Shown piece after piece: positions 1 through 64,000 of a stretch of DNA of 64,000 nt. Position 1 is the stretch's first letter; each line of letters opens with the position of its first letter. The position numbers and the translations under genes were made by a program. A model generated the notes under the pieces. It saw nothing but the letters and a program-made list of their open reading frames with translations, was not told the DNA's origin and made no database searches. Origin of the DNA: an uncultured Bacteroides sp. (GTDB taxonomy: Bacteria; Bacteroidota; Bacteroidia; Bacteroidales; UBA932); contig CAMCGB010000007.1 of NCBI GenBank assembly GCA_945874355.1, positions 60,431 through 124,430 on the forward strand, given 5' to 3'.

Positions 1-189
1 GGCTGTGGTGACGAAGGAGTCGAAGCGAGAGCCGTTGGAGGCGTAGCTGCGGTCGAAGGCAGACCTTCCCTGGGGGAAGTATATCGACAGGGTGTCGGAA
101 TAGACTTGGGCGCGGGCGGCCGAAGAAAAAAGAAGAAAGGCGGCGAGAGCCAGAACGACTCTATGGGCGCATATCCTTCCAAATCTCAC
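1..189 (-). CDS. N-terminal fragment of a secreted protein (signal peptide, then VYSDTLSIYFPQGRSAFDRSYASNGSRFDSF), possibly OmpA-family-like; truncated by window edge
   Basis: Reverse strand from GTG at 189: MRFGRICAHRVVLALAAFLLFSSAARAQVYSDTLSIYFPQGRSAFDRSYASNGSRFDSFVTTA, open to position 1; in-frame TGA just upstream at 201-199. Confidence 0.5.
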   Translation of the reverse strand, partial: MRFGRICAHRVVLALAAFLLFSSAARAQVYSDTLSIYFPQGRSAFDRSYASNGSRFDSFVTTA

Positions 190-382
190 CCCCCCCCTTC
201 AGGCAGTCGCACACAGCGCTGCCAAGGGAGCCGAATCGGCTTCTGAGGGCATTGGGAAAGGTATTATGGCTAGTTTCTGCTTCCATTTTTTAAGTTTCGG
301 GCAGTTGTCCAAATACAAATATAGTGGATTTTTTCTTTTGATTATCAATATTTTTTGACAAATCGTTTGAAAATTTTTCAAA

Positions 383-3295
383 CTAAAATTCCATGGAGAA
401 TAGAATGCCGAAATTGTGCAGCGAAGAGTCGTAACCGAGGGCCTGGAGCTCGGGATAAAGGCTTCCGCCCTTGTAGTTGTAGCTGACGCCGAGCCTTGTC
501 GTGAACGGCAACCAGAGAAAATTTCCAAGTTTGACGCAAAAATCAGCTCCGATGCTCCAAAGTCCAGCCCTCTCGCCGCTGCGTGAAAGCAGGGTATAGT
601 CGGCGTGGGGAGTGAGTTCGAGATTGCGGATATAGGCGACGGGACCCAAAAGGGAACAATCGAGGGGAGCAAAGGGTATGGCCCAGTCCAGGCTCAGGCG
701 CAGCTTGCTGTCGTAGCGGGACAGGAAGTTTGACACGGACGAATCGAAGCCGCGGGGAGCAACAGAGGCGTAAGCCTCCCTGAGAAGGGGTCCGTCAAAG
801 GCGAACTCGCCGAGAGCCTTGAAGCGGAAGCCGTCGCACTCTCCAAAGCCGGGAGTATAGGCATATACTTGAGCGAGCATCAGCGGGGAGATGTAGCTCG
901 CGGCAAAGGGCCTGAGGGCGCAGAGCAGCTCGGCACCGGCACCCCAACGGGGATAGATGCGCGAAGAAGGAATCCTCTGCATCACATAAGCCCTCACTCC
1001 GGCGTTCAGGTGAGCCATATTGAAAACCTCTCCCCCGCGGGTGTCGTCGCGGAAAGAGTCGTTGGTAAATTGCAGATTGACAGACGGAATCACTCCCCTG
1101 CTCAGCCCTCCGGAAGAGAGGTTCAGAGGCACATAGAGTTTGATATTTCCGTTCAGCAGAGGAGCGGAAGAGAGGCCCGAGCTGAGCTGGAGGTTCCCTT
1201 TGGAGTCAGTTCCCAGCACAAGGGCCTGGGCCTGGCGGGTGTTGACATTCAAGGAAGTCTCTATGACGGGATATAAACCTGTATACGTATATTTAAGGTG
1301 AGCGGAGTGCCTCCATCCTCCGGAGACGCTGCGGGCGTTGTAGGCAATGGAGCCATAGGAGTCGGAGAGCGAACTCTGGAAAAACAGGCTGGCACCGAGC
1401 CCGAGGGACGAAGTGATGGAAAGGCCGCTGAGATTGTCTATGGCATCGTAGTCCAGGTAGAATGGAAGCCAGGAGTGCAGCTTGATCAGGTGAGCGAGCC
1501 TTCCGTACGGGGAGACTTCGGCATCAGGACTGCCTTCCTGCTGGGGCTGCACCGGTTCGGGTTCGGAGCTCTGGGAAACAAAAGGATAAACGGCTGTGCG
1601 CACAAAGGGTAGCTCTTCGTATTTAAGCGAGTCGGCAGGCGTACGGTGAAGAAGACGGCCCTGAGGGTGCAGGGAGGTATAATATAAGGTATCTGAAATG
1701 AATATATGGTCCGAGGAGCCGAAGCGGGTCGAAGTCAGGCGGGTCAGAGTGCGGCTTTCAGGGTCCAGGACATAGAATTCGTCCGTGCCGTCAAGGTCGC
1801 TCACAAAACTAAGAAGACTCCCCTCCAGAACTCTCAACTGCTTGATTTTCACTTTCTGAGGCTCAATCAGACGGCTGTTGTCAGATAGCCTTACGATGCT
1901 GAAGCCGTCCTCTCCCAGCTCGCTTGCGTACATTAGAGAGTCGGCTGTGCGCACGCACTCAATCCAGGTGCATCCCGGCCGGGAAGGATATGAGGCGAGC
2001 ACAGCTCCGTCCCCGGCAGAGAGTAGCACGGCGTTGCTCCCTCCCGTAGTGGGCAGTTCGACTGCGCAAAGCTGTCCCATACCGTCGGGCCGGGGGTTGA
2101 ACAGGCGGCTGCGGCGGGTAAGGGCGTGGCGCTTGTTGTCGGGGGTGAGGTAATGGATTTCGGACCATGAGCGGTACTCCCATCTCGGGTCGGGACGGGG
2201 CTCGCTCCAATAGACTATTCCGCTGGAAGGGTCCGTTTCGAGGGTGCTGGACTCGGAATTGAAAGGCATAAGGGGCCTTGAAGCACCGCCGGCAGAAAGC
2301 TGCACCAGCTCGCTCGGCCGGGTAAGAGAGCTTCTCAGGGCAAGGAATGAGGAGCCTTGATGTGAAAGCGTAAGACTATGATAATCTGTATAATACTTTG
2401 GATCAGGGGAAATCTGCCGGGACGGGGTATAGCCTTTTTCGAGCCTTCGGAGATGGTCCTGCTCCCAGAAAGCGGAGAGCGAGTCACAGATTTCTGTGAA
2501 AGTGTGCTTGAGATTCTTGCCGCTGACTGCCTTCACCGTGCCCGAGAGGGTCGAGAAGCCCTTGCGCTCCGCTGTCCTTTGGTACATATAGCCGAGGAAG
2601 TCACTCTGGGAGTAGAGGGCTCTGATGCCGCTCATGGCTACATATCCAGCCCTGTAATAATCAGGGGTGTAGTACTTCTGCGAGCCGTAGCGCCAGCGGT
2701 ACCAGTTGCGCGTGAGGGAATCGGCAAAGCATACCTTATAATATTCAAGGAAGTCGGCGCTCCGTCCCCTGCCGCTTCCTGTAAGAAGGGTCTCTGAAAG
2801 GACGGCATCGCCTTCCATAAAGGCCTGCTCGTTGTACAGGGCGCTCACAAGGGCTTCGCTTATGCCTCCGGTCAGAACTCCCATCCAGCGGAAAGGACGG
2901 CGGAAGCCGAAGTTGATCTGCTCCACGTGGCGCGACTCATGGATGATGAGATGGTCCCTCCAGGGCACGGCCACGGGGTTATACATATCCGGGCTGGTGT
3001 AAAGGTCCATCCTCAGGGGCGGATAGGCCACCATTCCGTTCGAAGTGCTGAGCGAGGTATGCAGCACCACCGGGAGACGGACTGAAGTCGGGGGTACATA
3101 CTTCAGAAGGGTCTGCTTCCAGTCCAGGGCAAGGGAGTCGTGCCCCTCGGGATAAATCAGTTCCAGACTGGAGTCTTTGATGGAGTTGAACCTTATCGAA
3201 GCGCTCTCGCTCCCCGTTGTATAAAATTGTGCCTGCGCCGAAAATCCTATAAATAATAGTATAAGGCAGGCCAGAAAAGGTCTCATTTTTGCCAT
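383..3295 (-). CDS. Secreted metallopeptidase-like / beta-propeller / C-terminal beta-barrel outer-membrane protein
   Basis: Signal peptide; HESRH (HExxH) with downstream MEGDAVLSE; PD40/TolB-like segments (PDPKYYTDYHSLTLSHQGSSFLALRSS, DGTDEFYVLDPESRTLTRLT); C-terminal barrel-like part ending in FSMEF. Confidence 0.65.
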   Translation of the reverse strand: MAKMRPFLACLILLFIGFSAQAQFYTTGSESASIRFNSIKDSSLELIYPEGHDSLALDWKQTLLKYVPPTSVRLPVVLHTSLSTSNGMVAYPPLRMDLYTSPDMYNPVAVPWRDHLIIHESRHVEQINFGFRRPFRWMGVLTGGISEALVSALYNEQAFMEGDAVLSETLLTGSGRGRSADFLEYYKVCFADSLTRNWYRWRYGSQKYYTPDYYRAGYVAMSGIRALYSQSDFLGYMYQRTAERKGFSTLSGTVKAVSGKNLKHTFTEICDSLSAFWEQDHLRRLEKGYTPSRQISPDPKYYTDYHSLTLSHQGSSFLALRSSLTRPSELVQLSAGGASRPLMPFNSESSTLETDPSSGIVYWSEPRPDPRWEYRSWSEIHYLTPDNKRHALTRRSRLFNPRPDGMGQLCAVELPTTGGSNAVLLSAGDGAVLASYPSRPGCTWIECVRTADSLMYASELGEDGFSIVRLSDNSRLIEPQKVKIKQLRVLEGSLLSFVSDLDGTDEFYVLDPESRTLTRLTSTRFGSSDHIFISDTLYYTSLHPQGRLLHRTPADSLKYEELPFVRTAVYPFVSQSSEPEPVQPQQEGSPDAEVSPYGRLAHLIKLHSWLPFYLDYDAIDNLSGLSITSSLGLGASLFFQSSLSDSYGSIAYNARSVSGGWRHSAHLKYTYTGLYPVIETSLNVNTRQAQALVLGTDSKGNLQLSSGLSSAPLLNGNIKLYVPLNLSSGGLSRGVIPSVNLQFTNDSFRDDTRGGEVFNMAHLNAGVRAYVMQRIPSSRIYPRWGAGAELLCALRPFAASYISPLMLAQVYAYTPGFGECDGFRFKALGEFAFDGPLLREAYASVAPRGFDSSVSNFLSRYDSKLRLSLDWAIPFAPLDCSLLGPVAYIRNLELTPHADYTLLSRSGERAGLWSIGADFCVKLGNFLWLPFTTRLGVSYNYKGGSLYPELQALGYDSSLHNFGILFSMEF

Positions 3296-3372
3296 AGGGT
3301 GCAAAGTAATGAAAATTTTTGTTATCTTGCGTTGTTTTGTTCGACAGAAGTCTAACTTTTAAAGTTCAAAAT

Positions 3373-4731
3373 ATGGCTAAAACCAAAATCAACTGGTCCA
3401 AACTCTGGAGGACCGAAGACTGGCTTGCAGTGTGGATAGGCTTTATCGTTATTGCTGTTGCCTGCGTCGCAGTTCTTGGCGGAGCGTTCGATTTCTCCGC
3501 TCTCAAATTCTCCACTTGGACCCTCGGAGAAAACCTTTCAGAGGCACAGGCCGCGAAGGTCGTACCTTTGGGAGTACAGCTTTCAGGCGGAGCTTTCTGG
3601 ATTAAGCTTGCCCTGACTTTCGCAGTTCTGGTCGTTCTGTTCACAGTCGGAGCCAAGTTGCTGGGAGAGAAGATCAAGAATTATGTCCCTGCCTTCGTTG
3701 CCCTGTTCGTGCTGGCAGTGATTGTAAGGCTTATCAGCGCTGAGTTCACCCTCAACCGCTACCTCGAGTGGGCGTTCTGGGCCTTGATTGTAGGCCTTCT
3801 GATATCCAATACTGTAGGAGTTCCGCAGTGGCTGAGACCCGCCATCAAGACTGAGTTCTACATCAAGACCGGTCTGGTGATAATGGGATTTTCAGTACTG
3901 TTCTCAAACATAGCCAAGTTCGGCCTTTACGGCCTCGGAATAGCCTGGGTCGTGACCCCCATAGTTATCCTCTTTATGTGGTGGTTCGGCACCAAGGTAT
4001 TGAAAATCAACAATAAGCCTCTTGTAATCACTATGGCTTCGGCCACCAGCGTGTGCGGTACATCAGCCGCCATCGCTACAGGCGCCGCCAGCGGATGCAA
4101 GAAGACCGACCTTACAATGGCAGTGTCCATCTCCATCATTTTCACGGTTTTGATGATGGTTTTCGAGCCTATGATCATCAAGGCCACAGGAATGAGCGCC
4201 CTGATGGGAGGTGCGCTGATCGGAGGAACTGTGGACAGCACCGGTGCAGTTGTGGTGGCAGGTACCGCCCTCGGCGAGGAGGCCCAGACAGCAGCTGTGC
4301 TCGTGAAGTCCATCCAGAACATCCTGATTGGCTTCATCGCCTTCTTCGTGGCCCTGTTCTTCGCTACCAAGGTTGAGAAGAACGGAACCCGCTCTGTGGG
4401 AGCTTCCGAAATATGGACCCGCTTCCCCAAGTTCATCATCGGTTTCTTCGTGGCTTCGCTTGTGGCCTCGTTCATCATCCAGCCTCTGTGCGGCGCTGAC
4501 GGAGTGTCGGCTGTGAACAAGTGCCTCGACCAGTATAAGAACTGGGCCTTCGTGCTGGCCTTTGTCAGCATAGGTCTGGACACCAATTTCAAGGAAATCG
4601 TCAAGCAGATGCAGGGCGGCAAGGTGCTCTGGCTCTATGTCGTGGGGCAGGTCTTCAATATAGTCCTGACCTTCGGTATGGTTTGGCTTCTGCTTTCCGG
4701 AATCCTCTTCCCCATTCCTGTGCTTGACTAG
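3373..4731 (+). CDS. YeiH-family putative sulfate exporter (multi-TM membrane protein)
   Basis: Multiple TM helices, TSVCGTSAAIATGAASGCKK and GGTVDSTGAVVVAGTALGEEA motifs; start set at ATG 3373 (MAKTKINWSK). Confidence 0.85.
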   Translation: MAKTKINWSKLWRTEDWLAVWIGFIVIAVACVAVLGGAFDFSALKFSTWTLGENLSEAQAAKVVPLGVQLSGGAFWIKLALTFAVLVVLFTVGAKLLGEKIKNYVPAFVALFVLAVIVRLISAEFTLNRYLEWAFWALIVGLLISNTVGVPQWLRPAIKTEFYIKTGLVIMGFSVLFSNIAKFGLYGLGIAWVVTPIVILFMWWFGTKVLKINNKPLVITMASATSVCGTSAAIATGAASGCKKTDLTMAVSISIIFTVLMMVFEPMIIKATGMSALMGGALIGGTVDSTGAVVVAGTALGEEAQTAAVLVKSIQNILIGFIAFFVALFFATKVEKNGTRSVGASEIWTRFPKFIIGFFVASLVASFIIQPLCGADGVSAVNKCLDQYKNWAFVLAFVSIGLDTNFKEIVKQMQGGKVLWLYVVGQVFNIVLTFGMVWLLLSGILFPIPVLD

Positions 4732-4734
4732 CAG

Positions 4735-5019
4735 ATGGACAGTAAGAAGCGGCAAAAGTTTTTCAAAGTGGTCACCCTGGTTTTCGGGGTGGCCGTTTTG
4801 GTTTGTGCTGTCTATCTGATGGTGCGTGGCGCAGGGCTTCAGGATAGCCTGGACTTTGGAGCGGGAGCATATTATTATGCCGATATTCCTGAATTCCAGA
4901 GGTTTACCGAGAAGGCTGGCTTTACTGCCGGGCTTCCTTTCTGGGTGTATGTGCTGCTGTTTCTCGCCTGGGGAGCCCTTATGTACCTGCTTTGGATATG
5001 GATTGACAAAAAGAAATAG
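4735..5019 (+). CDS. Small two-TM membrane protein of unknown function
   Basis: 94 aa, two hydrophobic helices, 3 nt after the YeiH-like stop. Confidence 0.65.
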   Translation: MDSKKRQKFFKVVTLVFGVAVLVCAVYLMVRGAGLQDSLDFGAGAYYYADIPEFQRFTEKAGFTAGLPFWVYVLLFLAWGALMYLLWIWIDKKK

Positions 5020-5021
5020 TT

Positions 5022-5615
5022 ATGGCTCAGATGCAAATAAATATGCAGTGCAGAAGCTGCTCAAAGGAATATTCGGTGCCCTTCAACGGGATTATCAATG
5101 TCGGCAGCGACCCCGAGCTGCGGGCCAGGGTTGCAAGCGGCGAGTTTTTCCTGCACGAGTGCCCCTATTGCGGAGCGAAAAACCTGATTCCGGCGCAGAA
5201 CTGCCTGTATCACGACGCCCTTAACAAGATTATGATAGTCTTCTCGCCCCTGAGCCTGAAGATGGAGGATGTACCCCAGGACTATACCTGCCGCCTGGTG
5301 GGAAGTATAGGCGAGCTGATAGAGAAGGTGAAGATATTCTCCGCTTCGCTGGACGATGTGGTGATAGAGATGTGCAAGTATGTGCTGCGCGGGGAGCTGA
5401 AAAAGGATGTGGAGCTGAAGTTCGTGGGCATTTCGGGGGCTGATTCGGAGATGACTTTCACCTATCCGCAGAACTCCCGGATGGAGATGATTGCGGTGGG
5501 CTTCAATGTATATGAGGATTGCGCGGGGATAGTAAGACGCAACCCCGAGCTGCATGAGGCCGCACGGGGTTGTGTAACTGTAGATAAGGACTGGCTTAAG
5601 AAATTCTTCGCCTAG
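5022..5615 (+). CDS. CpXC-domain protein
   Basis: N-terminal CRSC...CPYC cysteine pairs (MQCRSCSKEYSV..HECPYCGAKNLI), 197 aa, contiguous with preceding gene. Confidence 0.7.
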   Translation: MAQMQINMQCRSCSKEYSVPFNGIINVGSDPELRARVASGEFFLHECPYCGAKNLIPAQNCLYHDALNKIMIVFSPLSLKMEDVPQDYTCRLVGSIGELIEKVKIFSASLDDVVIEMCKYVLRGELKKDVELKFVGISGADSEMTFTYPQNSRMEMIAVGFNVYEDCAGIVRRNPELHEAARGCVTVDKDWLKKFFA

Positions 5616-6760
5616 AGTTTCCTTGCTCCGTCGGAGATGACCACGTCGTAAATCTTGGGCTCGTGGCCGAACTTGGCCGCGAAGCTTGAACGGGCCTCGG
5701 ATACGAAGGCGTCATAGAGGGAGTCCTTGACGAGGTTGATGGTGCATCCTCCGAAGCCTCCTCCCATAACTCGCGATCCGGTGACTTCCATCTTGCGGGC
5801 AATCTTATTGAGGAAGTCCAGCTCCTCGCAGCTTACTTCGTAGAGCCTGCTGAGCCCGAAGTGGGTCTGGTACATAAGCTCTCCGACAGTCTCATAATCA
5901 CCTCTTTCAAGGGCGTCGCACACATCCAGCACCCTCTGCACTTCACCGATCACGTACTCTGCCCTGAGGAAGTCCTCCTGAGGGATCTCTCCCCTTACCT
6001 CATCGAGCCACAAGCGGTTGCAGTCGCTGAGGAACTCTATCTCGGGGTGATTCTTCTTGATGGCAGCGGCGGCATTCTCGCAGCTCTGGCGGCGCTTGTT
6101 GTAGGCTGAAGATGCAAGTTCGTGCTTGACGCAGGAGTCGATCAGCACAAGGCGGTATCCTTCGGGGTTGAAGGGGAAGTACTTATACTCCATAGTCTTG
6201 CAGTTCAGGCGGATAAGGCTGCCCTTCTTGCCGAAGCAGGAAGCGAACTGGTCCATAATTCCGCACTTGACTCCGCAGTAGTTGTGCTCGGTGCTCTGGC
6301 CTATACGGGCGAGCTCGAACTTGTCGATGCCGTTGCCGAAAATGTCGTTCAGCGCGAAGGCGAAGCAGCTCTCGAGGGCAGCCGAAGAAGAGAGACCTGC
6401 TCCCAGAGGCACGTCACCTGCAAATACGGCGTCAAAGCCCTTTACCACTCCTCCCCTCTTGATGGTTTCGCGGCACACTCCGAAGATGTATCTTGCCCAC
6501 TGCTCCGAAGGTGCGTCTGACTCCTCCAGTCCGAATGAGCAAGATGCCTGATAATCAAGCGAATATAGATTGACTTTATCTGTTCCGTTTACCCTGATCT
6601 CGGCTACGATGCCCTTGTCTATGGCTCCGGGGAACACATATCCTCCATTGTAATCGGTGTGCTCTCCGATAAGATTGATTCTTCCGGCAGAAGCATACTG
6701 AACTCCTGACTCTGAGAAGAGGGATACGAATTTCTCGTGGATTTTTGCTGTCATTTCCAT
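5612..6760 (-). CDS. galK: Galactokinase
   Basis: GRINLIGEHTDYNGGYVFPGAI, PLGAGLSSSAALE, TGSRVMGGGFGGCTINLV signatures. Confidence 0.95.
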   Translation of the reverse strand: MEMTAKIHEKFVSLFSESGVQYASAGRINLIGEHTDYNGGYVFPGAIDKGIVAEIRVNGTDKVNLYSLDYQASCSFGLEESDAPSEQWARYIFGVCRETIKRGGVVKGFDAVFAGDVPLGAGLSSSAALESCFAFALNDIFGNGIDKFELARIGQSTEHNYCGVKCGIMDQFASCFGKKGSLIRLNCKTMEYKYFPFNPEGYRLVLIDSCVKHELASSAYNKRRQSCENAAAAIKKNHPEIEFLSDCNRLWLDEVRGEIPQEDFLRAEYVIGEVQRVLDVCDALERGDYETVGELMYQTHFGLSRLYEVSCEELDFLNKIARKMEVTGSRVMGGGFGGCTINLVKDSLYDAFVSEARSSFAAKFGHEPKIYDVVISDGARKL

Positions 6761-6812
6761 TGTTTATGTGGTTTAATAGTTTTTCTATCGAATCGTGCAA
6801 AAATAACAATTT

Positions 6813-7721
6813 TTACTGACTCTTCACACTGCCTTTTACCTCAGGAAGATAAACTTTCAGGACTATGGGCAGATGGTCGCTTACCCCGGCGTTGTAGCGG
6901 GGTCCGATGAAGGTGCGGCGGGGTTTCAATCCTCCCCATTTTTTGTCTTTTTCCAATAAATAAGGGGCGTCGAACACTTTTTCCTGCACTTCGATCTGCC
7001 CGTAGCAGAAGAAGCCGTCTATCTTTTCCCACTTGGAATTGAATTTGATAGTTCCTTGATTATCAGGGAGTTTATCCCTTTTAGTCCAGAGGTCGTCGTT
7101 AAAATCCCCTATGCACAAGACTCCCCCGCTCCCCTGCTTAAGAAGGGAGTCCGCGAGGTTTTCCATCCTTTGGAAAGCAAGGCGCCTAAGGTCGTCCTTA
7201 CCCGAGCCAAGCTTTGAAGGGTGGTGGTTTACAAGAACGCTCAGATTCTCGAAACGGGACAGGAGTATGTCCCGGGTGGAGATGACCGAGCCGAGGGAGT
7301 CGCAAAGGTGTTTTGGTTCGCTGGAGAGCAGTTTAAGACGGTCCTTGCGGTAGAGAAGGGCGCAGTCTATGCCTCTGTGGTCGGGGCTTTCGTAGTGGAC
7401 GATGCTGTATCCCGCCTTGCGAAGAAGGGTGCGGGAGAGAAGCGAAGAGAGGACGTAGCGGTTCTCCACTTCGGCAAAGCCTACTATGTCGGGAAGGGAG
7501 CCTGAGGCCCCGGAGATGTCCAGAAGGGTCTTGCAGATGGAGTTGCACTTCACTTCGAAGCGCCTGCGGTTCCATCCCGCGGGACGCGAAGCGGAGTGGT
7601 AGTCAAAGAAGTTCTCGAGGTTCCAGAAGACAACTGTAAGGGTGTCTGAGGGGGTGGAAGCTCTTGCTCCTGAGCTCAGAAGCAAGAGCAGAAGGGTAAA
7701 GAATGAGGGAAGTTTTGTCAT
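6813..7721 (-). CDS. Endonuclease/exonuclease/phosphatase family protein (secreted)
   Basis: Signal peptide; VVFWNLENFFD, VVGFAEVEN-like, CIGDFNDD, GVSDHLPIVL motifs. Confidence 0.85.
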   Translation of the reverse strand: MTKLPSFFTLLLLLLSSGARASTPSDTLTVVFWNLENFFDYHSASRPAGWNRRRFEVKCNSICKTLLDISGASGSLPDIVGFAEVENRYVLSSLLSRTLLRKAGYSIVHYESPDHRGIDCALLYRKDRLKLLSSEPKHLCDSLGSVISTRDILLSRFENLSVLVNHHPSKLGSGKDDLRRLAFQRMENLADSLLKQGSGGVLCIGDFNDDLWTKRDKLPDNQGTIKFNSKWEKIDGFFCYGQIEVQEKVFDAPYLLEKDKKWGGLKPRRTFIGPRYNAGVSDHLPIVLKVYLPEVKGSVKSQ

Positions 7722-7785
7722 ACTTTGGCTGTTTGGGTTAATGGCGCAATTTAGGAATTAATTTCAAATTCCATAGTTATTTTCG

Positions 7786-7794
7786 TAAATTTGC
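7786..7794 (+). promoter_or_regulatory. Bacteroidetes -7 element (TAAATTTGC) upstream of ychF
   Basis: TAnnTTTG match 25 nt before ATG 7819. Confidence 0.6.
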
Positions 7795-7818
7795 AGTCTG
7801 TTCTAAACCAAAGAAATT

Positions 7819-8919
7819 ATGTCTTTAAAATGTGGAATTGTAGGTCTTCCGAATGTAGGAAAATCGACTCTTTTCAACTGCATAAGCTCGGGTAAGGCCC
7901 AGAGCGCCAATTTTCCTTTCTGCACCATAGAGCCCAATCTCGGCTCGACCAATGTGCCCGACAAGAGGCTTGAGGTCCTGACGGAGATCTGCAAACCCGA
8001 GAGGACCATCCCGGCCACGGTGGACATTGTGGACATAGCCGGTCTGGTGAAGGGTGCTTCTCACGGGGAAGGTCTTGGTAATCAATTCCTTGCAAATATT
8101 CGCGAGTGCGATGCCATACTTCACGTCCTCAGGTGCTTTGACGACGGGAATGTTATTCACGTGGACGGAAGCGTGGACCCGGTAAGGGATAAGGAAGTGG
8201 TGGATATGGAGCTGCAGCTAAAGGACCTGGAGACGGTTCAATCAAGGCTCGCCAAGGCCGACAAGGCTGCAAGGGTGGGCGACAAGGAGGCGCGCAAGAG
8301 TGTGGAGCTTCTGCAGCGCTACAAGGCCGCCCTGGAGCAGGGTAAGTCGTGCCGCAGCGTGGCTCTGCTCAATGACGACGAAGTAGCCCTCGCCAGGGAT
8401 ATGTTCCTGCTGACCAATAAGCCTGTGATGTATGTGTGCAATGTGGACGACGCCGGGGCCGCTTCGGGCAACGAGTATGTCGAGAGGGTGAGGGAGGCTG
8501 TCAAGGACGAGAATGCGGAGATACTTGTAATCTCGGCCCGCACTGAGGCGGAAATCGCTGAGATTGAGGACTATGACGACCGTCAGATGTTCCTCGAGGA
8601 GATGGGTCTCAAGGAGAGCGGGGTGATAAGGCTGATTCAGAGCGCCTACCGCCTGCTGGGACTTCAGACTTTCTTTACCGCAGGAGCGGACGAGTGCAGG
8701 GCCTGGACTATACACGTGGGCGACAAGGCTCCGAAGGCCGCGGGAGTGATACATTCTGACTTCGAGAAGGGCTTCATCAGGGCTGAGGTCATCAAGTACG
8801 AGGATTTCGTTCATTATAAGACCGAAGCAGCTGTGCGCGCCGCCGGAAAGATGGGTATTGAAGGAAAGGAGTATGTGGTCTGCGACGGCGATATAATGCA
8901 TTTCCTCTTTAATGTTTAA
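7819..8919 (+). CDS. ychF: Redox-regulated ATPase YchF (Obg-family GTPase)
   Basis: MSLKCGIVGLPNVGKSTLFN, NFPFCTIEPN, C-terminal TGS/YchF domain (ECRAWTIHVGDKAPKAAGVIHSDFEKGFIRAEV). Confidence 0.97.
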   Translation: MSLKCGIVGLPNVGKSTLFNCISSGKAQSANFPFCTIEPNLGSTNVPDKRLEVLTEICKPERTIPATVDIVDIAGLVKGASHGEGLGNQFLANIRECDAILHVLRCFDDGNVIHVDGSVDPVRDKEVVDMELQLKDLETVQSRLAKADKAARVGDKEARKSVELLQRYKAALEQGKSCRSVALLNDDEVALARDMFLLTNKPVMYVCNVDDAGAASGNEYVERVREAVKDENAEILVISARTEAEIAEIEDYDDRQMFLEEMGLKESGVIRLIQSAYRLLGLQTFFTAGADECRAWTIHVGDKAPKAAGVIHSDFEKGFIRAEVIKYEDFVHYKTEAAVRAAGKMGIEGKEYVVCDGDIMHFLFNV

Positions 8920-8981
8920 GGTTATTCTGTTTATGCTCGCCGGATGGGCCGCTATAAAGCGTAGCGCGCGGAGAGATCTAA

Positions 8982-9013
8982 AAAAGGCTGGATGAGATGT
9001 CATCCAGCCTTTT
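8982..9013. terminator. Bidirectional intrinsic terminator between convergent ychF and ppiD-like gene
   Basis: Perfect 14-bp stem AAAAGGCTGGATGA-GATG-TCATCCAGCCTTTT. Confidence 0.85.
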
Positions 9014-9031
9014 ATGTGATAGAAAAATCTA

Positions 9032-11116
9032 TTAATAGAATCTCTCGCGATTGTCCTTCACGTCGCAGTACTCGCTCATAACAGGGATAATGAGCTGTGA
9101 GGTGTACTGTGCCTTCTGGGCGGCAGTGCTGCGGGCGTCATCCTCGGTGTAGAAAGAGCCTTTCTCGCTGGAGTTGACCTTCACCACATAAACACCCATA
9201 TTGCCTGCTACAGGGCCGTAAACAGTGCCCTGGGGAGCTACGGAAGCTGCTCCTGCGAGTGCAGGGTCAACGCTTGCCGATGCAAGTGAAAGAGCTTCGT
9301 TGTTCTCTACGCTTACAGAGAGAGCCTCTGCAATCTTTTCCATATCATTCAGACCCTCTATCTTCTCGGATACGCTTGCAAGAGTCTTCTGCTGCAGCTT
9401 CTCGGAGTAGAGACGGTTCTTGATGACCTCAGCGACCTCTGAAACGGGAGCATAACCCTCCTTGTGAGCCTCCTTGACGGCTACGATGAAGAAGTAGTTG
9501 TTGTTCACGGTCAGAATCTCGGAAGCCTTGCCGGGTTTGTGGTCGAAGGCCCATCTGGTCACGGTCTTGGCCTGGTCGATGGCGCCGTAGTTGGAAGTGG
9601 CCTCCGTGACGGTCAGGCTGTGGGAGTAAACCTTGGTGGAATCTACAGCCTTCTTGTAGCCTTCGTAAGAGCCTGCGGTGAGGGATGCGAAGGTGTTGGC
9701 CTGTGCGTAGTAGCTGTTGAAGGTCTCCTTGCTTGCGATGGCGGTCTTCTCAAGCACTGCTACCTGCTTCTTGGCAATGGGCTTGCTGGCCCTGGTCACG
9801 AGCACCACGTGGGTTCCGTAGCTGCTTGTAAGAGAGAAAGGCTTGCCTACCTGGGCCTCGAGTACGGACTCCATACCGGGAATCATATAGTTCTGGGTCA
9901 TCCAGCCTATGGTTCCGAGCTCTCCGTCATAAGCGGAATTCTGGTCGAGGGAGTACTGGGCTGCGAGGTTTGAGAATGACACTCCACCCTTTGAAAGCAC
10001 TTTTACAAGGCTGTCGGCGGTATTCTTTGCTCCGCTGCCCTGCAGAAGGATATGCTTTACGAATACTGAGTCGGGGATGTTCTTCTCAGCGACCACGCGT
10101 CCTGCGTAGAAGGTGTTGCCGCTCTTGATGACCTGCGTGAGATTCCTCTTCTGGGCGAAGATCTGGTCGTCAAGCTCGCTGTTGATGGTAGAAAGCTCGC
10201 CCTCCTTGTACCAGTATGAAGAAAGCTGGCTCTCGGAGTTCTTCTGAAGGAAGGACTTCATATTGTCGGTGGTGGCGAACATTTCGTAGGCCTCATCCAT
10301 CTCAAGACTGGTCTTGTTCACATCGTCAGAAGAAGGAACTACCTCAAAGACAACATATTCAACCTCGCGGCTTGCGTTGCGCTTGAAGAAAGACTTGTGG
10401 TCTTTGTAGAACTTCTTTATCTCGGAAGAGCTGACATTGATGGTAGAGTCCTGTCCCATAGGATAGTAGCTCATACAGTAGTCAATGTTCACGGTGGTGT
10501 TGCCTGCTTCGAGGTCTGAAGCGAGCTGCAGAGCGTTCTCAAAGCTGCTGGCGCTGAACAGGGCGCCGTACTTCTGGTAGAACTGCTGGGTGTAGACGGT
10601 GTTCTGCACATAATCCCAGTAGAGACGGAGTCTGCCGGTCTCGTCAGAAGCCATTGCGTCAAGGAATGACTTCAAGGCATCGGGAGAGAAAACACCGCTC
10701 TCGTCCATAAAGACAGGATTCTGGGCGATGATAGGAGAAGGGTTGCTGCCGCTTACAAGCGAAACGAGCTCCTCGTCACCCACGGTGATACCGGCCTTTT
10801 TGGCGTTCTCGACGAACATATATTTGTCGAGATATTCCTGCCAGGCCGCATTTCTGATCTGCTGCTGAATCTGCTCGTTCTGAGCTGACGAACCCTGAAG
10901 GAGTTCGTTGATGGTGGTGTACTTATCGACTGTCTCCTGGAAGTCGGTGTAGGACACTTTCTTTCCGGCAACCTTGCCTACATCATACTTTGACGACATC
11001 GAATTCAGGGCAGACTCGAGAGTGCTCGGATCGATGATGAAAGAAAGAAGCGCCAACGCGATGATAATGGAGATCACGAGGCCGAATTTGACACGTATTT
11101 TTTCAAGAAGTGCCAT
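9032..11116 (-). CDS. ppiD: Peptidylprolyl isomerase PpiD/SurA-like, membrane-anchored
   Basis: N-terminal TM (FGLVISIIIALALLSFIID), SurA-N-like region, parvulin segment VKHILLQGSGAKNTADSL..GELGTIGWMTQNYMIPGME. Confidence 0.9.
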   Translation of the reverse strand: MALLEKIRVKFGLVISIIIALALLSFIIDPSTLESALNSMSSKYDVGKVAGKKVSYTDFQETVDKYTTINELLQGSSAQNEQIQQQIRNAAWQEYLDKYMFVENAKKAGITVGDEELVSLVSGSNPSPIIAQNPVFMDESGVFSPDALKSFLDAMASDETGRLRLYWDYVQNTVYTQQFYQKYGALFSASSFENALQLASDLEAGNTTVNIDYCMSYYPMGQDSTINVSSSEIKKFYKDHKSFFKRNASREVEYVVFEVVPSSDDVNKTSLEMDEAYEMFATTDNMKSFLQKNSESQLSSYWYKEGELSTINSELDDQIFAQKRNLTQVIKSGNTFYAGRVVAEKNIPDSVFVKHILLQGSGAKNTADSLVKVLSKGGVSFSNLAAQYSLDQNSAYDGELGTIGWMTQNYMIPGMESVLEAQVGKPFSLTSSYGTHVVLVTRASKPIAKKQVAVLEKTAIASKETFNSYYAQANTFASLTAGSYEGYKKAVDSTKVYSHSLTVTEATSNYGAIDQAKTVTRWAFDHKPGKASEILTVNNNYFFIVAVKEAHKEGYAPVSEVAEVIKNRLYSEKLQQKTLASVSEKIEGLNDMEKIAEALSVSVENNEALSLASASVDPALAGAASVAPQGTVYGPVAGNMGVYVVKVNSSEKGSFYTEDDARSTAAQKAQYTSQLIIPVMSEYCDVKDNRERFY

Positions 11117-11149
11117 TGTATAATTTTTAGTTTTGTTTCCTCTAAAGGT

Positions 11150-11806
11150 TTAGGGTGCGAATTTATTAATTTTTTTTGGAAAAGGACCAATAAAATTCAC
11201 AGAATCAAGAATAACTGCCGTAGTATCCTTCACAACATAGACATAATTGTTGAAACTGCTGTTGAGCTTCCAGTTCTGCATGCGGTCGTCAGAGCGCATT
11301 CCGTAGCCCTGCATGAAGCCGTCGGGAGAGTACACCTTGACATAGCAGTCAGTGTAGATTTCCTTCCGGGTCTGGTCCCAATAGATGGTGTCCGTCTCCA
11401 TAGTTTCTTTATTTATCACATTGTGCAGCACCACGTTACCGTAAGCTTCCCATACTTCGTCAGAAGTCTTGTTCTCCTTCTTGGGGCTCTTGTGGACTGC
11501 TTTGTCGGACACGATTACAGACTCCAGAAGCCCTTCCGCAGTGTATGAATAGACGGAGATGCCTTCGGGAAAGTAGTCGTATTCGAGCGAGTCCGAGTCG
11601 TAGTGCTCCATCCTTGTAGCCTCAAGGCGCATCTCCAGCAGCCCGTTGCGGCTCTGGACGGCAAAGACATCGTCTATGCTCTGGAGCGGAGTTTTGCCCA
11701 AATCCAGCTTTTCCGCCTTCGCTATGCCCTGACGACAAGAAACGAAAGAACTGGCAATCACGGCTGTGATTGCCAGTATCTCTACACTATGTGACAAATG
11801 TTTCAA
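11150..11806 (-). CDS. lptC: LPS export protein LptC-like lipoprotein
   Basis: Lipobox FVSC; LptC/OstA-like repeat (MRLEATRMEHYDSDSLEYDYFPEGISVYSYTAEGLLESVIVSDKAVH...GNVVLHN); Bacteroidetes neighbourhood. Confidence 0.8.
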   Translation of the reverse strand: MKHLSHSVEILAITAVIASSFVSCRQGIAKAEKLDLGKTPLQSIDDVFAVQSRNGLLEMRLEATRMEHYDSDSLEYDYFPEGISVYSYTAEGLLESVIVSDKAVHKSPKKENKTSDEVWEAYGNVVLHNVINKETMETDTIYWDQTRKEIYTDCYVKVYSPDGFMQGYGMRSDDRMQNWKLNSSFNNYVYVVKDTTAVILDSVNFIGPFPKKINKFAP

Positions 11807-11807
11807 A

Positions 11808-13139
11808 CTATTTGTTGGTGCGCACTGTGGTGTTGGCCCTCATTCCGCCGCATACTACGGTGTATGACTGACCGTTGGTGATGTCGTACATAAAGGCTTC
11901 CTCGCTCTTGGGGAAGTAAGTGCTGTACTGGCTGATGTACTGGTTGGCGGCTTCGGTCAGGGTCTCGTCTGCATTCTTGGCCTTGATCATATAGTCGCAA
12001 GCAACCCAGAAAGGAGCTCTGGCGGCAATCTCGTCTCCACCGCAACGGGTTGCTCCCCAAATGGTTCCGATGAGGAAGTAAGCCTTTCCTGCGAGCTTCT
12101 CGGAAGATGCGGCAACGGTGTTGGCGCACTCGAAAGCCTTGGAGTTCATACCATTCTTGAAGTAGTATGTGGCAAGCTCGTAATTCCAGTCGGCGTCGGT
12201 GTAGGAGTCAGAGTCGTCACTTGCGATAGCCTCCTCCATATATTTGATGGCCTCGTCCACATTGCCTCTTGCAGAGTGCAGCTTGAAGAGGTAGTAAGCG
12301 GAGTTTGCTGAAGGCTCAAGCTTGTACATTGTGGTAACGGCCTTGAGGTAGATGTCGTTGGAGTTGCAGTCATCGGTCATACTCATAGTCTTCACGATGG
12401 TTTGGGCGAGCTTGAGGTTCTCGGGATCGGCCTCGATGCGGGGTCCGTAGAGTTCGATGAGGTGGTCGCAGCTTGCTACCTTGCTGGCTGCAAACACATT
12501 ACCCATATCCTGCTTTACCTTCTGGTTCTGCTCTTTCTCAATCTCGTTGTTTGAAGGAGCCTTCTCGAGAAGGTCGCTGTTCCTCTGGAAGATGTTGATG
12601 ACGGTCTCGGCGTCGAGAGAGCCGCCCTGATACTGGTCGATTGCGGCCTGAAGGTCGTAGAGCAGAATCTGACTCTTTGTCTGCTCGGCATTACGCTCGA
12701 TGATGCCTTCGTATCCTGTATAAAGCTTCTCAGAATCGTTCTTGATATAGTTTGCCATATCGAGTCCCTTGTTGTTGAGGGCGGTCACTGCGTACTTGGG
12801 ATAGTACTGGGCCCTGGTCTCGTGAAGGGTCAGGAGAGTATCTACGAGAGCATTGCGGTAAGCGGCGTCGGAAGCGTTCTTGCTGATGAGTCTTCTCATA
12901 AGTACGGCTCCGTCGATGAGCATGTTCTGGCTGGCTGTGGCGGGACACAGACTGTAAGCCTTTCTCCAGTTGGGAGTTGCCTCATCATAAGCCTTCTGCT
13001 TGTAATACTCTTTGTAGTAGGACATGTACTTGATGCACTCGGCACTGTCCGCACCCCACTTGCCCTGCGCAAACAAATTGCCTGAGACGAACAGGGCTGC
13101 GATGGAAATCAAGATTGAAAGTGATACTGACTTTTTCAT
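11808..13139 (-). CDS. TPR-type periplasmic protein
   Basis: Signal peptide; helical repeats (ANSAYYLFKLHSARGNVDEAIKYMEEAI..WNYELATYYFKNGMNSKAFECAN). Confidence 0.75.
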   Translation of the reverse strand: MKKSVSLSILISIAALFVSGNLFAQGKWGADSAECIKYMSYYKEYYKQKAYDEATPNWRKAYSLCPATASQNMLIDGAVLMRRLISKNASDAAYRNALVDTLLTLHETRAQYYPKYAVTALNNKGLDMANYIKNDSEKLYTGYEGIIERNAEQTKSQILLYDLQAAIDQYQGGSLDAETVINIFQRNSDLLEKAPSNNEIEKEQNQKVKQDMGNVFAASKVASCDHLIELYGPRIEADPENLKLAQTIVKTMSMTDDCNSNDIYLKAVTTMYKLEPSANSAYYLFKLHSARGNVDEAIKYMEEAIASDDSDSYTDADWNYELATYYFKNGMNSKAFECANTVAASSEKLAGKAYFLIGTIWGATRCGGDEIAARAPFWVACDYMIKAKNADETLTEAANQYISQYSTYFPKSEEAFMYDITNGQSYTVVCGGMRANTTVRTNK

Positions 13140-13157
13140 ATTGTTAATAATGTTTGT

Positions 13158-14465
13158 TTATTCGTATCTCGGTTTCTGGAACCAGATGTCAAATATATTG
13201 ACTCCAATAGAGAAATTGAAATATCTTTCCCTTACAAGCTGCTCGCGGAGGGCTCCCCTCTGTCCCAGTTCAAAGCCCAGGGTCAGACCGTTGTACCACC
13301 TGAACACAGGCAAAGTGACTCCGAAGGTAAGCCCCATCGAATTGATTTGCTGACCGTTACAGGTGAAATAATCCTTTTTGTAGTAGGCTCCGGCGCGGTA
13401 AGCCACACGGTTGAAATAGTAGCGTATATCGTTGCGGTTCGGCACAAATTCCATACCTAAACGGTAGCTTTCCGACAAGCAGGTCTCAAAGGGAGACGAA
13501 GTCTTCGAGAAGCCGCTGATGTTTTCAATCCCGGTGTTTGTCCAGTCGGAGCGGGAGTAGTCGAAGGCTACCATAAGCTTGTCGGCATACTTGAACGAAA
13601 CTCCCACGGCAAGCTCGGAAGCAATCTTCGCTTTACGTGTAAGTCCAAGAGTGTCAGACTTATAGTAAAGAGTATCAGCAGACACGGAACCTACCGAATA
13701 GCGCTCGTCGGTGTAGTAACCCTTGAGGTCGGCGCCGGTGGAATAGGTGGCTCCGAGAGCGAGGGTGACCTTCTGCCCTATGGGCTGCTCGTACTGGAGT
13801 CCGAACTTTCCGCCCAGGGCCGAAGCCTGCAGGGTGGTGGAATTCTGGATTGAATTGTACGATTTGTCGCTTATCGAGGTATTATATGTCTTAGTGACAC
13901 TTCCGAAATAGCAGTCGAACTCGGCTCCGAGCGAGAGCCTTTTGAAAAGGGTCACTCCGGCGGCCGCAAAGCCTTTGTACAAACTTCCGCTTCCGTCTGC
14001 CGAGAATGAAATGGTGCCTATGTTACCGTCGGGGTAGGAGAAGGAAGAGGAGAATCCGGTGCTGCTGTAAGGGGTGATTCCAACCATCATAGCAGAGTGG
14101 TCCCACAGCGGGAATGAAAGGACCAAATCGTTGATGTTGAAGACATTATTCACAGATTTGACACCTCCTTGAGAGAAGACTTTATTGTCCCCGTACATCG
14201 AATAGTCGGCCATAAAGGCGAGGGAATCCCTGGCCGTCACGGAGGCGGGATTGACGATGTTGATGAAACGGTTGCTTCTCAGGGCAACTCCGACACCTGC
14301 CATAGATTGGTTGTACGCACTTCCCTGATGTGCCATATCCCCCACTCCGAAGATAGAATACGGAGAGAAGGAATTGTCGGCCTGGGCCCACGCAGAGCCG
14401 CAGAAGGCAATGGTAAGGCAAATAGAGGCCACCAGCCTACTTAATGTTCTTCCTGACATAGTCAT
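13158..14465 (-). CDS. Outer-membrane beta-barrel protein (FadL/PorV-like)
   Basis: Signal peptide, SFSPYSIFGVGDMAHQG..AGVGVALRSNRFINIVNPAS, alternating barrel-like strands. Confidence 0.7.
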   Translation of the reverse strand: MTMSGRTLSRLVASICLTIAFCGSAWAQADNSFSPYSIFGVGDMAHQGSAYNQSMAGVGVALRSNRFINIVNPASVTARDSLAFMADYSMYGDNKVFSQGGVKSVNNVFNINDLVLSFPLWDHSAMMVGITPYSSTGFSSSFSYPDGNIGTISFSADGSGSLYKGFAAAGVTLFKRLSLGAEFDCYFGSVTKTYNTSISDKSYNSIQNSTTLQASALGGKFGLQYEQPIGQKVTLALGATYSTGADLKGYYTDERYSVGSVSADTLYYKSDTLGLTRKAKIASELAVGVSFKYADKLMVAFDYSRSDWTNTGIENISGFSKTSSPFETCLSESYRLGMEFVPNRNDIRYYFNRVAYRAGAYYKKDYFTCNGQQINSMGLTFGVTLPVFRWYNGLTLGFELGQRGALREQLVRERYFNFSIGVNIFDIWFQKPRYE

Positions 14466-15174
14466 CTGTTATTAGAGCCAAACCCATCAGTTCGAGATTG
14501 CAAACTACAAAGATGGAGTTTTTCATTTTCTTGGCAAAATAAATTGCGTCTCCACCCGTAAAAATTACAATATTATCCTTGAAGGCTTTGATGTAGCCGT
14601 CTATTTCAAACATTATACCCAAAATGACTCCGCTCTCGATTGAAGATGCAAGACTGTGGCCCTGGATATCTGTCTGCTCAGGGGTATCCACAAGGGGGAG
14701 AGACTTGGAGTAGCGGTTGAGAGCCTTGAATCTGGTCCTGCATCCCGGGGATATGTTTCCTCCCATATAGCGCCCCTCGGAAGAGAGAAAATCCATAGTA
14801 AGGGTAGTTCCGAAATCGAAGATGCTGCAGGCCTTGCCTTTGAAAAGATGCCGCGCCGCAACCAATCCGGCAGCCCTGTCGCAGGAGAGGTACTCAGGGA
14901 AGTCGTACTTCAGCAGAAGATTGGTGTGGGCCTTGTCAAGTATCAGAAGATGAGAGCATTTGCCCTTAAGCACCGCTTCTTCCTCCGGAAGCACTCCGCT
15001 CACTGAAGCTATGGTTAACACCTCAGGCCTTTCCTTCTCGACTATGGTCAGAAGATAGTCCAGCATCTTCTCCCCCTGATAGCGGAAAGTCTTTCCGAGC
15101 ACACAGGGGTCAAGAGGGTCGCACCAGGCTGCTTTCAGTGCGGTATTTCCTGCAACAACAAGTAGATTCGCCAT
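14437..15174 (-). CDS. coaX: Type III pantothenate kinase
   Basis: NLLVVAGNTALKAAWCD, DRAAGLVAARHLFKG, IFDFGTTLTMDFLSSEGRYMGGNISPGCRTRFKAL, TGGDA. Confidence 0.92.
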   Translation of the reverse strand: MANLLVVAGNTALKAAWCDPLDPCVLGKTFRYQGEKMLDYLLTIVEKERPEVLTIASVSGVLPEEEAVLKGKCSHLLILDKAHTNLLLKYDFPEYLSCDRAAGLVAARHLFKGKACSIFDFGTTLTMDFLSSEGRYMGGNISPGCRTRFKALNRYSKSLPLVDTPEQTDIQGHSLASSIESGVILGIMFEIDGYIKAFKDNIVIFTGGDAIYFAKKMKNSIFVVCNLELMGLALITDDYVRKNIK

Positions 15175-15238
15175 CCGGCTTTCAGTTTAGCAAGACTGCA
15201 AATTTAAGAATTATTTATTTCCGTATCAAGTGATTCGA

Positions 15239-18200
15239 CTACCTGAGTTTACTTATCAGCTTATAGGCAGAAGGCAGGGAAGGGATATTGCGGGCTACTA
15301 TCTTGAGCTTGTTCTCGTTCTGCTTGATTTCCACCTGATTGCCCAGAAGAGCTATGTTTTCCATCACTTTTTCGAAAATTTTGCTCTTATAGTAGGGGCT
15401 CATAGGGTTGGAAACGAAGAATGCTATGAGTATTCCGTTCTTTACGATAATCTTTTCGAATCCGAGCGATGCGCCCAAGTTTCTGAGCCTGAGGACCAGG
15501 AAAAGGTTCTTGAGCTCCTCCGGCAGGGGTCCGAAACGGTCCTCGAGCCTGAGGGTGTAGTTCTGTATTTCCTTTTCCGAAGTCATAGAGTCGATGTCTT
15601 TGTAAATCCTTATCTTCTCGGCGTTTATGTTGATGTAGTCTTCAGGGATGTAGGCGCACTGGTCGGTCTCTATGCTGCATTCCTGCACGAAAGGAGTCCT
15701 CTCGTTGCGGACTGTGATGCCCTGCTCCACACCCAGCTCTTCCATTGCCTCGGAGAGTATCTTCTGGTATGTTTCGAATCCCATTTCGGTTATGAATCCG
15801 CTCTGCTCCGCTCCCAGAAGGTTTCCGGCTCCTCGTATGTCCAGGTCCTGCATCGCTATGTTGAATCCGCTTCCAAGGTCGGAGAACTCCTCTATGGCCT
15901 TGAGTCTGCGGCGGGCATCGTCGCTGATGCTGGCAAGTGGAGGAACTATAAGGTAGCAGAAAGCTTTCTTGTTGCTTCTTCCCACCCTTCCGCGGAGCTG
16001 ATGAAGGTCGCTCAGACCGAAATTCTGAGCCTGGTTGATGATGATGGTGTTGGCGTTGGGGATGTCGAGTCCGTTCTCTATAATGGTGGTACTCAGAAGC
16101 ATATCGTACTCTCCCTTCATAAAGTCGAGCATTTTGGTCTCCAGTGTTTTGGAGTCCATCTGTCCGTGGGCTATGCATATTCTCATATCCGGCACGAGCC
16201 TCTGGAGGATTTCGTATATACTCTGGAGTTCCTCCACTTTGTTGTGCAGGAAGAACACCTGGCCGCCCCTGTTGAGCTCGTAGTTGATGATGCTTCTGAT
16301 TTCCTTCTGGTCGAAAAGTATTATCTCGGTTTGGACAGGAATGCGGTTGGGCGGGGGAGTGTTGATGATGCTCAGGTCCCTGGCGCCGAGCAGGGAGAAC
16401 TGGAGGGTTCTCGGGATGGGAGTTGCGCTCAGGGTGAGTGTGTCGACCGACGATTTGATGCTACGGAGCTTCTCCTTGGCGCTAACTCCGAACTTCTGCT
16501 CCTCGTCTATTATCAGAAGGCCCAAATCCTTGAATTCAAACTCTTTACCCAGTATCTTATGGGTCCCTATTAGTATGTCTATCTGCCCTTTGGAGAGTCT
16601 TTGCTTTATATCTGAAATCTCCTTTGCAGTCCTGAGGCGGCTTACGAATTCTATGCTGCAGGGGAAGTTCTTCAGGCGGGCTGTGAAGGTGTTGTAGTGC
16701 TGCAGGCAGAGTATGGTGGTGGGCACGAGGAGAGCCACCTGCTTGCCGTCCGTAACTGCCTTGAAAGCGGCCCTGACGGCTATTTCGGTCTTTCCGAAGC
16801 CTACATCGCCGCACACCAGACGGTCCATAGGGCAGCTGTCCTCCATATCCCTTTTTACGGCTATCGTGGCGCTCTCCTGGTCCGGAGTGTCCTCGTACAT
16901 AAACGACGACTCGAGCTCTTCCTGCAGGTAGGTGTCGGCCGAGAAGGCGAAGCCCTTGGAAGCGCGTCTTTTGGCATACAGGGCTATGAGTTCCTTTGCT
17001 ATGTCCTTGACCTTCGATTTGGCTCCCGTCTTGAGGTTCTGCCAGGTCTTGCTTCCGAGTTTGTTGATTTTGGGAGGCAGTCCGTCCTTGGAGCGGTATT
17101 TCGAAATCTTGTTCAGAAGGTGAACCGACACGAAGACCACGTCGCCGTCCTTGTAGGTGATTTTTACCACTTCCTGGAGCCTGCCGCGGTCGTCCCTCAT
17201 CTTCACCAGACCTCCGAACACTCCTACACCGTGGTCGATGTGGACTACGTAGTCGCCTATATTGAAGGAGTTCAAGTCATTGACTGTCAGCTGTTCGCTC
17301 TTCTCCACGGAGCGGCGTATGCTGACCCTTTGGAAGCGGTCGAAGATTTCGTGGTCCGAGTAGCAGCAGACCTTGCTGTCGGAGTCGATGAAGCCGTTGT
17401 GGATGACCTTACCCTCGACAAATTCGGGCATCAGGCTGGAATTCTGTATCAGAATGGATTTGAGCCTCTCGGTCTGGGAAGCCTTGTCGGAGAAGATTTT
17501 GACCTTGAATCCTTTCTCGATGTTGGAGCGTATGTCGGAAGCGAGAAGCTCGAAATTCTTATTGAATACAGGCTGGGGAGAGATGTGGAAAGTCACCTGA
17601 TTTTCGCTTTCAACGCCAAGGGGAGTGTCGAGGAATACGGTGCGCAGCTTTTCCATCCCGGAAAGGGCAGGGGAGTGGGAGTACACGTCGAATGAATCGA
17701 GCCAGAGGGTAGTCCCTGAAGGGAGGGCGGAAAGGATGTAGGAGCCTTCGCTCTCTTCGCTTTCTTCGCTTTCGGACGACGAAAGGACGGACGATATTAT
17801 GTTTATGCTCTCTACTTCGCTGATACTCAGCTGGGTGTTGCAGTCGAAGGTGTTGATCTTTTCTATCTCATTGCCCCAGAACGCTATACGGTAGGGATAG
17901 TTGTTCGAGTAGGAGAACACGTCCACCAGCGAGCCCCTGATGGCGAACTGCCCGGGGGCTGAGACGAAGTCAACCCTTTCGAATCCCAGGCTGTTGAGCT
18001 TTCCGCTCAGGGCTTCGTGCGCAATTTCGTCGCCCTTCCGGATGCTGAACGAGCAGGAGGATATGGCTTTTTTTGAGGGGAGTGTTTCTTCGAGGGCGGA
18101 AGGGTAGCTCACTATTATCGTGAGTCCGTCCCCGGATTTGAGTATCCTTTCGAGGGCGGAAGTCCTCTGAACCGATAGGGAAGACTTGTAGTTGCTGCGT

Positions 18201-18442
18201 TCCACGTTTTTGCCGGACTCGGGAAGGAAAAACACAGAATCCGACTCTATGATATTGTAAAGGTCTGAACAGCAGTACTCTGCGGCTTCCTTGTCGGGAA
18301 GGACCACAAGGTGCATCCCGCTTTTTGCCAGCTCACAAAGGACAAACCATCTGGCGGAAAGGTACAAGCCCCGGCAGTAGGTTTTGGAGCTGTTTTCAAG
18401 CGCCGCTCTCAGCTCTTTGCATTTATTTTCAGAAACATACAT
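15239..18442 (-). CDS. mfd: Transcription-repair coupling factor
   Basis: CarD-like region (NIGDYVVHIDHGVGVFGGL), helicase motifs CGDVGFGKTEIAVRAAF, IDEEQKFGV, LSATPIPRTLQFSL, QLRGRVGRS; C-terminal TRCF domain. Confidence 0.97.
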   Translation of the reverse strand: MYVSENKCKELRAALENSSKTYCRGLYLSARWFVLCELAKSGMHLVVLPDKEAAEYCCSDLYNIIESDSVFFLPESGKNVERSNYKSSLSVQRTSALERILKSGDGLTIIVSYPSALEETLPSKKAISSCSFSIRKGDEIAHEALSGKLNSLGFERVDFVSAPGQFAIRGSLVDVFSYSNNYPYRIAFWGNEIEKINTFDCNTQLSISEVESINIISSVLSSSESEESEESEGSYILSALPSGTTLWLDSFDVYSHSPALSGMEKLRTVFLDTPLGVESENQVTFHISPQPVFNKNFELLASDIRSNIEKGFKVKIFSDKASQTERLKSILIQNSSLMPEFVEGKVIHNGFIDSDSKVCCYSDHEIFDRFQRVSIRRSVEKSEQLTVNDLNSFNIGDYVVHIDHGVGVFGGLVKMRDDRGRLQEVVKITYKDGDVVFVSVHLLNKISKYRSKDGLPPKINKLGSKTWQNLKTGAKSKVKDIAKELIALYAKRRASKGFAFSADTYLQEELESSFMYEDTPDQESATIAVKRDMEDSCPMDRLVCGDVGFGKTEIAVRAAFKAVTDGKQVALLVPTTILCLQHYNTFTARLKNFPCSIEFVSRLRTAKEISDIKQRLSKGQIDILIGTHKILGKEFEFKDLGLLIIDEEQKFGVSAKEKLRSIKSSVDTLTLSATPIPRTLQFSLLGARDLSIINTPPPNRIPVQTEIILFDQKEIRSIINYELNRGGQVFFLHNKVEELQSIYEILQRLVPDMRICIAHGQMDSKTLETKMLDFMKGEYDMLLSTTIIENGLDIPNANTIIINQAQNFGLSDLHQLRGRVGRSNKKAFCYLIVPPLASISDDARRRLKAIEEFSDLGSGFNIAMQDLDIRGAGNLLGAEQSGFITEMGFETYQKILSEAMEELGVEQGITVRNERTPFVQECSIETDQCAYIPEDYININAEKIRIYKDIDSMTSEKEIQNYTLRLEDRFGPLPEELKNLFLVLRLRNLGASLGFEKIIVKNGILIAFFVSNPMSPYYKSKIFEKVMENIALLGNQVEIKQNENKLKIVARNIPSLPSAYKLISKLR

Positions 18443-18735
18443 AAGATTATATACCTTATTTCGTAATTTTTGCAGTTTTCAACAACAAGCGTGAAAATCG
18501 GTTGAAAAGCTGTTGATAACCCTGTTAATAACCGACTTTTGAATTGTTAATAAAATGGGGCGGAAAGTTTTGAACTGGCGGGAAAATTGAAAATTGAAGA
18601 TAGAAACAAGTTTATCAACAAGCTAAAAAATTGATATATAAACACTTCACACAGTTATCAACATTTCAACAAGCTATAAATAAACAACAAGTAATATAAA
18701 TAAAAGAGTTATATTTGTAATCTAATTTGTGTCCG
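18443..18735. other. Candidate DnaA-box cluster / replication-origin-like AT-rich intergenic region
   Basis: TTATCAACA at 18511-18519(-), 18612-18620(+), 18655-18663(+); TTATTAACA at 18523-18531(-), 18545-18553(-); AT-rich 18627-18727; divergent flanking genes. Confidence 0.6.
18710..18717 (+). promoter_or_regulatory. Bacteroidetes -7 element (TATATTTG) upstream of ruvB
   Basis: TAnnTTTG match 18 nt before ATG 18736. Confidence 0.5.
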
Positions 18736-19767
18736 ATGCAGGATTTCGACCCTCATAACGTAAACGAAGGCAAAGATAAGGATTTGGAAGGAATAATCAG
18801 GCCTCAGGAACTGGAAGATTTTACCGGTCAGAGCGAGATTGTTTCGAACCTGCGCGTATATATCAAAGCCGCCAAGATGAGGGGAGAGGCGCTGGACCAT
18901 ACTCTGTTCAACGGGCCTCCCGGCCTGGGAAAGACTACCCTCGCGCATATCATAGCCAATGAGATGGGAAGCAACATCAAGATTTCTTCCGGCCCTGTGC
19001 TGGACCGTCCCGGAGATCTGGCCGGTCTGCTGACTTCGCTGGACAAGGGGGATGTGCTTTTTATCGATGAGATTCACCGCCTGTCTCCCGAGGTGGAGGA
19101 GTACCTGTACTCTGCTATGGAGGACTATGTGATTGATATAATGATAGATAAGGGGCCCGGTGCCAGGTCTGTCAGGATCAGTCTCAATCCTTTCACCCTG
19201 GTTGGGGCGACTACCCGTTCGGGACTTTTGACGGCGCCTTTGAGGGCGAGGTTCGGCATCAAGTGCGAACTGGAGTACTACGATACTGCTGACCTTGTGA
19301 GAATCATCACGCGCAGCGCTTCGATACTGGGCGTTGAGATTGAGAGCGAAGCGGCAGGGGAGATTGCCCTCCGCAGCCGCGGAACTCCCCGTATTGCAAA
19401 CTCGCTTCTCCGCAGGGTGCGTGATTTCGCGCAGGTGATGGGGGACGGTCATATAGACCTCAAGATAGCCCGCTATGCCCTGGACAAGCTCCGTATCGAC
19501 ACCCGCGGCCTGGATTCGATAGACAATAAGATACTCCGCACAATCATCACTACCTTCAAGGGAGGTCCTGTGGGTGCGAATACCATAGCTACGGCGATAG
19601 GGGAGGACCAGGGTACTTACGAGGAGGTGTACGAGCCTTTCCTGATAAAGGAGGGCTTTATCGTGCGCACCCAGAGGGGAAGGATAGCTACGGACCTGTC
19701 ATACAGCCATTTGGGGATGGATCCGAGCCCCGCGAGGCTGCCTGACGAGAAAACGCTTTTTGACTGA
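18736..19767 (+). CDS. ruvB: Holliday junction branch migration helicase RuvB
   Basis: [66 protein letters not shown] chosen over the track's TTG at 18727. Confidence 0.97.
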
Positions 19768-19800
19768 AATCAACGATAATACTTATTAATACAATTAACA

Positions 19801-21747
19801 ATGTCTGACAAGTTAATTTCCAAAATTCCCGAGGGACCCCTCGAGCAGAAATGGACCAAGAGAAAATCTGAAATCCATCTGGTGAGTCCCAACAACAAAA
19901 GAAAGCTTGAGATTATCGTGGTCGGTACCGGTCTTGGAGGAGCGTCTGCAGCTGCTTCTCTGGGAGAGCTCGGCTACAATGTCAAGATTTTCTGTATCAG
20001 CGATTCTCCCCGAAGGGCCCACTCTATCGCAGCCCAGGGAGGTATCAATGCGGCCAAAAACTATCAGAACGACAACGACTCTGTTTACCGTCTGTTCTAC
20101 GACACCATCAAGGGTGGCGACTACCGCAGCCGCGAGGCTAATGTGTACCGTCTGGCCGAGGTGAGCGCCGCCATCATCGACCAGTGTGTGGCCCAGGGTA
20201 TTCCTTTTGCCCGTGAATACGGCGGATACCTGGCCAACCGCTCATTCGGAGGTGTGCAGGTAAGCCGTACTTTCTATGCCCGCGGACAAACCGGACAGCA
20301 GCTGCTCCTCGGAGCCTATGCTTCTCTGAATAAGGAGATTGCAGCCGGCACAGTGAAGGCATATCCCCGCCACGAGATGCTCGACCTCGTGCTGGTGAAC
20401 GGTCAGGCCAAGGGTATCATCGCCCGTAACCTTGTCACCGGTCAGCTCGAGAGGTTCGGTGCCCACGCAGTTGTAATCGCCACCGGCGGCTACGGCAACA
20501 CCTACTTCCTTTCTACCAACGCTATGAACAGCAACGGTTCTGCCGCTCTTCAGTGCTATAAGAAAGGTGCCTACTTCGCTAATCCCTGCTTTGCCCAGAT
20601 TCACCCTACCTGTATCCCCGTGCACGGTGACCAGCAGTGCAAGCTCACCCTTATGAGCGAGAGTCTGCGTAACGACGGACGTATCTGGGTGCCCAAAAAG
20701 CTCGAGGATGTGGAGAAGCTGCGCAAGCATCAGATCAAGCCTTCGCAGATAGCTGAGGAGGACAGGGATTACTACCTCGAGAGAAGGTATCCTGCTTTCG
20801 GTAACCTGGTTCCCCGTGACGTGGCTTCCAGGGCCGCCAAGGAGAGATGCGACGCCGGATTCGGTGTGAACGAGACCGGCAAGGCTGTGTTCCTTGACTT
20901 TGCAGACGCTATCAACCGCCTGGGTCACAAGAGGGTAGCTGAGCGTTACGGCAACCTCTTCGAGATGTACGAGAAGATTACTGCTTCTTCTCCCTGGGAG
21001 GAGCCTATGATGATTTATCCTGCCATCCACTATACTATGGGCGGTATATGGGTAGATTACGATCTGCAGACCACTATCCCCGGTCTTTACGCTATCGGTG
21101 AGGCTAACTTCTCTGACCACGGCGGAAACCGTCTCGGCGCTTCTGCCCTTATGCAGGGTCTGGCCGACGGATATTTCATCCTGCCTATCACTATCGGCGA
21201 CTATCTTTCAAAGAAGTTCGCAGAGCCCAAGACTGACGTCAATACTAAGGAATTCATTGAGGCTGAGAAGGCTGTGCAGGAAAGAATCGACCGTCTGTTC
21301 GCCATCAACGGAACGAAGACCGTGGATTCCATCCACAAGAAGCTCGGCAACATTATGTGGGATTACGTCGGAATGGCCCGTGACGAGAAGGGTCTGAAGA
21401 AGGCAATCAAGGATATTCAGGAGCTTAAGGAGGACTTCTATAAGAACGTCAAGGTTCCCGGAAGCCAGTATGAATTCAACCAGGAGCTCGAGAAGGCTCT
21501 CAGGCTTGAGGACTTCTTCGAGATTGGTGAACTGATGGCCCGCGACGCTCTCAACAGAGAGGAGTCCTGCGGTGGTCACTTCAGGGTTGAAAGCCAGACT
21601 GAAGAGGGTGAGGCCAAGAGGGACGATGAGCACTTCATGTATGTGGCAGCCTGGGAGTACAAGGGAGAAGGTGTTGAGCCTGAGCTTCATAAGGAGCCTC
21701 TCAAGTACGAGTTTATCGAAGTCAAAACTAGAAACTACAAAGAATAA
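19801..21747 (+). CDS. sdhA: Fumarate reductase/succinate dehydrogenase flavoprotein subunit
   Basis: [83 protein letters not shown]. Confidence 0.95.
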
Positions 21748-21752
21748 TCCAG

Positions 21753-22532
21753 ATGGAATTCAATCTTAAGATATGGCGTCAGAAGAACGCCAAAGCAAAA
21801 GGACATTTTGAGACTTATCACATCGAGGGTATTGAAGAGGATGCTTCTTTCCTGGAGATGCTTGATATTCTCAATGAGCAGCTTATCCGCGAGGGTTGCG
21901 ATCCTGTAGCCGTTGAGAGAGGTTGCCAGAGCAGCGGTCCTGTTTCTTTCGACCATGATTGCCGTGAGGGTATTTGCGGTGCCTGCTCGCTTTACATCGA
22001 CGGACGTGCTCACGGTCCCGATGATCATGTGACTACCTGTCAGCTGTTTATGAGGCATTTCAAGAATGGAGCGACTATCACTGTAGAGCCTTTCAGAAGC
22101 GCTGCTTTCCCTGTTATCAAGGATCTTGTAGTTGACCGCAGGGCTTTCGACAAGATTCTGCAGGCAGGTGGTTTCATTTCTGTTCGTACCGGTTCTGCCC
22201 AGGATGCCAATAATATTCTTATTCCTCACGATAAGGCTGAGGAGAGTATGGATGCGGCTGCTTGCGTTGGTTGCGGCGCTTGTGTTGCTACCTGTAAGAA
22301 CGGTTCTGCTATGCTTTTTGTTGCCGCCAGGGTTAGTTCTCTTGCCCTGCTTCCTCAGGGTCGTCCTGAGGCTGCGAGGAGGGCTAAGGCTATGGTTGCG
22401 AAGATGGATGAGCTGGGATTCGGTAACTGTACGAATACCAGGGCTTGCGAGATGGAGTGCCCGAAGGGTATTTCTGTTTCGCATATCGCCCGTCTGAATA
22501 GGGAATTTCTCAAGGCTAAATTCTCTGACTAA
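21753..22532 (+). CDS. sdhB: Fumarate reductase/succinate dehydrogenase iron-sulfur subunit
   Basis: [53 protein letters not shown]. Confidence 0.95.
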
Positions 22533-22549
22533 CAATTGATTACATATTT

Positions 22550-22587
22550 AAAGAGGGTGATCCGGAAAGGGTCATCCTCTTTTTTTT
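22550..22587 (+). terminator. Intrinsic terminator after sdhB
   Basis: AAAGAGGGTGATCCGGAAAGGGTCATCCTCTTTTTTTT hairpin with T tract. Confidence 0.85.
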
Positions 22588-22636
22588 GTCTAACAGTCAG
22601 CGTCAGCAGTTGCTGAAAATTACAATAATTGTATAG

Positions 22637-22713
22637 TTTTCTCGACTCCCTGCGGTCGCTCGAAATGAAAAGAAAGGTGTCATCTCGACCGAGCGAAGCG
22701 AGCGGAGAGATCT
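22637..22713. repeat. Dispersed intergenic repeat, inverted pair (TTTTCTCGACTCCCTGCGGTCGCTCGAAATGA ... TGTCATCTCGACCGAGCGAAGCGAGCGGAGAGATCTA)
   Basis: Same core as 23991-24115 and 28001-28070. Confidence 0.75.
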
Positions 22714-22741
22714 AATTTCTCTACTGTTCTCTAAATGACAA

Positions 22742-23926
22742 TTACCAGAGGAAGTTGTTGAAGGGGTAGCGGCCGGCGTGGATTTCGGCTACCATTTTAT
22801 AGATGTCATCCTTCAGTTTGTCTATGCCTTCCTTTTTCAGGGCAGAGATGAAGATGCAGGGTATCTTCCTGTCATTAATCCATTTATACTTCACTTCCTC
22901 CAGAGTGTAGTTGCACTCCTGCTTCGGCTCCAGCGAGAATTCGTCGTACTCCACGTGCTTGTAGGCATCTGTTTTATTGAATACCACGAACAGCGGTTTG
23001 TCGCTGGCTCCTATGTCTTTTAGGGTCTTTTCGACCACTTCCATCTGCTCTTCATAATCGGGATGCGACACGTCCACGACGTGCATCAGTATATCGGCTT
23101 CACGTACCTCGTCCAGGGTGCTTTTAAAGGCCTCTATAAGCTGTGTAGGCAGCTTTCTGATAAATCCTACCGTGTCGCTCAGAAGGAAGGGTACATTGCC
23201 TATTACGACCTTTCTGACGGTGGTGTCGAGGGTGGCGAAGAGTTTGTTCTCGGCGAATACGTCTGACTTGGCCAGCAGGTTCATCAGGGTGGATTTGCCT
23301 ACGTTGGTGTATCCCACGAGTGAAATTCTTACCATCTGTCCCCGGTTGCCGCGCTGGGTGGCCATCTGCTTGTCCACTTTTTTGAGCTGTTCCTTGAGTT
23401 TTGCTATCCTTTCGCGTACTATTCGGCGGTCGATTTCAATCTGGCTTTCACCCATACCGCCTCGCATACCGATTCCGCCCCTTTGCCTTTCGAGGTGGGT
23501 CCACATTCCGGCGAGTCGGGGCAGCATATAGTTGTATTTTGCGAGTTCGACCTGCATCTTGGCGTAGGCTGTTTTTGCCCTCTGCGAGAAGATTTCCAGA
23601 ATGAGGCTGGTGCGGTCTATTACTGCGCTTTTGTTTATGACTTTTTCAATGTTGCGCTGCTGCATTCCGGTCAGCTCGTCGTCGAAAATGACGTAGTCTA
23701 TGCTGTTTTCCTCGCAGTATGCGGCGATTTCCTGAAGTTTTCCGCTTCTTATATAGGTGGCTTTCTCGGGTTTGTCGAGCTTCTGTATGAACTTTTTGTC
23801 GCCTGTAGCACCTGCTGTTTCGGCCAGGAACTCCAGCTCGTCAAGGTATTCGAGCACCTTTCTTTCTTCGTCGTTCTGCTTTATTATACCGACAAATACT
23901 GCTTTATATTCTTTCTTTTCTTCCAT
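22742..23926 (-). CDS. hflX: GTPase HflX
   Basis: GMQQRNIEKVINKSAVIDRTSLILEIFSQRAKTAYAKMQVELAKYNYMLPRLAGMW, RGGIGMRGGMGESQIEIDRR, VGYTNVGKSTLMN. Confidence 0.97.
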   Translation of the reverse strand: MEEKKEYKAVFVGIIKQNDEERKVLEYLDELEFLAETAGATGDKKFIQKLDKPEKATYIRSGKLQEIAAYCEENSIDYVIFDDELTGMQQRNIEKVINKSAVIDRTSLILEIFSQRAKTAYAKMQVELAKYNYMLPRLAGMWTHLERQRGGIGMRGGMGESQIEIDRRIVRERIAKLKEQLKKVDKQMATQRGNRGQMVRISLVGYTNVGKSTLMNLLAKSDVFAENKLFATLDTTVRKVVIGNVPFLLSDTVGFIRKLPTQLIEAFKSTLDEVREADILMHVVDVSHPDYEEQMEVVEKTLKDIGASDKPLFVVFNKTDAYKHVEYDEFSLEPKQECNYTLEEVKYKWINDRKIPCIFISALKKEGIDKLKDDIYKMVAEIHAGRYPFNNFLW

Positions 23927-23990
23927 ATTTTTCTGTATATCGTCTATAATAATTTAGTTTCTAAATGATTTATATTCAGACTATTATTTC

Positions 23991-24115
23991 AGATTTCTCG
24001 ACTTCCTTCGGTCGCTCGAAATGACAGAATGGCCCTGAGATTTCTCGACTCCCTGTGGTCGCTCGAAATGACAAGGAATTGTCATTTCGACTAAGCGAAG
24101 CGCACGGAGAAATAT
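23991..24115. repeat. Dispersed intergenic repeat: two direct copies (23991-24025, 24038-24072) plus one inverted copy (24079-24115)
   Basis: AGATTTCTCGACTTCCTTCGGTCGCTCGAAATGACA; AGATTTCTCGACTCCCTGTGGTCGCTCGAAATGACA; TGTCATTTCGACTAAGCGAAGCGCACGGAGAAATAT. Confidence 0.8.
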
Positions 24116-24173
24116 CTGAATTTAAATTTGATTATATCAGCTTCATGTCGGTAAATGTCAATCTAATTCATTC

Positions 24174-24208
24174 AAAAAAGCGCTGGCCGAGGTAATGTCG
24201 GTCAGCGC
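24174..24208 (-). terminator. Intrinsic terminator of tonB
   Basis: GCGCTGGCCGA-loop-TCGGTCAGCGC stem; minus-strand T tract from AAAAAA at 24174-24179. Confidence 0.8.
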
Positions 24209-24227
24209 CTGTATTGCTAAATGATGC

Positions 24228-24917
24228 TTACCTGAGCTGGAAGATAACAGGGAAGGTGTATGATACCTTTACTGCGCGGTCTCTCTGGCGGCCCGGCTCC
24301 CACTTGGGTGAGCTCTTCACTACTCTGACTGCTTCATTGTCAAGTGCGGGATCGACTCCACGGAGCACCTTCACGTCTGAAACGCTTCCGTCGGGGTTAA
24401 CGGTGAACTGGAGCATAACTCTTCCTGAAACTCCGTTCTCCCTTGCAACCTCAGGATACTCAAGGTGCTTGTTCACCCAGGCTGAGAATGCGTTGGGGTC
24501 GCCTCCCTGGAACTTGGGCTTGGTTTCAACCAACTGGAAAGGAATAGCTTCCTCTTCAACTACTTCTTCAGCTACTTCGTTAACGTAGTCGATGATTTCA
24601 ACTCCGATGTTGGCGTCATCCTCAAGGTTGAGAATGTTGTCTTCTACCAGAATGTCATCCTCTACGATATCGATGATATCGGAAAGAACGGGAACCTTGG
24701 CAACCTCTGGGGGAGGAGGAGTGTTCTCCTGGGTGATAGGGATGATTTCCTCTTCGATGATTTCGGTAGTCTCAGCTTCAAGAGTAGCTTCCTTTTTCTC
24801 GCTCTGCTTGAACTCGAAAGCGCCCCATACGACAAGAAGTGCAACTACGAATCCTATCTCAGCAAACAGCATCCTGCTGTTATTGAGATCGGCCTTAGGT
24901 GATTTCTTTACTTCCAT
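24228..24917 (-). CDS. tonB: Energy transducer TonB
   Basis: N-terminal TM anchor; C-terminal KFQGGDPNAFSAWVNKHLEYPEVARENGVSGRVMLQFTVNPDGSVSDVKVLRGVDPALDNEAVRVVKSSPKWEPGRQ. Confidence 0.93.
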   Translation of the reverse strand: MEVKKSPKADLNNSRMLFAEIGFVVALLVVWGAFEFKQSEKKEATLEAETTEIIEEEIIPITQENTPPPPEVAKVPVLSDIIDIVEDDILVEDNILNLEDDANIGVEIIDYVNEVAEEVVEEEAIPFQLVETKPKFQGGDPNAFSAWVNKHLEYPEVARENGVSGRVMLQFTVNPDGSVSDVKVLRGVDPALDNEAVRVVKSSPKWEPGRQRDRAVKVSYTFPVIFQLR

Positions 24918-25007
24918 ATTTGGTTATTTTAATTTCCGTTCTAGTCCCCAAAGATAGAAATATTTCATTTCAAATCCAATAATGTTTCAAAAATCTTCGA
25001 TTAGTTG

Positions 25008-25016
25008 TAGATTTGC
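25008..25016 (+). promoter_or_regulatory. Bacteroidetes -7 element (TAGATTTGC) upstream of ybeY-mnmG
   Basis: TAnnTTTG match upstream of ATG 25072. Confidence 0.5.
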
Positions 25017-25071
25017 ATTGTCAAATTTTAGTGTTTTTTAAGTTTTTCAACTGCAAATTCTATCTCCTATC

Positions 25072-25497
25072 ATGGTAAGGTATTTTTTCGAGGATACAAG
25101 TTTCAAATTCAAGCCCAAGGCTCTTACTAAGCTCTGGCTGCGCACAGTAGCCGGAAGTGAGAGCAGGAAACTGGGCGATGTCAACATTATTTTCTGTTCC
25201 GACAATTATATTCTTGACATTAATATGAAGTACCTCCAGCACGACTACTTTACCGATATCATCACTTTCGACTATTGCGAGAAGAATACTCTGAGCGGAG
25301 ACCTTTTCATCAGTGTCGATTCTGTGCGGGAGAATGCCCTGCTTTATGGTGCCCCGTCCTTTGAAGACGAGCTCAACAGAGTTATTGTACACGGACTTCT
25401 TCATCTGATTGGTTATGATGACCACAGCGATGAGCAAGTTGCCGTGATGCGTCAGAAGGAGAACTATTACCTGGAACTTAGAAAGAGTCTGCAGTAA
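25072..25497 (+). CDS. ybeY: Endoribonuclease YbeY (rRNA maturation)
   Basis: [29 protein letters not shown] zinc motif. Confidence 0.95.
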
Positions 25498-25498
25498 T

Positions 25499-27373
25499 AT
25501 GGGCTTTGAGAATTACGATATAATTGTGGTCGGAGGAGGTCACGCCGGCTGTGAAGCCGCAATGGCCGCCGCAAATCTCGGATGCAAGACTCTTCTTGTG
25601 AGCGCGGATATGCTCTCTTTTGCCAAAATGAGTTGTAATCCGGCTATGGGAGGAATTGCTAAAGGACAGATAATCAGAGAAATAGACGCTTTAGGCGGAT
25701 ATTCAGGACTCGTTACTGACGCTTCTACACTGCAGTTTCGTATGCTCAACCGCTCCAAAGGTCCCGCGATGTGGAGCCCGCGCGCGCAGTGCGATAAACG
25801 CAAGTTTTCGGCGGTATGGCGGAAATTTCTCGAAAGTAATTGTAAATTAGATATTTACGCGGATTTTGTGACTTCTTTTCTCTTTGAGAATTCAAAAATC
25901 TGCGGAGTCAAGACAAATACCGGGGCAATTTTCAATTCTCAAGCGATTGTTCTGACCGCCGGAACCTTCCTGAATGGCAGTCTTTTCATCGGAAAGACGA
26001 AGATGAGCGGAGGCAGGATAGGGGAGTTGTCGTCTTACGGACTGACCGAGCAGCTCAATCTTCTCGGAATAGCGTCTGACAGGATGAAGACAGGAACTCC
26101 TCCAAGAATAGACATTTCGTCGGTCGATGTGTCTTCGCTTACTGTTCAGAGAGGGGATGAGAATCCCAGCAGGTTTTCTTACCTCGATGTTGCTTCTTCA
26201 ATTCAAAGCAGCGGAAGCCAGATGCCCTGCTATATTCTGCATACCAATTCTGAGGTGCACGAGATACTGCGCTCGGGTTTCAAGGATTCGCCGATGTTCT
26301 CCGGAATGATTCACGGTAAGGGTCCACGCTACTGTCCGAGCATAGAAGATAAGCTCCGCGTCTTTCCCGACAACGATTCGCATCAGCTTTTCCTCGAGCC
26401 GGAAGGGGAGGATACCAACGAATACTATCTGCAGGGCTTCTCTTCGTCCCTGCCTCTGGATGTGCAACTGGAGGCCCTTCACCATATCAAAGGTTTGGAG
26501 AATGCCAAGATATATAAACCGGCATACGCGGTGGAGTATGACTACTTCGATCCTACCCAGCTCAAGGCTACTCTTGAGTCCAAAGTAGTGGAGAATCTGT
26601 ATCTCGCCGGGCAGGTGAACGGAACAACAGGCTATGAGGAAGCGGCCGCCCAGGGTCTTGTAGCAGGCATCAATGCTGCTCTGAAGATTCAGGGTAAGGG
26701 AGAATTCATCCTTCGAAGGGATGAGTCTTATATAGGTGTTCTGATAGATGATCTGATTACAAAGGGAGTCGATGAACCATACAGGATGTTTACTTCCAGG
26801 GCAGAGTACAGAATACTCCTGAGGCAGGATAATGCCGATCTGAGATTGACTCCGAGAGCTTACGAAATTGGGCTCGCTTCGCAGCATCGCTACGATTTGA
26901 TGCGTGAGAAGTATGCGAAAATCGATAGTCTGAAAGAGTTCTGTCAGAATACTAATATCACTACTTCCCAGGCGAATCCTTTACTCGCGTCGAAGAATTC
27001 TTCACCCTTAACAGAGTCCAAGAAGATATTTGATATTGCCCAAAGGCCGGAACTGAATCTCCGGGAAATTCTTAATTGTGTTCCACGTGGAACATTTAAT
27101 AAAGATTATTCCGACGATATTTTGGAAAGCGTAGAGATATCCCTGAAGTATAGCGGATATATCGACAGGGAGATTCAGATGGCAGAGAAACTGCACAGGC
27201 TCGAGAATCTAAAAATTCCTGAGAACTTTGATTTCGACAAAGTCTCAGGATTATCGATTGAGTGCCGCCAGAAGCTGAAGAAATACTCTCCGAAAACTAT
27301 AGCCCAGGCATCACGTATTTCCGGTGTATCGCCTTCCGATATCTCAGTTCTGCTTCTGTATTTCGGAAGATGA
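25499..27373 (+). CDS. mnmG: tRNA uridine-5-carboxymethylaminomethyl modification enzyme MnmG (GidA)
   Basis: [64 protein letters not shown]. Confidence 0.97.
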
Positions 27374-27385
27374 TAGGGGTGCTGT

Positions 27386-28012
27386 CTAGAGCATCCTCAG
27401 TGCTTTCTTGATTATATCTTCCACGCTCGCTGAAGGGTCGGCTTTGAGTATGCTCTGGATGGCCTTGCTGATGTTCGGCTTCGAAAAACCAAGGTTCAGA
27501 AGAGCTGCGGCCGCCTCGTCCGCATTGGCGCTCTTATTGTTGTTGACAAGAGAAGAGAAGTCTTCGCTTCCTCCTTTGACTATCTTGTCTTTCAGTTCCA
27601 GAACGAGTCTCTGGGCGCTCTTGAGTCCAATTCCCTTGACAGATTTGAGTCTGTTTACGTCTTCAGACAGGATGGTCTGCTTCAATTCTTCGGGACTCAT
27701 TGACGAGAGTATCATTCTCGCAGAAGCTGCTCCCATACCGGAGACTGAGGTGATGTCCCTGAACAGATTCCTTTCTTCTTTGCTTGAGAATCCGTAATCC
27801 ACTTCGCTTCCGTCCCTTTGGTTTACCTGCTTCTGGATATAGATGACGGCTTCGCTTTTGCCTGAAATGCTGTCGTAGGTCTGGAGCGAAATTTCCATCA
27901 AGTATCCGATTCCTGCGTTGTCGATGACGCAGTAAGTGGGGGACAGTTCAACAATTTTTCCGCTGATGTAGTCTATCATATCAGTATAGTTTTTTATTAT
28001 AGATTTCTCCAC
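27386..28012 (-). CDS. ruvA: Holliday junction DNA helicase RuvA
   Basis: MIDYISGKIVELSPTYCVIDNAGIGYLMEI; helix-hairpin-helix VKGIGLKSAQRLVLELKDK; start may be internal Met of MIDYISGK. Confidence 0.93.
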   Translation of the reverse strand: MEKSIIKNYTDMIDYISGKIVELSPTYCVIDNAGIGYLMEISLQTYDSISGKSEAVIYIQKQVNQRDGSEVDYGFSSKEERNLFRDITSVSGMGAASARMILSSMSPEELKQTILSEDVNRLKSVKGIGLKSAQRLVLELKDKIVKGGSEDFSSLVNNNKSANADEAAAALLNLGFSKPNISKAIQSILKADPSASVEDIIKKALRML

Positions 28013-28070
28013 TCGGCCTTCGGCCTCGGTCGAAATGACAAAGGAACGCCTCGCTTGGTCGAAATGACAA
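28001..28070. repeat. Dispersed intergenic repeat variant, overlapping the annotated 5' end of ruvA
   Basis: AGATTTCTCCACTCGGCCTTCGGCCTCGGTCGAAATGACAAAGGA then GCTTGGTCGAAATGACAAAGGA. Confidence 0.65.
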
Positions 28071-28131
28071 AGGAATAACAGTGAAGCATCGCAAATGTAC
28101 TTTAAAGTTATGACTTTTCGAAACAGTTTAG

Positions 28132-28139
28132 TAATTTTG
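28132..28139 (+). promoter_or_regulatory. Bacteroidetes -7 element (TAATTTTG) directly upstream of sufS
   Basis: TAnnTTTG match ending 7 nt before ATG 28147. Confidence 0.45.
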
Positions 28140-28146
28140 TAGGATT

Positions 28147-29373
28147 ATGGATATAGATTCTCTCAGACAGTTGTTTCCTCAACTTCAGGACAAGGTGTAC
28201 GGCAAAACGCTCGTGTACCTTGATAATGCAGCTACGTCCCTGAGGCCTTCCGGCGTGGTTGAGTGCTGGAGGAATTCCGCAGAGCATTGCACGGCCAACC
28301 TGCATCGCGCGGTGCATCATATAGCCGACCTTGCGACCCGCAGCTACGAAGATGCCAGGGCCAAGGTTGCTTCATATATCGGCGCAGGCTCTCCTTCCGA
28401 GATTGTTTTCACTTCCGGCGCCACCGCTTCGATCAACCTGGTTTGCTACTCTTTCGGCCGTAAATTCATCCAGTCCGGCGATGAAATCATAGTTGCCGAA
28501 AGCGAGCACCATTCCAATATCGTTCCCTGGCAGATGCTCTGCGAAGAAAAGGGAGCAAAGCTCAGGGTGTGGGGAGTTGATGAGAACGGACATCTTTCGC
28601 TTGATGATCTGAAGAGCCTTCTGAACCCCAGGACTAAACTGGTCTGCCTTGCCCATATTTCCAATGTGCTTGGGCTGGTAAACCCGGTAAAGGAAGTTGT
28701 AAAACTTTGTCATTCAATAGGTTGTAAAGTTTTAACTGATGGGGCGCAGGGTATAGTCCACACTAAAGTGGATGTGCAGGATCTGGATTGCGATTTTTAC
28801 GTCTTCTCCGGCCATAAAATCTTCGCCGCTCCTTCCACAGGGGTGCTATACGCAAAGAAGGAGATACTGGACTCTATGCCTCCGTTTATGGGTGGTGGGG
28901 AGATGATTTCGGAGGTCAAATGGAGCGGAACTACTTATGCCGAGCCTCCTTACCGTTTTGAAGCCGGGACCCAGAATATCTCAGGAACTCCCACTCTTAA
29001 GCCCGCTCTCGAGCTGATGGAAGAAATCCAAAATTCGGCTCAATTATCTGATAATCTTAAGGATATAACTGATTATATACTGTCCGGACTCTCGTCTGAC
29101 CCAAGAATCAGGCTGTATGGCATTCCTGGCGCGGGGTATGAAAAAGTTCCCGTGTTTTCGTTCTCCGTGGAACAATTGCATCACGAAGACCTGGCTCTGA
29201 TACTCGACAAGATGGGAGTGGCAGTACGCTCGGGACAGATGTGCGCCGAGCCTCTTATGGACCGTTACGGGGTCACAGGCATGCTGCGCGCCTCGTTCGC
29301 TCCCTATAATACCATGCAGGAAGCAAGATATTTTATCTCTTCCCTGCATAAGGCAATGGATATGTTACGATAA
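28147..29373 (+). CDS. sufS: Cysteine desulfurase SufS
   Basis: YLDNAATSLRP, FTSGATASINLVCYSFGR, FSGHKIFAAPSTGVLYAKKE, VRSGQMCAEPLMDRYGVTGMLRASFAPYNT. Confidence 0.95.
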   Translation: MDIDSLRQLFPQLQDKVYGKTLVYLDNAATSLRPSGVVECWRNSAEHCTANLHRAVHHIADLATRSYEDARAKVASYIGAGSPSEIVFTSGATASINLVCYSFGRKFIQSGDEIIVAESEHHSNIVPWQMLCEEKGAKLRVWGVDENGHLSLDDLKSLLNPRTKLVCLAHISNVLGLVNPVKEVVKLCHSIGCKVLTDGAQGIVHTKVDVQDLDCDFYVFSGHKIFAAPSTGVLYAKKEILDSMPPFMGGGEMISEVKWSGTTYAEPPYRFEAGTQNISGTPTLKPALELMEEIQNSAQLSDNLKDITDYILSGLSSDPRIRLYGIPGAGYEKVPVFSFSVEQLHHEDLALILDKMGVAVRSGQMCAEPLMDRYGVTGMLRASFAPYNTMQEARYFISSLHKAMDMLR

Positions 29374-29378
29374 AAGAA

Positions 29379-29783
29379 ATGAAAACACTGAAAGAAGCTC
29401 AGGAAGAAGTAGTTGAAGAGATGTCGATGTTCGATGACTGGCTCGACAAGTACTCTTATCTGATAGACCTGGGCGCTACTCTTGAAACCCTTCCCGAAAG
29501 CGCCCGAACCGAAGATAATCTTATAAAAGGTTGTCAGTCAAGAGTTTGGTTGGAATGTAACAAGGAAGGTAATATCATTTATTTCAAGGCCGACAGCGAT
29601 GCCTTGATAACAAAAGGCATAATAGCCCTGCTGGTCAGGGTATATTCAGGAAGGACTCTCGAAGAAATCCGGGACGATGATTTCAGTTTCCTCGATTCCA
29701 TAGGCCTGAAGGAAAACCTCAGTCCCACGAGGGCAGGCGGGCTTAATGCAATGATAGCAAAAATAAAATCCTACGCACTTTGA
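29379..29783 (+). CDS. sufE: SufE-family sulfur acceptor
   Basis: KYSYLIDLGATLETLPESARTEDNLIKGCQSRVWLEC, SPTRAGGLNAMIAKIK. Confidence 0.95.
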   Translation: MKTLKEAQEEVVEEMSMFDDWLDKYSYLIDLGATLETLPESARTEDNLIKGCQSRVWLECNKEGNIIYFKADSDALITKGIIALLVRVYSGRTLEEIRDDDFSFLDSIGLKENLSPTRAGGLNAMIAKIKSYAL

Positions 29784-29784
29784 T

Positions 29785-30150
29785 ATGTCAGAAATAATTG
29801 AAGATGAAGTACTTACACCGCAGGATGTGAAGGACCTCGCGCCTTTGTACGAGAATGTGGTGCTGTCGCTCAAGCAGGTTTATGACCCTGAAATACCGGT
29901 GAACATATACGACCTTGGTCTTATTTACGAGTTGAATATCAATAAGAAAAAGGAAGTGTACATAAAGATGACTTTCACCGCCCCCAACTGTCCTATGGCA
30001 GACGAGGTGATTGCGGATGTCAAGCATAATGTGGAGAACACTCCCGGTGTGAGCAAATGCGATATTGAACTGGTGTTCGAGCCTGCCTGGGACCAGAGTC
30101 TGCTCTCCGATGAGGCAAGGATAGAACTCGGTATGGATCCGGAAATGTAA
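29785..30150 (+). CDS. DUF59/MIP18-family Fe-S assembly protein (SufT/PaaD-like)
   Basis: VYDPEIPVNIYDLGLIYELNI, MTFTAPNCPMADEV, LVFEPAWDQSLLSDEARIELGM. Confidence 0.9.
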   Translation: MSEIIEDEVLTPQDVKDLAPLYENVVLSLKQVYDPEIPVNIYDLGLIYELNINKKKEVYIKMTFTAPNCPMADEVIADVKHNVENTPGVSKCDIELVFEPAWDQSLLSDEARIELGMDPEM

Positions 30151-30164
30151 TCTGCAACCGCGGG

Positions 30165-30593
30165 ATGGATGTATATTTTTCACTTGGGTCGAACCTTGGC
30201 GACAGGGGAGGCAATCTAAGAAAGGCTCTTTCCCTTATGGAAGAGAGACTTGGAACGAAGGTCAAAAGGCTGTCTTCTTTTTATGTAAATCCTTCTCAAG
30301 GATTTGATGGACAGGAGTTTATAAATTGCGCTGCGCTTTTTGACACAGACGAGGAGTGCGAGAGTATTCTGAAAATCTGCAAGGAGATTGAATCAGAAAT
30401 GGGCCGGAAGGAGATTATAGAATACGACTCTGAGGGGAAAAGGATATATCACGACAGGATAATAGATATAGATATTCTCCTGTACGGGGACAGGACTATA
30501 AACCAGAGTAATTTGATTGTGCCTCATCCGAGGATGGAAGAAAGGGAGTTCGTGATGAAGCCTTTGAGCGAAATCAAATCAAAAGTTTTTTAA
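30165..30593 (+). CDS. folK: 2-amino-4-hydroxy-6-hydroxymethyldihydropteridine diphosphokinase
   Basis: VYFSLGSNLGDRGGNLRKAL, FINCAALF, DRIIDIDILLYGDRTI, VPHPRMEEREFVMKPLSEI. Confidence 0.93.
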   Translation: MDVYFSLGSNLGDRGGNLRKALSLMEERLGTKVKRLSSFYVNPSQGFDGQEFINCAALFDTDEECESILKICKEIESEMGRKEIIEYDSEGKRIYHDRIIDIDILLYGDRTINQSNLIVPHPRMEEREFVMKPLSEIKSKVF

Positions 30594-30635
30594 TAAGGCG
30601 CAAAATCATTAACTTCGCGGCTTGTTATAATACCT

Positions 30636-30643
30636 TAATTTTG
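30636..30643 (+). promoter_or_regulatory. Bacteroidetes -7 element (TAATTTTG) upstream of glyS
   Basis: TAnnTTTG match 23 nt before ATG 30667. Confidence 0.45.
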
Positions 30644-30666
30644 AATAGAATCTAAAGAACTGTAAT

Positions 30667-32205
30667 ATGACTCAAGAAGAATTGTTTAAGGTGCTTGTGG
30701 CCCACTGCAAAGAGTACGGCTACATTTTCCCTTCCAGCGAGATTTATGACGGACTTGCAGCAGTGTATGACTACGGTCAGCTGGGAGTTGAGTTGAAGAA
30801 CAATATCAAGCAGTACTGGTGGCAGGCAATGACCAGGCTCAACGAGAACATAGTAGGAATAGATGCAGCCATCTTCATGCATCCCAAGACCTGGGTGGCA
30901 TCGGGTCACGTGGCAGCCTTCAACGATCCTCTGATAGACAATAAGGACTCCAAGAAGCGCTACAGGGCAGATGTTCTGATTGAGGATTATCTCTCAAAGA
31001 TTGAAGACAAAATCAATAAAGAAGTAGAGAAGGGAAGGAAGAAGTTCGGCGAGAGTTTCGACGAGCAGAAATTCCGCGAAACCAATCCCAACGTACTTCG
31101 CGAAAAGGCTCATTATGAGCAGGTTCACAATAGATATGTGGCTGCCGAGCAGGCCAATGACCTCGCTGAGTACAAGCAGATTATTCTGGACTGCGGCATC
31201 GTCTGCCCTCTGAGCGGAACCAAAAACTGGACCGATGTAAGGCAGTTCAACCTTATGTTCTCCACCCAGTTCGGCTCTACCGGAGACGACACCAGCACCG
31301 TATATCTGCGTCCTGAGACTGCCCAGGGTATATTCGTGGACTATATCAATGTCCAGAAGACCGGCAGAATGAAGATTCCTTTCGGTATAGCCCAGATAGG
31401 AAAGGCCTTCCGCAACGAGGTGGTTGCACGTCAGTTCATCTTCCGTATGAGGGAGTTCGAGCAGATGGAGATGGAGTTCTTCGTAAGGCCCGGAACCGAG
31501 ATGGAGTGGTTCAGAAATTGGAAGGAGAACCGTATGAAGTGGCACGTGAACCTCGGAATGGGAGAGGAGAACTACCGTTTCCACGATCACGAGAAGCTTG
31601 CCCACTATGCCAATGCGGCAACCGATATCGAGTTCCGTTTCCCCTTCGGTTTCAAGGAGTTGGAAGGTATTCACAGCCGTACTGACTTCGACCTCGGCAA
31701 CCATCAGAAACTCTCCGGAAAGAAGCTTCAGTACTTCGATCCCGAGACTAACGACAGTTATGTTCCCTACTGCGTGGAGACCTCCATCGGAGTGGACCGT
31801 ATGTTCCTTGCCGTGCTGAGCAATTCCTACAAGGTTGAGACTCTCGAGAACGGGGAGACCCGCACCCTGCTGAGCCTGCCCGCTCCTCTCGCTCCTGTAA
31901 AGGCCGCCGTGCTGCCTCTGGTTAAGAAGGACGGACTTCCCGAATTCGCCCAGAAGGTGATGAATGAACTCAAGTACGACTTCAACTGCCAGTACGACGA
32001 GAAGGACAGTATAGGAAAGAGATACCGTCGTCAGGATGCCATCGGAACTCCTTTCTGCATCACCATCGACCACGAGTCGCTCAACGACAACTGCGTCACC
32101 GTGCGCGAGAGGGACACTATGGCCCAGACCAGGGTTCCTGTGGCTGAACTGCGCGCCCTGATTGACAGCAAGGTCAACCTCACCAACCTCCTCAGAAACC
32201 TTTAA
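30667..32205 (+). CDS. glyS: Glycine--tRNA ligase (single-chain type)
   Basis: YGYIFPSSEIYDGLAAVYDYGQLGVELKNNIK, TSVYLRPETAQGIFVDY-type motif, FRNEVVARQFIFRMREFEQMEMEFFV. Confidence 0.96.
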   Translation: MTQEELFKVLVAHCKEYGYIFPSSEIYDGLAAVYDYGQLGVELKNNIKQYWWQAMTRLNENIVGIDAAIFMHPKTWVASGHVAAFNDPLIDNKDSKKRYRADVLIEDYLSKIEDKINKEVEKGRKKFGESFDEQKFRETNPNVLREKAHYEQVHNRYVAAEQANDLAEYKQIILDCGIVCPLSGTKNWTDVRQFNLMFSTQFGSTGDDTSTVYLRPETAQGIFVDYINVQKTGRMKIPFGIAQIGKAFRNEVVARQFIFRMREFEQMEMEFFVRPGTEMEWFRNWKENRMKWHVNLGMGEENYRFHDHEKLAHYANAATDIEFRFPFGFKELEGIHSRTDFDLGNHQKLSGKKLQYFDPETNDSYVPYCVETSIGVDRMFLAVLSNSYKVETLENGETRTLLSLPAPLAPVKAAVLPLVKKDGLPEFAQKVMNELKYDFNCQYDEKDSIGKRYRRQDAIGTPFCITIDHESLNDNCVTVRERDTMAQTRVPVAELRALIDSKVNLTNLLRNL

Positions 32206-33170
32206 TGGAAGAGAGTTTTTCTTCTATCGGAAGGGTTGAAGCCATCAGGCGCCTTTTCGAAAACAGTGGATATGAGCCTTTCGCCGAGCCTTTGGACTTC
32301 GTGTCTTCGAGCGGCGGAAGGCCTTGTTCTGCGAGCCGTCTTCTGCTTGAAGGGACCGACTTCAATCTGGAGTATTTCCCTCTCAAACACCTGGGTTACA
32401 AGGCTGTAGTGGCTGTCACCGGGGAGCTTTTCGCCTCTCTTGCCCGTCCCAAGTGCCTGAGTGTGGTGCTTGGAGTGTCGTCGAAGCTGGATTATCCGCA
32501 GATTTCTGAGCTTTGGCAGGGAGTGGTGTATGCCGCAAAGGAGTTCAGCTACCAGTCCTTGAGCCTTTCGCTGGAGCCTTCGCGCAACGGTCTTGCAATA
32601 AGCGTCAGCGCTGTCGGCGAGAAGGGTGCAGTGGATGAGCTGATCCGCCCCGCGGCGAAAAGCAAGGACCTTATCTGCGTGAGTGGAAGGCTTGGAGCGG
32701 CGTATCTCGGAGAGCAGGTGCTTGAACGGAAAAGGGACAGCCTGGAGCAGTACAAGATGCTTGTGGGAGCCTATATCAAGCCGGAGCTGGACCCTTGCGC
32801 AGTGGACAATATACTCAACTCTACAATCAGGCCTTCCTGCGGCTATTTTGTGACCCGTGGCCTTGCAGATGCCGTTCTGAGACTCACCCGAGACACTTCT
32901 CTCGGCGCCAAGATTTATGCCGACAAGATTCCCTTTGAGGGAGGCAGTTTCACTCTTGGTAAAGAATTGGATATAGACCCTATTTCTGCGGCTATGAACG
33001 GGGGCGACGATATGTGCCTGCTCTACACTGTTCCAATCGAGAAATACGAGCTTTTCCGCCGCGATTTCCAGACTTTTTCAGTCATCGGGCATCTGGCCCA
33101 GAGTGATGTCGGCGCAGTTCTGGTGACTCCTGACTCTCTGGAGCACAGCCTCTCGGCCCAGGGCTGGTAG
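32205..33170 (+). CDS. thiL: Thiamine-monophosphate kinase-like protein (AIR synthase fold)
   Basis: Weak ThiL similarity by eye: LLEGTDFNLEYFPLKHLGYKAVVAVTGELFASLARPKCLSVVLGV, ISAAMNGGDDMCLLYTVP; TAATG overlap with glyS. Confidence 0.7.
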   Translation: MEESFSSIGRVEAIRRLFENSGYEPFAEPLDFVSSSGGRPCSASRLLLEGTDFNLEYFPLKHLGYKAVVAVTGELFASLARPKCLSVVLGVSSKLDYPQISELWQGVVYAAKEFSYQSLSLSLEPSRNGLAISVSAVGEKGAVDELIRPAAKSKDLICVSGRLGAAYLGEQVLERKRDSLEQYKMLVGAYIKPELDPCAVDNILNSTIRPSCGYFVTRGLADAVLRLTRDTSLGAKIYADKIPFEGGSFTLGKELDIDPISAAMNGGDDMCLLYTVPIEKYELFRRDFQTFSVIGHLAQSDVGAVLVTPDSLEHSLSAQGW

Positions 33171-33174
33171 AGGC

Positions 33175-36100
33175 TTATTTAATAACCCTGCAGAGCATTC
33201 CCAGCCTTTGGGCTGCGTCTATCAGTTCCTGGCATACCCTGACGCTGAACTTCTTTGAGAAGAAGCCCAGATTATAGCCTGTGCTTTTGTCTATTAGTCT
33301 GATTTCCAGCCTGGTGTTGCCTTTGAAATGCTTTATCAGTTCGACCAGGGACTTTCTGAAAGAAGCGTCCAGCCTCTGGGTGTCTATCGTGAATTCAATA
33401 GACTTGACGAACTTTTCGGAAATCAGTCCCAATAGGCACATATCCTTGAGTTTGAGCGAATAAGGTGCTTTCTTTCCGGCCCTTCTCTCCTCCTCGCTGA
33501 CTCTGTAGCGGGGGGCTATCTCCGCTTCGATATACAGACTGGCGTGCATCTGGGTCATCGGGAGGTAAGACTGGTAGTCGTTGCCGAAAAGGGCGAGCTC
33601 GTAGTTGCCGCTGAAGTCTTCCAGCATGACTCTCGCTCCAGGGGTGCCGCTCTTGGTGGTGAGGGTCTTGAGGTCCGAAACTATGCCGCAGAAGCTGATT
33701 TTTTCCACTTTCTCCCTGCTCTCACACTCGTCTATCCTTTCCTGCAGCATCTTCAGGGGGCAGGAGGCAAAGTTGTCTATTTCAAATCTGTATCTATCCA
33801 GGGGATGCGATGAGAGGTACATTCCTACATACTCCTTTTCCTTCTGGAGCAGGAACATGGTGTCTTCGGCCGCTGTGAATACCGGCACTTCCGGCCTTAC
33901 GGGCTTGAGCTCTTCAATGTCTCCGAACAGGGAAGCGGCGCTGTCCAGGGTGTCATTGCGGTAAAGCTCGGCATAGCGCAGGAGTTCGTCTATAAAAAGG
34001 TTCCCGCCCTTCATCTCCAGGAAGTACTGGCTCCTTTTGATGTTGAATGAGTCCAGGGCTCCCGAATAGACCAGGGTCTCGAAACTTCTGCGGTTCACGA
34101 CTGAGGACATCCTCTCGGCGAAGTCGAACACGTCCTCGAACAGTCCGTGATCCTCCCTTTCTTTGATAATTGCGGCCACTACATTGTCCCCGAAGCCTTT
34201 GAGACCGCCCAGACCGAAGCGCACGTCTCCGCTCTTGTTCACCGAGAAATGGGCTTCCGACTCGTTCACATCGGGGCTGAGAACTTTGATTCCGGCCTTT
34301 CTGCAGTCGGCCATTATCTCCTTCATCTCCTCCATATTGTCGGAGTTCTGGGTGAGGTTGGAAGCCTGGAACTCAGAAGGATAGTGGGCCTTGAGCCAGG
34401 CTGTCTGGTAGCTTACCCAGGCGTAGCAGGTGGCGTGGGACTTGTTGAACGCGTATTTTGCAAAGGCTTCCCAGTCCTTCCATATTTTTTCGAGAGTGTC
34501 TTCGGGGTAGCCGTTCGCAAGAGCACCTTTCATAAAGTCGCCCTTGAGCGAGTCCAGAACGTCCTTTTTCTTCTTTCCCATAGCCTTGCGGAGCTTGTCC
34601 GCCTTGCCTTTGGAGAATCCGGCTAGCTTCTGGGAGAGTCTCATCACCTGCTCCTGGTACACGGTCACACCATAGGTCTCCTTGAGGAACTCTTCCATTG
34701 CGGGAAGGTCGTAGTGGATTTTGCTGGGGTCGTTTTTACCCGCCACGAAATCGGGAATATAGTCCATAGGACCGGGGCGGTAAAGGGCGTTCATCGCTAT
34801 GAGGTCCTCGAACCTTTCGGGATGCAGCTTGATGAGCCACTCCTTCATTCCGGGAGATTCGAACTGGAATATGCTCTTGGTGTCTCCTCTGGAGTAAAGG
34901 TCGAACACTTTAGGGTCGTCTATGGGAATCTTCTCTATATCAATCACTTCCCCGTGCCTTTTCTTGATCAGGGCAAGGCATCTGTCGATGATTGAAAGAG
35001 TTTTGAGCCCGAGAAAGTCCATCTTGAGCATTCCCACATCCTCGATTTTGGATCCTTCGTACTGGCTCACCCATACCTCCTGGCCTGTAGCTTTGTCCAC
35101 GCCCATCGTGATGGGGATGTAGTCGGTCAGGTTGCCCCTTCCGATTATCATCGCACAGGCGTGGATGCCTGTCTGGCGTATGCATCCTTCCAGTTTGAGG
35201 GCGTAGTCCAGCACTTCCCTTACCAGAGGATCTCCGTTCTCGTACTCGTTGTTGAGCTCCTTGATGTATTTGATGCTGTTTGCCAGGGTGGGCTTGTACT
35301 CCTTGTCCTCGCCGTTTTCCCTTACGACTATAGGCTTGTCGGGAATCATCTTGGTCAGGCGGTTGGACTCCGCGATGGGCAGTTTGGAGATGCGTGCGAC
35401 ATCTTTGACGGACGACTTGGCGGCCATAGTGCCGAAGGTTACCACGTGGGAGATATGGTCGGCCCCGTAGTGCTCCTGGACGTACTGGATGACCCTATAG
35501 CGGCCTTCGTCGTCGAAGTCCACGTCGATATCAGGCATAGAGATGCGCTCGGGGTTGAGGAAACGCTCGAACAGGAGGTCGTACTTGATGGGGTCCAGGT
35601 TTGTGATGCCCAGACAGTAGGCAACGCACGATCCGGCGGCTGAACCTCTTCCCGGGCCGACTGAGACTCCGTTGCGGCGGCCCCAGTTGATGAAGTCCTG
35701 GACTATGAGGAAATAGTCGGGGAAACCCATATATGAGATGGTCATCAGCTCGAAGTGGATTCTCTCCTGCTGCTCGGCTGTGAGAGTGTCGCCGTAGCGT
35801 CCGCGGGCTCCCTGGTAGGTGAGGTGGCAGAGGAAGGCTACGCTGGTGCAGAACTCGTCGCCGCGGTAGGTCTTTTCGATGATGTTGCCGTCGTGGTCCT
35901 TGCGGATTTCGTATTTACCGTTATTTATAATCTCCTCATACTCTTTGAGATGGGCGTCGATATTGTCAAGGAAGCTCTGCTCTATCTGGAACTTGGGGAG
36001 CACGTGGCCGCGGTTGATTTCGTAGCGCTCAATCTTGTCCAGCACTTCCATAGTGTTCTCTATGGCTTCGGGGTGGTCAGGGAAAATGCTAAGCATCTCC

Positions 36101-36870
36101 TCTTCGCTCTTGAGATATTCCTGCTGGGTGTAGCGCAGTCTTTTGGGGTCGTCGATGTCGGCGTTGGTCGTAAGACAGATAAGGCGGTCGTGGGTCGGGC
36201 CGTCCTCCTTGCGCACGAAATGCACGTCGTTGGTAGCTACCACTTTCACCCCGTGCTTCCCGGCGAGTGAGAAGATATGCTCACAATACTCCTTCTGGCG
36301 CTCATAAACATCCGTAGAGAGGCCCGGAACCTCGGTGCGGTGCATCATTACCTCCAGGTAGTAATCCTGCCCGAAAACCCTTTTATGCCACTCTATGGCC
36401 TTGTCTGCGGCGTCGAAATCCCCTGCGAGAATATCGCGCGGCACCTCGCCAGCCATACAGGCCGAGCAGCAGATAAGGTCTTCGTGGTACTGTTCCAGCA
36501 CTTCGTGGCTCACCCTCGGGCGCGTATAGAAACCTTCTATATGCCCCGTCGAGACTATCTTCATCAGGTTCTTGTAGCCGTTGTAGTTCTTGGCCAGAAG
36601 AATCAGGTGGTAGTACTTGTTGTGCTCCTTGTCTTTGATCTTGTGGTCGTAGTGCCGGGTGACGTACACCTCGCAGCCTATGATGGGTTTGACGGAAGGG
36701 AAGCCTGCGGCTATGTCACAGAAATCCTTGACACCGAACATGTTACCGTGGTCGGTGATGGCAAGTCCCCTCTGGCCGAGTTCTTCGGCGCGCTGAAAAA
36801 GGGCTTTGATGTTGCTCAGTCCGTCAAGGATGGAGTATTGGGTATGGACGTGAAGGTGTGCAAAAGACAT
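33175..36870 (-). CDS. dnaE: DNA polymerase III subunit alpha
   Basis: PHP domain FAHLHVHTQYSILDGL, SVGPGRGSAAGSCVAYCLGIT, PDIDVDFDDEGRYRVIQYV, LYRPGPMDYIPDFV; start set to MSFAHLHVH at 36870. Confidence 0.97.
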   Translation of the reverse strand: MSFAHLHVHTQYSILDGLSNIKALFQRAEELGQRGLAITDHGNMFGVKDFCDIAAGFPSVKPIIGCEVYVTRHYDHKIKDKEHNKYYHLILLAKNYNGYKNLMKIVSTGHIEGFYTRPRVSHEVLEQYHEDLICCSACMAGEVPRDILAGDFDAADKAIEWHKRVFGQDYYLEVMMHRTEVPGLSTDVYERQKEYCEHIFSLAGKHGVKVVATNDVHFVRKEDGPTHDRLICLTTNADIDDPKRLRYTQQEYLKSEEEMLSIFPDHPEAIENTMEVLDKIERYEINRGHVLPKFQIEQSFLDNIDAHLKEYEEIINNGKYEIRKDHDGNIIEKTYRGDEFCTSVAFLCHLTYQGARGRYGDTLTAEQQERIHFELMTISYMGFPDYFLIVQDFINWGRRNGVSVGPGRGSAAGSCVAYCLGITNLDPIKYDLLFERFLNPERISMPDIDVDFDDEGRYRVIQYVQEHYGADHISHVVTFGTMAAKSSVKDVARISKLPIAESNRLTKMIPDKPIVVRENGEDKEYKPTLANSIKYIKELNNEYENGDPLVREVLDYALKLEGCIRQTGIHACAMIIGRGNLTDYIPITMGVDKATGQEVWVSQYEGSKIEDVGMLKMDFLGLKTLSIIDRCLALIKKRHGEVIDIEKIPIDDPKVFDLYSRGDTKSIFQFESPGMKEWLIKLHPERFEDLIAMNALYRPGPMDYIPDFVAGKNDPSKIHYDLPAMEEFLKETYGVTVYQEQVMRLSQKLAGFSKGKADKLRKAMGKKKKDVLDSLKGDFMKGALANGYPEDTLEKIWKDWEAFAKYAFNKSHATCYAWVSYQTAWLKAHYPSEFQASNLTQNSDNMEEMKEIMADCRKAGIKVLSPDVNESEAHFSVNKSGDVRFGLGGLKGFGDNVVAAIIKEREDHGLFEDVFDFAERMSSVVNRRSFETLVYSGALDSFNIKRSQYFLEMKGGNLFIDELLRYAELYRNDTLDSAASLFGDIEELKPVRPEVPVFTAAEDTMFLLQKEKEYVGMYLSSHPLDRYRFEIDNFASCPLKMLQERIDECESREKVEKISFCGIVSDLKTLTTKSGTPGARVMLEDFSGNYELALFGNDYQSYLPMTQMHASLYIEAEIAPRYRVSEEERRAGKKAPYSLKLKDMCLLGLISEKFVKSIEFTIDTQRLDASFRKSLVELIKHFKGNTRLEIRLIDKSTGYNLGFFSKKFSVRVCQELIDAAQRLGMLCRVIK

Positions 36871-36885
36871 AGTGCAAAGATACAT

Positions 36886-36915
36886 AAAAACGCCCGACCT
36901 TTAAAGGGCCGGGCG
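36886..36915 (-). terminator. Intrinsic terminator of secDF
   Basis: Minus strand CGCCCGGCCCTTTAAAGGTCGGGCG-TTTTT. Confidence 0.8.
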
Positions 36916-36940
36916 AATATATTTGCTTTCCGCGTCAGGA

Positions 36941-39900
36941 TTATTTTCCTGCCTTGAGCTGCTTTTTCTTTCTGGCAGCGGTGAGGGTATCGTACATAAT
37001 CGGGGTACCGATCATGATGGAAGCATAAGTTCCGATGCAGATACCTACGCAAAGGGCAACTGAAAGACCTCTGATGGACTCTCCTCCGAAGATTGCGATT
37101 GCAAGCATAGGGAGCAGGGTTGAAACTGAGGTGTTCACCGTACGGGTGAGGGTGGCGTTCAGGGACTTGTTTACAGTCTGCTCGAAGTCGTCGTTCGGGT
37201 GCAGCTGCAGGTTCTCTCTGATACGGTCGAAAATCACCACGTTATCGTTGATTGCGTATCCGATGATGGTAAGGATTGCGGCGATGAAGGTCTGGTCAAC
37301 ATCAAGGTTGAAAGGAAGGATTCCGCTGAACAGGGAGAAGAATCCGATGATGATGATGGCTGTGTGTGCAAGTGAAACCACACCACCGAGACCCCAGGCC
37401 CAGCCTTTGAATCGCAGGGCTATGTAAGCGAAGATGACGATGAGCGCAAGTATGATGGAAATCACTGCATTACGCTTGATGTCGTTGGCTATGGAAGCTC
37501 CTACCTTGTCGGAAGAAATGATACCGTTGGGGTTGTCGAGGGTAGAAGTGAATTCGCTCAGGGTGATGTCGGTAGAGTAGAATCCCTTGAGGGCCTCGAA
37601 GAGCATTCCTTCAATCTCGGCGTCAACGGTGTTGGACTCGTCCTTGAACTTGTAGGAAGTGGTGATCTTCATCTGGCTGTCTCCACCGAACTGCTTAACC
37701 TCCACTGAAGCGCCCTTGGCGTCCTCGTTGAGGGCTGCGGCTGCGTCGAATACCTTGCCGGTAGCCTCACGTACATCCTCTGCGGTCACGGGCTTGTCGA
37801 AGCGTACTACATAGGTACGGCCTCCGGTGAAGTCAACACCATAGGTGAATCCCTTGATGAAGATAGAGCACAGTGAGATGACGATGAGTGCGCCTGATAC
37901 GATGTATGACCACTTGCGTCCCTTGATGAAGTTGACTTTGGTGTTCTTGAGGAAGTTCTTGGTAAGGTTGCTCTCGAAGCTGATCTTCTTGCCTGCCTTC
38001 ACTCTGTCTTCGAAGATGAGACGGGTGATGAAGATAGAGGTCAGCACTGAGGTGATGATACCGATGATGAGGGTGGTGGCGAAGCCCTTGATGGGGCCTG
38101 AACCGAAGAAGAAGAGCACCAGACCGGTAAGCAGGGTGGTTACCTGACCGTCGATGATGGCTGAGTAAGCGTTGGCGTATCCGTCGTGGATGGCCTTGCT
38201 CATACCCTTGCCTGCCTTAAGCTCCTCTTTCACACGCTCGTAGATGATCACGTTGGCATCCACGGCCATACCCAGAGTCAGCACGAGACCGGCGATACCG
38301 GGCAGGGTGAGCACTGCTCCGAAGGCTGAAAGGGTACCGAAGAGAAGGATGACGTTGGTCAGCAATGCAAGGTCTGCGGCTACACCTGCGCCCTTGTAGA
38401 AGAAGAGCATATAGATGAGCACGAGGCAGAATGCGATGATGAATGAAATCAGACCGGCCCTGATGGAAGCGGCACCTAGTGAAGGTCCTACAACCTGCTC
38501 CTGGACGATGGTGGCAGGGGCGGGGAGCTTACCTGACTTGAGCACGTTGGTAAGGTCAGTTGCCTCCTCGATGGAGAAGTTTCCTGTGATTGAAGAAACA
38601 CCTCCGGTGATCTCGTTGAGGACGTTGGGGTATGAATATACGGTGCCGTCAAGCACGATGGCAATCTGCCTTCCGATGTTCTCCTTGGTGAGGCGTGCCC
38701 AGGTGTTGGCTCCGTCAGCGTTCATAGTCATCGATACGCTGGGCTCTCCGCCCTGGCGGTCGTTGTACTCAACGCGGGCGTCGGTAACTACTCCACCGTC
38801 GAGGGGAGCCTTTCCGTCGCGTGAAGAAGCCTTGATGGCTACGAGTTCATATACGTTTGCGCCCTTGTAGTACTCTGAGGGCTTGACGGTCCACATAGGA
38901 CGGAACTCGGCGGGGAAGAGGGCTGCAACGTCGCTCCTTCTGAGGTACTGGTTGACCAGGGCGGTGTCGGCTGCGGTGGCGAAACCGATGCAGGCGTTGT
39001 CGCGGAAGCCTGAAGGGGTGAGAACTGCGAAGAGAGGATTGGCCTTCTTGTAGGCTTCCAGCTCTGCGTCTTCGCTGCTGGCGGCCTGGGCGTTGATTTC
39101 TCTTTCGACGATATCCTCAGACTCTGCCTCTGCTTCCTTCTCCTCCTCGGCTACGCTCAGGCTCTGGGCGAGCAGGTCGTTTGCCTCCTGGAGATAAGGG
39201 GCGATTTCCTGGTTGTAGTATGTGGTCCAGAACTCGAGTGAAGCGGTACCCTGAAGCAGCTTGCGCACACGCTCAGGCTCCTTTACACCGGGCAGCTCGA
39301 CGAGGATACGGCCTGTGTTGCCGATTTTCTGGATTGAAGGCTGGGTCACACCGAAGCGGTCGATACGGTTGCGGAGCACATTGAATGAGTTTGCAACGGC
39401 GCTCTCGGCTTCCTCCCTGATGACGGCTATAACCTGCTCGTCGGTAGCTTCCGGAGCGATGCGGTCGCGCATCTCATAGGTTCCGAAAATCTGGGCGAGC
39501 CTTGCACCTCCGCTGACTTCCTTCCAGCACTCTGCGAATACGGTGATGAAGTCGGAGTTGGAGCTTACGACCCTTTCTTGGGCGAGGGCGAGAGCCTTGT
39601 TGAACTCGGGGCTCTGGTTGTTCTCGGCGAGGGCCTTCACAAGGTCCTGGAGCTGCACCTGCAGCATCACGTTCATACCGCCCTTGAGGTCAAGACCGAG
39701 GTTAATCTCCTGGTTCTGAACCTGCTTGTAAGTGTAACCGAAATAAATCTTCTCGGAAGAGATTGAATCCGTGTAGCGGCGGGACTCGATCTTTCTGATA
39801 GAATCGAGATAGAAAGCCTGATCCGCTTCAGGGATGTTGGCGAATGCGGCTGAAGCCTTGACGCTCTCGATGACCTTCTCGGCAGCCTTGTCAGCCTTCT

Positions 39901-39997
39901 TGCTGTAAATATTGCTTACGAGCGTGAAGGAGAGCTGCCAAATGCAGGCGAGCACGAAGCAGATAGCCACAAATCTGATAGCACCTTTACTTTGCAT
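36941..39997 (-). CDS. secDF: Fused protein translocase subunit SecDF
   Basis: LGLDLKGGMNVMLQV, VTLTLGMAVDANVIIYERVKEELKAG-type motif, second half YGVDFTGGRTYVVRF and GYAINDNVVIFDRIREN. Confidence 0.96.
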   Translation of the reverse strand: MQSKGAIRFVAICFVLACIWQLSFTLVSNIYSKKADKAAEKVIESVKASAAFANIPEADQAFYLDSIRKIESRRYTDSISSEKIYFGYTYKQVQNQEINLGLDLKGGMNVMLQVQLQDLVKALAENNQSPEFNKALALAQERVVSSNSDFITVFAECWKEVSGGARLAQIFGTYEMRDRIAPEATDEQVIAVIREEAESAVANSFNVLRNRIDRFGVTQPSIQKIGNTGRILVELPGVKEPERVRKLLQGTASLEFWTTYYNQEIAPYLQEANDLLAQSLSVAEEEKEAEAESEDIVEREINAQAASSEDAELEAYKKANPLFAVLTPSGFRDNACIGFATAADTALVNQYLRRSDVAALFPAEFRPMWTVKPSEYYKGANVYELVAIKASSRDGKAPLDGGVVTDARVEYNDRQGGEPSVSMTMNADGANTWARLTKENIGRQIAIVLDGTVYSYPNVLNEITGGVSSITGNFSIEEATDLTNVLKSGKLPAPATIVQEQVVGPSLGAASIRAGLISFIIAFCLVLIYMLFFYKGAGVAADLALLTNVILLFGTLSAFGAVLTLPGIAGLVLTLGMAVDANVIIYERVKEELKAGKGMSKAIHDGYANAYSAIIDGQVTTLLTGLVLFFFGSGPIKGFATTLIIGIITSVLTSIFITRLIFEDRVKAGKKISFESNLTKNFLKNTKVNFIKGRKWSYIVSGALIVISLCSIFIKGFTYGVDFTGGRTYVVRFDKPVTAEDVREATGKVFDAAAALNEDAKGASVEVKQFGGDSQMKITTSYKFKDESNTVDAEIEGMLFEALKGFYSTDITLSEFTSTLDNPNGIISSDKVGASIANDIKRNAVISIILALIVIFAYIALRFKGWAWGLGGVVSLAHTAIIIIGFFSLFSGILPFNLDVDQTFIAAILTIIGYAINDNVVIFDRIRENLQLHPNDDFEQTVNKSLNATLTRTVNTSVSTLLPMLAIAIFGGESIRGLSVALCVGICIGTYASIMIGTPIMYDTLTAARKKKQLKAGK

Positions 39998-40090
39998 AAT
40001 ATAATTTTTAAAATATTTGTCTATTTTCCTAAAATAGTTTGCAAAGTTAGTATTTTTCTCATAACAATGAAACTTTGCAGGGTATTTTTG

Positions 40091-40099
40091 TATATTTGC
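40091..40099 (+). promoter_or_regulatory. Bacteroidetes -7 element (TATATTTGC) with upstream TTTG (40074-40077), upstream of nfeD-like gene
   Basis: TTTG...TATATTTGC arrangement before ATG 40120; argues against the track's upstream start at 40075. Confidence 0.6.
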
Positions 40100-40119
40100 G
40101 AAAACAAAACCTATTATTT

Positions 40120-40590
40120 ATGTGGTGGATAGCACTTGCTCTTATAATCGCAGGCATTCTTCTGATGTTTGTCGAGTTCCTCCTTGTTCCCGGAGTTGGC
40201 GTAGCCGGCATTTTCAGTCTGATTTCCCTCGGCGCCGCCTGTTGGTACACTTTTGATTATATCGGCTACAATGCCGGTTGGTGGGTCACCTCTGTCGTTC
40301 TTGCTCTTCTTCTGATTCTCCTTTTTATAATATTGAGGACCAAGACCTGGAAGAAGTTCGAGCTCGACACCGATGTCACTTCACAGGTGAACACTGCTTC
40401 TTCCCAGCTCCACGAGGGCGACAGGGGAGTCACCCTTACCCGTCTTGCCCCCATAGGCACCGGAAGGTTCGGAACCGTCTGCTGCGAAGTCAAATCGTCC
40501 GACAGCACGATGATTGCCTCCGGAACGGAGGTTGAGGTGGTTCAGATATCCGATAACCAAGTTCTTGTAAAACCTATTAACATTCAATAA
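40120..40590 (+). CDS. NfeD-family membrane protein
   Basis: [43 protein letters not shown]-terminal OB-like [19 protein letters not shown]; paired with floA. Confidence 0.85.
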
Positions 40591-40591
40591 A

Positions 40592-41536
40592 ATGCATCCT
40601 ATTATTCTTGTGGTGATAGTCGTAGTTGCACTTATCATCATCCTATGGTTCTTCCCTGTGGCCCTGTGGTTCCAGGCAGTCCTTTCGGGCGTCCATATTT
40701 CTCTTATCCAGCTTCTTCTGATGCGCTGGAGGGGAGTCAATCCCAAAACCATCGTTATGGGTATGATCACCGGAACCAAGGCCGGACTTACCCTCAAGGC
40801 CAATGAGCTCGAGGCACATTATCTGGCAAAGGGTAATGTGAACAAGGTGGTGATGGCGCTGATTTCAGCCAACAAGGCCAACATCTCCCTGAATTTCCAG
40901 ATGGCATCGGCCATAGACCTTGCAGGCCGCGACGTGCTCGAAGCAGTCCAGATGTCTGTAAACCCCAAGGTCATCAATACTCCTCCCGTAACAGCCGTGG
41001 CAAAGGACGGTATCCAGCTGATTGCAAAGGCAAGGGTGACCGTGAGGGCAAATATCAAGCAGCTTGTCGGCGGTGCGGGCGAAGAGACCATACTCGCGCG
41101 TGTAGGTGAGGGTATTGTGAGCAGCATCGGTTCTTCGGAGAGTCACAAGTCAGTGCTCGAGAACCCCGACAGCATCTCCAAACTGGTGCTCGGAAAGGGT
41201 CTGGATGCAGGGACTGCCTATGAGATACTGTCTATCGATATCGCTGATATTGACGTGGGCAAGAACATCGGTGCAGTGCTTCAGATGGACCAGGCAGACG
41301 CCGACAAGAACATCGCACAGGCCCGTGCCGAGGAGCGCAGGGCTATGGCAGTGGCTCTTGAGCAGGAGATGAAGGCCAAGGCCCAGGAAGCCCGCGCAAG
41401 GGTTATCGAGGCAGAGGCTCAGGTACCTCTTGCTATGGCAGAGGCGTTCCGCAGCGGCAATCTGGGTATTATGGACTACTACCGCATCAAAAATATCCAG
41501 GCAGATACCGATATGAGGGAGAATCTCTCCAAGTAA
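40592..41536 (+). CDS. floA: Flotillin-like protein FloA
   Basis: [103 protein letters not shown]. Confidence 0.97.
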
Positions 41537-41563
41537 GGCCGGATGATATTTCAGTATAATGCG

Positions 41564-41592
41564 GCAGGCCGACCCCAAAAAGGTCGGCCTGC
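41564..41592 (-). terminator. Terminator at the end of the Sus-like operon (also placed to serve floA)
   Basis: Perfect 11-bp stem GCAGGCCGACC-CCAAAAA-GGTCGGCCTGC. Confidence 0.8.
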
Positions 41593-41611
41593 AATTGTAT
41601 ATGATCGAATG

Positions 41612-43483
41612 TTACGCTTCCTTGCTGTAGCGGGCGCTGTCTTTTATCAGGCCTTCAATCTCGGCGTTGAGGCCGCTTCTGCCTGAAAGTTCCTCCAGAT
41701 TGAAGTGGATGCGGAATCTCCACTTGTGCTTGGGATCGGCCGGCTGGTTGATTCTCTCCTGTGAGCGGTCGGCGCGGCGGAAAGCGGCGTCCAATGCCAC
41801 CCAGTCCTGGATGGGGAATATGGCAAGCATAGAAGGCGAAGCGAGGAACTCCCAGAGCATATTTCTGACCTGCCAAGGCTCAGGATCCGTCTCGCACTGC
41901 ATTCTGAGCGTCTCCATATCGTGGCTTGAGGTGGCGCATACGCTCAGCTCCTTCCAGCCTCCTTCGCTCTCCATACCCCTCATTTTAAGGGACAGAATCT
42001 TCTCGTGGTCCATCACTCCGCTCACGCAGTCGGGAACCATTCCGAGGTCCTCTCCGCAGGCGAGCATACCCGAAGCGCTGAGCAGCTCGGGAAGCTTCTT
42101 CTCGGCATTGCGCCTCCAGAAATCGTCGTGACGGTGATAGAAGAAGTCGTTGTACATCGCTCCGAACCTCTCCTGCTGCCACTGGGGCAGGGACTGCGAT
42201 GCGGGAGTGATGTAAGGCTGATACATACCGGGATGGCGGGGATCCTCGTGGAACAGGCCTTCGCGGGGCAGCTGGGCGAAATAAATCTCCTCGGCCGAGT
42301 AGGGGAGCGCGGGGTTGAAATGACCGTCAAGACCGCTTCTGCACTCGGCGGGAATCTCCCAGATGCGGAAGAATCCGAGTATATGGTCGATTCTGAAAGC
42401 GTCGAAGTACTCCGACATTTTCTTCAGACGGGCCTTCCACCAGGCGTAATTGTCCTTCTCCATCTCCTCCCAGTTGTAGGTTGGGAAGCCCCAGTTCTGT
42501 CCGTCCTTGCTGAAGAAATCGGGCGGAGCACCGGCTGTGGAGTCCAGGTTGAAGAGCTCGGGGTGCCAGTAGGCGTCGGCGCTGTCGGCGCTCACTCCGA
42601 TGGGAAGGTCTCCCTTGAGGGATACTCCCTTCGAGCGGGCGTAGCGGGCCTCGGCGGCGAACTGCTTGTCCAGATGGTACTGCATCCAGTAGTAATATTC
42701 CTTCTCAAGAGAGTCCCTCTTGGCGCAGAACAGGGCATACTCCTCGAGCCAGAACTCGTTCTCTTTGGCGAATTTCTTGAAGGCCGCGCTTTCCATATCC
42801 TTCTCTCCGCGGCTCTGGAAAGCCTTGCGGATATATTTCATCTTGGCCTTGAATACGGCGGGGTAGTCCACTTCGCTGAGCGAATTGAGGGCTTTCTGCT
42901 CCTTCTTGAAGGCCGCAGTTTCTTTAATTCCGAGGCTCTGCAGGTGCATATACAGCGGGTGCAGGGCGAAGGATGAAATGGGGCTGTAGGGATATGAATC
43001 CAGCCACTCTCCCTTGCGGGTAGTGTCGTTCACGGGCAGGAGCTGGATGATGCACTGGCCGGTGGAAGCGGCCCAGTCAATCAGGGGATGAAGGTCCTGG
43101 AACTCTCCGATTCCGAAATCCCTGGCGCTTCGGAGCGAAAAGACGGGAACTGCTGTGCCCGCTCCGCGGAAATGGGGCTTGTCGAACTTCGCGGCCTGAT
43201 GCTCGCGCGGGAAGGGGCAGCCCTCTATGGGGCACTCATTCCACTTGTCCTCAATCTCTTTGGCGAGCTTGGAAGAGTGGTTCTTCCACTCCATACGCCA
43301 GACAAGACCCTCGCGCATCACCACATAGTCGTAGCTCTTGAGGTCTGCGGCCTTGCAGTCCTTTACAAGCACGCTCCACACGCCGCCTTCGTTCCAGTCC
43401 ATAGGATACCTGCGGCCTCCGAGCCTGAGGCAGAGACTCTCACCCCACTCGGTCCAGTATTGGATTTTGAATATTACCTGCAT
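41612..43483 (-). CDS. malQ: 4-alpha-glucanotransferase, GH77, with N-terminal CBM20-like domain
   Basis: YWTEWGESLCLRLGG N-terminal domain; DAFRIDHILGFFRIWEIP, LACGEDLGMVPDCV, SSHDMETLRMQ; overlaps susB by 10 nt. Confidence 0.93.
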   Translation of the reverse strand: MQVIFKIQYWTEWGESLCLRLGGRRYPMDWNEGGVWSVLVKDCKAADLKSYDYVVMREGLVWRMEWKNHSSKLAKEIEDKWNECPIEGCPFPREHQAAKFDKPHFRGAGTAVPVFSLRSARDFGIGEFQDLHPLIDWAASTGQCIIQLLPVNDTTRKGEWLDSYPYSPISSFALHPLYMHLQSLGIKETAAFKKEQKALNSLSEVDYPAVFKAKMKYIRKAFQSRGEKDMESAAFKKFAKENEFWLEEYALFCAKRDSLEKEYYYWMQYHLDKQFAAEARYARSKGVSLKGDLPIGVSADSADAYWHPELFNLDSTAGAPPDFFSKDGQNWGFPTYNWEEMEKDNYAWWKARLKKMSEYFDAFRIDHILGFFRIWEIPAECRSGLDGHFNPALPYSAEEIYFAQLPREGLFHEDPRHPGMYQPYITPASQSLPQWQQERFGAMYNDFFYHRHDDFWRRNAEKKLPELLSASGMLACGEDLGMVPDCVSGVMDHEKILSLKMRGMESEGGWKELSVCATSSHDMETLRMQCETDPEPWQVRNMLWEFLASPSMLAIFPIQDWVALDAAFRRADRSQERINQPADPKHKWRFRIHFNLEELSGRSGLNAEIEGLIKDSARYSKEA

Positions 43484-45660
43484 TCTTCAAATGATATTGC
43501 GAATCCGCCGCCCGGAGCCATCTTCACATTGATGCTGTCGGTGGAGGAAACAGTTTGTTCCGTAATCACATAAGCCTGAGGATTAGTCAGATAGTGTGCG
43601 TCCTCTGCGTCGGCGTAAATTCTGGCCTTGAACTGATGACCCTCGGGGAGGAAGTCCATCTTCAGGGTGAATTCCCTTGCGTTCTCGTCGGTCACACCTC
43701 CGCAGAACCACTGTCCGCTGCCCTTGGCTTTGCGCGCCACTATGATATAATCTCCGGGCTCTGCACAAAGATAGCGACTTTCCTGCCAATCTACAGCAAC
43801 ATCCTTGATAAATTGGAAGGCATCCATAAACTTGGAGTAGTGCTCAGGGGTGTCTGCGGCCATCTGCAGGGGCGAATACATAGTCAGATAGAGTCCGAGC
43901 TGGTTGGCTATGGTAGTGTTGACGTGAGAGTCGTTGCCGCACCACTCCTTGAGGTTCTGCTCGAAGATGCCCGGGGTGTAATCCATAGGGCCGCCGTTCA
44001 GACGGGTGAAGGGGAGGATGGTGGTGTGCTTGGGCTGTATGCCACCGAAAGCCTGATACTCAGTGCCCATTGCACTCTCATTGCCGATCAGGTTGGGGTA
44101 GGTCCTGCAAAGTCCTGTAGGCCTTACTGCCTCATGGGCGTTGACCATAATGTGATGGCGGGCGGCCTCGGTCACTGCATACATATAGTGGTTGACCATC
44201 CACTGGCCGTAGTGGTGCTCTCCGCGCGGCAGGATGTCACCCACATAACCGCTCTTGACGGCGTCGTAGCCGTAGCGGTTCATAAGCGAGTAGGCCTGCT
44301 CAAGGTGCCTTTCGTAGTTGCGCACGCTGCTCGAAGTCTCGTGGTGCATCACCAGAGTGATGCCCTTGGAGTGGGCGTAATCGTTCAGCGCGTCGATGTC
44401 GAAATCGGGGTAGGGAGTCACGAAGTCGAACACATAGTCCTTGCTGCAGTTGGCCCAGTCTTCCCAGCCGGTGTTCCATCCTTCGACCAGAAGGGCGTCG
44501 AAACCGTGCTCTGCGGCGAAATCTATGTACTTGCGCACATTCCCGTTGTTCGCGCTGTGTCTTCCGTTGGGAGTGGCCTTCGAGTAGTCGAAGTTGTCAA
44601 TCTTGACCGAAGGCACGTCGGTGTAAGCCCAGCTGCCCGCGCCGGCTATCATTTCCCACCACACACCCATATACTTGACGGGGTGGATCCAGCTCACGTC
44701 TTCCAGAGCGCAGGGCTCGTTGAGGTTCAGCACCAGACGGCTTGCGAGCTGCTCCTCGGCGCTGCGGGCCACTTGGACAGTTCTCCAGGGAGTGGTGCAG
44801 GGAGTCTGCATATAACCCTTCCAGCCTTGCGCGTCGGGGGTCAGGAAGGCCCTCAGGCTGTGCTTCTTGCCGTCCACCAGCAGATGCATGCAGGGATAGT
44901 CGAGCAGGGCGGCCTCGTGGATATTCACATAGTAGCCTTCGTCGCCCTTGAGCTGCAGGGAAGTCTGCACTCCGCTCGTGCTGAAAGGAGTCTGGGAGCT
45001 GTTGCCCCTCATATTGTTATGGAAATTCTTCTCTATTTCGCTCAGGCGGCACACTTCGTACTCATACTCCTGGGTGTCGAAATCGCCGGGAATCCACCAG
45101 GCGGTGTAGTCCGAAGCGAGAGCAAACTCGGTAAGCTCCTCCTTAATCACGAAATACACCAGGTCGCCGCCGGCGGGGAACTCGTAGCGGAGTCCCAGAC
45201 CGTCGTCAAAGAGGCGGAAACGTATGTCCATCAGCCTCGAGGTCCCCTTCTGCTGAAGGTGCACCAGCAGCTCGTTGTAGTGGTTGCGAATCGAAGCCTC
45301 CTCGCCCCATACGGGATTCCACACCTCGTCGAAAGAGCATGTGTCAACTCCGGTGAGGATGAAGTCGCGGTCGAAATCATAGCAGGGGCGGACATCGCTC
45401 TTGCTCACCGTGCCGTCCTTATAGTCAAGCTGTTCCGCCTTGACGGTGCCTCTGAGCTCAAAGCCCAGGCGGCTGTCGTTCAGAATCGGAGTCCCGTCGG
45501 CGCTGAGGCTGTAGAGAGCCACTCCGCGGGAGTCCAGCTTGAAGTTCATCTCCAGGGTGGAGTCGGGACTTTTCAGGGAGTACTGCTCCACAATCGTTGC
45601 TTTGGGTGCGCAGGAAAGGGCGCATACAAGAAGGGAAGAGAGTAAAATATATCTGTTCAT
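43474..45660 (-). CDS. susB: GH97 alpha-glucosidase (SusB-like)
   Basis: Lipobox ALSCAP, VEGWNTGWEDW, KSGYVGDILPRGEHHYGQWMVNHY, NAHEAVRPTGLCRTYPNLIGNESAMGTEYQA. Confidence 0.95.
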   Translation of the reverse strand: MNRYILLSSLLVCALSCAPKATIVEQYSLKSPDSTLEMNFKLDSRGVALYSLSADGTPILNDSRLGFELRGTVKAEQLDYKDGTVSKSDVRPCYDFDRDFILTGVDTCSFDEVWNPVWGEEASIRNHYNELLVHLQQKGTSRLMDIRFRLFDDGLGLRYEFPAGGDLVYFVIKEELTEFALASDYTAWWIPGDFDTQEYEYEVCRLSEIEKNFHNNMRGNSSQTPFSTSGVQTSLQLKGDEGYYVNIHEAALLDYPCMHLLVDGKKHSLRAFLTPDAQGWKGYMQTPCTTPWRTVQVARSAEEQLASRLVLNLNEPCALEDVSWIHPVKYMGVWWEMIAGAGSWAYTDVPSVKIDNFDYSKATPNGRHSANNGNVRKYIDFAAEHGFDALLVEGWNTGWEDWANCSKDYVFDFVTPYPDFDIDALNDYAHSKGITLVMHHETSSSVRNYERHLEQAYSLMNRYGYDAVKSGYVGDILPRGEHHYGQWMVNHYMYAVTEAARHHIMVNAHEAVRPTGLCRTYPNLIGNESAMGTEYQAFGGIQPKHTTILPFTRLNGGPMDYTPGIFEQNLKEWCGNDSHVNTTIANQLGLYLTMYSPLQMAADTPEHYSKFMDAFQFIKDVAVDWQESRYLCAEPGDYIIVARKAKGSGQWFCGGVTDENAREFTLKMDFLPEGHQFKARIYADAEDAHYLTNPQAYVITEQTVSSTDSINVKMAPGGGFAISFEECR

Positions 45661-45666
45661 AGTCTT

Positions 45667-48639
45667 TTATTTGAATTCAATTACAAGGCTGCTCTTGCCG
45701 CCTACCACCATTCCTTCGGGATTGAAGGCCTCTCCTGTGAGCACATTGCGGCCCTCACCCTTGAGAACTCCTGTCATCTCGGCGTAGCTCTCCCAAGGCA
45801 GGACTCTCTCGCCGGGGTTATTGTTCACATACACGAATACGGCCTCATTATCGGTGTAGCGGAAGTAGGCGTAGGTGTTGTCGCGGCTGATGAAATGCCT
45901 GGTCTGGCCCTGCTGAACGGCCTCGGAAGTCTTTCTCCACTGGAAAAGGGTGCTGAAATAGTCGTGCAGGTCCTTCTGCGTGGGGTTGCTCTCCCAGTCC
46001 AGGGGCAGCTCGACCCTGAGCCCGCCGTGGCCCTGCGAGAGGTCGCGCGAAGTGACCATCAGCTCGTCGCCCGCGAAAATCTGCGGGAAGCCCCTCAGCG
46101 TGGCCATAAGGGTATAGACCAGCTTCATCTTTGCGGGATCCTTCTGGGCGATGTCTCCGATACGGGCTGTGTCGTGGTTGCCGGGGAATATCATCATATT
46201 CTGCACATCGGTGAAATACAGGTCGTTGGCTATCGAATCATAGACCTTGGTGATGCCCTCGTCCCAGCTCTCGGAGCTTGAGTTGATGCTGGCGGCGATG
46301 GCGCTCATCAGGCAGAAATCCATAATTGAAGGCAGGTTCGAGTTGAAGCCGTCCTTGTTGGGGTTATCCTTCTGCCAGTAAGCCACCTGGGGCACATTGT
46401 TGCTCCAAACCTCGCCTACGATGTTCATATTGGGGTACTCGTCGGTCACGGCCTTGCACCACTGCGACATAGGGTACTTTTCGTTATAGGGGTAGGTGTC
46501 CACCCTCAGGCCGTCCAGTCCGGCCCATTCAATCCACCATACAGCCCACTGCTTGAAATACTGGAGCAGATAGGGGTTGTCCAGATTCATATCGGGCATA
46601 GAGGTGTCGAACCATCCGCCGAGCATATTCTCGCGGTCAATCTCTGCGCAGTAGGGGTCGTTCTGGGCTGAGAATGCGCAGTTGGAGTGGGTGTATGAGG
46701 GCCACTGGTGAATCCAGTCCTGGAAAGGCAGGTCCTCCATCCACCAGTGGGCTGTGCCGCAGTGGTTGGTCACGATGTCCATAATCATCTTTATGCCTCT
46801 TTCGTGGGCCTGCTGCACCAGCTCGCGGTACTTGTAGTTGCTGCCGAAACGGGGGTCGATCTTATAGTAGTTCGAGCAGGCGTAGCCGTGATAAGAAGAA
46901 TTAGGCTCGTTATCCTCCAGCAGAGGGGTGTTCCAGATGGCGGTCATTCCGAGGCCGGCGATATAGTCCAGCTGGTCCTCAATGCCCTGGATGTCTCCTC
47001 CGTGGCGTCCGAAGAAGGCCTGATAGTCGGGCTTTTCGATGGTGCAGGGCGAAGCGTCATTAGTCTTGTCTCCGTTCACAAAACGGTCAGGCATAATCAG
47101 ATACACAGCATCTGCAGTTGAGAAACTCTGTCTCTGCGCGCTTCCTTCCTCCCTGTCGTAAATACGGTAGGGGACGCTGAAGCTCTGCTCTGCTTTGGTG
47201 AAACGCAGCCTCACTTCGCCGCTCTTTGCAGAAGGCGCGAAAGCGAGGTCCACAAACAGGTAGTTGGGGCTCTCGGCCTTGTGTATCTGCTTGATGCTCA
47301 CTCCGTTTCCTCCTTCGAGCGAGAGTTCCCACTCTGAGATGCCCTCGCCCTGGATGAGAAGCTGCAGAGGGGTGTTCATTCCCACCCACCAGCAGGGAGG
47401 CTCGACTCTTGAGACAAGGTCGGAAGAGCTGCTTATCTCCCAGCTCCAGGGAGCCTTGAGGCATACGCTTACCTTTACCCAATCGTCCCCGAGACTTCTT
47501 TTGAAGCAGAACTCGCTGTCTGTGCAGCTCAAAAGCTCAAAAGTGCTTTCGCAAGAGCGCAGCGCAGGATGGTCCCGCCTCAGGGAGTTGAGGTAACGGT
47601 AGAATTCGGTATAGGAATTAGTTTTATAGCTTTCAAGCGGGTCTTTCTCGAAGAAGGCGAAGCGTTTGTCGTTGCCCACTTCCTGTCCGGTGTAGATAAG
47701 GGGCTGGCTCTGGGGAAGGGTCCAGCACAGAACGGTCATAACCTGCCAGGCGTCCCCCATACGCTCGAACTCGGTTCCTGCCCAGGAGTTCTCGTCGTGG
47801 TTGGAGGTGAAGCACAGCCTGTGGGCCGATGCGGGGTACTCCCTGCTGTTCCACTCCAGATATGAAGCCAGGGAGTCGGCGCAGGCCTTGCCCTGGGCTA
47901 TGTCGTTAAGCAGATGGTGCAGCTTCCAGGAGTAGGAAGTGTCAAATCCGGCCTCGTGCAGCCAGGGGGTCTCTCCTTCGGCAAGGAAGTACAGAGGGCC
48001 GTATTCCTTGCGCAGAGCGGGGATGGTCTCCACCCAGAAGTCCTGGGGTACGATGTAGGCCATATCGCAGCGGAAGCCGTCCACTCCGCGGTCGAGCCAG
48101 AAGCGCATACACTCCTGCATCTGTGCGCGCATATCGGCGTTGTCGTAGTTCAGCTTTGCGATGTCCGTCCAGTCATATTCCACAACGGTATTACCGTTCT
48201 CGTCGCGCACGTACCAGTCCGCATCCTTTTCGCTTACCCAGGGATGGTCGGGCGAAGTGTGGTTGGCAACCCAGTCCAGGATAACCTTTAGGCCCAGGGA
48301 GTGGGCTTTTTCAACGAAAGCATCGAAGTCCTCAAGGGTGCCGAACTCGGGGTTGACGTCGCAGTAGTCCTTGATGGCGTAATATGAGCCCAGGGAGCCT
48401 TTTCGGCCCTTTTCTCCTATGGGGTAGATGGGCATAAGCCACACCACATCCACACCTGCGTCCTTGAGGGTGGGGAGGAGCTCTCCGGCAGCCTCAAGGG
48501 TGCCTTCCGGGGTCATCTGACGTGTGTTGAGTTCATATACTACGCCTTCGCAAACGCAGTCGGCGCTAGTCTTGGTAGTCTGGGTGCCGCAGGAAAGGGT
48601 GAGAGCGGCCAGAGCTAAGAACAGGAAAAACCGTTTCAT
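45667..48639 (-). CDS. Tandem GH13-GH13 lipoprotein: alpha-amylase-like domain fused to SusA/neopullulanase-like domain
   Basis: Lipobox LTLSC. Domain 1: GVDGFRCDMAY, YFLAEGET, FTSNHDENSW. Linker with cyclomaltodextrinase-N-like beta domain. Domain 2: YLIMPDRFVNGD, GLDGLRVDTYPY, NIVGEVWSN, FPGNHDTARI. Confidence 0.9.
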   Translation of the reverse strand: MKRFFLFLALAALTLSCGTQTTKTSADCVCEGVVYELNTRQMTPEGTLEAAGELLPTLKDAGVDVVWLMPIYPIGEKGRKGSLGSYYAIKDYCDVNPEFGTLEDFDAFVEKAHSLGLKVILDWVANHTSPDHPWVSEKDADWYVRDENGNTVVEYDWTDIAKLNYDNADMRAQMQECMRFWLDRGVDGFRCDMAYIVPQDFWVETIPALRKEYGPLYFLAEGETPWLHEAGFDTSYSWKLHHLLNDIAQGKACADSLASYLEWNSREYPASAHRLCFTSNHDENSWAGTEFERMGDAWQVMTVLCWTLPQSQPLIYTGQEVGNDKRFAFFEKDPLESYKTNSYTEFYRYLNSLRRDHPALRSCESTFELLSCTDSEFCFKRSLGDDWVKVSVCLKAPWSWEISSSSDLVSRVEPPCWWVGMNTPLQLLIQGEGISEWELSLEGGNGVSIKQIHKAESPNYLFVDLAFAPSAKSGEVRLRFTKAEQSFSVPYRIYDREEGSAQRQSFSTADAVYLIMPDRFVNGDKTNDASPCTIEKPDYQAFFGRHGGDIQGIEDQLDYIAGLGMTAIWNTPLLEDNEPNSSYHGYACSNYYKIDPRFGSNYKYRELVQQAHERGIKMIMDIVTNHCGTAHWWMEDLPFQDWIHQWPSYTHSNCAFSAQNDPYCAEIDRENMLGGWFDTSMPDMNLDNPYLLQYFKQWAVWWIEWAGLDGLRVDTYPYNEKYPMSQWCKAVTDEYPNMNIVGEVWSNNVPQVAYWQKDNPNKDGFNSNLPSIMDFCLMSAIAASINSSSESWDEGITKVYDSIANDLYFTDVQNMMIFPGNHDTARIGDIAQKDPAKMKLVYTLMATLRGFPQIFAGDELMVTSRDLSQGHGGLRVELPLDWESNPTQKDLHDYFSTLFQWRKTSEAVQQGQTRHFISRDNTYAYFRYTDNEAVFVYVNNNPGERVLPWESYAEMTGVLKGEGRNVLTGEAFNPEGMVVGGKSSLVIEFK

Positions 48640-48640
48640 A

Positions 48641-50077
48641 TTATTTGCAGTATTTATTTATGCTTGATGTCTTGACCTGGAAGTAATTGTTGCCTCCAAG
48701 CTGCAGAAGGCGGTATTCGCCGTGATTGCCCCAGGAAGCGGGCTTGTCTTCGAGCTGGCAGTCTTCCCCCGTGTCGTTGTCGATATACTCCGAAATCAGT
48801 TTGTGCCAGTTCCTGATTCTTTCCATACTGGCGTCATAGTAGAAAAGCCTCTCCGAAGCAGAGCAGAGCTTCAGCAGCTCCTGTTTGTAGATGTCGCGGA
48901 ACTCGCTAATTTGCAATATCTTATAGATGAGAGGGTTCTTATTTGAGTCGCCCCAGTTCAGGGGGTCCTGCCTTCCGGCATCGCTCTGGGCCCCGCACTG
49001 GGCGCTGGTCCCGAGGGTGTTGTCGTAGTCGTAGGGCAGGAGATAGAACTTGTAGGAACTCTTTTCTGTGGAGTCGAAATAGATGTAGTAATTGTTGCAA
49101 TTGTTCCAGTAGTCGTCCCACATTCCGCAGGCCACATTCACGGCGTAGGTTTTCAGCAGCAGGGGCACATCGCAGTGAGCGCCGATCCAATTCTTGAAGT
49201 CATCTCCGGACTTTGAGCGCAGGTTGGTGATGAAGTCCAGCAGCTGGGCCTTTGCCCCGGCCAGGTCGTCAGTATTGGTTTTCAGCTCATAAGTATGCTC
49301 AACCCCGTCGTCAAGGTCGGCTCCTATGTCCGCTCCGGTGTCGTTCAGGGTGGCCCCGTAGCGGCACTTCCAGAGGTTGCCCGCGGTAGAGCTGAACTTG
49401 CTCTTGCGCTCCTTCAGGAAGTCGTTATCTATGGGCTCAATCATATCATAGACTCCGTAATAGGCCTCCTTGCTGTCCCCTTCGACATGAATGAACAGGC
49501 GGCAGTATGAAGCATAGGAAGCGGTCCATACCCCGGCCCTGCGGAAGAGGTCGTAGCAGTACAGCTCCCGTACGTACATAGGGTCGTCCTTAAACCATTT
49601 CAAGGCTATCTTCTTGATTCCCTTGATTTTATGTGCGTCGTCCTTTACGAACTTGCGCAGGTTCAGCTGGAAGTGGCAGTGATGCCAGTCGGTCTGGTCC
49701 TTCTTGTGCATCTGTCCGCCCGAGCCTTCGGGGCGCCTGCGGGAGGTGTTGCCTTTGAGCCTGATGCCGGCGTCGCTGATGTTGAACTCGTCCCCGCCCT
49801 TTATGAAGCGCACGTCACACTTGACCTGCTCGTCAGTATTGGGGTCGCGGTCGTATTTGCTCAGAAGAGAGTTCCATTCGCTCAGCTTGAAGCTCAGATG
49901 AATCTCTGGAAGTACCTCCAGATCATACACATACGCAGTGCCCTCTTTCTGCTCGATGTTTTCTCCTCCGCCTGTCTGAGAGTTGTCCGGAGTGTCGGGC
50001 GAAGAGCCTATCTTCTCGCAGGACAGCACAAACAAGAGGGAACAGAACACCAGAATAAGGGAAGAGAGCCGTCTCAT
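48641..50077 (-). CDS. CotH-kinase-family lipoprotein
   Basis: Lipobox FVLSC; DAGIRLKGNTSRRRP, YVRELYCYDLFRRAGVWTASYASYCRLFIH, YYGVYDMIEPIDNDFLKER, FYLLPYDYDNTLGT. Confidence 0.85.
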   Translation of the reverse strand: MRRLSSLILVFCSLLFVLSCEKIGSSPDTPDNSQTGGGENIEQKEGTAYVYDLEVLPEIHLSFKLSEWNSLLSKYDRDPNTDEQVKCDVRFIKGGDEFNISDAGIRLKGNTSRRRPEGSGGQMHKKDQTDWHHCHFQLNLRKFVKDDAHKIKGIKKIALKWFKDDPMYVRELYCYDLFRRAGVWTASYASYCRLFIHVEGDSKEAYYGVYDMIEPIDNDFLKERKSKFSSTAGNLWKCRYGATLNDTGADIGADLDDGVEHTYELKTNTDDLAGAKAQLLDFITNLRSKSGDDFKNWIGAHCDVPLLLKTYAVNVACGMWDDYWNNCNNYYIYFDSTEKSSYKFYLLPYDYDNTLGTSAQCGAQSDAGRQDPLNWGDSNKNPLIYKILQISEFRDIYKQELLKLCSASERLFYYDASMERIRNWHKLISEYIDNDTGEDCQLEDKPASWGNHGEYRLLQLGGNNYFQVKTSSINKYCK

Positions 50078-50082
50078 AAGTA

Positions 50083-52644
50083 TTATTGTCTAATGAATAT
50101 CTTCCACTCTGCGGCGCCCATCTCAAGGCTGGCTGAGCTGCCGGTATAGCTCTCCTTCGAGTCCAGATAGTTGGTCCAGGTGCCGTCTGAAGGGAAGCTG
50201 ACGCTGATGCTTGAAGCCGAAGTGCCGAAGTTTCCAACCAGCATGAAGCTCTTTCCTGAGGAAGTGATGCTGATGGTCCTTCCTGCCGCCCAGTTGGCAG
50301 AGCCTATCTTCAAAGACACGCTGGCGTCCTTGGTGAAGAATTCGGGATTGTCCTTCCTGAACTTCAGAAGGGTGCGGTAGTCGTCGTGCAGGGCCTTGCG
50401 CTCGCTCACTTCCAGATACTCCCAGTGCAGAGGCTTGCGTCCTGTCCTTCCGCCGGTCTCAATGCTCTCGTCGTAGCCCAGCTCCTGGAACTGCCAGAGC
50501 ATCTTCGGTCCGGGAACGCAGAGCAGGAAGGCGGCGCACAGAGACTCTCTCTGCATTCTGGCCTTAAGACTGCCCTTTACGGAAGCGTCCCCGTAAGTGA
50601 GTGATTTATAAGCGCTGCGCTCCTCGTCGTGGCTCTCGGAAAAGCCTACCAGTGAGCCGAAAGGCATACTAGTGCCTGTCCACAGGCCGCCGAAGTCGCT
50701 GCCCGAAGACACTCCCATTGCCGCCTGGCAGAAAGCGTAGTTGAGATTTCTCCACACCTTCATCCCGTCCTGGGCCAGAGCATTCTCCTCCTTTGTCTCG
50801 CAGAAGTGCTCGAGTATCACTACGGCATCGGGATTGACCTTTTTGATGGCCGAATTGTAGTCCTTGAGGATGTCAACCCTGCTCTGGTCGTAAGACGAAG
50901 CGTTGCTTTCGTCGCACTTGCGGTTGCTGAATCCCTTGGTAAGGTCGAAGCGGAAACCGTCCACTTTGTATTCCGTCAGAAGATACTCCAGGCTCTCCTT
51001 CACGTGGGCGCGTACAACAGCGTTCTCGTGGTTCCAGTCATGGAACACGTTGTAGGGATGGGGTGCCTCCACGTTGAAGAACGGGTTGTTGGAGGCGGTC
51101 CTGTTGGCCGAAGCGTCCCAGTACATCTTGGCGTAAGGATGGGCTCCGGTGGCCTGATTGTAAACCACATCCACCAGCACACCTATGCCTCTGGAGTGGC
51201 ACTCGTCGATGAACTGCTTGTACTTGTCAGAAAAGCCGTAGGCCTTGTCGAGGGCAAAGTATGAGCAAGGGTTATAGCCCCAGGAGTCGTTGCCGTCGAA
51301 CTCCTGGATGGGCATCAGTTCAATCGCCCCTACGCCCAGGTCGCTCAGATAGTCAAGCTTTTCAAGAGCGCCGTTCAGGTCAGAACTTGAAGAGAAATCC
51401 CTCAAGTGAAGCTCATATATTATTAGGTCATCTTGGTCTTTTATCTTGAAATCCGTGTTCTTCCACTGATACTCCTCGCCGCCGTAGCAGAATGCGCCCA
51501 CAAGCCCGCTTGTGCCCTCAGGATAGCTCCTGAGACCGGGATAGGTGGAAGAAGAGATGTATTTGTCGTTTGAAGAGTCGTACACTATGGTGGTGTACGG
51601 GTCGTGAATCTTTACAGAGCTGTCGCCCTTTCCGAGATAGTACTGGAACAGGTACTCCCTGCCTTTCTCGACAGAAGGGATGGTGTACCACCATACTCCC
51701 AGCTGCTCGTCGCGCTTCATTGCGTACTCCTTTGTGCGCTTGAAGCCGTTGAAATCGCCTATCAGATAGCACCAGTCGTGCCTTTCGCCCTTGGTGTCCT
51801 TGTCGTAAAGCACCAGGGTCACGCTGCCGTCGGCGTTGTAGTTGATGCCCTTCTTTACACCCGCAGGTGCGCTTTCCACCACCACGGGGTCGGGCTCGAA
51901 GCTGTTCTTGCTGTCATTGACCTTGATGAAAAGGTCTTCTGTCTGGGTCTTTCCGTCGGCGCTGCGTACCACAACGCCAATCTTGTTCACGGGCGTGTCG
52001 CCCGAAGCGAAGTATTCTCTTATGGTAGGTTTAAGTTCAAGCTTCCAGAGGTTTTTTTCCTCCATTTCCGTCCAGCGGCATTTGTCGATATTGGTGTTCC
52101 AATCTGCCTGGACATACATCCACTCAGTCTCCACGATTCCGATGTGGGCATAAATGGCCTGGGTATAGCCGTAGAAAGGAGTCCCCTGGGCGGCACGGTA
52201 GTAGAGTGTGCAGCTCTGGTCGGCATCCGGGGTCTCTTCGAGTGTGAACAGCCCCGTCTTGCCCGGCCCGATGACCTCGTTCACCGGCTCCTGGGAGACG
52301 TTTACCGTAACTTTAAGGCAGCCCGGAGCCGAAAACTCCAGCTTTCCGCTGCGTGCATTTGCCCCGCACTCTGTTGCGCTGATCCTCACTTCTCCTCCAG
52401 GAGCAGTTCCGCTCTCGGGCGAAATGGTGAACCAGTCGCCTTCCTTGATGACCGCCTTCCAACTTTCGGCATTGGTGGTCACGGTTATGGTTTGGCTTGA
52501 TGCTCCCTTGGCGAATACTACTTCGCGCGGCTCAATCTTCAGCTGTTTTGCGCCCTGGTTGGGGTCCTGCTCCTTGCAGGATACAGCCATAAGTCCGAGA
52601 CTTACAAGAGCGATGCTCAGAATGCGTACAAATACTTTTCTCAT
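50083..52644 (-). CDS. GH13 alpha-amylase lipoprotein with N-terminal BACON domain and E-set/CBM48-like module (SusG-like role)
   Basis: Lipobox MAVSC; BACON-like NAESWKAVIKEGDWFTISPESGTAPGGEVRISATECGANARSGKLEF; GDFNGFKRTKEYAMKRDEQLGVWWYTI; KVDGFRFDLTKGF, VVILEHFCE, FSESHDEERS. Confidence 0.9.
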   Translation of the reverse strand: MRKVFVRILSIALVSLGLMAVSCKEQDPNQGAKQLKIEPREVVFAKGASSQTITVTTNAESWKAVIKEGDWFTISPESGTAPGGEVRISATECGANARSGKLEFSAPGCLKVTVNVSQEPVNEVIGPGKTGLFTLEETPDADQSCTLYYRAAQGTPFYGYTQAIYAHIGIVETEWMYVQADWNTNIDKCRWTEMEEKNLWKLELKPTIREYFASGDTPVNKIGVVVRSADGKTQTEDLFIKVNDSKNSFEPDPVVVESAPAGVKKGINYNADGSVTLVLYDKDTKGERHDWCYLIGDFNGFKRTKEYAMKRDEQLGVWWYTIPSVEKGREYLFQYYLGKGDSSVKIHDPYTTIVYDSSNDKYISSSTYPGLRSYPEGTSGLVGAFCYGGEEYQWKNTDFKIKDQDDLIIYELHLRDFSSSSDLNGALEKLDYLSDLGVGAIELMPIQEFDGNDSWGYNPCSYFALDKAYGFSDKYKQFIDECHSRGIGVLVDVVYNQATGAHPYAKMYWDASANRTASNNPFFNVEAPHPYNVFHDWNHENAVVRAHVKESLEYLLTEYKVDGFRFDLTKGFSNRKCDESNASSYDQSRVDILKDYNSAIKKVNPDAVVILEHFCETKEENALAQDGMKVWRNLNYAFCQAAMGVSSGSDFGGLWTGTSMPFGSLVGFSESHDEERSAYKSLTYGDASVKGSLKARMQRESLCAAFLLCVPGPKMLWQFQELGYDESIETGGRTGRKPLHWEYLEVSERKALHDDYRTLLKFRKDNPEFFTKDASVSLKIGSANWAAGRTISITSSGKSFMLVGNFGTSASSISVSFPSDGTWTNYLDSKESYTGSSASLEMGAAEWKIFIRQ

Positions 52645-52662
52645 TACGGTACTATAAATTAT

Positions 52663-52700
52663 AAAACAGGCTGGCTAAAGCAAGATAGCCAGCCTGTTTT
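52663..52700 (-). terminator. Intra-operonic hairpin between susE/F-like and amylase genes
   Basis: Perfect 14-bp stem AAAACAGGCTGGCT...AGCCAGCCTGTTTT followed on the minus strand by TTTTATAATTTATAG. Confidence 0.8.
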
Positions 52701-52708
52701 CAGACTTG

Positions 52709-55105
52709 TTATTGAAGAGTTGCAGTTCCTGCGTTGAAGTCAAGCACAACGGTCTGGCCGGCGCCGGCATTTACTCTCTGCTGGTCGTCACCAGTTCCTC
52801 TGTACTCGATCTTTCCGTCCAGGAAGATGAACTCGCGGGTCCACCAGTCTGAAGTGGCCCTGCCTGAAGCAGCGTACATACGGAGTTCTCCGTCTGCTAC
52901 GAGCGTACACTTCAGGGTCCTGCCGTCTGCGGTGAACAGAGCATTCTCCATTCCCTCATCCCAGCCTCCGAAGCAAGAACCTATTCCGTAGATACGGGCG
53001 GGTTCGACATGGAGGATGTTGTTCTTGAGGTCGATGTGAATCATATAGATTCCGTCCTGTTCAACTGTGCAGTTGCCTCCGGCGATGGTATATCCCTCGT
53101 TGGTCTCAAGGCCGCTGAATTCCTGTCCGTTCCAAGCCTTTGCGGGGCAGAACTTGAAGCCCTTTCCGGCAGATAAGTACCTTACCGTCCAGAACTGACC
53201 GGGAGCTTTGTCTCCGCTGTTGTGAACGGGAACGAGAGAAACTACATCGCTGCTGCTCCAGTCCCAGTTACCGAACTCATCTCCTGTCATATAGAGATTG
53301 TCGGGGAATGCTACAGCATTGATCGTCACTTCTTTAGTCTCAGAGTTGAAGCTTACCTTGTAGTTGCCCTTTTCGGCTACGGTAATGTCTGCTCCGGGCT
53401 GACTGGCTACGAAAGGAGCGCCTATGGTGGGAACGAATCCTGCTTCGGGGGCGCCGTAGCAGTCCTCATCTGCCCAAGAATAGTTGTAACGGATTTTGAA
53501 TCCACCCTCGATCGATACGGTAGGGCTGGTCCATACATTTCCGTTCTGGCTCATCAGCACATCCAACTTCCAAGAGTCTCCGTTAATCATACCGATTAGA
53601 GAGAAAGCCTTAACGTGCTTTTCCACAACAAGAGTCTTGGCTGCATAGTCCAGGGTGATGTCGTACTCGCCTGTCTCAGGAATCTGGATATTGGTTCCTT
53701 TCAATTCGAACTTGACTCCCAGTTCGGGCTTGTAAACGCCATAAGGGTTGCTTGCATCGATGGTTGACTCGGAGTTGGCTTCGGGACCACCGTAATTCTC
53801 ATTGGCCCAGTCGTGGCCGGCGATGATCTTGAATTCATCTCCCTCTGCTAAACTTACTGAGCGGACTACCCAGGTGTCGCCAACCAGGTTGGAAAGGTCG
53901 TAAGCCTCGTCGGCAGCGTTCCAGCTGTTGAAGTTTCCTGCAAGGCTCCAGGCGGTAGGCTTAACGGGCTCGGGAGCTTTCTCGGGAAGACCGGGCTCCG
54001 GCTGACCGTACATAGAGGCACTTATCTGATACTCCATCTTATTGACATCGAAGTAGATACGGTATTGTCCGGCAGCGAGGGGAATATCATTTCCTCCCTT
54101 CTCGAGACCCTTTCCGTTATCACCCCAGTTGGTGTCCCAGCCTCCATTCAGACGGAACTTGAATGCAGTCGATTGCTCTGAGACAACGTCTGCATAGAAG
54201 CGGTTGTAGCCGGGGTTGTAATCCATAACTACGTCGTTGTTCCAGTCGCCGTTTAAGCCGATCAAGCCCATCTGGTTGAAACTGAATTCCTTGGTGAGGG
54301 TGAGGTTGCTCTTGTCGAAAGTGAACATATAGAACCTGTCGCTGTAGCACTTGATGTCCCCGCTACCGCCGTCGTCAATAAGGCTTATGCTGCTTGCCTC
54401 TGCTCCGGGTGCTGCAGCTTCCTTGTTGAGTCCCCAGTTTCCGTTGTTCCAGTCGGCAGCTCCGGTAAGCTTGAATCCATCGGCAGCTTTATCGCCGAAG
54501 TCAATGATACCGCTGTAGGTGTTGCCGTCCTTTGTGTAGTTGAACAGGAACTGAATGGTAGGATCTGTAAAGCCCCAGTTGCAGTAGGTTCCGATCACAT
54601 AGATATACTTGTAGGTGTCCTTGTCGGAAACGAGCATATCGTAAGGCACGAACACACCTGAAGCAATGTTGGAACTGAGTTCGGTGTTGCTGATGGCAGT
54701 GTTCTGATCGTTGGACATATCAGAGTGCAGACGGAAATAAACGGTGCACTCCTGGTCGGGAACTCCTCCCTCGTTGAGGATATAGGAGTTGAGGCTCTTC
54801 TGAGTCATTGTGGCTTTGCCGTCGCTGATGGTAGCGGCCATAACCTCGGCCTTCTCGAAGTCGGAAGTGACTGAAGCATAGAGAGTGTAGCGAACTGCGC
54901 AGCTGATTCCGTAGTCTGCCTTGCCGAAATCGATGACTATGTCTTCTCCGTCGGGAGAGAGGCTCACAGCTGCAATGTCGCTCAAAGTGGGGGCAGTCGT
55001 GTTGGCAGGGTCATAGATTGCCATGGGAGCTCTCTGGTCAACGCAGCCGGCTGCAAGAAAAGCTGCTGCGAGAAGACCCAGACCGCCTTTGATTATCTTA
55101 TTCAT
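52709..55105 (-). CDS. SusE/SusF-like multidomain starch-binding lipoprotein (798 aa)
   Basis: Lipobox LAAGC; N-terminal SusE-like Ig domain; repeated modules starting IYVIGTYCNWG, MGLIGLNGDWNN, WSLAGNFNSWN, FSLIGMINGDSW, LYMTGDEFGNW, IYGIGSCFGGW. Confidence 0.88.
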   Translation of the reverse strand: MNKIIKGGLGLLAAAFLAAGCVDQRAPMAIYDPANTTAPTLSDIAAVSLSPDGEDIVIDFGKADYGISCAVRYTLYASVTSDFEKAEVMAATISDGKATMTQKSLNSYILNEGGVPDQECTVYFRLHSDMSNDQNTAISNTELSSNIASGVFVPYDMLVSDKDTYKYIYVIGTYCNWGFTDPTIQFLFNYTKDGNTYSGIIDFGDKAADGFKLTGAADWNNGNWGLNKEAAAPGAEASSISLIDDGGSGDIKCYSDRFYMFTFDKSNLTLTKEFSFNQMGLIGLNGDWNNDVVMDYNPGYNRFYADVVSEQSTAFKFRLNGGWDTNWGDNGKGLEKGGNDIPLAAGQYRIYFDVNKMEYQISASMYGQPEPGLPEKAPEPVKPTAWSLAGNFNSWNAADEAYDLSNLVGDTWVVRSVSLAEGDEFKIIAGHDWANENYGGPEANSESTIDASNPYGVYKPELGVKFELKGTNIQIPETGEYDITLDYAAKTLVVEKHVKAFSLIGMINGDSWKLDVLMSQNGNVWTSPTVSIEGGFKIRYNYSWADEDCYGAPEAGFVPTIGAPFVASQPGADITVAEKGNYKVSFNSETKEVTINAVAFPDNLYMTGDEFGNWDWSSSDVVSLVPVHNSGDKAPGQFWTVRYLSAGKGFKFCPAKAWNGQEFSGLETNEGYTIAGGNCTVEQDGIYMIHIDLKNNILHVEPARIYGIGSCFGGWDEGMENALFTADGRTLKCTLVADGELRMYAASGRATSDWWTREFIFLDGKIEYRGTGDDQQRVNAGAGQTVVLDFNAGTATLQ

Positions 55106-55126
55106 AACTGATTCTGTTTAAGAACT

Positions 55127-56812
55127 TTATTTGGATGATTCATATCCGGGGTTCTGATCGAGCTTCTTGTTTACGCTCAAGTCGCTTGCCACCAGAGGAT
55201 AAATCTTGAGATGATCTGAAAGCTGGGCATTTCCGCTCTCCACGCCTCCCTTGTAAACCCAGGGGAATTCTGAAGAGGTGAACTTGCCGTAACGGATGAG
55301 GTCAACTCTGCGGTGACCCTCCCACATAAACTCGCGGGCCCTCTCTTCGAGAATCCAGTCTGTGGTGATGATTGCGGGAGTGGTGGCGGAAACGCCGGCG
55401 CGATCGCGCAGGGTCTTAATGTAACCCTTTGCAAGACCGTCAGTTACGGTGCCGTTATTCAAGCGAGCATCTGCCTCGGCGTAGTTGAGGTACATCTCGG
55501 CGAGACGGAAAACGGGCATATCGGCGGATGAAAGCTTAAAGTTGCCTGCGGCGCTCTCTTCCTGAGCGAAGGTGTCGTCGTGGTTCAGGCCGTTCCATTT
55601 CCAGCAGAGCCATCCGGTGCTCTGATCTGAAGGGCTGAATGCCTCTGCACATCCGATGTTTGTAAAGAAAGCTCTCTTGTCGGAGGTCTCGCGGTTGTAA
55701 CCGAATGCGTTATCTCCGTTATCCCACTCGACTTCCTGAAGGTCGAAATACTTCACATAGTCAGCGGGAACATGGTAGCCGGCCCAGTTCTCACCATTGA
55801 TCTTGGTTAATCCGAAGGTGGCTCCGATAGCAAGGTTGGCTTTCTCGCTCAGAGCGGCGCTGGTAAGGGTAGTGGTGCCTCCCCAGCTCTGGGTGCTGAC
55901 CCTGTCGTAGGCTATTGCAAATACGAACTCATCCTCGGCGGCTCCGCTCTCGGTATTGTCCTGACGGAACAGGTCTGAGTACGGAGTGTGGATAGAGTAA
56001 CCCATATCGATTACCTTCTTGGAAGCGATCTTGCAGTCCTGCCACCTTGCGGTTCCGGTATAAACCTCGGCATTCAGGTACATACGGCTCAGAAGGGCCC
56101 ATACGCTGCCTTTGGTAGGCCTGGGATAAGGAACGGCACCCTTCTCGGGCATTGCGCTGCTTTCGCTTGCGAGGTCAAGAAGCTCAGTCTCAAGCCAATC
56201 GAAAAGATCAGCTCTCTTGATCTGATCGGGGTTCTCTCCACCGATGTTCTCGGGCATGGGGAAGGGAGGGTTGCCGAACTCATCCATCAGCACATAGAAG
56301 AACATAGCCCTGTGGAAACGGGCCTCTGCCCTGTAGCCGGCGATGGTGGGAAGCAGGCTCTCCTGTCCGCGGGCGATAACCCTCTCGTCTTCTGTCTGGA
56401 GCAGATACTCGTTGACAAGGGCGATGGCCTTCACGGCGCGGGTGTAAACTGCAACGCAGGCATCGTTGCTCGAAGACCAGGAGTTGTTCTGGAGTTCAGA
56501 GAGATATGAGTCGCCCCAGCTACACTTGAGGGCGTCGCAGCTCATCTCGTTGAGGTTGATCCACTGTCTGAAGAACTCTGACTGACCCGCATCGGAGAAT
56601 CCCAGGTCGTTGCTTCCGGCTTCGTCCTGGCCGACAAGCATATAGTAGCCGTTGATATAGGCAAGGGCGTTGAGGTAGCTGGACTCGTTCTCGTAGGCGT
56701 TGTCGGCCGTGAAGTCGGTTTCATTCAGAGGCTTGGTGTTCAGGTCTCCAAGGCAGGAGCAGAACAACAGGGCGCTAGAAATGGCCAGTATGATTTTGTT
56801 TGCAATTTTCAT
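55127..56812 (-). CDS. susD: SusD/RagB-family nutrient-binding lipoprotein
   Basis: Lipobox FCSC; helical SusD fold motifs; C-terminal ILEERAREFMWEGHRRVDLIRYGKF. Confidence 0.94.
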   Translation of the reverse strand: MKIANKIILAISSALLFCSCLGDLNTKPLNETDFTADNAYENESSYLNALAYINGYYMLVGQDEAGSNDLGFSDAGQSEFFRQWINLNEMSCDALKCSWGDSYLSELQNNSWSSSNDACVAVYTRAVKAIALVNEYLLQTEDERVIARGQESLLPTIAGYRAEARFHRAMFFYVLMDEFGNPPFPMPENIGGENPDQIKRADLFDWLETELLDLASESSAMPEKGAVPYPRPTKGSVWALLSRMYLNAEVYTGTARWQDCKIASKKVIDMGYSIHTPYSDLFRQDNTESGAAEDEFVFAIAYDRVSTQSWGGTTTLTSAALSEKANLAIGATFGLTKINGENWAGYHVPADYVKYFDLQEVEWDNGDNAFGYNRETSDKRAFFTNIGCAEAFSPSDQSTGWLCWKWNGLNHDDTFAQEESAAGNFKLSSADMPVFRLAEMYLNYAEADARLNNGTVTDGLAKGYIKTLRDRAGVSATTPAIITTDWILEERAREFMWEGHRRVDLIRYGKFTSSEFPWVYKGGVESGNAQLSDHLKIYPLVASDLSVNKKLDQNPGYESSK

Positions 56813-56831
56813 TTTTTGTTCCTCCTCTGTT

Positions 56832-59822
56832 TTAGAAAGTTATGTTGAGTCGGAGAGTATAAAGACGAGGACGGGGATAGATTTCAGTATCTACGCCGTC
56901 GCCTTCGGAAATCTCAGGATCGAGTCCGGAGTACTTGGTGAAGGTGCATACGTTCTGTACAGAACCTGCTACGCGGATCTTGAGATTGTTCTTCAGATCG
57001 AAGGTATATCCGAGGTTGATGTCGTCGATCTTCACGAATGAACCGTCTTCGATCCAGACGTCAGAGAACTTCTGAGCCTCGGTGTTGGCAGCGGTCCAGC
57101 CGGGCAGGAGCCAGGTAGCGGACAGGTTGCCGATATAGCCCTTAGTGTAGTCGTCGCTGTAAGAAGTGGCATAACCGCTGGCAGTCTTGTTGATGAACTC
57201 TGCTCCGAGTGAGCCGTGTCCGTTCAGACCGAAGTCCCATCTCTTGTAGCGGATCTGGGTGTTGAATCCGAAGTATCCCCAAGGGGTAGGGCTGCAGCCG
57301 GTCATATAGCGGTCGTCGGCGTTGATCTTACCGTCGTTGTTGCGGTCCACGAGGGCATTCTGTATAGGATTGCCTTCCTTGTCGTAAACCTGCTGGTACA
57401 GATAATAAGTATAAGGAGCGTAGCCGGCCTTGTGCAGGGCGGTAAATCCTACGTTGCTACCCATAGACTTACCTACCTCGACTCCCTTGAAGTCCTCGTC
57501 GCTGTTGGTAAGTTTGGTGATCTTTACGTCCTGGAAGGTGAAGTTTCCGCCGATCTCCCAGTTCCAGTCTCTTGTCTGGACGGGGATGAAGTTGGCAGAA
57601 AGCTCTATACCCTTGTTCACCATACTTCCGATGTTCGAGGTCAACTCCTTGCCGAAGTTCGATCCGAGAGGAATGGAAATCTTGTTCAGCAGATCGAAGG
57701 TGTTGCGGTAGTAAGCCTCGACGCTACCGCTGATGCGGTCGTTCAGGAAGCCGAAGTCCACACCGACGTTGTAGGTCTCGGTGGTCTCCCATTTGATGTT
57801 GGGGTTGTATGCCAGAGGCGACAGCACGTTGAAAGAACCGTTCTCTCCGCTGAGCATAGGGTACTTCATGGTGATTGAAGGGCTCTGGTAGTAGCGGGCG
57901 AGGTAAGGATAGTAGTCGTCGCCGATATCCTGCTGTCCTGTACGACCCCAACCCAGACGGAGCTTGAGGGCAGATACTGTCTCGACTTCCTCCATCCACT
58001 CTTCATTGGCGATGTTCCATGCGAAGGCGGCTGAAGGGAAGAATCCCCAGCGGTTTGCCTTGCTGAAACGGCTTGAAGCGTCACCGCGGGCGGTGAAGGT
58101 GAACAGATAGCGGGAGTCGTAGTTGTAGTTGAATCTTCCGAAGAAGGAGATCAGGTAGTACTCTCTTGAGTTGTTGGGAGCGATGTTGTACTCTTTTTCG
58201 CGGTCGTTGTTATAGTACTGCGAATTGTCGTAGCTCACGAAGTTGTGCTGCCATGAGTAACCTGCCATTGCGTTCACATTGTGCTTTCCGAATGTTTCGT
58301 TGTAGTCCAGATAAGCCTCGAGCAGGGTATTCTTGTTGAAGTTCTCGTACAGCTCATAGAGGTCAGGGGTGCTGCGCAGAGATCCGATTGAACCGGGAGT
58401 GTTGTACTTGGTTCCGTTGGTCTTTGCCATATCCAGACCAAGGTTGATGTTTGCCCTCAAAGCCTCGAATCCGTGTACCTTATAGTCGAGCTGGAGGTTA
58501 CCCACAGCGCGGTAAGTGCTGCCATAGTTGACGTAGTCGTAGGTAGAGGAGAGAGGGTTCACGCTTGCCATAGTGTTGGCGCTTCCTGCGGTCATCCAGT
58601 TCCAATAGCCGTTGCTGATCTGAGACTTGTCGATATTGCCCTCAGCGTCAGTGAAATACACGGGCTTGGTAGGATCGAAGGTAAGGGCGCTGCCCACAGG
58701 GTTGTTGGCCCAATTGGTCTTCTGATATACTCCCTTTGCGTTCAGGTTTACGCTCAGGTGGTCGTCCAGGAACTTGGGAGACATGCTGATGTCGATGTTT
58801 CCTCTCTGGTTGTCACCCACCTTGATGGTAGCCTGGTCGAGGTTGTAGCCCACGCTCACGCGGAAGGGGAGCCTGCCGCCCGAGTAGAGGCTGATATTGT
58901 GGTCGGTATTGATACCTACACGGTATACAAGGCTCTGCCAATCAGTGTTATACAGAGTTCCGTCAACTCCCAGCAGGTGAGCCGATTCAGGACGGTACTC
59001 CTGGATGTATGCGGCGAAAGTCTCTCCGTCCATCATCTTGATGGTGTCCTTGTTCTGCTTTGCGGATACGCTTCCGCTGTAGCTGACGTGCAAACCCTTG
59101 CCCTGGCCCTTCTTGGTGGTGATGATGATCACACCGTTGGATGCCCTGGAACCGTAGATGGCGGTTGCGGAAGCGTCCTTGAGCACGGAGTAGGACTCGA
59201 TGTCGTTGGGGTTGACGGTAGCCAGAGGATCACCCATTCCGGCACCACCTTCCTTGGTCACAGGCACACCGTCGATGACGATGAGAGGGTCGTTGGAAGC
59301 GGTAAGGGAAGCGGCTCCTCTGATTCGGATGGTTGAAGATGCGCCTGGCTGGCCGTTCGCGGGAGTGATGTTAAGACCGGAAACCTTTCCAAGGAGCATT
59401 GAGCTCGGGGAGGTGACGGCTCCACGGTTGACGTCTTCTGCGCGAATTGAAGTCACGGCGCCGGTCATATCACTTTTCTTCACGGTACCGTAACCGATTA
59501 CCACGCTCTCTTCGAGCATTTTGCTGTCTTCTGACAGGGTAATCGACGCAGGCATCTGTGAAGCCGTGAATGTCTGGCTGGTATATCCGATGCAGCTGAC
59601 TTCGACGACAGCGTCTTTCGAAGATACCTTGAGGCTGAAATTACCGTCCAGGTCGGTGGAGACACCATTGCTGGTGCCGGCTTCCATCACGGTGGCCCCG
59701 ATTACGGGTCCGTACTGGTCGATAATCACACCCTTTACTTCATATCCGCTTTGGGCGGACAGATTAGCGGAAACCGCCATTGAGACGATTATTCCAGCTA
59801 AAAGAGTAAGGATTTTTTTCAT
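56832..59822 (-). CDS. susC: SusC/RagA-family TonB-dependent outer-membrane transporter
   Basis: Carboxypeptidase-like domain, plug (VVIGYGTVKKSDMTGAVTSIRAEDVNRG), NDPLIVIDGVPV, DIESYSVLKDASATAIYGSRASNGVIIITTKKG. Confidence 0.97.
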   Translation of the reverse strand: MKKILTLLAGIIVSMAVSANLSAQSGYEVKGVIIDQYGPVIGATVMEAGTSNGVSTDLDGNFSLKVSSKDAVVEVSCIGYTSQTFTASQMPASITLSEDSKMLEESVVIGYGTVKKSDMTGAVTSIRAEDVNRGAVTSPSSMLLGKVSGLNITPANGQPGASSTIRIRGAASLTASNDPLIVIDGVPVTKEGGAGMGDPLATVNPNDIESYSVLKDASATAIYGSRASNGVIIITTKKGQGKGLHVSYSGSVSAKQNKDTIKMMDGETFAAYIQEYRPESAHLLGVDGTLYNTDWQSLVYRVGINTDHNISLYSGGRLPFRVSVGYNLDQATIKVGDNQRGNIDISMSPKFLDDHLSVNLNAKGVYQKTNWANNPVGSALTFDPTKPVYFTDAEGNIDKSQISNGYWNWMTAGSANTMASVNPLSSTYDYVNYGSTYRAVGNLQLDYKVHGFEALRANINLGLDMAKTNGTKYNTPGSIGSLRSTPDLYELYENFNKNTLLEAYLDYNETFGKHNVNAMAGYSWQHNFVSYDNSQYYNNDREKEYNIAPNNSREYYLISFFGRFNYNYDSRYLFTFTARGDASSRFSKANRWGFFPSAAFAWNIANEEWMEEVETVSALKLRLGWGRTGQQDIGDDYYPYLARYYQSPSITMKYPMLSGENGSFNVLSPLAYNPNIKWETTETYNVGVDFGFLNDRISGSVEAYYRNTFDLLNKISIPLGSNFGKELTSNIGSMVNKGIELSANFIPVQTRDWNWEIGGNFTFQDVKITKLTNSDEDFKGVEVGKSMGSNVGFTALHKAGYAPYTYYLYQQVYDKEGNPIQNALVDRNNDGKINADDRYMTGCSPTPWGYFGFNTQIRYKRWDFGLNGHGSLGAEFINKTASGYATSYSDDYTKGYIGNLSATWLLPGWTAANTEAQKFSDVWIEDGSFVKIDDINLGYTFDLKNNLKIRVAGSVQNVCTFTKYSGLDPEISEGDGVDTEIYPRPRLYTLRLNITF

Positions 59823-59840
59823 TGATTTTAAGGTTAACAG

Positions 59841-61193
59841 TTACTTATTTGTCGTTTTGTGTTCTTTGACAAGGCTAACGGCGGCACAGCCGCACAGAAG
59901 AAGCACCCCGGCAACTGCAAGCATAGCGGCCTGGGACTGGCCCACCAGGCGGAGAACAAAGCCTCCCACCGCGGCGGCCACAATCTGGGGCAGACAGATG
60001 GTGCAGTTGAAAAGACCGAGATAGCTGCCCATATGCTCGCCTGACAGGGAATTGGTCAGGAGAGTGAAAGGCAGCGCGAGCATTGCCGCCCAGGCTGCTC
60101 CGATAAGGAAGAACGAGCCCAGCAGCAGATATTGATTATGGATAAACAGGACTGAGATGAACCCTGCGGCCCCGATTACGAGGCTTACCACATAGGAGAG
60201 TTTGAGGGACTTGAATTTCGGGATGACCAGGGCCCAGAGTATCGAGCCTACGGCCTGGACGGCGAACAGGACTCCCACCCAGTTGCCTGCGGCCTGATAT
60301 CCCTCGCTTGCGGGGTCAGTGGTGCCCCAGCAGTTGGAGGCTACGGCGCCGTTGGTATAGGTCCACATATACATAAAGGCGGCCCAGCAGAAAAACTGCA
60401 CCAGTCCCACGGTCCAGAAAGTCTTCGGCGCGTGGACAAGAAGCTTCAGCAGCCCGGGCTCATTTTTCTTCTCTTCTTCCTGCTTTTTGAGGTCGATGCC
60501 GTGGAAGGCTGCATACTCCTTCGGAGGCATCTCCTTGACTTTCATAAAGGTATAGAGGACGCAGAGGATCAGGATGGCTGCTCCGCAGTAGAAACTCCAT
60601 ACCACAGAAGGGGGAATTACACCCTTGGGGGCAGTGTTTGCAATGCCTATCCAGGTGAAGAAGATGGGGAAGAGGTAGCCCACAAGGGAGCCGGCGTTGC
60701 AGAGCAGGCTCTGGATGGAATAAGCCTGGGCCTTCTGCTTTTCGCTGACCATATCGCCGACCATCATCTTAAAGGGCTGCATGGCCACGTTGATGGAGGT
60801 GTCGAGGAAAATCAGGGAGAAGAGGCCGAACCACATCGCTCCGTTGAGCCCGAGCATCAGGCGGGACGAGAAGTTGAGGCTTCCGGCGTTGGGAAGGAAG
60901 GCCATCACGATGACAGCCACCAGGGCTCCCACCAGAAGGTAGGGCTTGCGTCTGCCCATACGGCACCAGGTCCTGTCAGACCATTTGCCGATTAGAGGCT
61001 GGACTATCATACCCATAAGGGGCGGAAGTATCCAGAAGAAACTGAGCTGATGGGGATCGGCTCCAAGGGTTGCGAATATTCGGCTGATATTTGCGCTCTG
61101 CAGGGCGTAGGCAATCTGGACTCCGAAAAAGCCGAAGCTCAGGTTCCACATCTGCGCGAATGACAGTGGTTTTTGCTTGTTTTCCGTTTGCAT
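59841..61193 (-). CDS. MFS sugar transporter (SLC45/MalT-like)
   Basis: 12-TM profile; IWILPPLMGMIVQPLIGKWSDRTWCRMGRRKPYLLVGAL, TLLTNSLSGEHMGSYLGLFNCTICLPQI; first gene of the operon. Confidence 0.9.
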   Translation of the reverse strand: MQTENKQKPLSFAQMWNLSFGFFGVQIAYALQSANISRIFATLGADPHQLSFFWILPPLMGMIVQPLIGKWSDRTWCRMGRRKPYLLVGALVAVIVMAFLPNAGSLNFSSRLMLGLNGAMWFGLFSLIFLDTSINVAMQPFKMMVGDMVSEKQKAQAYSIQSLLCNAGSLVGYLFPIFFTWIGIANTAPKGVIPPSVVWSFYCGAAILILCVLYTFMKVKEMPPKEYAAFHGIDLKKQEEEKKNEPGLLKLLVHAPKTFWTVGLVQFFCWAAFMYMWTYTNGAVASNCWGTTDPASEGYQAAGNWVGVLFAVQAVGSILWALVIPKFKSLKLSYVVSLVIGAAGFISVLFIHNQYLLLGSFFLIGAAWAAMLALPFTLLTNSLSGEHMGSYLGLFNCTICLPQIVAAAVGGFVLRLVGQSQAAMLAVAGVLLLCGCAAVSLVKEHKTTNK

Positions 61194-61219
61194 TTTGTGT
61201 TATATACTTATGTGCATCA

Positions 61220-61228
61220 GCAAATTAA
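61220..61228 (-). promoter_or_regulatory. Weak -7-like element for the Sus operon (minus-strand TTAATTTGC)
   Basis: One mismatch to TAnnTTTG; 27 nt upstream of the MFS ATG. Confidence 0.35.
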
Positions 61229-61261
61229 GCCATTGTTACATATTTATAAAACGGAGTTCGG

Positions 61262-61291
61262 ATGAATGGTTGATTTTTTAGGATGAACGGT
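61262..61291 (-). promoter_or_regulatory. Pair of LytTR-type operator direct repeats in the divergent promoter region
   Basis: Plus strand ATGAATGGT (61262-61270) and ATGAACGGT (61283-61291); reverse complements ACCATTCAT and ACCGTTCAT; 12-bp gap, 21-bp period. Confidence 0.65.
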
Positions 61292-61331
61292 TGGATTTTG
61301 AAGAAATATTATTATATTCACATTGGATTTT

Positions 61332-62477
61332 ATGAATATTTCAAAAAATAGTTGGATAATCCACGGGTTTGCCCTGATGCACGCCGCTGTCTCCCTGGCC
61401 TGTAAGGCTGCGGGGATTGCGGATGATTTGATGCTGACCCTGCTGTCGATGGTCCTGGTTGTCATTCTATGCCTCAGGCTCAAAACCGGCGAACTGTTTA
61501 TGTATCTGTCGGCAGTACTGGTCAATATCATAGGTTTTGCTCTCGGAATGGGCTTTGCCTCCCTGTTCTCCCTCCTGCCGTTAAGACCTCTTTCCGTCCA
61601 TCCTCTTTCCACCTTCCTCTGTACGGAAATAATCGGCTGGATTACCGTTTTAGCCGCCGGCGTCTATAACCGCCACCATACCGGCCGTCAGACGGGAAGC
61701 CTTTCGCCCAAGAGCCTGCGCTGGCTGCTTGTCGCCTTCGTCACCATTATAATATGCCGCCTGTCCATCATCCTTCTCACATCTGAAGGTTCACTCCCTC
61801 GCAGCTTTTTCATAGAGATTATTCTGGATTACACTTTCAGCTGTCTTGTTCTCGTGGGCATAGCGGAGATTGCAATCAAGGCCAGAATCCAAAGCGAGAA
61901 GGCCACCCAGGAGTCCAATCTGTCGCGCTATCGCTACCTTATGCTCAAGCAGCAGGTCAATCCGCACTTTTTGTTCAATTCGCTGAATGTGCTTGATTGT
62001 CTGATACTTGACAATTCCACTGAGCAGGCTAGCGAGTACACCCACCGGCTCGCAGAGATATATCGCTATATGCTCCGTTACGAAGGCGAGAGCCTGGTAC
62101 ACTTGCGGGATGAACTCTCTCTTGTGGAAGATTATGTTAGCCTTCTGAAGGTGCGCTTTACCGAAGGGTTGGAGGTCAACATAGACATCCCGGAAGAGAA
62201 GATGAGCTGCAGCATTGTACCCTGCGCGCTTCAGCTGCTGATAGAGAACGCCACCAAGCACAATATGGTCAGCGCCGCCTCTCCCCTCAAGATTGATGTG
62301 TATATCAAGGACAATAACATTATAGTAACCAATAATATCCAGCCCCGACTTTCGGAAACCGGCTCTACAGGCTTGGGCCTCAAGTATTTGCGTCAGCAGT
62401 ATGCGGATTTGGGAGGCAGCCCGATACAGGCCGGTTCCGAAGGAGGGTGTTACACTGTAATTCTGCCACTCTTATGA
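61332..62477 (+). CDS. LytS/YehU-type sensor histidine kinase (His_kinase family, membrane)
   Basis: Multiple N-terminal TM helices; LKQQVNPHFLFNSLNVLDCLI phosphoacceptor box; VPCALQLLIENATKHNMVS N-box; TGLGLKYLRQQYADL. Confidence 0.92.
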   Translation: MNISKNSWIIHGFALMHAAVSLACKAAGIADDLMLTLLSMVLVVILCLRLKTGELFMYLSAVLVNIIGFALGMGFASLFSLLPLRPLSVHPLSTFLCTEIIGWITVLAAGVYNRHHTGRQTGSLSPKSLRWLLVAFVTIIICRLSIILLTSEGSLPRSFFIEIILDYTFSCLVLVGIAEIAIKARIQSEKATQESNLSRYRYLMLKQQVNPHFLFNSLNVLDCLILDNSTEQASEYTHRLAEIYRYMLRYEGESLVHLRDELSLVEDYVSLLKVRFTEGLEVNIDIPEEKMSCSIVPCALQLLIENATKHNMVSAASPLKIDVYIKDNNIIVTNNIQPRLSETGSTGLGLKYLRQQYADLGGSPIQAGSEGGCYTVILPLL

Positions 62478-63277
62478 TGAAAGCGCTGATTGTTGAGGAT
62501 GAGTCTATGGCCAGAATGAGGTTGGTCAAGATTCTGGAAGCCTCGTTTCCCAATGTGGAGGTGGTAGCCCAGACCGATTCCATTACCGGGACTTTGGATT
62601 ATCTGCGTCGCAGCGGTGATCCTGACATAATATTTATGGACGTGGAACTCTCGGACGGGGATTGTTTCGAGGTCTTCCGTCAGAGGGACGTGCGTTCTAA
62701 AGTGATAATGACCACGGCATACGATTCCTATGCCCTCAAGGCTTTTGAGGCCGGCAGTATAGACTATCTTCTTAAGCCTGTGAGTGTGAGCGCTTTGCAG
62801 AGGGCTTTGGGGCGCTGTGAGACTGCTGTTGCGGCTGCTGGTTCTGCTGTTGGTTCTGCTGACGGTGGTTCTGCCGGTTCTGCTGCTGAAAATAGCACCG
62901 ATGCTGGCCGCATTATGGCTTCGGTGAGCGGCGCGAAGAAGTGGAAGAAGCGTATGCTCGTCAGGGTGGGGGAGCAGTATGTCCCGCTGGAGCTCGCTTC
63001 GATTGCCTGCTTCCTGTCTGAAGACAAGTGCAATTATGTTTATATGACCTCGGGAGGGCGTTATCTGCTTGACCTGACGATGGATAAGATTTGCGAGGGA
63101 CTGGACCCTGAGTCGTTTTTCCGCGTCTCCAGGGGCTGTATCGTGCGTCGGGAGGCGGTGAAGACTGTCCTGCGTCATCTGAACGGCAGGTTGAAGCTCG
63201 AGCTGAGTGTGCGCACTCCGGAAGAGCTGTTTGTGTCGCGCTCCAGGGTTGACGATTTTCTCTCCTGGTTGGAATAG
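62474..63277 (+). CDS. LytTR-family response regulator
   Basis: REC domain MKALIVEDESMARMRL..DIIFMDVELSDGDCFEVF..TTAYDSYALKAFEAGSIDYLLKPVS; LytTR domain VPLELASIACFLSEDKCNYVYMTSGGRYLLDLTMDKICEGLDPESFFRVSRGCIV; ATGA overlap with kinase. Confidence 0.93.
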   Translation: MMKALIVEDESMARMRLVKILEASFPNVEVVAQTDSITGTLDYLRRSGDPDIIFMDVELSDGDCFEVFRQRDVRSKVIMTTAYDSYALKAFEAGSIDYLLKPVSVSALQRALGRCETAVAAAGSAVGSADGGSAGSAAENSTDAGRIMASVSGAKKWKKRMLVRVGEQYVPLELASIACFLSEDKCNYVYMTSGGRYLLDLTMDKICEGLDPESFFRVSRGCIVRREAVKTVLRHLNGRLKLELSVRTPEELFVSRSRVDDFLSWLE

Positions 63278-63293
63278 TTCCCGGGAAAATGTG

Positions 63294-63302
63294 TAAGTTT
63301 GC
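63294..63302 (+). promoter_or_regulatory. Bacteroidetes -7 element (TAAGTTTGC) directly upstream of folE
   Basis: TAnnTTTG match ending 3-4 nt before ATG 63306. Confidence 0.5.
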
Positions 63303-63305
63303 ACT

Positions 63306-63884
63306 ATGATTACTGAAGAGCAGGCCAGAGAGCACATCGTAGATTTGCTTGAATACATAGGCGAAGATCCTTCGAGGGAGGGGCTGAAGGAGACTCCGGA
63401 CCGCATTCTGCGGATGTTTTCGGAGATTTTCCGCGGCTACGACCCTGCGCAGGCGCCTCGCATCACGACCTTTCCCAACGGCCAGGACGGCATAGTGTAC
63501 GATAATATGATAGTGGACAGCGGGTCTTTCTATTCGCTGTGCGAGCATCATTGCCGGACGTTTTTCGGGCAGTACTGGTTTGCCTATCTGCCGAATCCCA
63601 AGGGGCGGATACTCGGTCTGTCGAAGGTCGGAAGGGTGGTGGATTATTGTGCGTCCCGCCTGCAGGTTCAGGAGAGGCTGGTGCAGGATGTGGTGCAGAT
63701 GCTTACCGAGGCTCTGGGGCAGGAGAATCCGCCGCTGGGTATGGCGCTCATCCTTAAGGGGCGGCATATGTGCAAGGAAAGCCGCGGGGCCCGCAAAAGC
63801 GGCGAGATGACCACCACTTACCTCACCGGAGCCTTCCGCCGCAACCCCCAGGTCCGCGCCGAATTCCTCTCCTACATCAAATAA
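63306..63884 (+). CDS. folE: GTP cyclohydrolase I
   Basis: LLEYIGEDPSREGLKETPDRILRMFSEIFRGYD, SLCEHHCRTFFGQYWFAYLP, GLSKVGRVVDYCASRLQVQERL. Confidence 0.95.
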   Translation: MITEEQAREHIVDLLEYIGEDPSREGLKETPDRILRMFSEIFRGYDPAQAPRITTFPNGQDGIVYDNMIVDSGSFYSLCEHHCRTFFGQYWFAYLPNPKGRILGLSKVGRVVDYCASRLQVQERLVQDVVQMLTEALGQENPPLGMALILKGRHMCKESRGARKSGEMTTTYLTGAFRRNPQVRAEFLSYIK

Positions 63885-64000
63885 CCTCTCTGCTGTTCAG
63901 CTGCGCCATCTCCGCTGTTCAGCCGCGCCTTCCCTGCCCACGCTCCCAGCCAGCCTGCCCCGCCGCGCCTTCCGTGCTGTCACCCTGACCAAACGCCCCT

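Follow-up and report, generated by a model that had tools for sequence, protein, structure and literature searches.

PUL biology took starch use in gut and rumen Bacteroidota as its founding model, and the control of the starch-use genes has been described in terms of SusR, HTCS regulators and ECF sigma factors. LytTR DNA-binding domains recognize a consensus of approximately [TA][AC][CA]GTTN[AG][TG], present as two direct repeats about 12-13 bp apart. In the LytTR regulatory systems described to date, 9-bp repeats are separated by a 12-bp spacer and lie mostly 10 bp upstream of the -35 element, or 11 bp in the Bacteroides examples (PMC6193735). YpdB of E. coli has one target only, the MFS gene yhjX, where it binds cooperatively to GGCATTTCAT repeats with a 21-bp period (PMC4847170).

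Here, we analysed a stretch of 64,000 nucleotides (the window, by which we mean the whole of this stretch), in which a preliminary description had noted LytTR-type repeats between an MFS/Sus operon and a kinase-regulator pair. On the sequence evidence presented below, these repeats are very probably the operator of a dedicated LytTR two-component switch that activates the MFS/Sus starch operon. The parts of such a switch are already known from operators of the YpdB and AgrA type; what would be new is the control of a Bacteroidota starch PUL by a LytTR two-component system, an arrangement that we did not find in the open-access literature searched.

Gene content on the two sides of the intergenic region

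The minus-strand operon begins with a gene for an MFS sugar transporter (59841-61193; Pfam MFS_1/MFS_2, with a weak match to the TIGR01301 sucrose/proton symporter). It is followed by genes for a SusC-like TonB-dependent transporter (56832-59822; TIGR04056, 774 bits), a SusD-like starch-binding lipoprotein (55127-56812; SusD_RagB, with the best NCBIfam match, NF033071 SusD, under its cut-off), a SusE/SusF-like outer-membrane protein (52709-55105; PF16411, PF14292), a GH13 alpha-amylase-type enzyme with CBM48 and BACON (50083-52644), a CotH-kinase-like lipoprotein inside the starch operon (48641-50077; PF08757), a fused GH13 enzyme of 990 aa (45667-48639) with an hDGE-amylase-like N half and a cyclomaltodextrinase-type C half, and a GH97 alpha-glucosidase-type enzyme of the SusB family (43474-45660; PF10566, PF14508, PF14509). 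From MFS through GH97, the gaps between genes are short. A Sus-like starch PUL is recognized by a SusC/SusD pair together with GH13 or GH97 enzymes, and the presence of all of these here, with the SusE/F-like protein and the cyclomaltodextrinase-type GH13, agrees with the earlier assignment of the operon to alpha-glucan. MFS-SusC-SusD and GH13-related matches were also found in the stretches from all eight relatives (8/8), and GH97 in four of them (4/8). In L219, L223 and L224, the two halves of the window's fused GH13 match separate stretches, as if they were separate genes.

On the plus strand, a gene for a membrane histidine kinase (61332-62477; PF06580, His_kinase) precedes one for a response regulator with a receiver and a LytTR domain (62477-63277; PF00072 and PF04397, above cut-off), and the regulator start overlaps the kinase stop. 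The kinase has six predicted N-terminal membrane helices and an invariant histidine, H212, in QVNPHFLFNSLN, and it is predicted to have no periplasmic domain. It had been called LytS-like, and the kinase part of that label holds (PF06580); because Pfam found neither the LytS 5TM sensor nor another known sensor domain in the N-terminal half, the membrane sensor is a different one, and we do not identify the protein as a LytS proper. An AlphaFold model of the kinase (mean pLDDT 82, pTM 0.49) had kinase domains as its top PDB matches, the best being that of GanS, and these leave the membrane half uninformed. In the regulator, a low-complexity Ala/Gly/Ser linker, coded by GGTTCTGCTG-like repeats (62820-62930), leads from the receiver to the LytTR domain.

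A pair of LytTR-type boxes in the window

The divergent intergenic region is 138 bp long (61194-61331), and extends from the MFS start at 61193 (minus strand) to the kinase ATG at 61332 (plus strand). Direct reading of the plus strand gave ATGAATGGT at 61262-61270 and ATGAACGGT at 61283-61291, which are 9-bp direct repeats with 12 bp between them and a period of 21 bp. Both the divergent placement and the position and spacing of the repeats were as previously reported. The repeat unit extends past 9 bp (GGATGAATGGTTG and GGATGAACGGTTG, 12/13 identical; the extended match, written out, is GGATGAAYGGTTG). When read on the minus strand, the distal box, ACCGTTCAT, is a full match to the LytTR consensus and the proximal box, ACCATTCAT, has one mismatch, which bears out the consensus claim of the preliminary description. 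As annotated features on the minus strand, the MFS-proximal box spans 61261-61270 (minus ACCATTCATC, plus GATGAATGGT), and the MFS-distal box, 21 bp away, spans 61282-61291 (minus ACCGTTCATC, plus GATGAACGGT). LytTR operators are characterized by two direct repeats of ~9 bp that lie ~12 bp (11-13) apart, by box content resembling the consensus, and by a position ~10 bp ahead of the target promoter's -35/-33 element, and the window has each of these features.

The window pair scored 18/18 against the family motif, a score reached by 0/5000 dinucleotide-preserving shuffles of the 138 bp, although the motif was derived from related loci and this shuffle test is not fully independent. Any 12-of-13 direct repeat at the same spacing occurred in 5/5000 dinucleotide shuffles. 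When the genome of the window was searched with 0-2 mismatches allowed, the window pair was the sole match, and a reversed control pattern in the same search gave 1+5 matches. We reject a chance repeat on the basis of uniqueness in the genome, the shuffles and conservation in the genus (see below), of which conservation is the most telling.

Distance between the boxes and the MFS/Sus promoter

The boxes, read on the minus strand, point to the MFS/Sus operon, and the layout on this strand is ACCGTTCAT-12-ACCATTCAT-10-TTTT-19-TTAATTTG. The position of the -33 element (61248-61251, minus strand) is 10 bp downstream of the proximal box and carries TTTT instead of TTTG, and the -7 element (61221-61228, minus strand), TTAATTTG, is 32 bp from the proximal box and an imperfect version of TAnnTTTG. 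A weak -7 element had been placed at 61228-61220; the imperfect element is there, and its extent is corrected to 61228-61221 on the minus strand. The distance from the proximal box to the MFS -7 element is conserved in the genus, where a perfect TAnnTTTG element follows the nearest box at 31-33 bp in 21 loci, at 42-44 bp in 10 and at 48 bp in one, the first two groups together making up 31/32 cases. These two groups differ by one helical turn, with a vector strength of ~0.9 at a period of 11 bp, and a wider -7 scan, in which ties were broken towards 32 bp, detected a further group at 53-54 bp, one more turn away. A generic sigma-70 and terminator scan gave one match, which is at chance level, and a scan of this type is uninformative for Bacteroidota. 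Many relatives (L007-L018 and others), but not the window, carry a GC-alternating stretch (TTCGCGCGCGAAA-like) between the proximal box and the -7 element.

The predicted geometry is that of the published LytTR-activator layout. Of the 32 MFS promoters in which the -7 element is perfect, only two carry the consensus -33 TTTG, and this weak -33 fits the expectation for an activator-dependent promoter. It is improbable that the regulator is instead a repressor released by a signal, since the boxes are upstream of the -33 element rather than over it, and that element is weak, as in activator-dependent promoters; the upstream position taken alone would be compatible with repression, which might act, for instance, through looping with a third box.

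Distribution of the box pair in the genus

Relatives of the kinase are present in 115/151 genomes of the genus. MFS promoters from the genus were fetched together with 200 nt of each MFS gene (100 promoters), and the informative set, from which two truncated contigs were left out, contained 99 same-genus MFS promoters, window included. Box pairs were counted when they scored at least 16 of 18. A pair at exactly 21 bp was found in 77/81 MFS promoters with a divergent kinase (window included), in contrast to only 2/18 of those lacking one. The preliminary description had proposed checking whether the boxes and their 21-bp spacing are kept in orthologous loci, and in the kinase-linked promoters they are. 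Fisher's test for the association of the pair with a divergent kinase gave 6e-13, a value not corrected for relatedness, which overstates the certainty because the sequences share ancestry. A spacing of 42 bp, corresponding to a third box, was also seen in 43 loci, while any other spacing was seen in at most 8, and the frequency of 21-bp pairs in shuffles was 0.3%. The box motif for the genus is C[CA][AGT]TTC[AG]TC. In many orthologues, the third box is nearer the kinase and in the same 21-bp register; the 138-bp region of the window has no third box.

The MFS orthologues without the LytTR system are mostly close (68-87% identical), are found in several different neighbourhoods, and lack the boxes, so the boxes are no feature of the MFS promoter as such. 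Their presence tracks the adjacent LytTR gene and not the MFS gene, and their spacing, content and layout match published operators, which upholds their identification as LytTR boxes. In L121, L134, L135, L138 and others, the MFS orthologues without the system adjoin different genes, for example one for a 4-alpha-glucanotransferase-like protein, and these differing neighbours suggest that the regulator was replaced.

The same distribution bears on the alternative that a different PUL regulator encoded elsewhere, of the HTCS/AraC type or SusR, binds the repeats, which we regard as extremely improbable. Spacing alone does not exclude an HTCS, because predicted HTCS motifs are direct repeats that can have a period of ~21 bp (16+5 or 12+9; PMC3878776). 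An HTCS is disfavoured mostly because the boxes are linked with the LytTR gene: loci with no adjacent LytTR system lack them, close MFS orthologues included, and L159, which has just a LytTR domain, has kept them (see below). In addition, the boxes agree in content with LytTR sites. For SusR motifs, the centre-to-centre distance is 67 or 77 bp (PMC3878776), and a SusR site was rejected for the window, where the repeats are 21 bp apart.

Rearranged loci and the two divergent promoters

One locus, L159 (G089:C56), has kept the box pair but has no kinase or receiver, and carries at 396-746, divergent to the MFS gene, a gene for a complete stand-alone LytTR protein of 116 aa with no receiver. Natural loss of the kinase and receiver thus left the operator and the DNA-binding domain together. 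The L159 protein can be viewed as a one-component derivative of the system. In L043 and L046, the kinase-regulator genes do not directly adjoin MFS in divergent orientation, yet both loci have the pair upstream of MFS, in the MFS orientation. Over all non-divergent loci of the family, the pair was present at exactly 21 bp in 12/17. The 5/17 rearranged loci that scored below the threshold count against control of the MFS/Sus operon by an adjacent LytTR system, as do the imperfect -7 element of the window itself and the boxes of L158, which has no adjacent LytTR gene but six LytTR genes elsewhere in its genome. In three other family genomes (L252, L253 and L254), the regulator and kinase genes have opposite orientations, and the pair upstream of MFS is weak (14-15 of 18).

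The original proposal that the boxes serve the MFS/Sus promoter is supported by their orientation, by a distance to the -7 element that changes in steps of one helical turn, and by the persistence of the pair at the MFS promoter in rearranged loci. On the kinase side, distances from box to -7 element are scattered between 1 and 56 bp, with clusters at 10 and 33 bp and a vector strength of ~0.6. This partial helical phasing in the kinase gap, and the precedent of published LytTR systems that autoactivate via such repeats in a positive feedback (PMC6193735), would fit boxes that mainly autoregulate the kinase-LytTR operon, with the Sus operon under other control. However, we consider such a role very improbable, because the boxes read towards MFS, the distance to the kinase -7 element is so variable, and the pair stays at the MFS promoter when the kinase lies elsewhere. 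Boxes for the kinase promoter only were rejected on the last two grounds. Since the kinase-side promoter is partly phased, the boxes may serve both sides, the Sus operon and the regulator's own operon, and this extension of the preferred reading is a tentative but realistic possibility. The shared 138-bp region and the third box nearer the kinase in many orthologues are consistent with it, whereas the orientation of the boxes and their tighter phasing on the MFS side speak for that side, and the window does without the third box.

Proposed mechanism and signal

Our preferred reading, a LytTR switch activating the starch operon, would operate as follows. The six-helix membrane kinase (61332-62477) would phosphorylate the LytTR response regulator (62477-63277), and two regulator molecules would then occupy the two 9-bp boxes on the same DNA face, two helical turns apart. 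The bound regulators, positioned just upstream of a weak -33/-7 promoter, would recruit RNA polymerase, and transcription of the MFS-susC-susD-susE/F-GH13-CotH-GH13-GH97 operon on the minus strand would follow. Physical binding, activation rather than repression, and transcription across the whole operon are the steps that we infer from sequence.

A kinase sensor without a periplasmic domain suggests that the signal may be a small molecule or transport flux, and not a periplasmic oligosaccharide as for SusR and HTCS. The system could represent a so far undescribed class of PUL control shared throughout the family, in which sensing by the kinase takes place within the membrane, perhaps jointly with the operon's own MFS transporter, although we regard this as rather doubtful. 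If it were true, the starch genes would be switched when maltodextrin is imported through the inner membrane, or by a central metabolite, for instance pyruvate. A large uncultured group appears to run its starch genes by a LytTR two-component system instead of the regulators described for starch use, with an operator that seems precise enough for predicting controlled genes, and the related loci provide a series of natural cases in which the regulator was lost or rearranged.

Comparison with known systems

The SusR-controlled sus operon of B. thetaiotaomicron is similar to that of the window in combining SusC/D/E-F with alpha-glucan-degrading genes for starch. In that operon, however, the regulator is one membrane protein, SusR, which senses maltose in the periplasm and whose predicted repeats are spaced by 67-77 bp (PMC3878776), whereas the window has a LytTR two-component system, 21-bp repeats and an MFS gene in first position. 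AgrC/AgrA of Staphylococcus aureus shares with the window a LytTR regulator and direct repeats upstream of divergent promoters with sub-optimal elements (PMC4227749), but functions in quorum sensing, and has separate repeat pairs for P2 and P3.

LytTR regulatory systems of the HdrRM/BrsRM type, which include Bacteroides examples, have the same 9-bp repeats, 12-bp spacer and offset of ~10 bp to the -35/-33 element (PMC6193735). These systems consist of a regulator and an inhibitory membrane protein and are autoregulatory, while the window has a histidine kinase and a receiver, and a nutrient operon as the target. The stand-alone LytTR protein of L159 is superficially closer to this type.

YpdA/YpdB of E. 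coli, for which the signal is pyruvate, differs from the window in that an entire starch PUL with the MFS gene at its head would be the target here, the promoter is of the Bacteroidota -33/-7 type, the sensor is different, and boxes in the genus vary by lineage and often occur in threes. Like the window, it pairs a LytS/LytTR-type membrane kinase with a receiver-LytTR regulator, and has two direct repeats with a 21-bp period at the promoter of an MFS transporter (PMC4847170); the box of some relatives is nearly that of YpdB (GCATTTCATC in L157). The boxes of the window most likely work by the same mechanism as those of YpdB, with two regulators on one DNA face and recruitment of polymerase.
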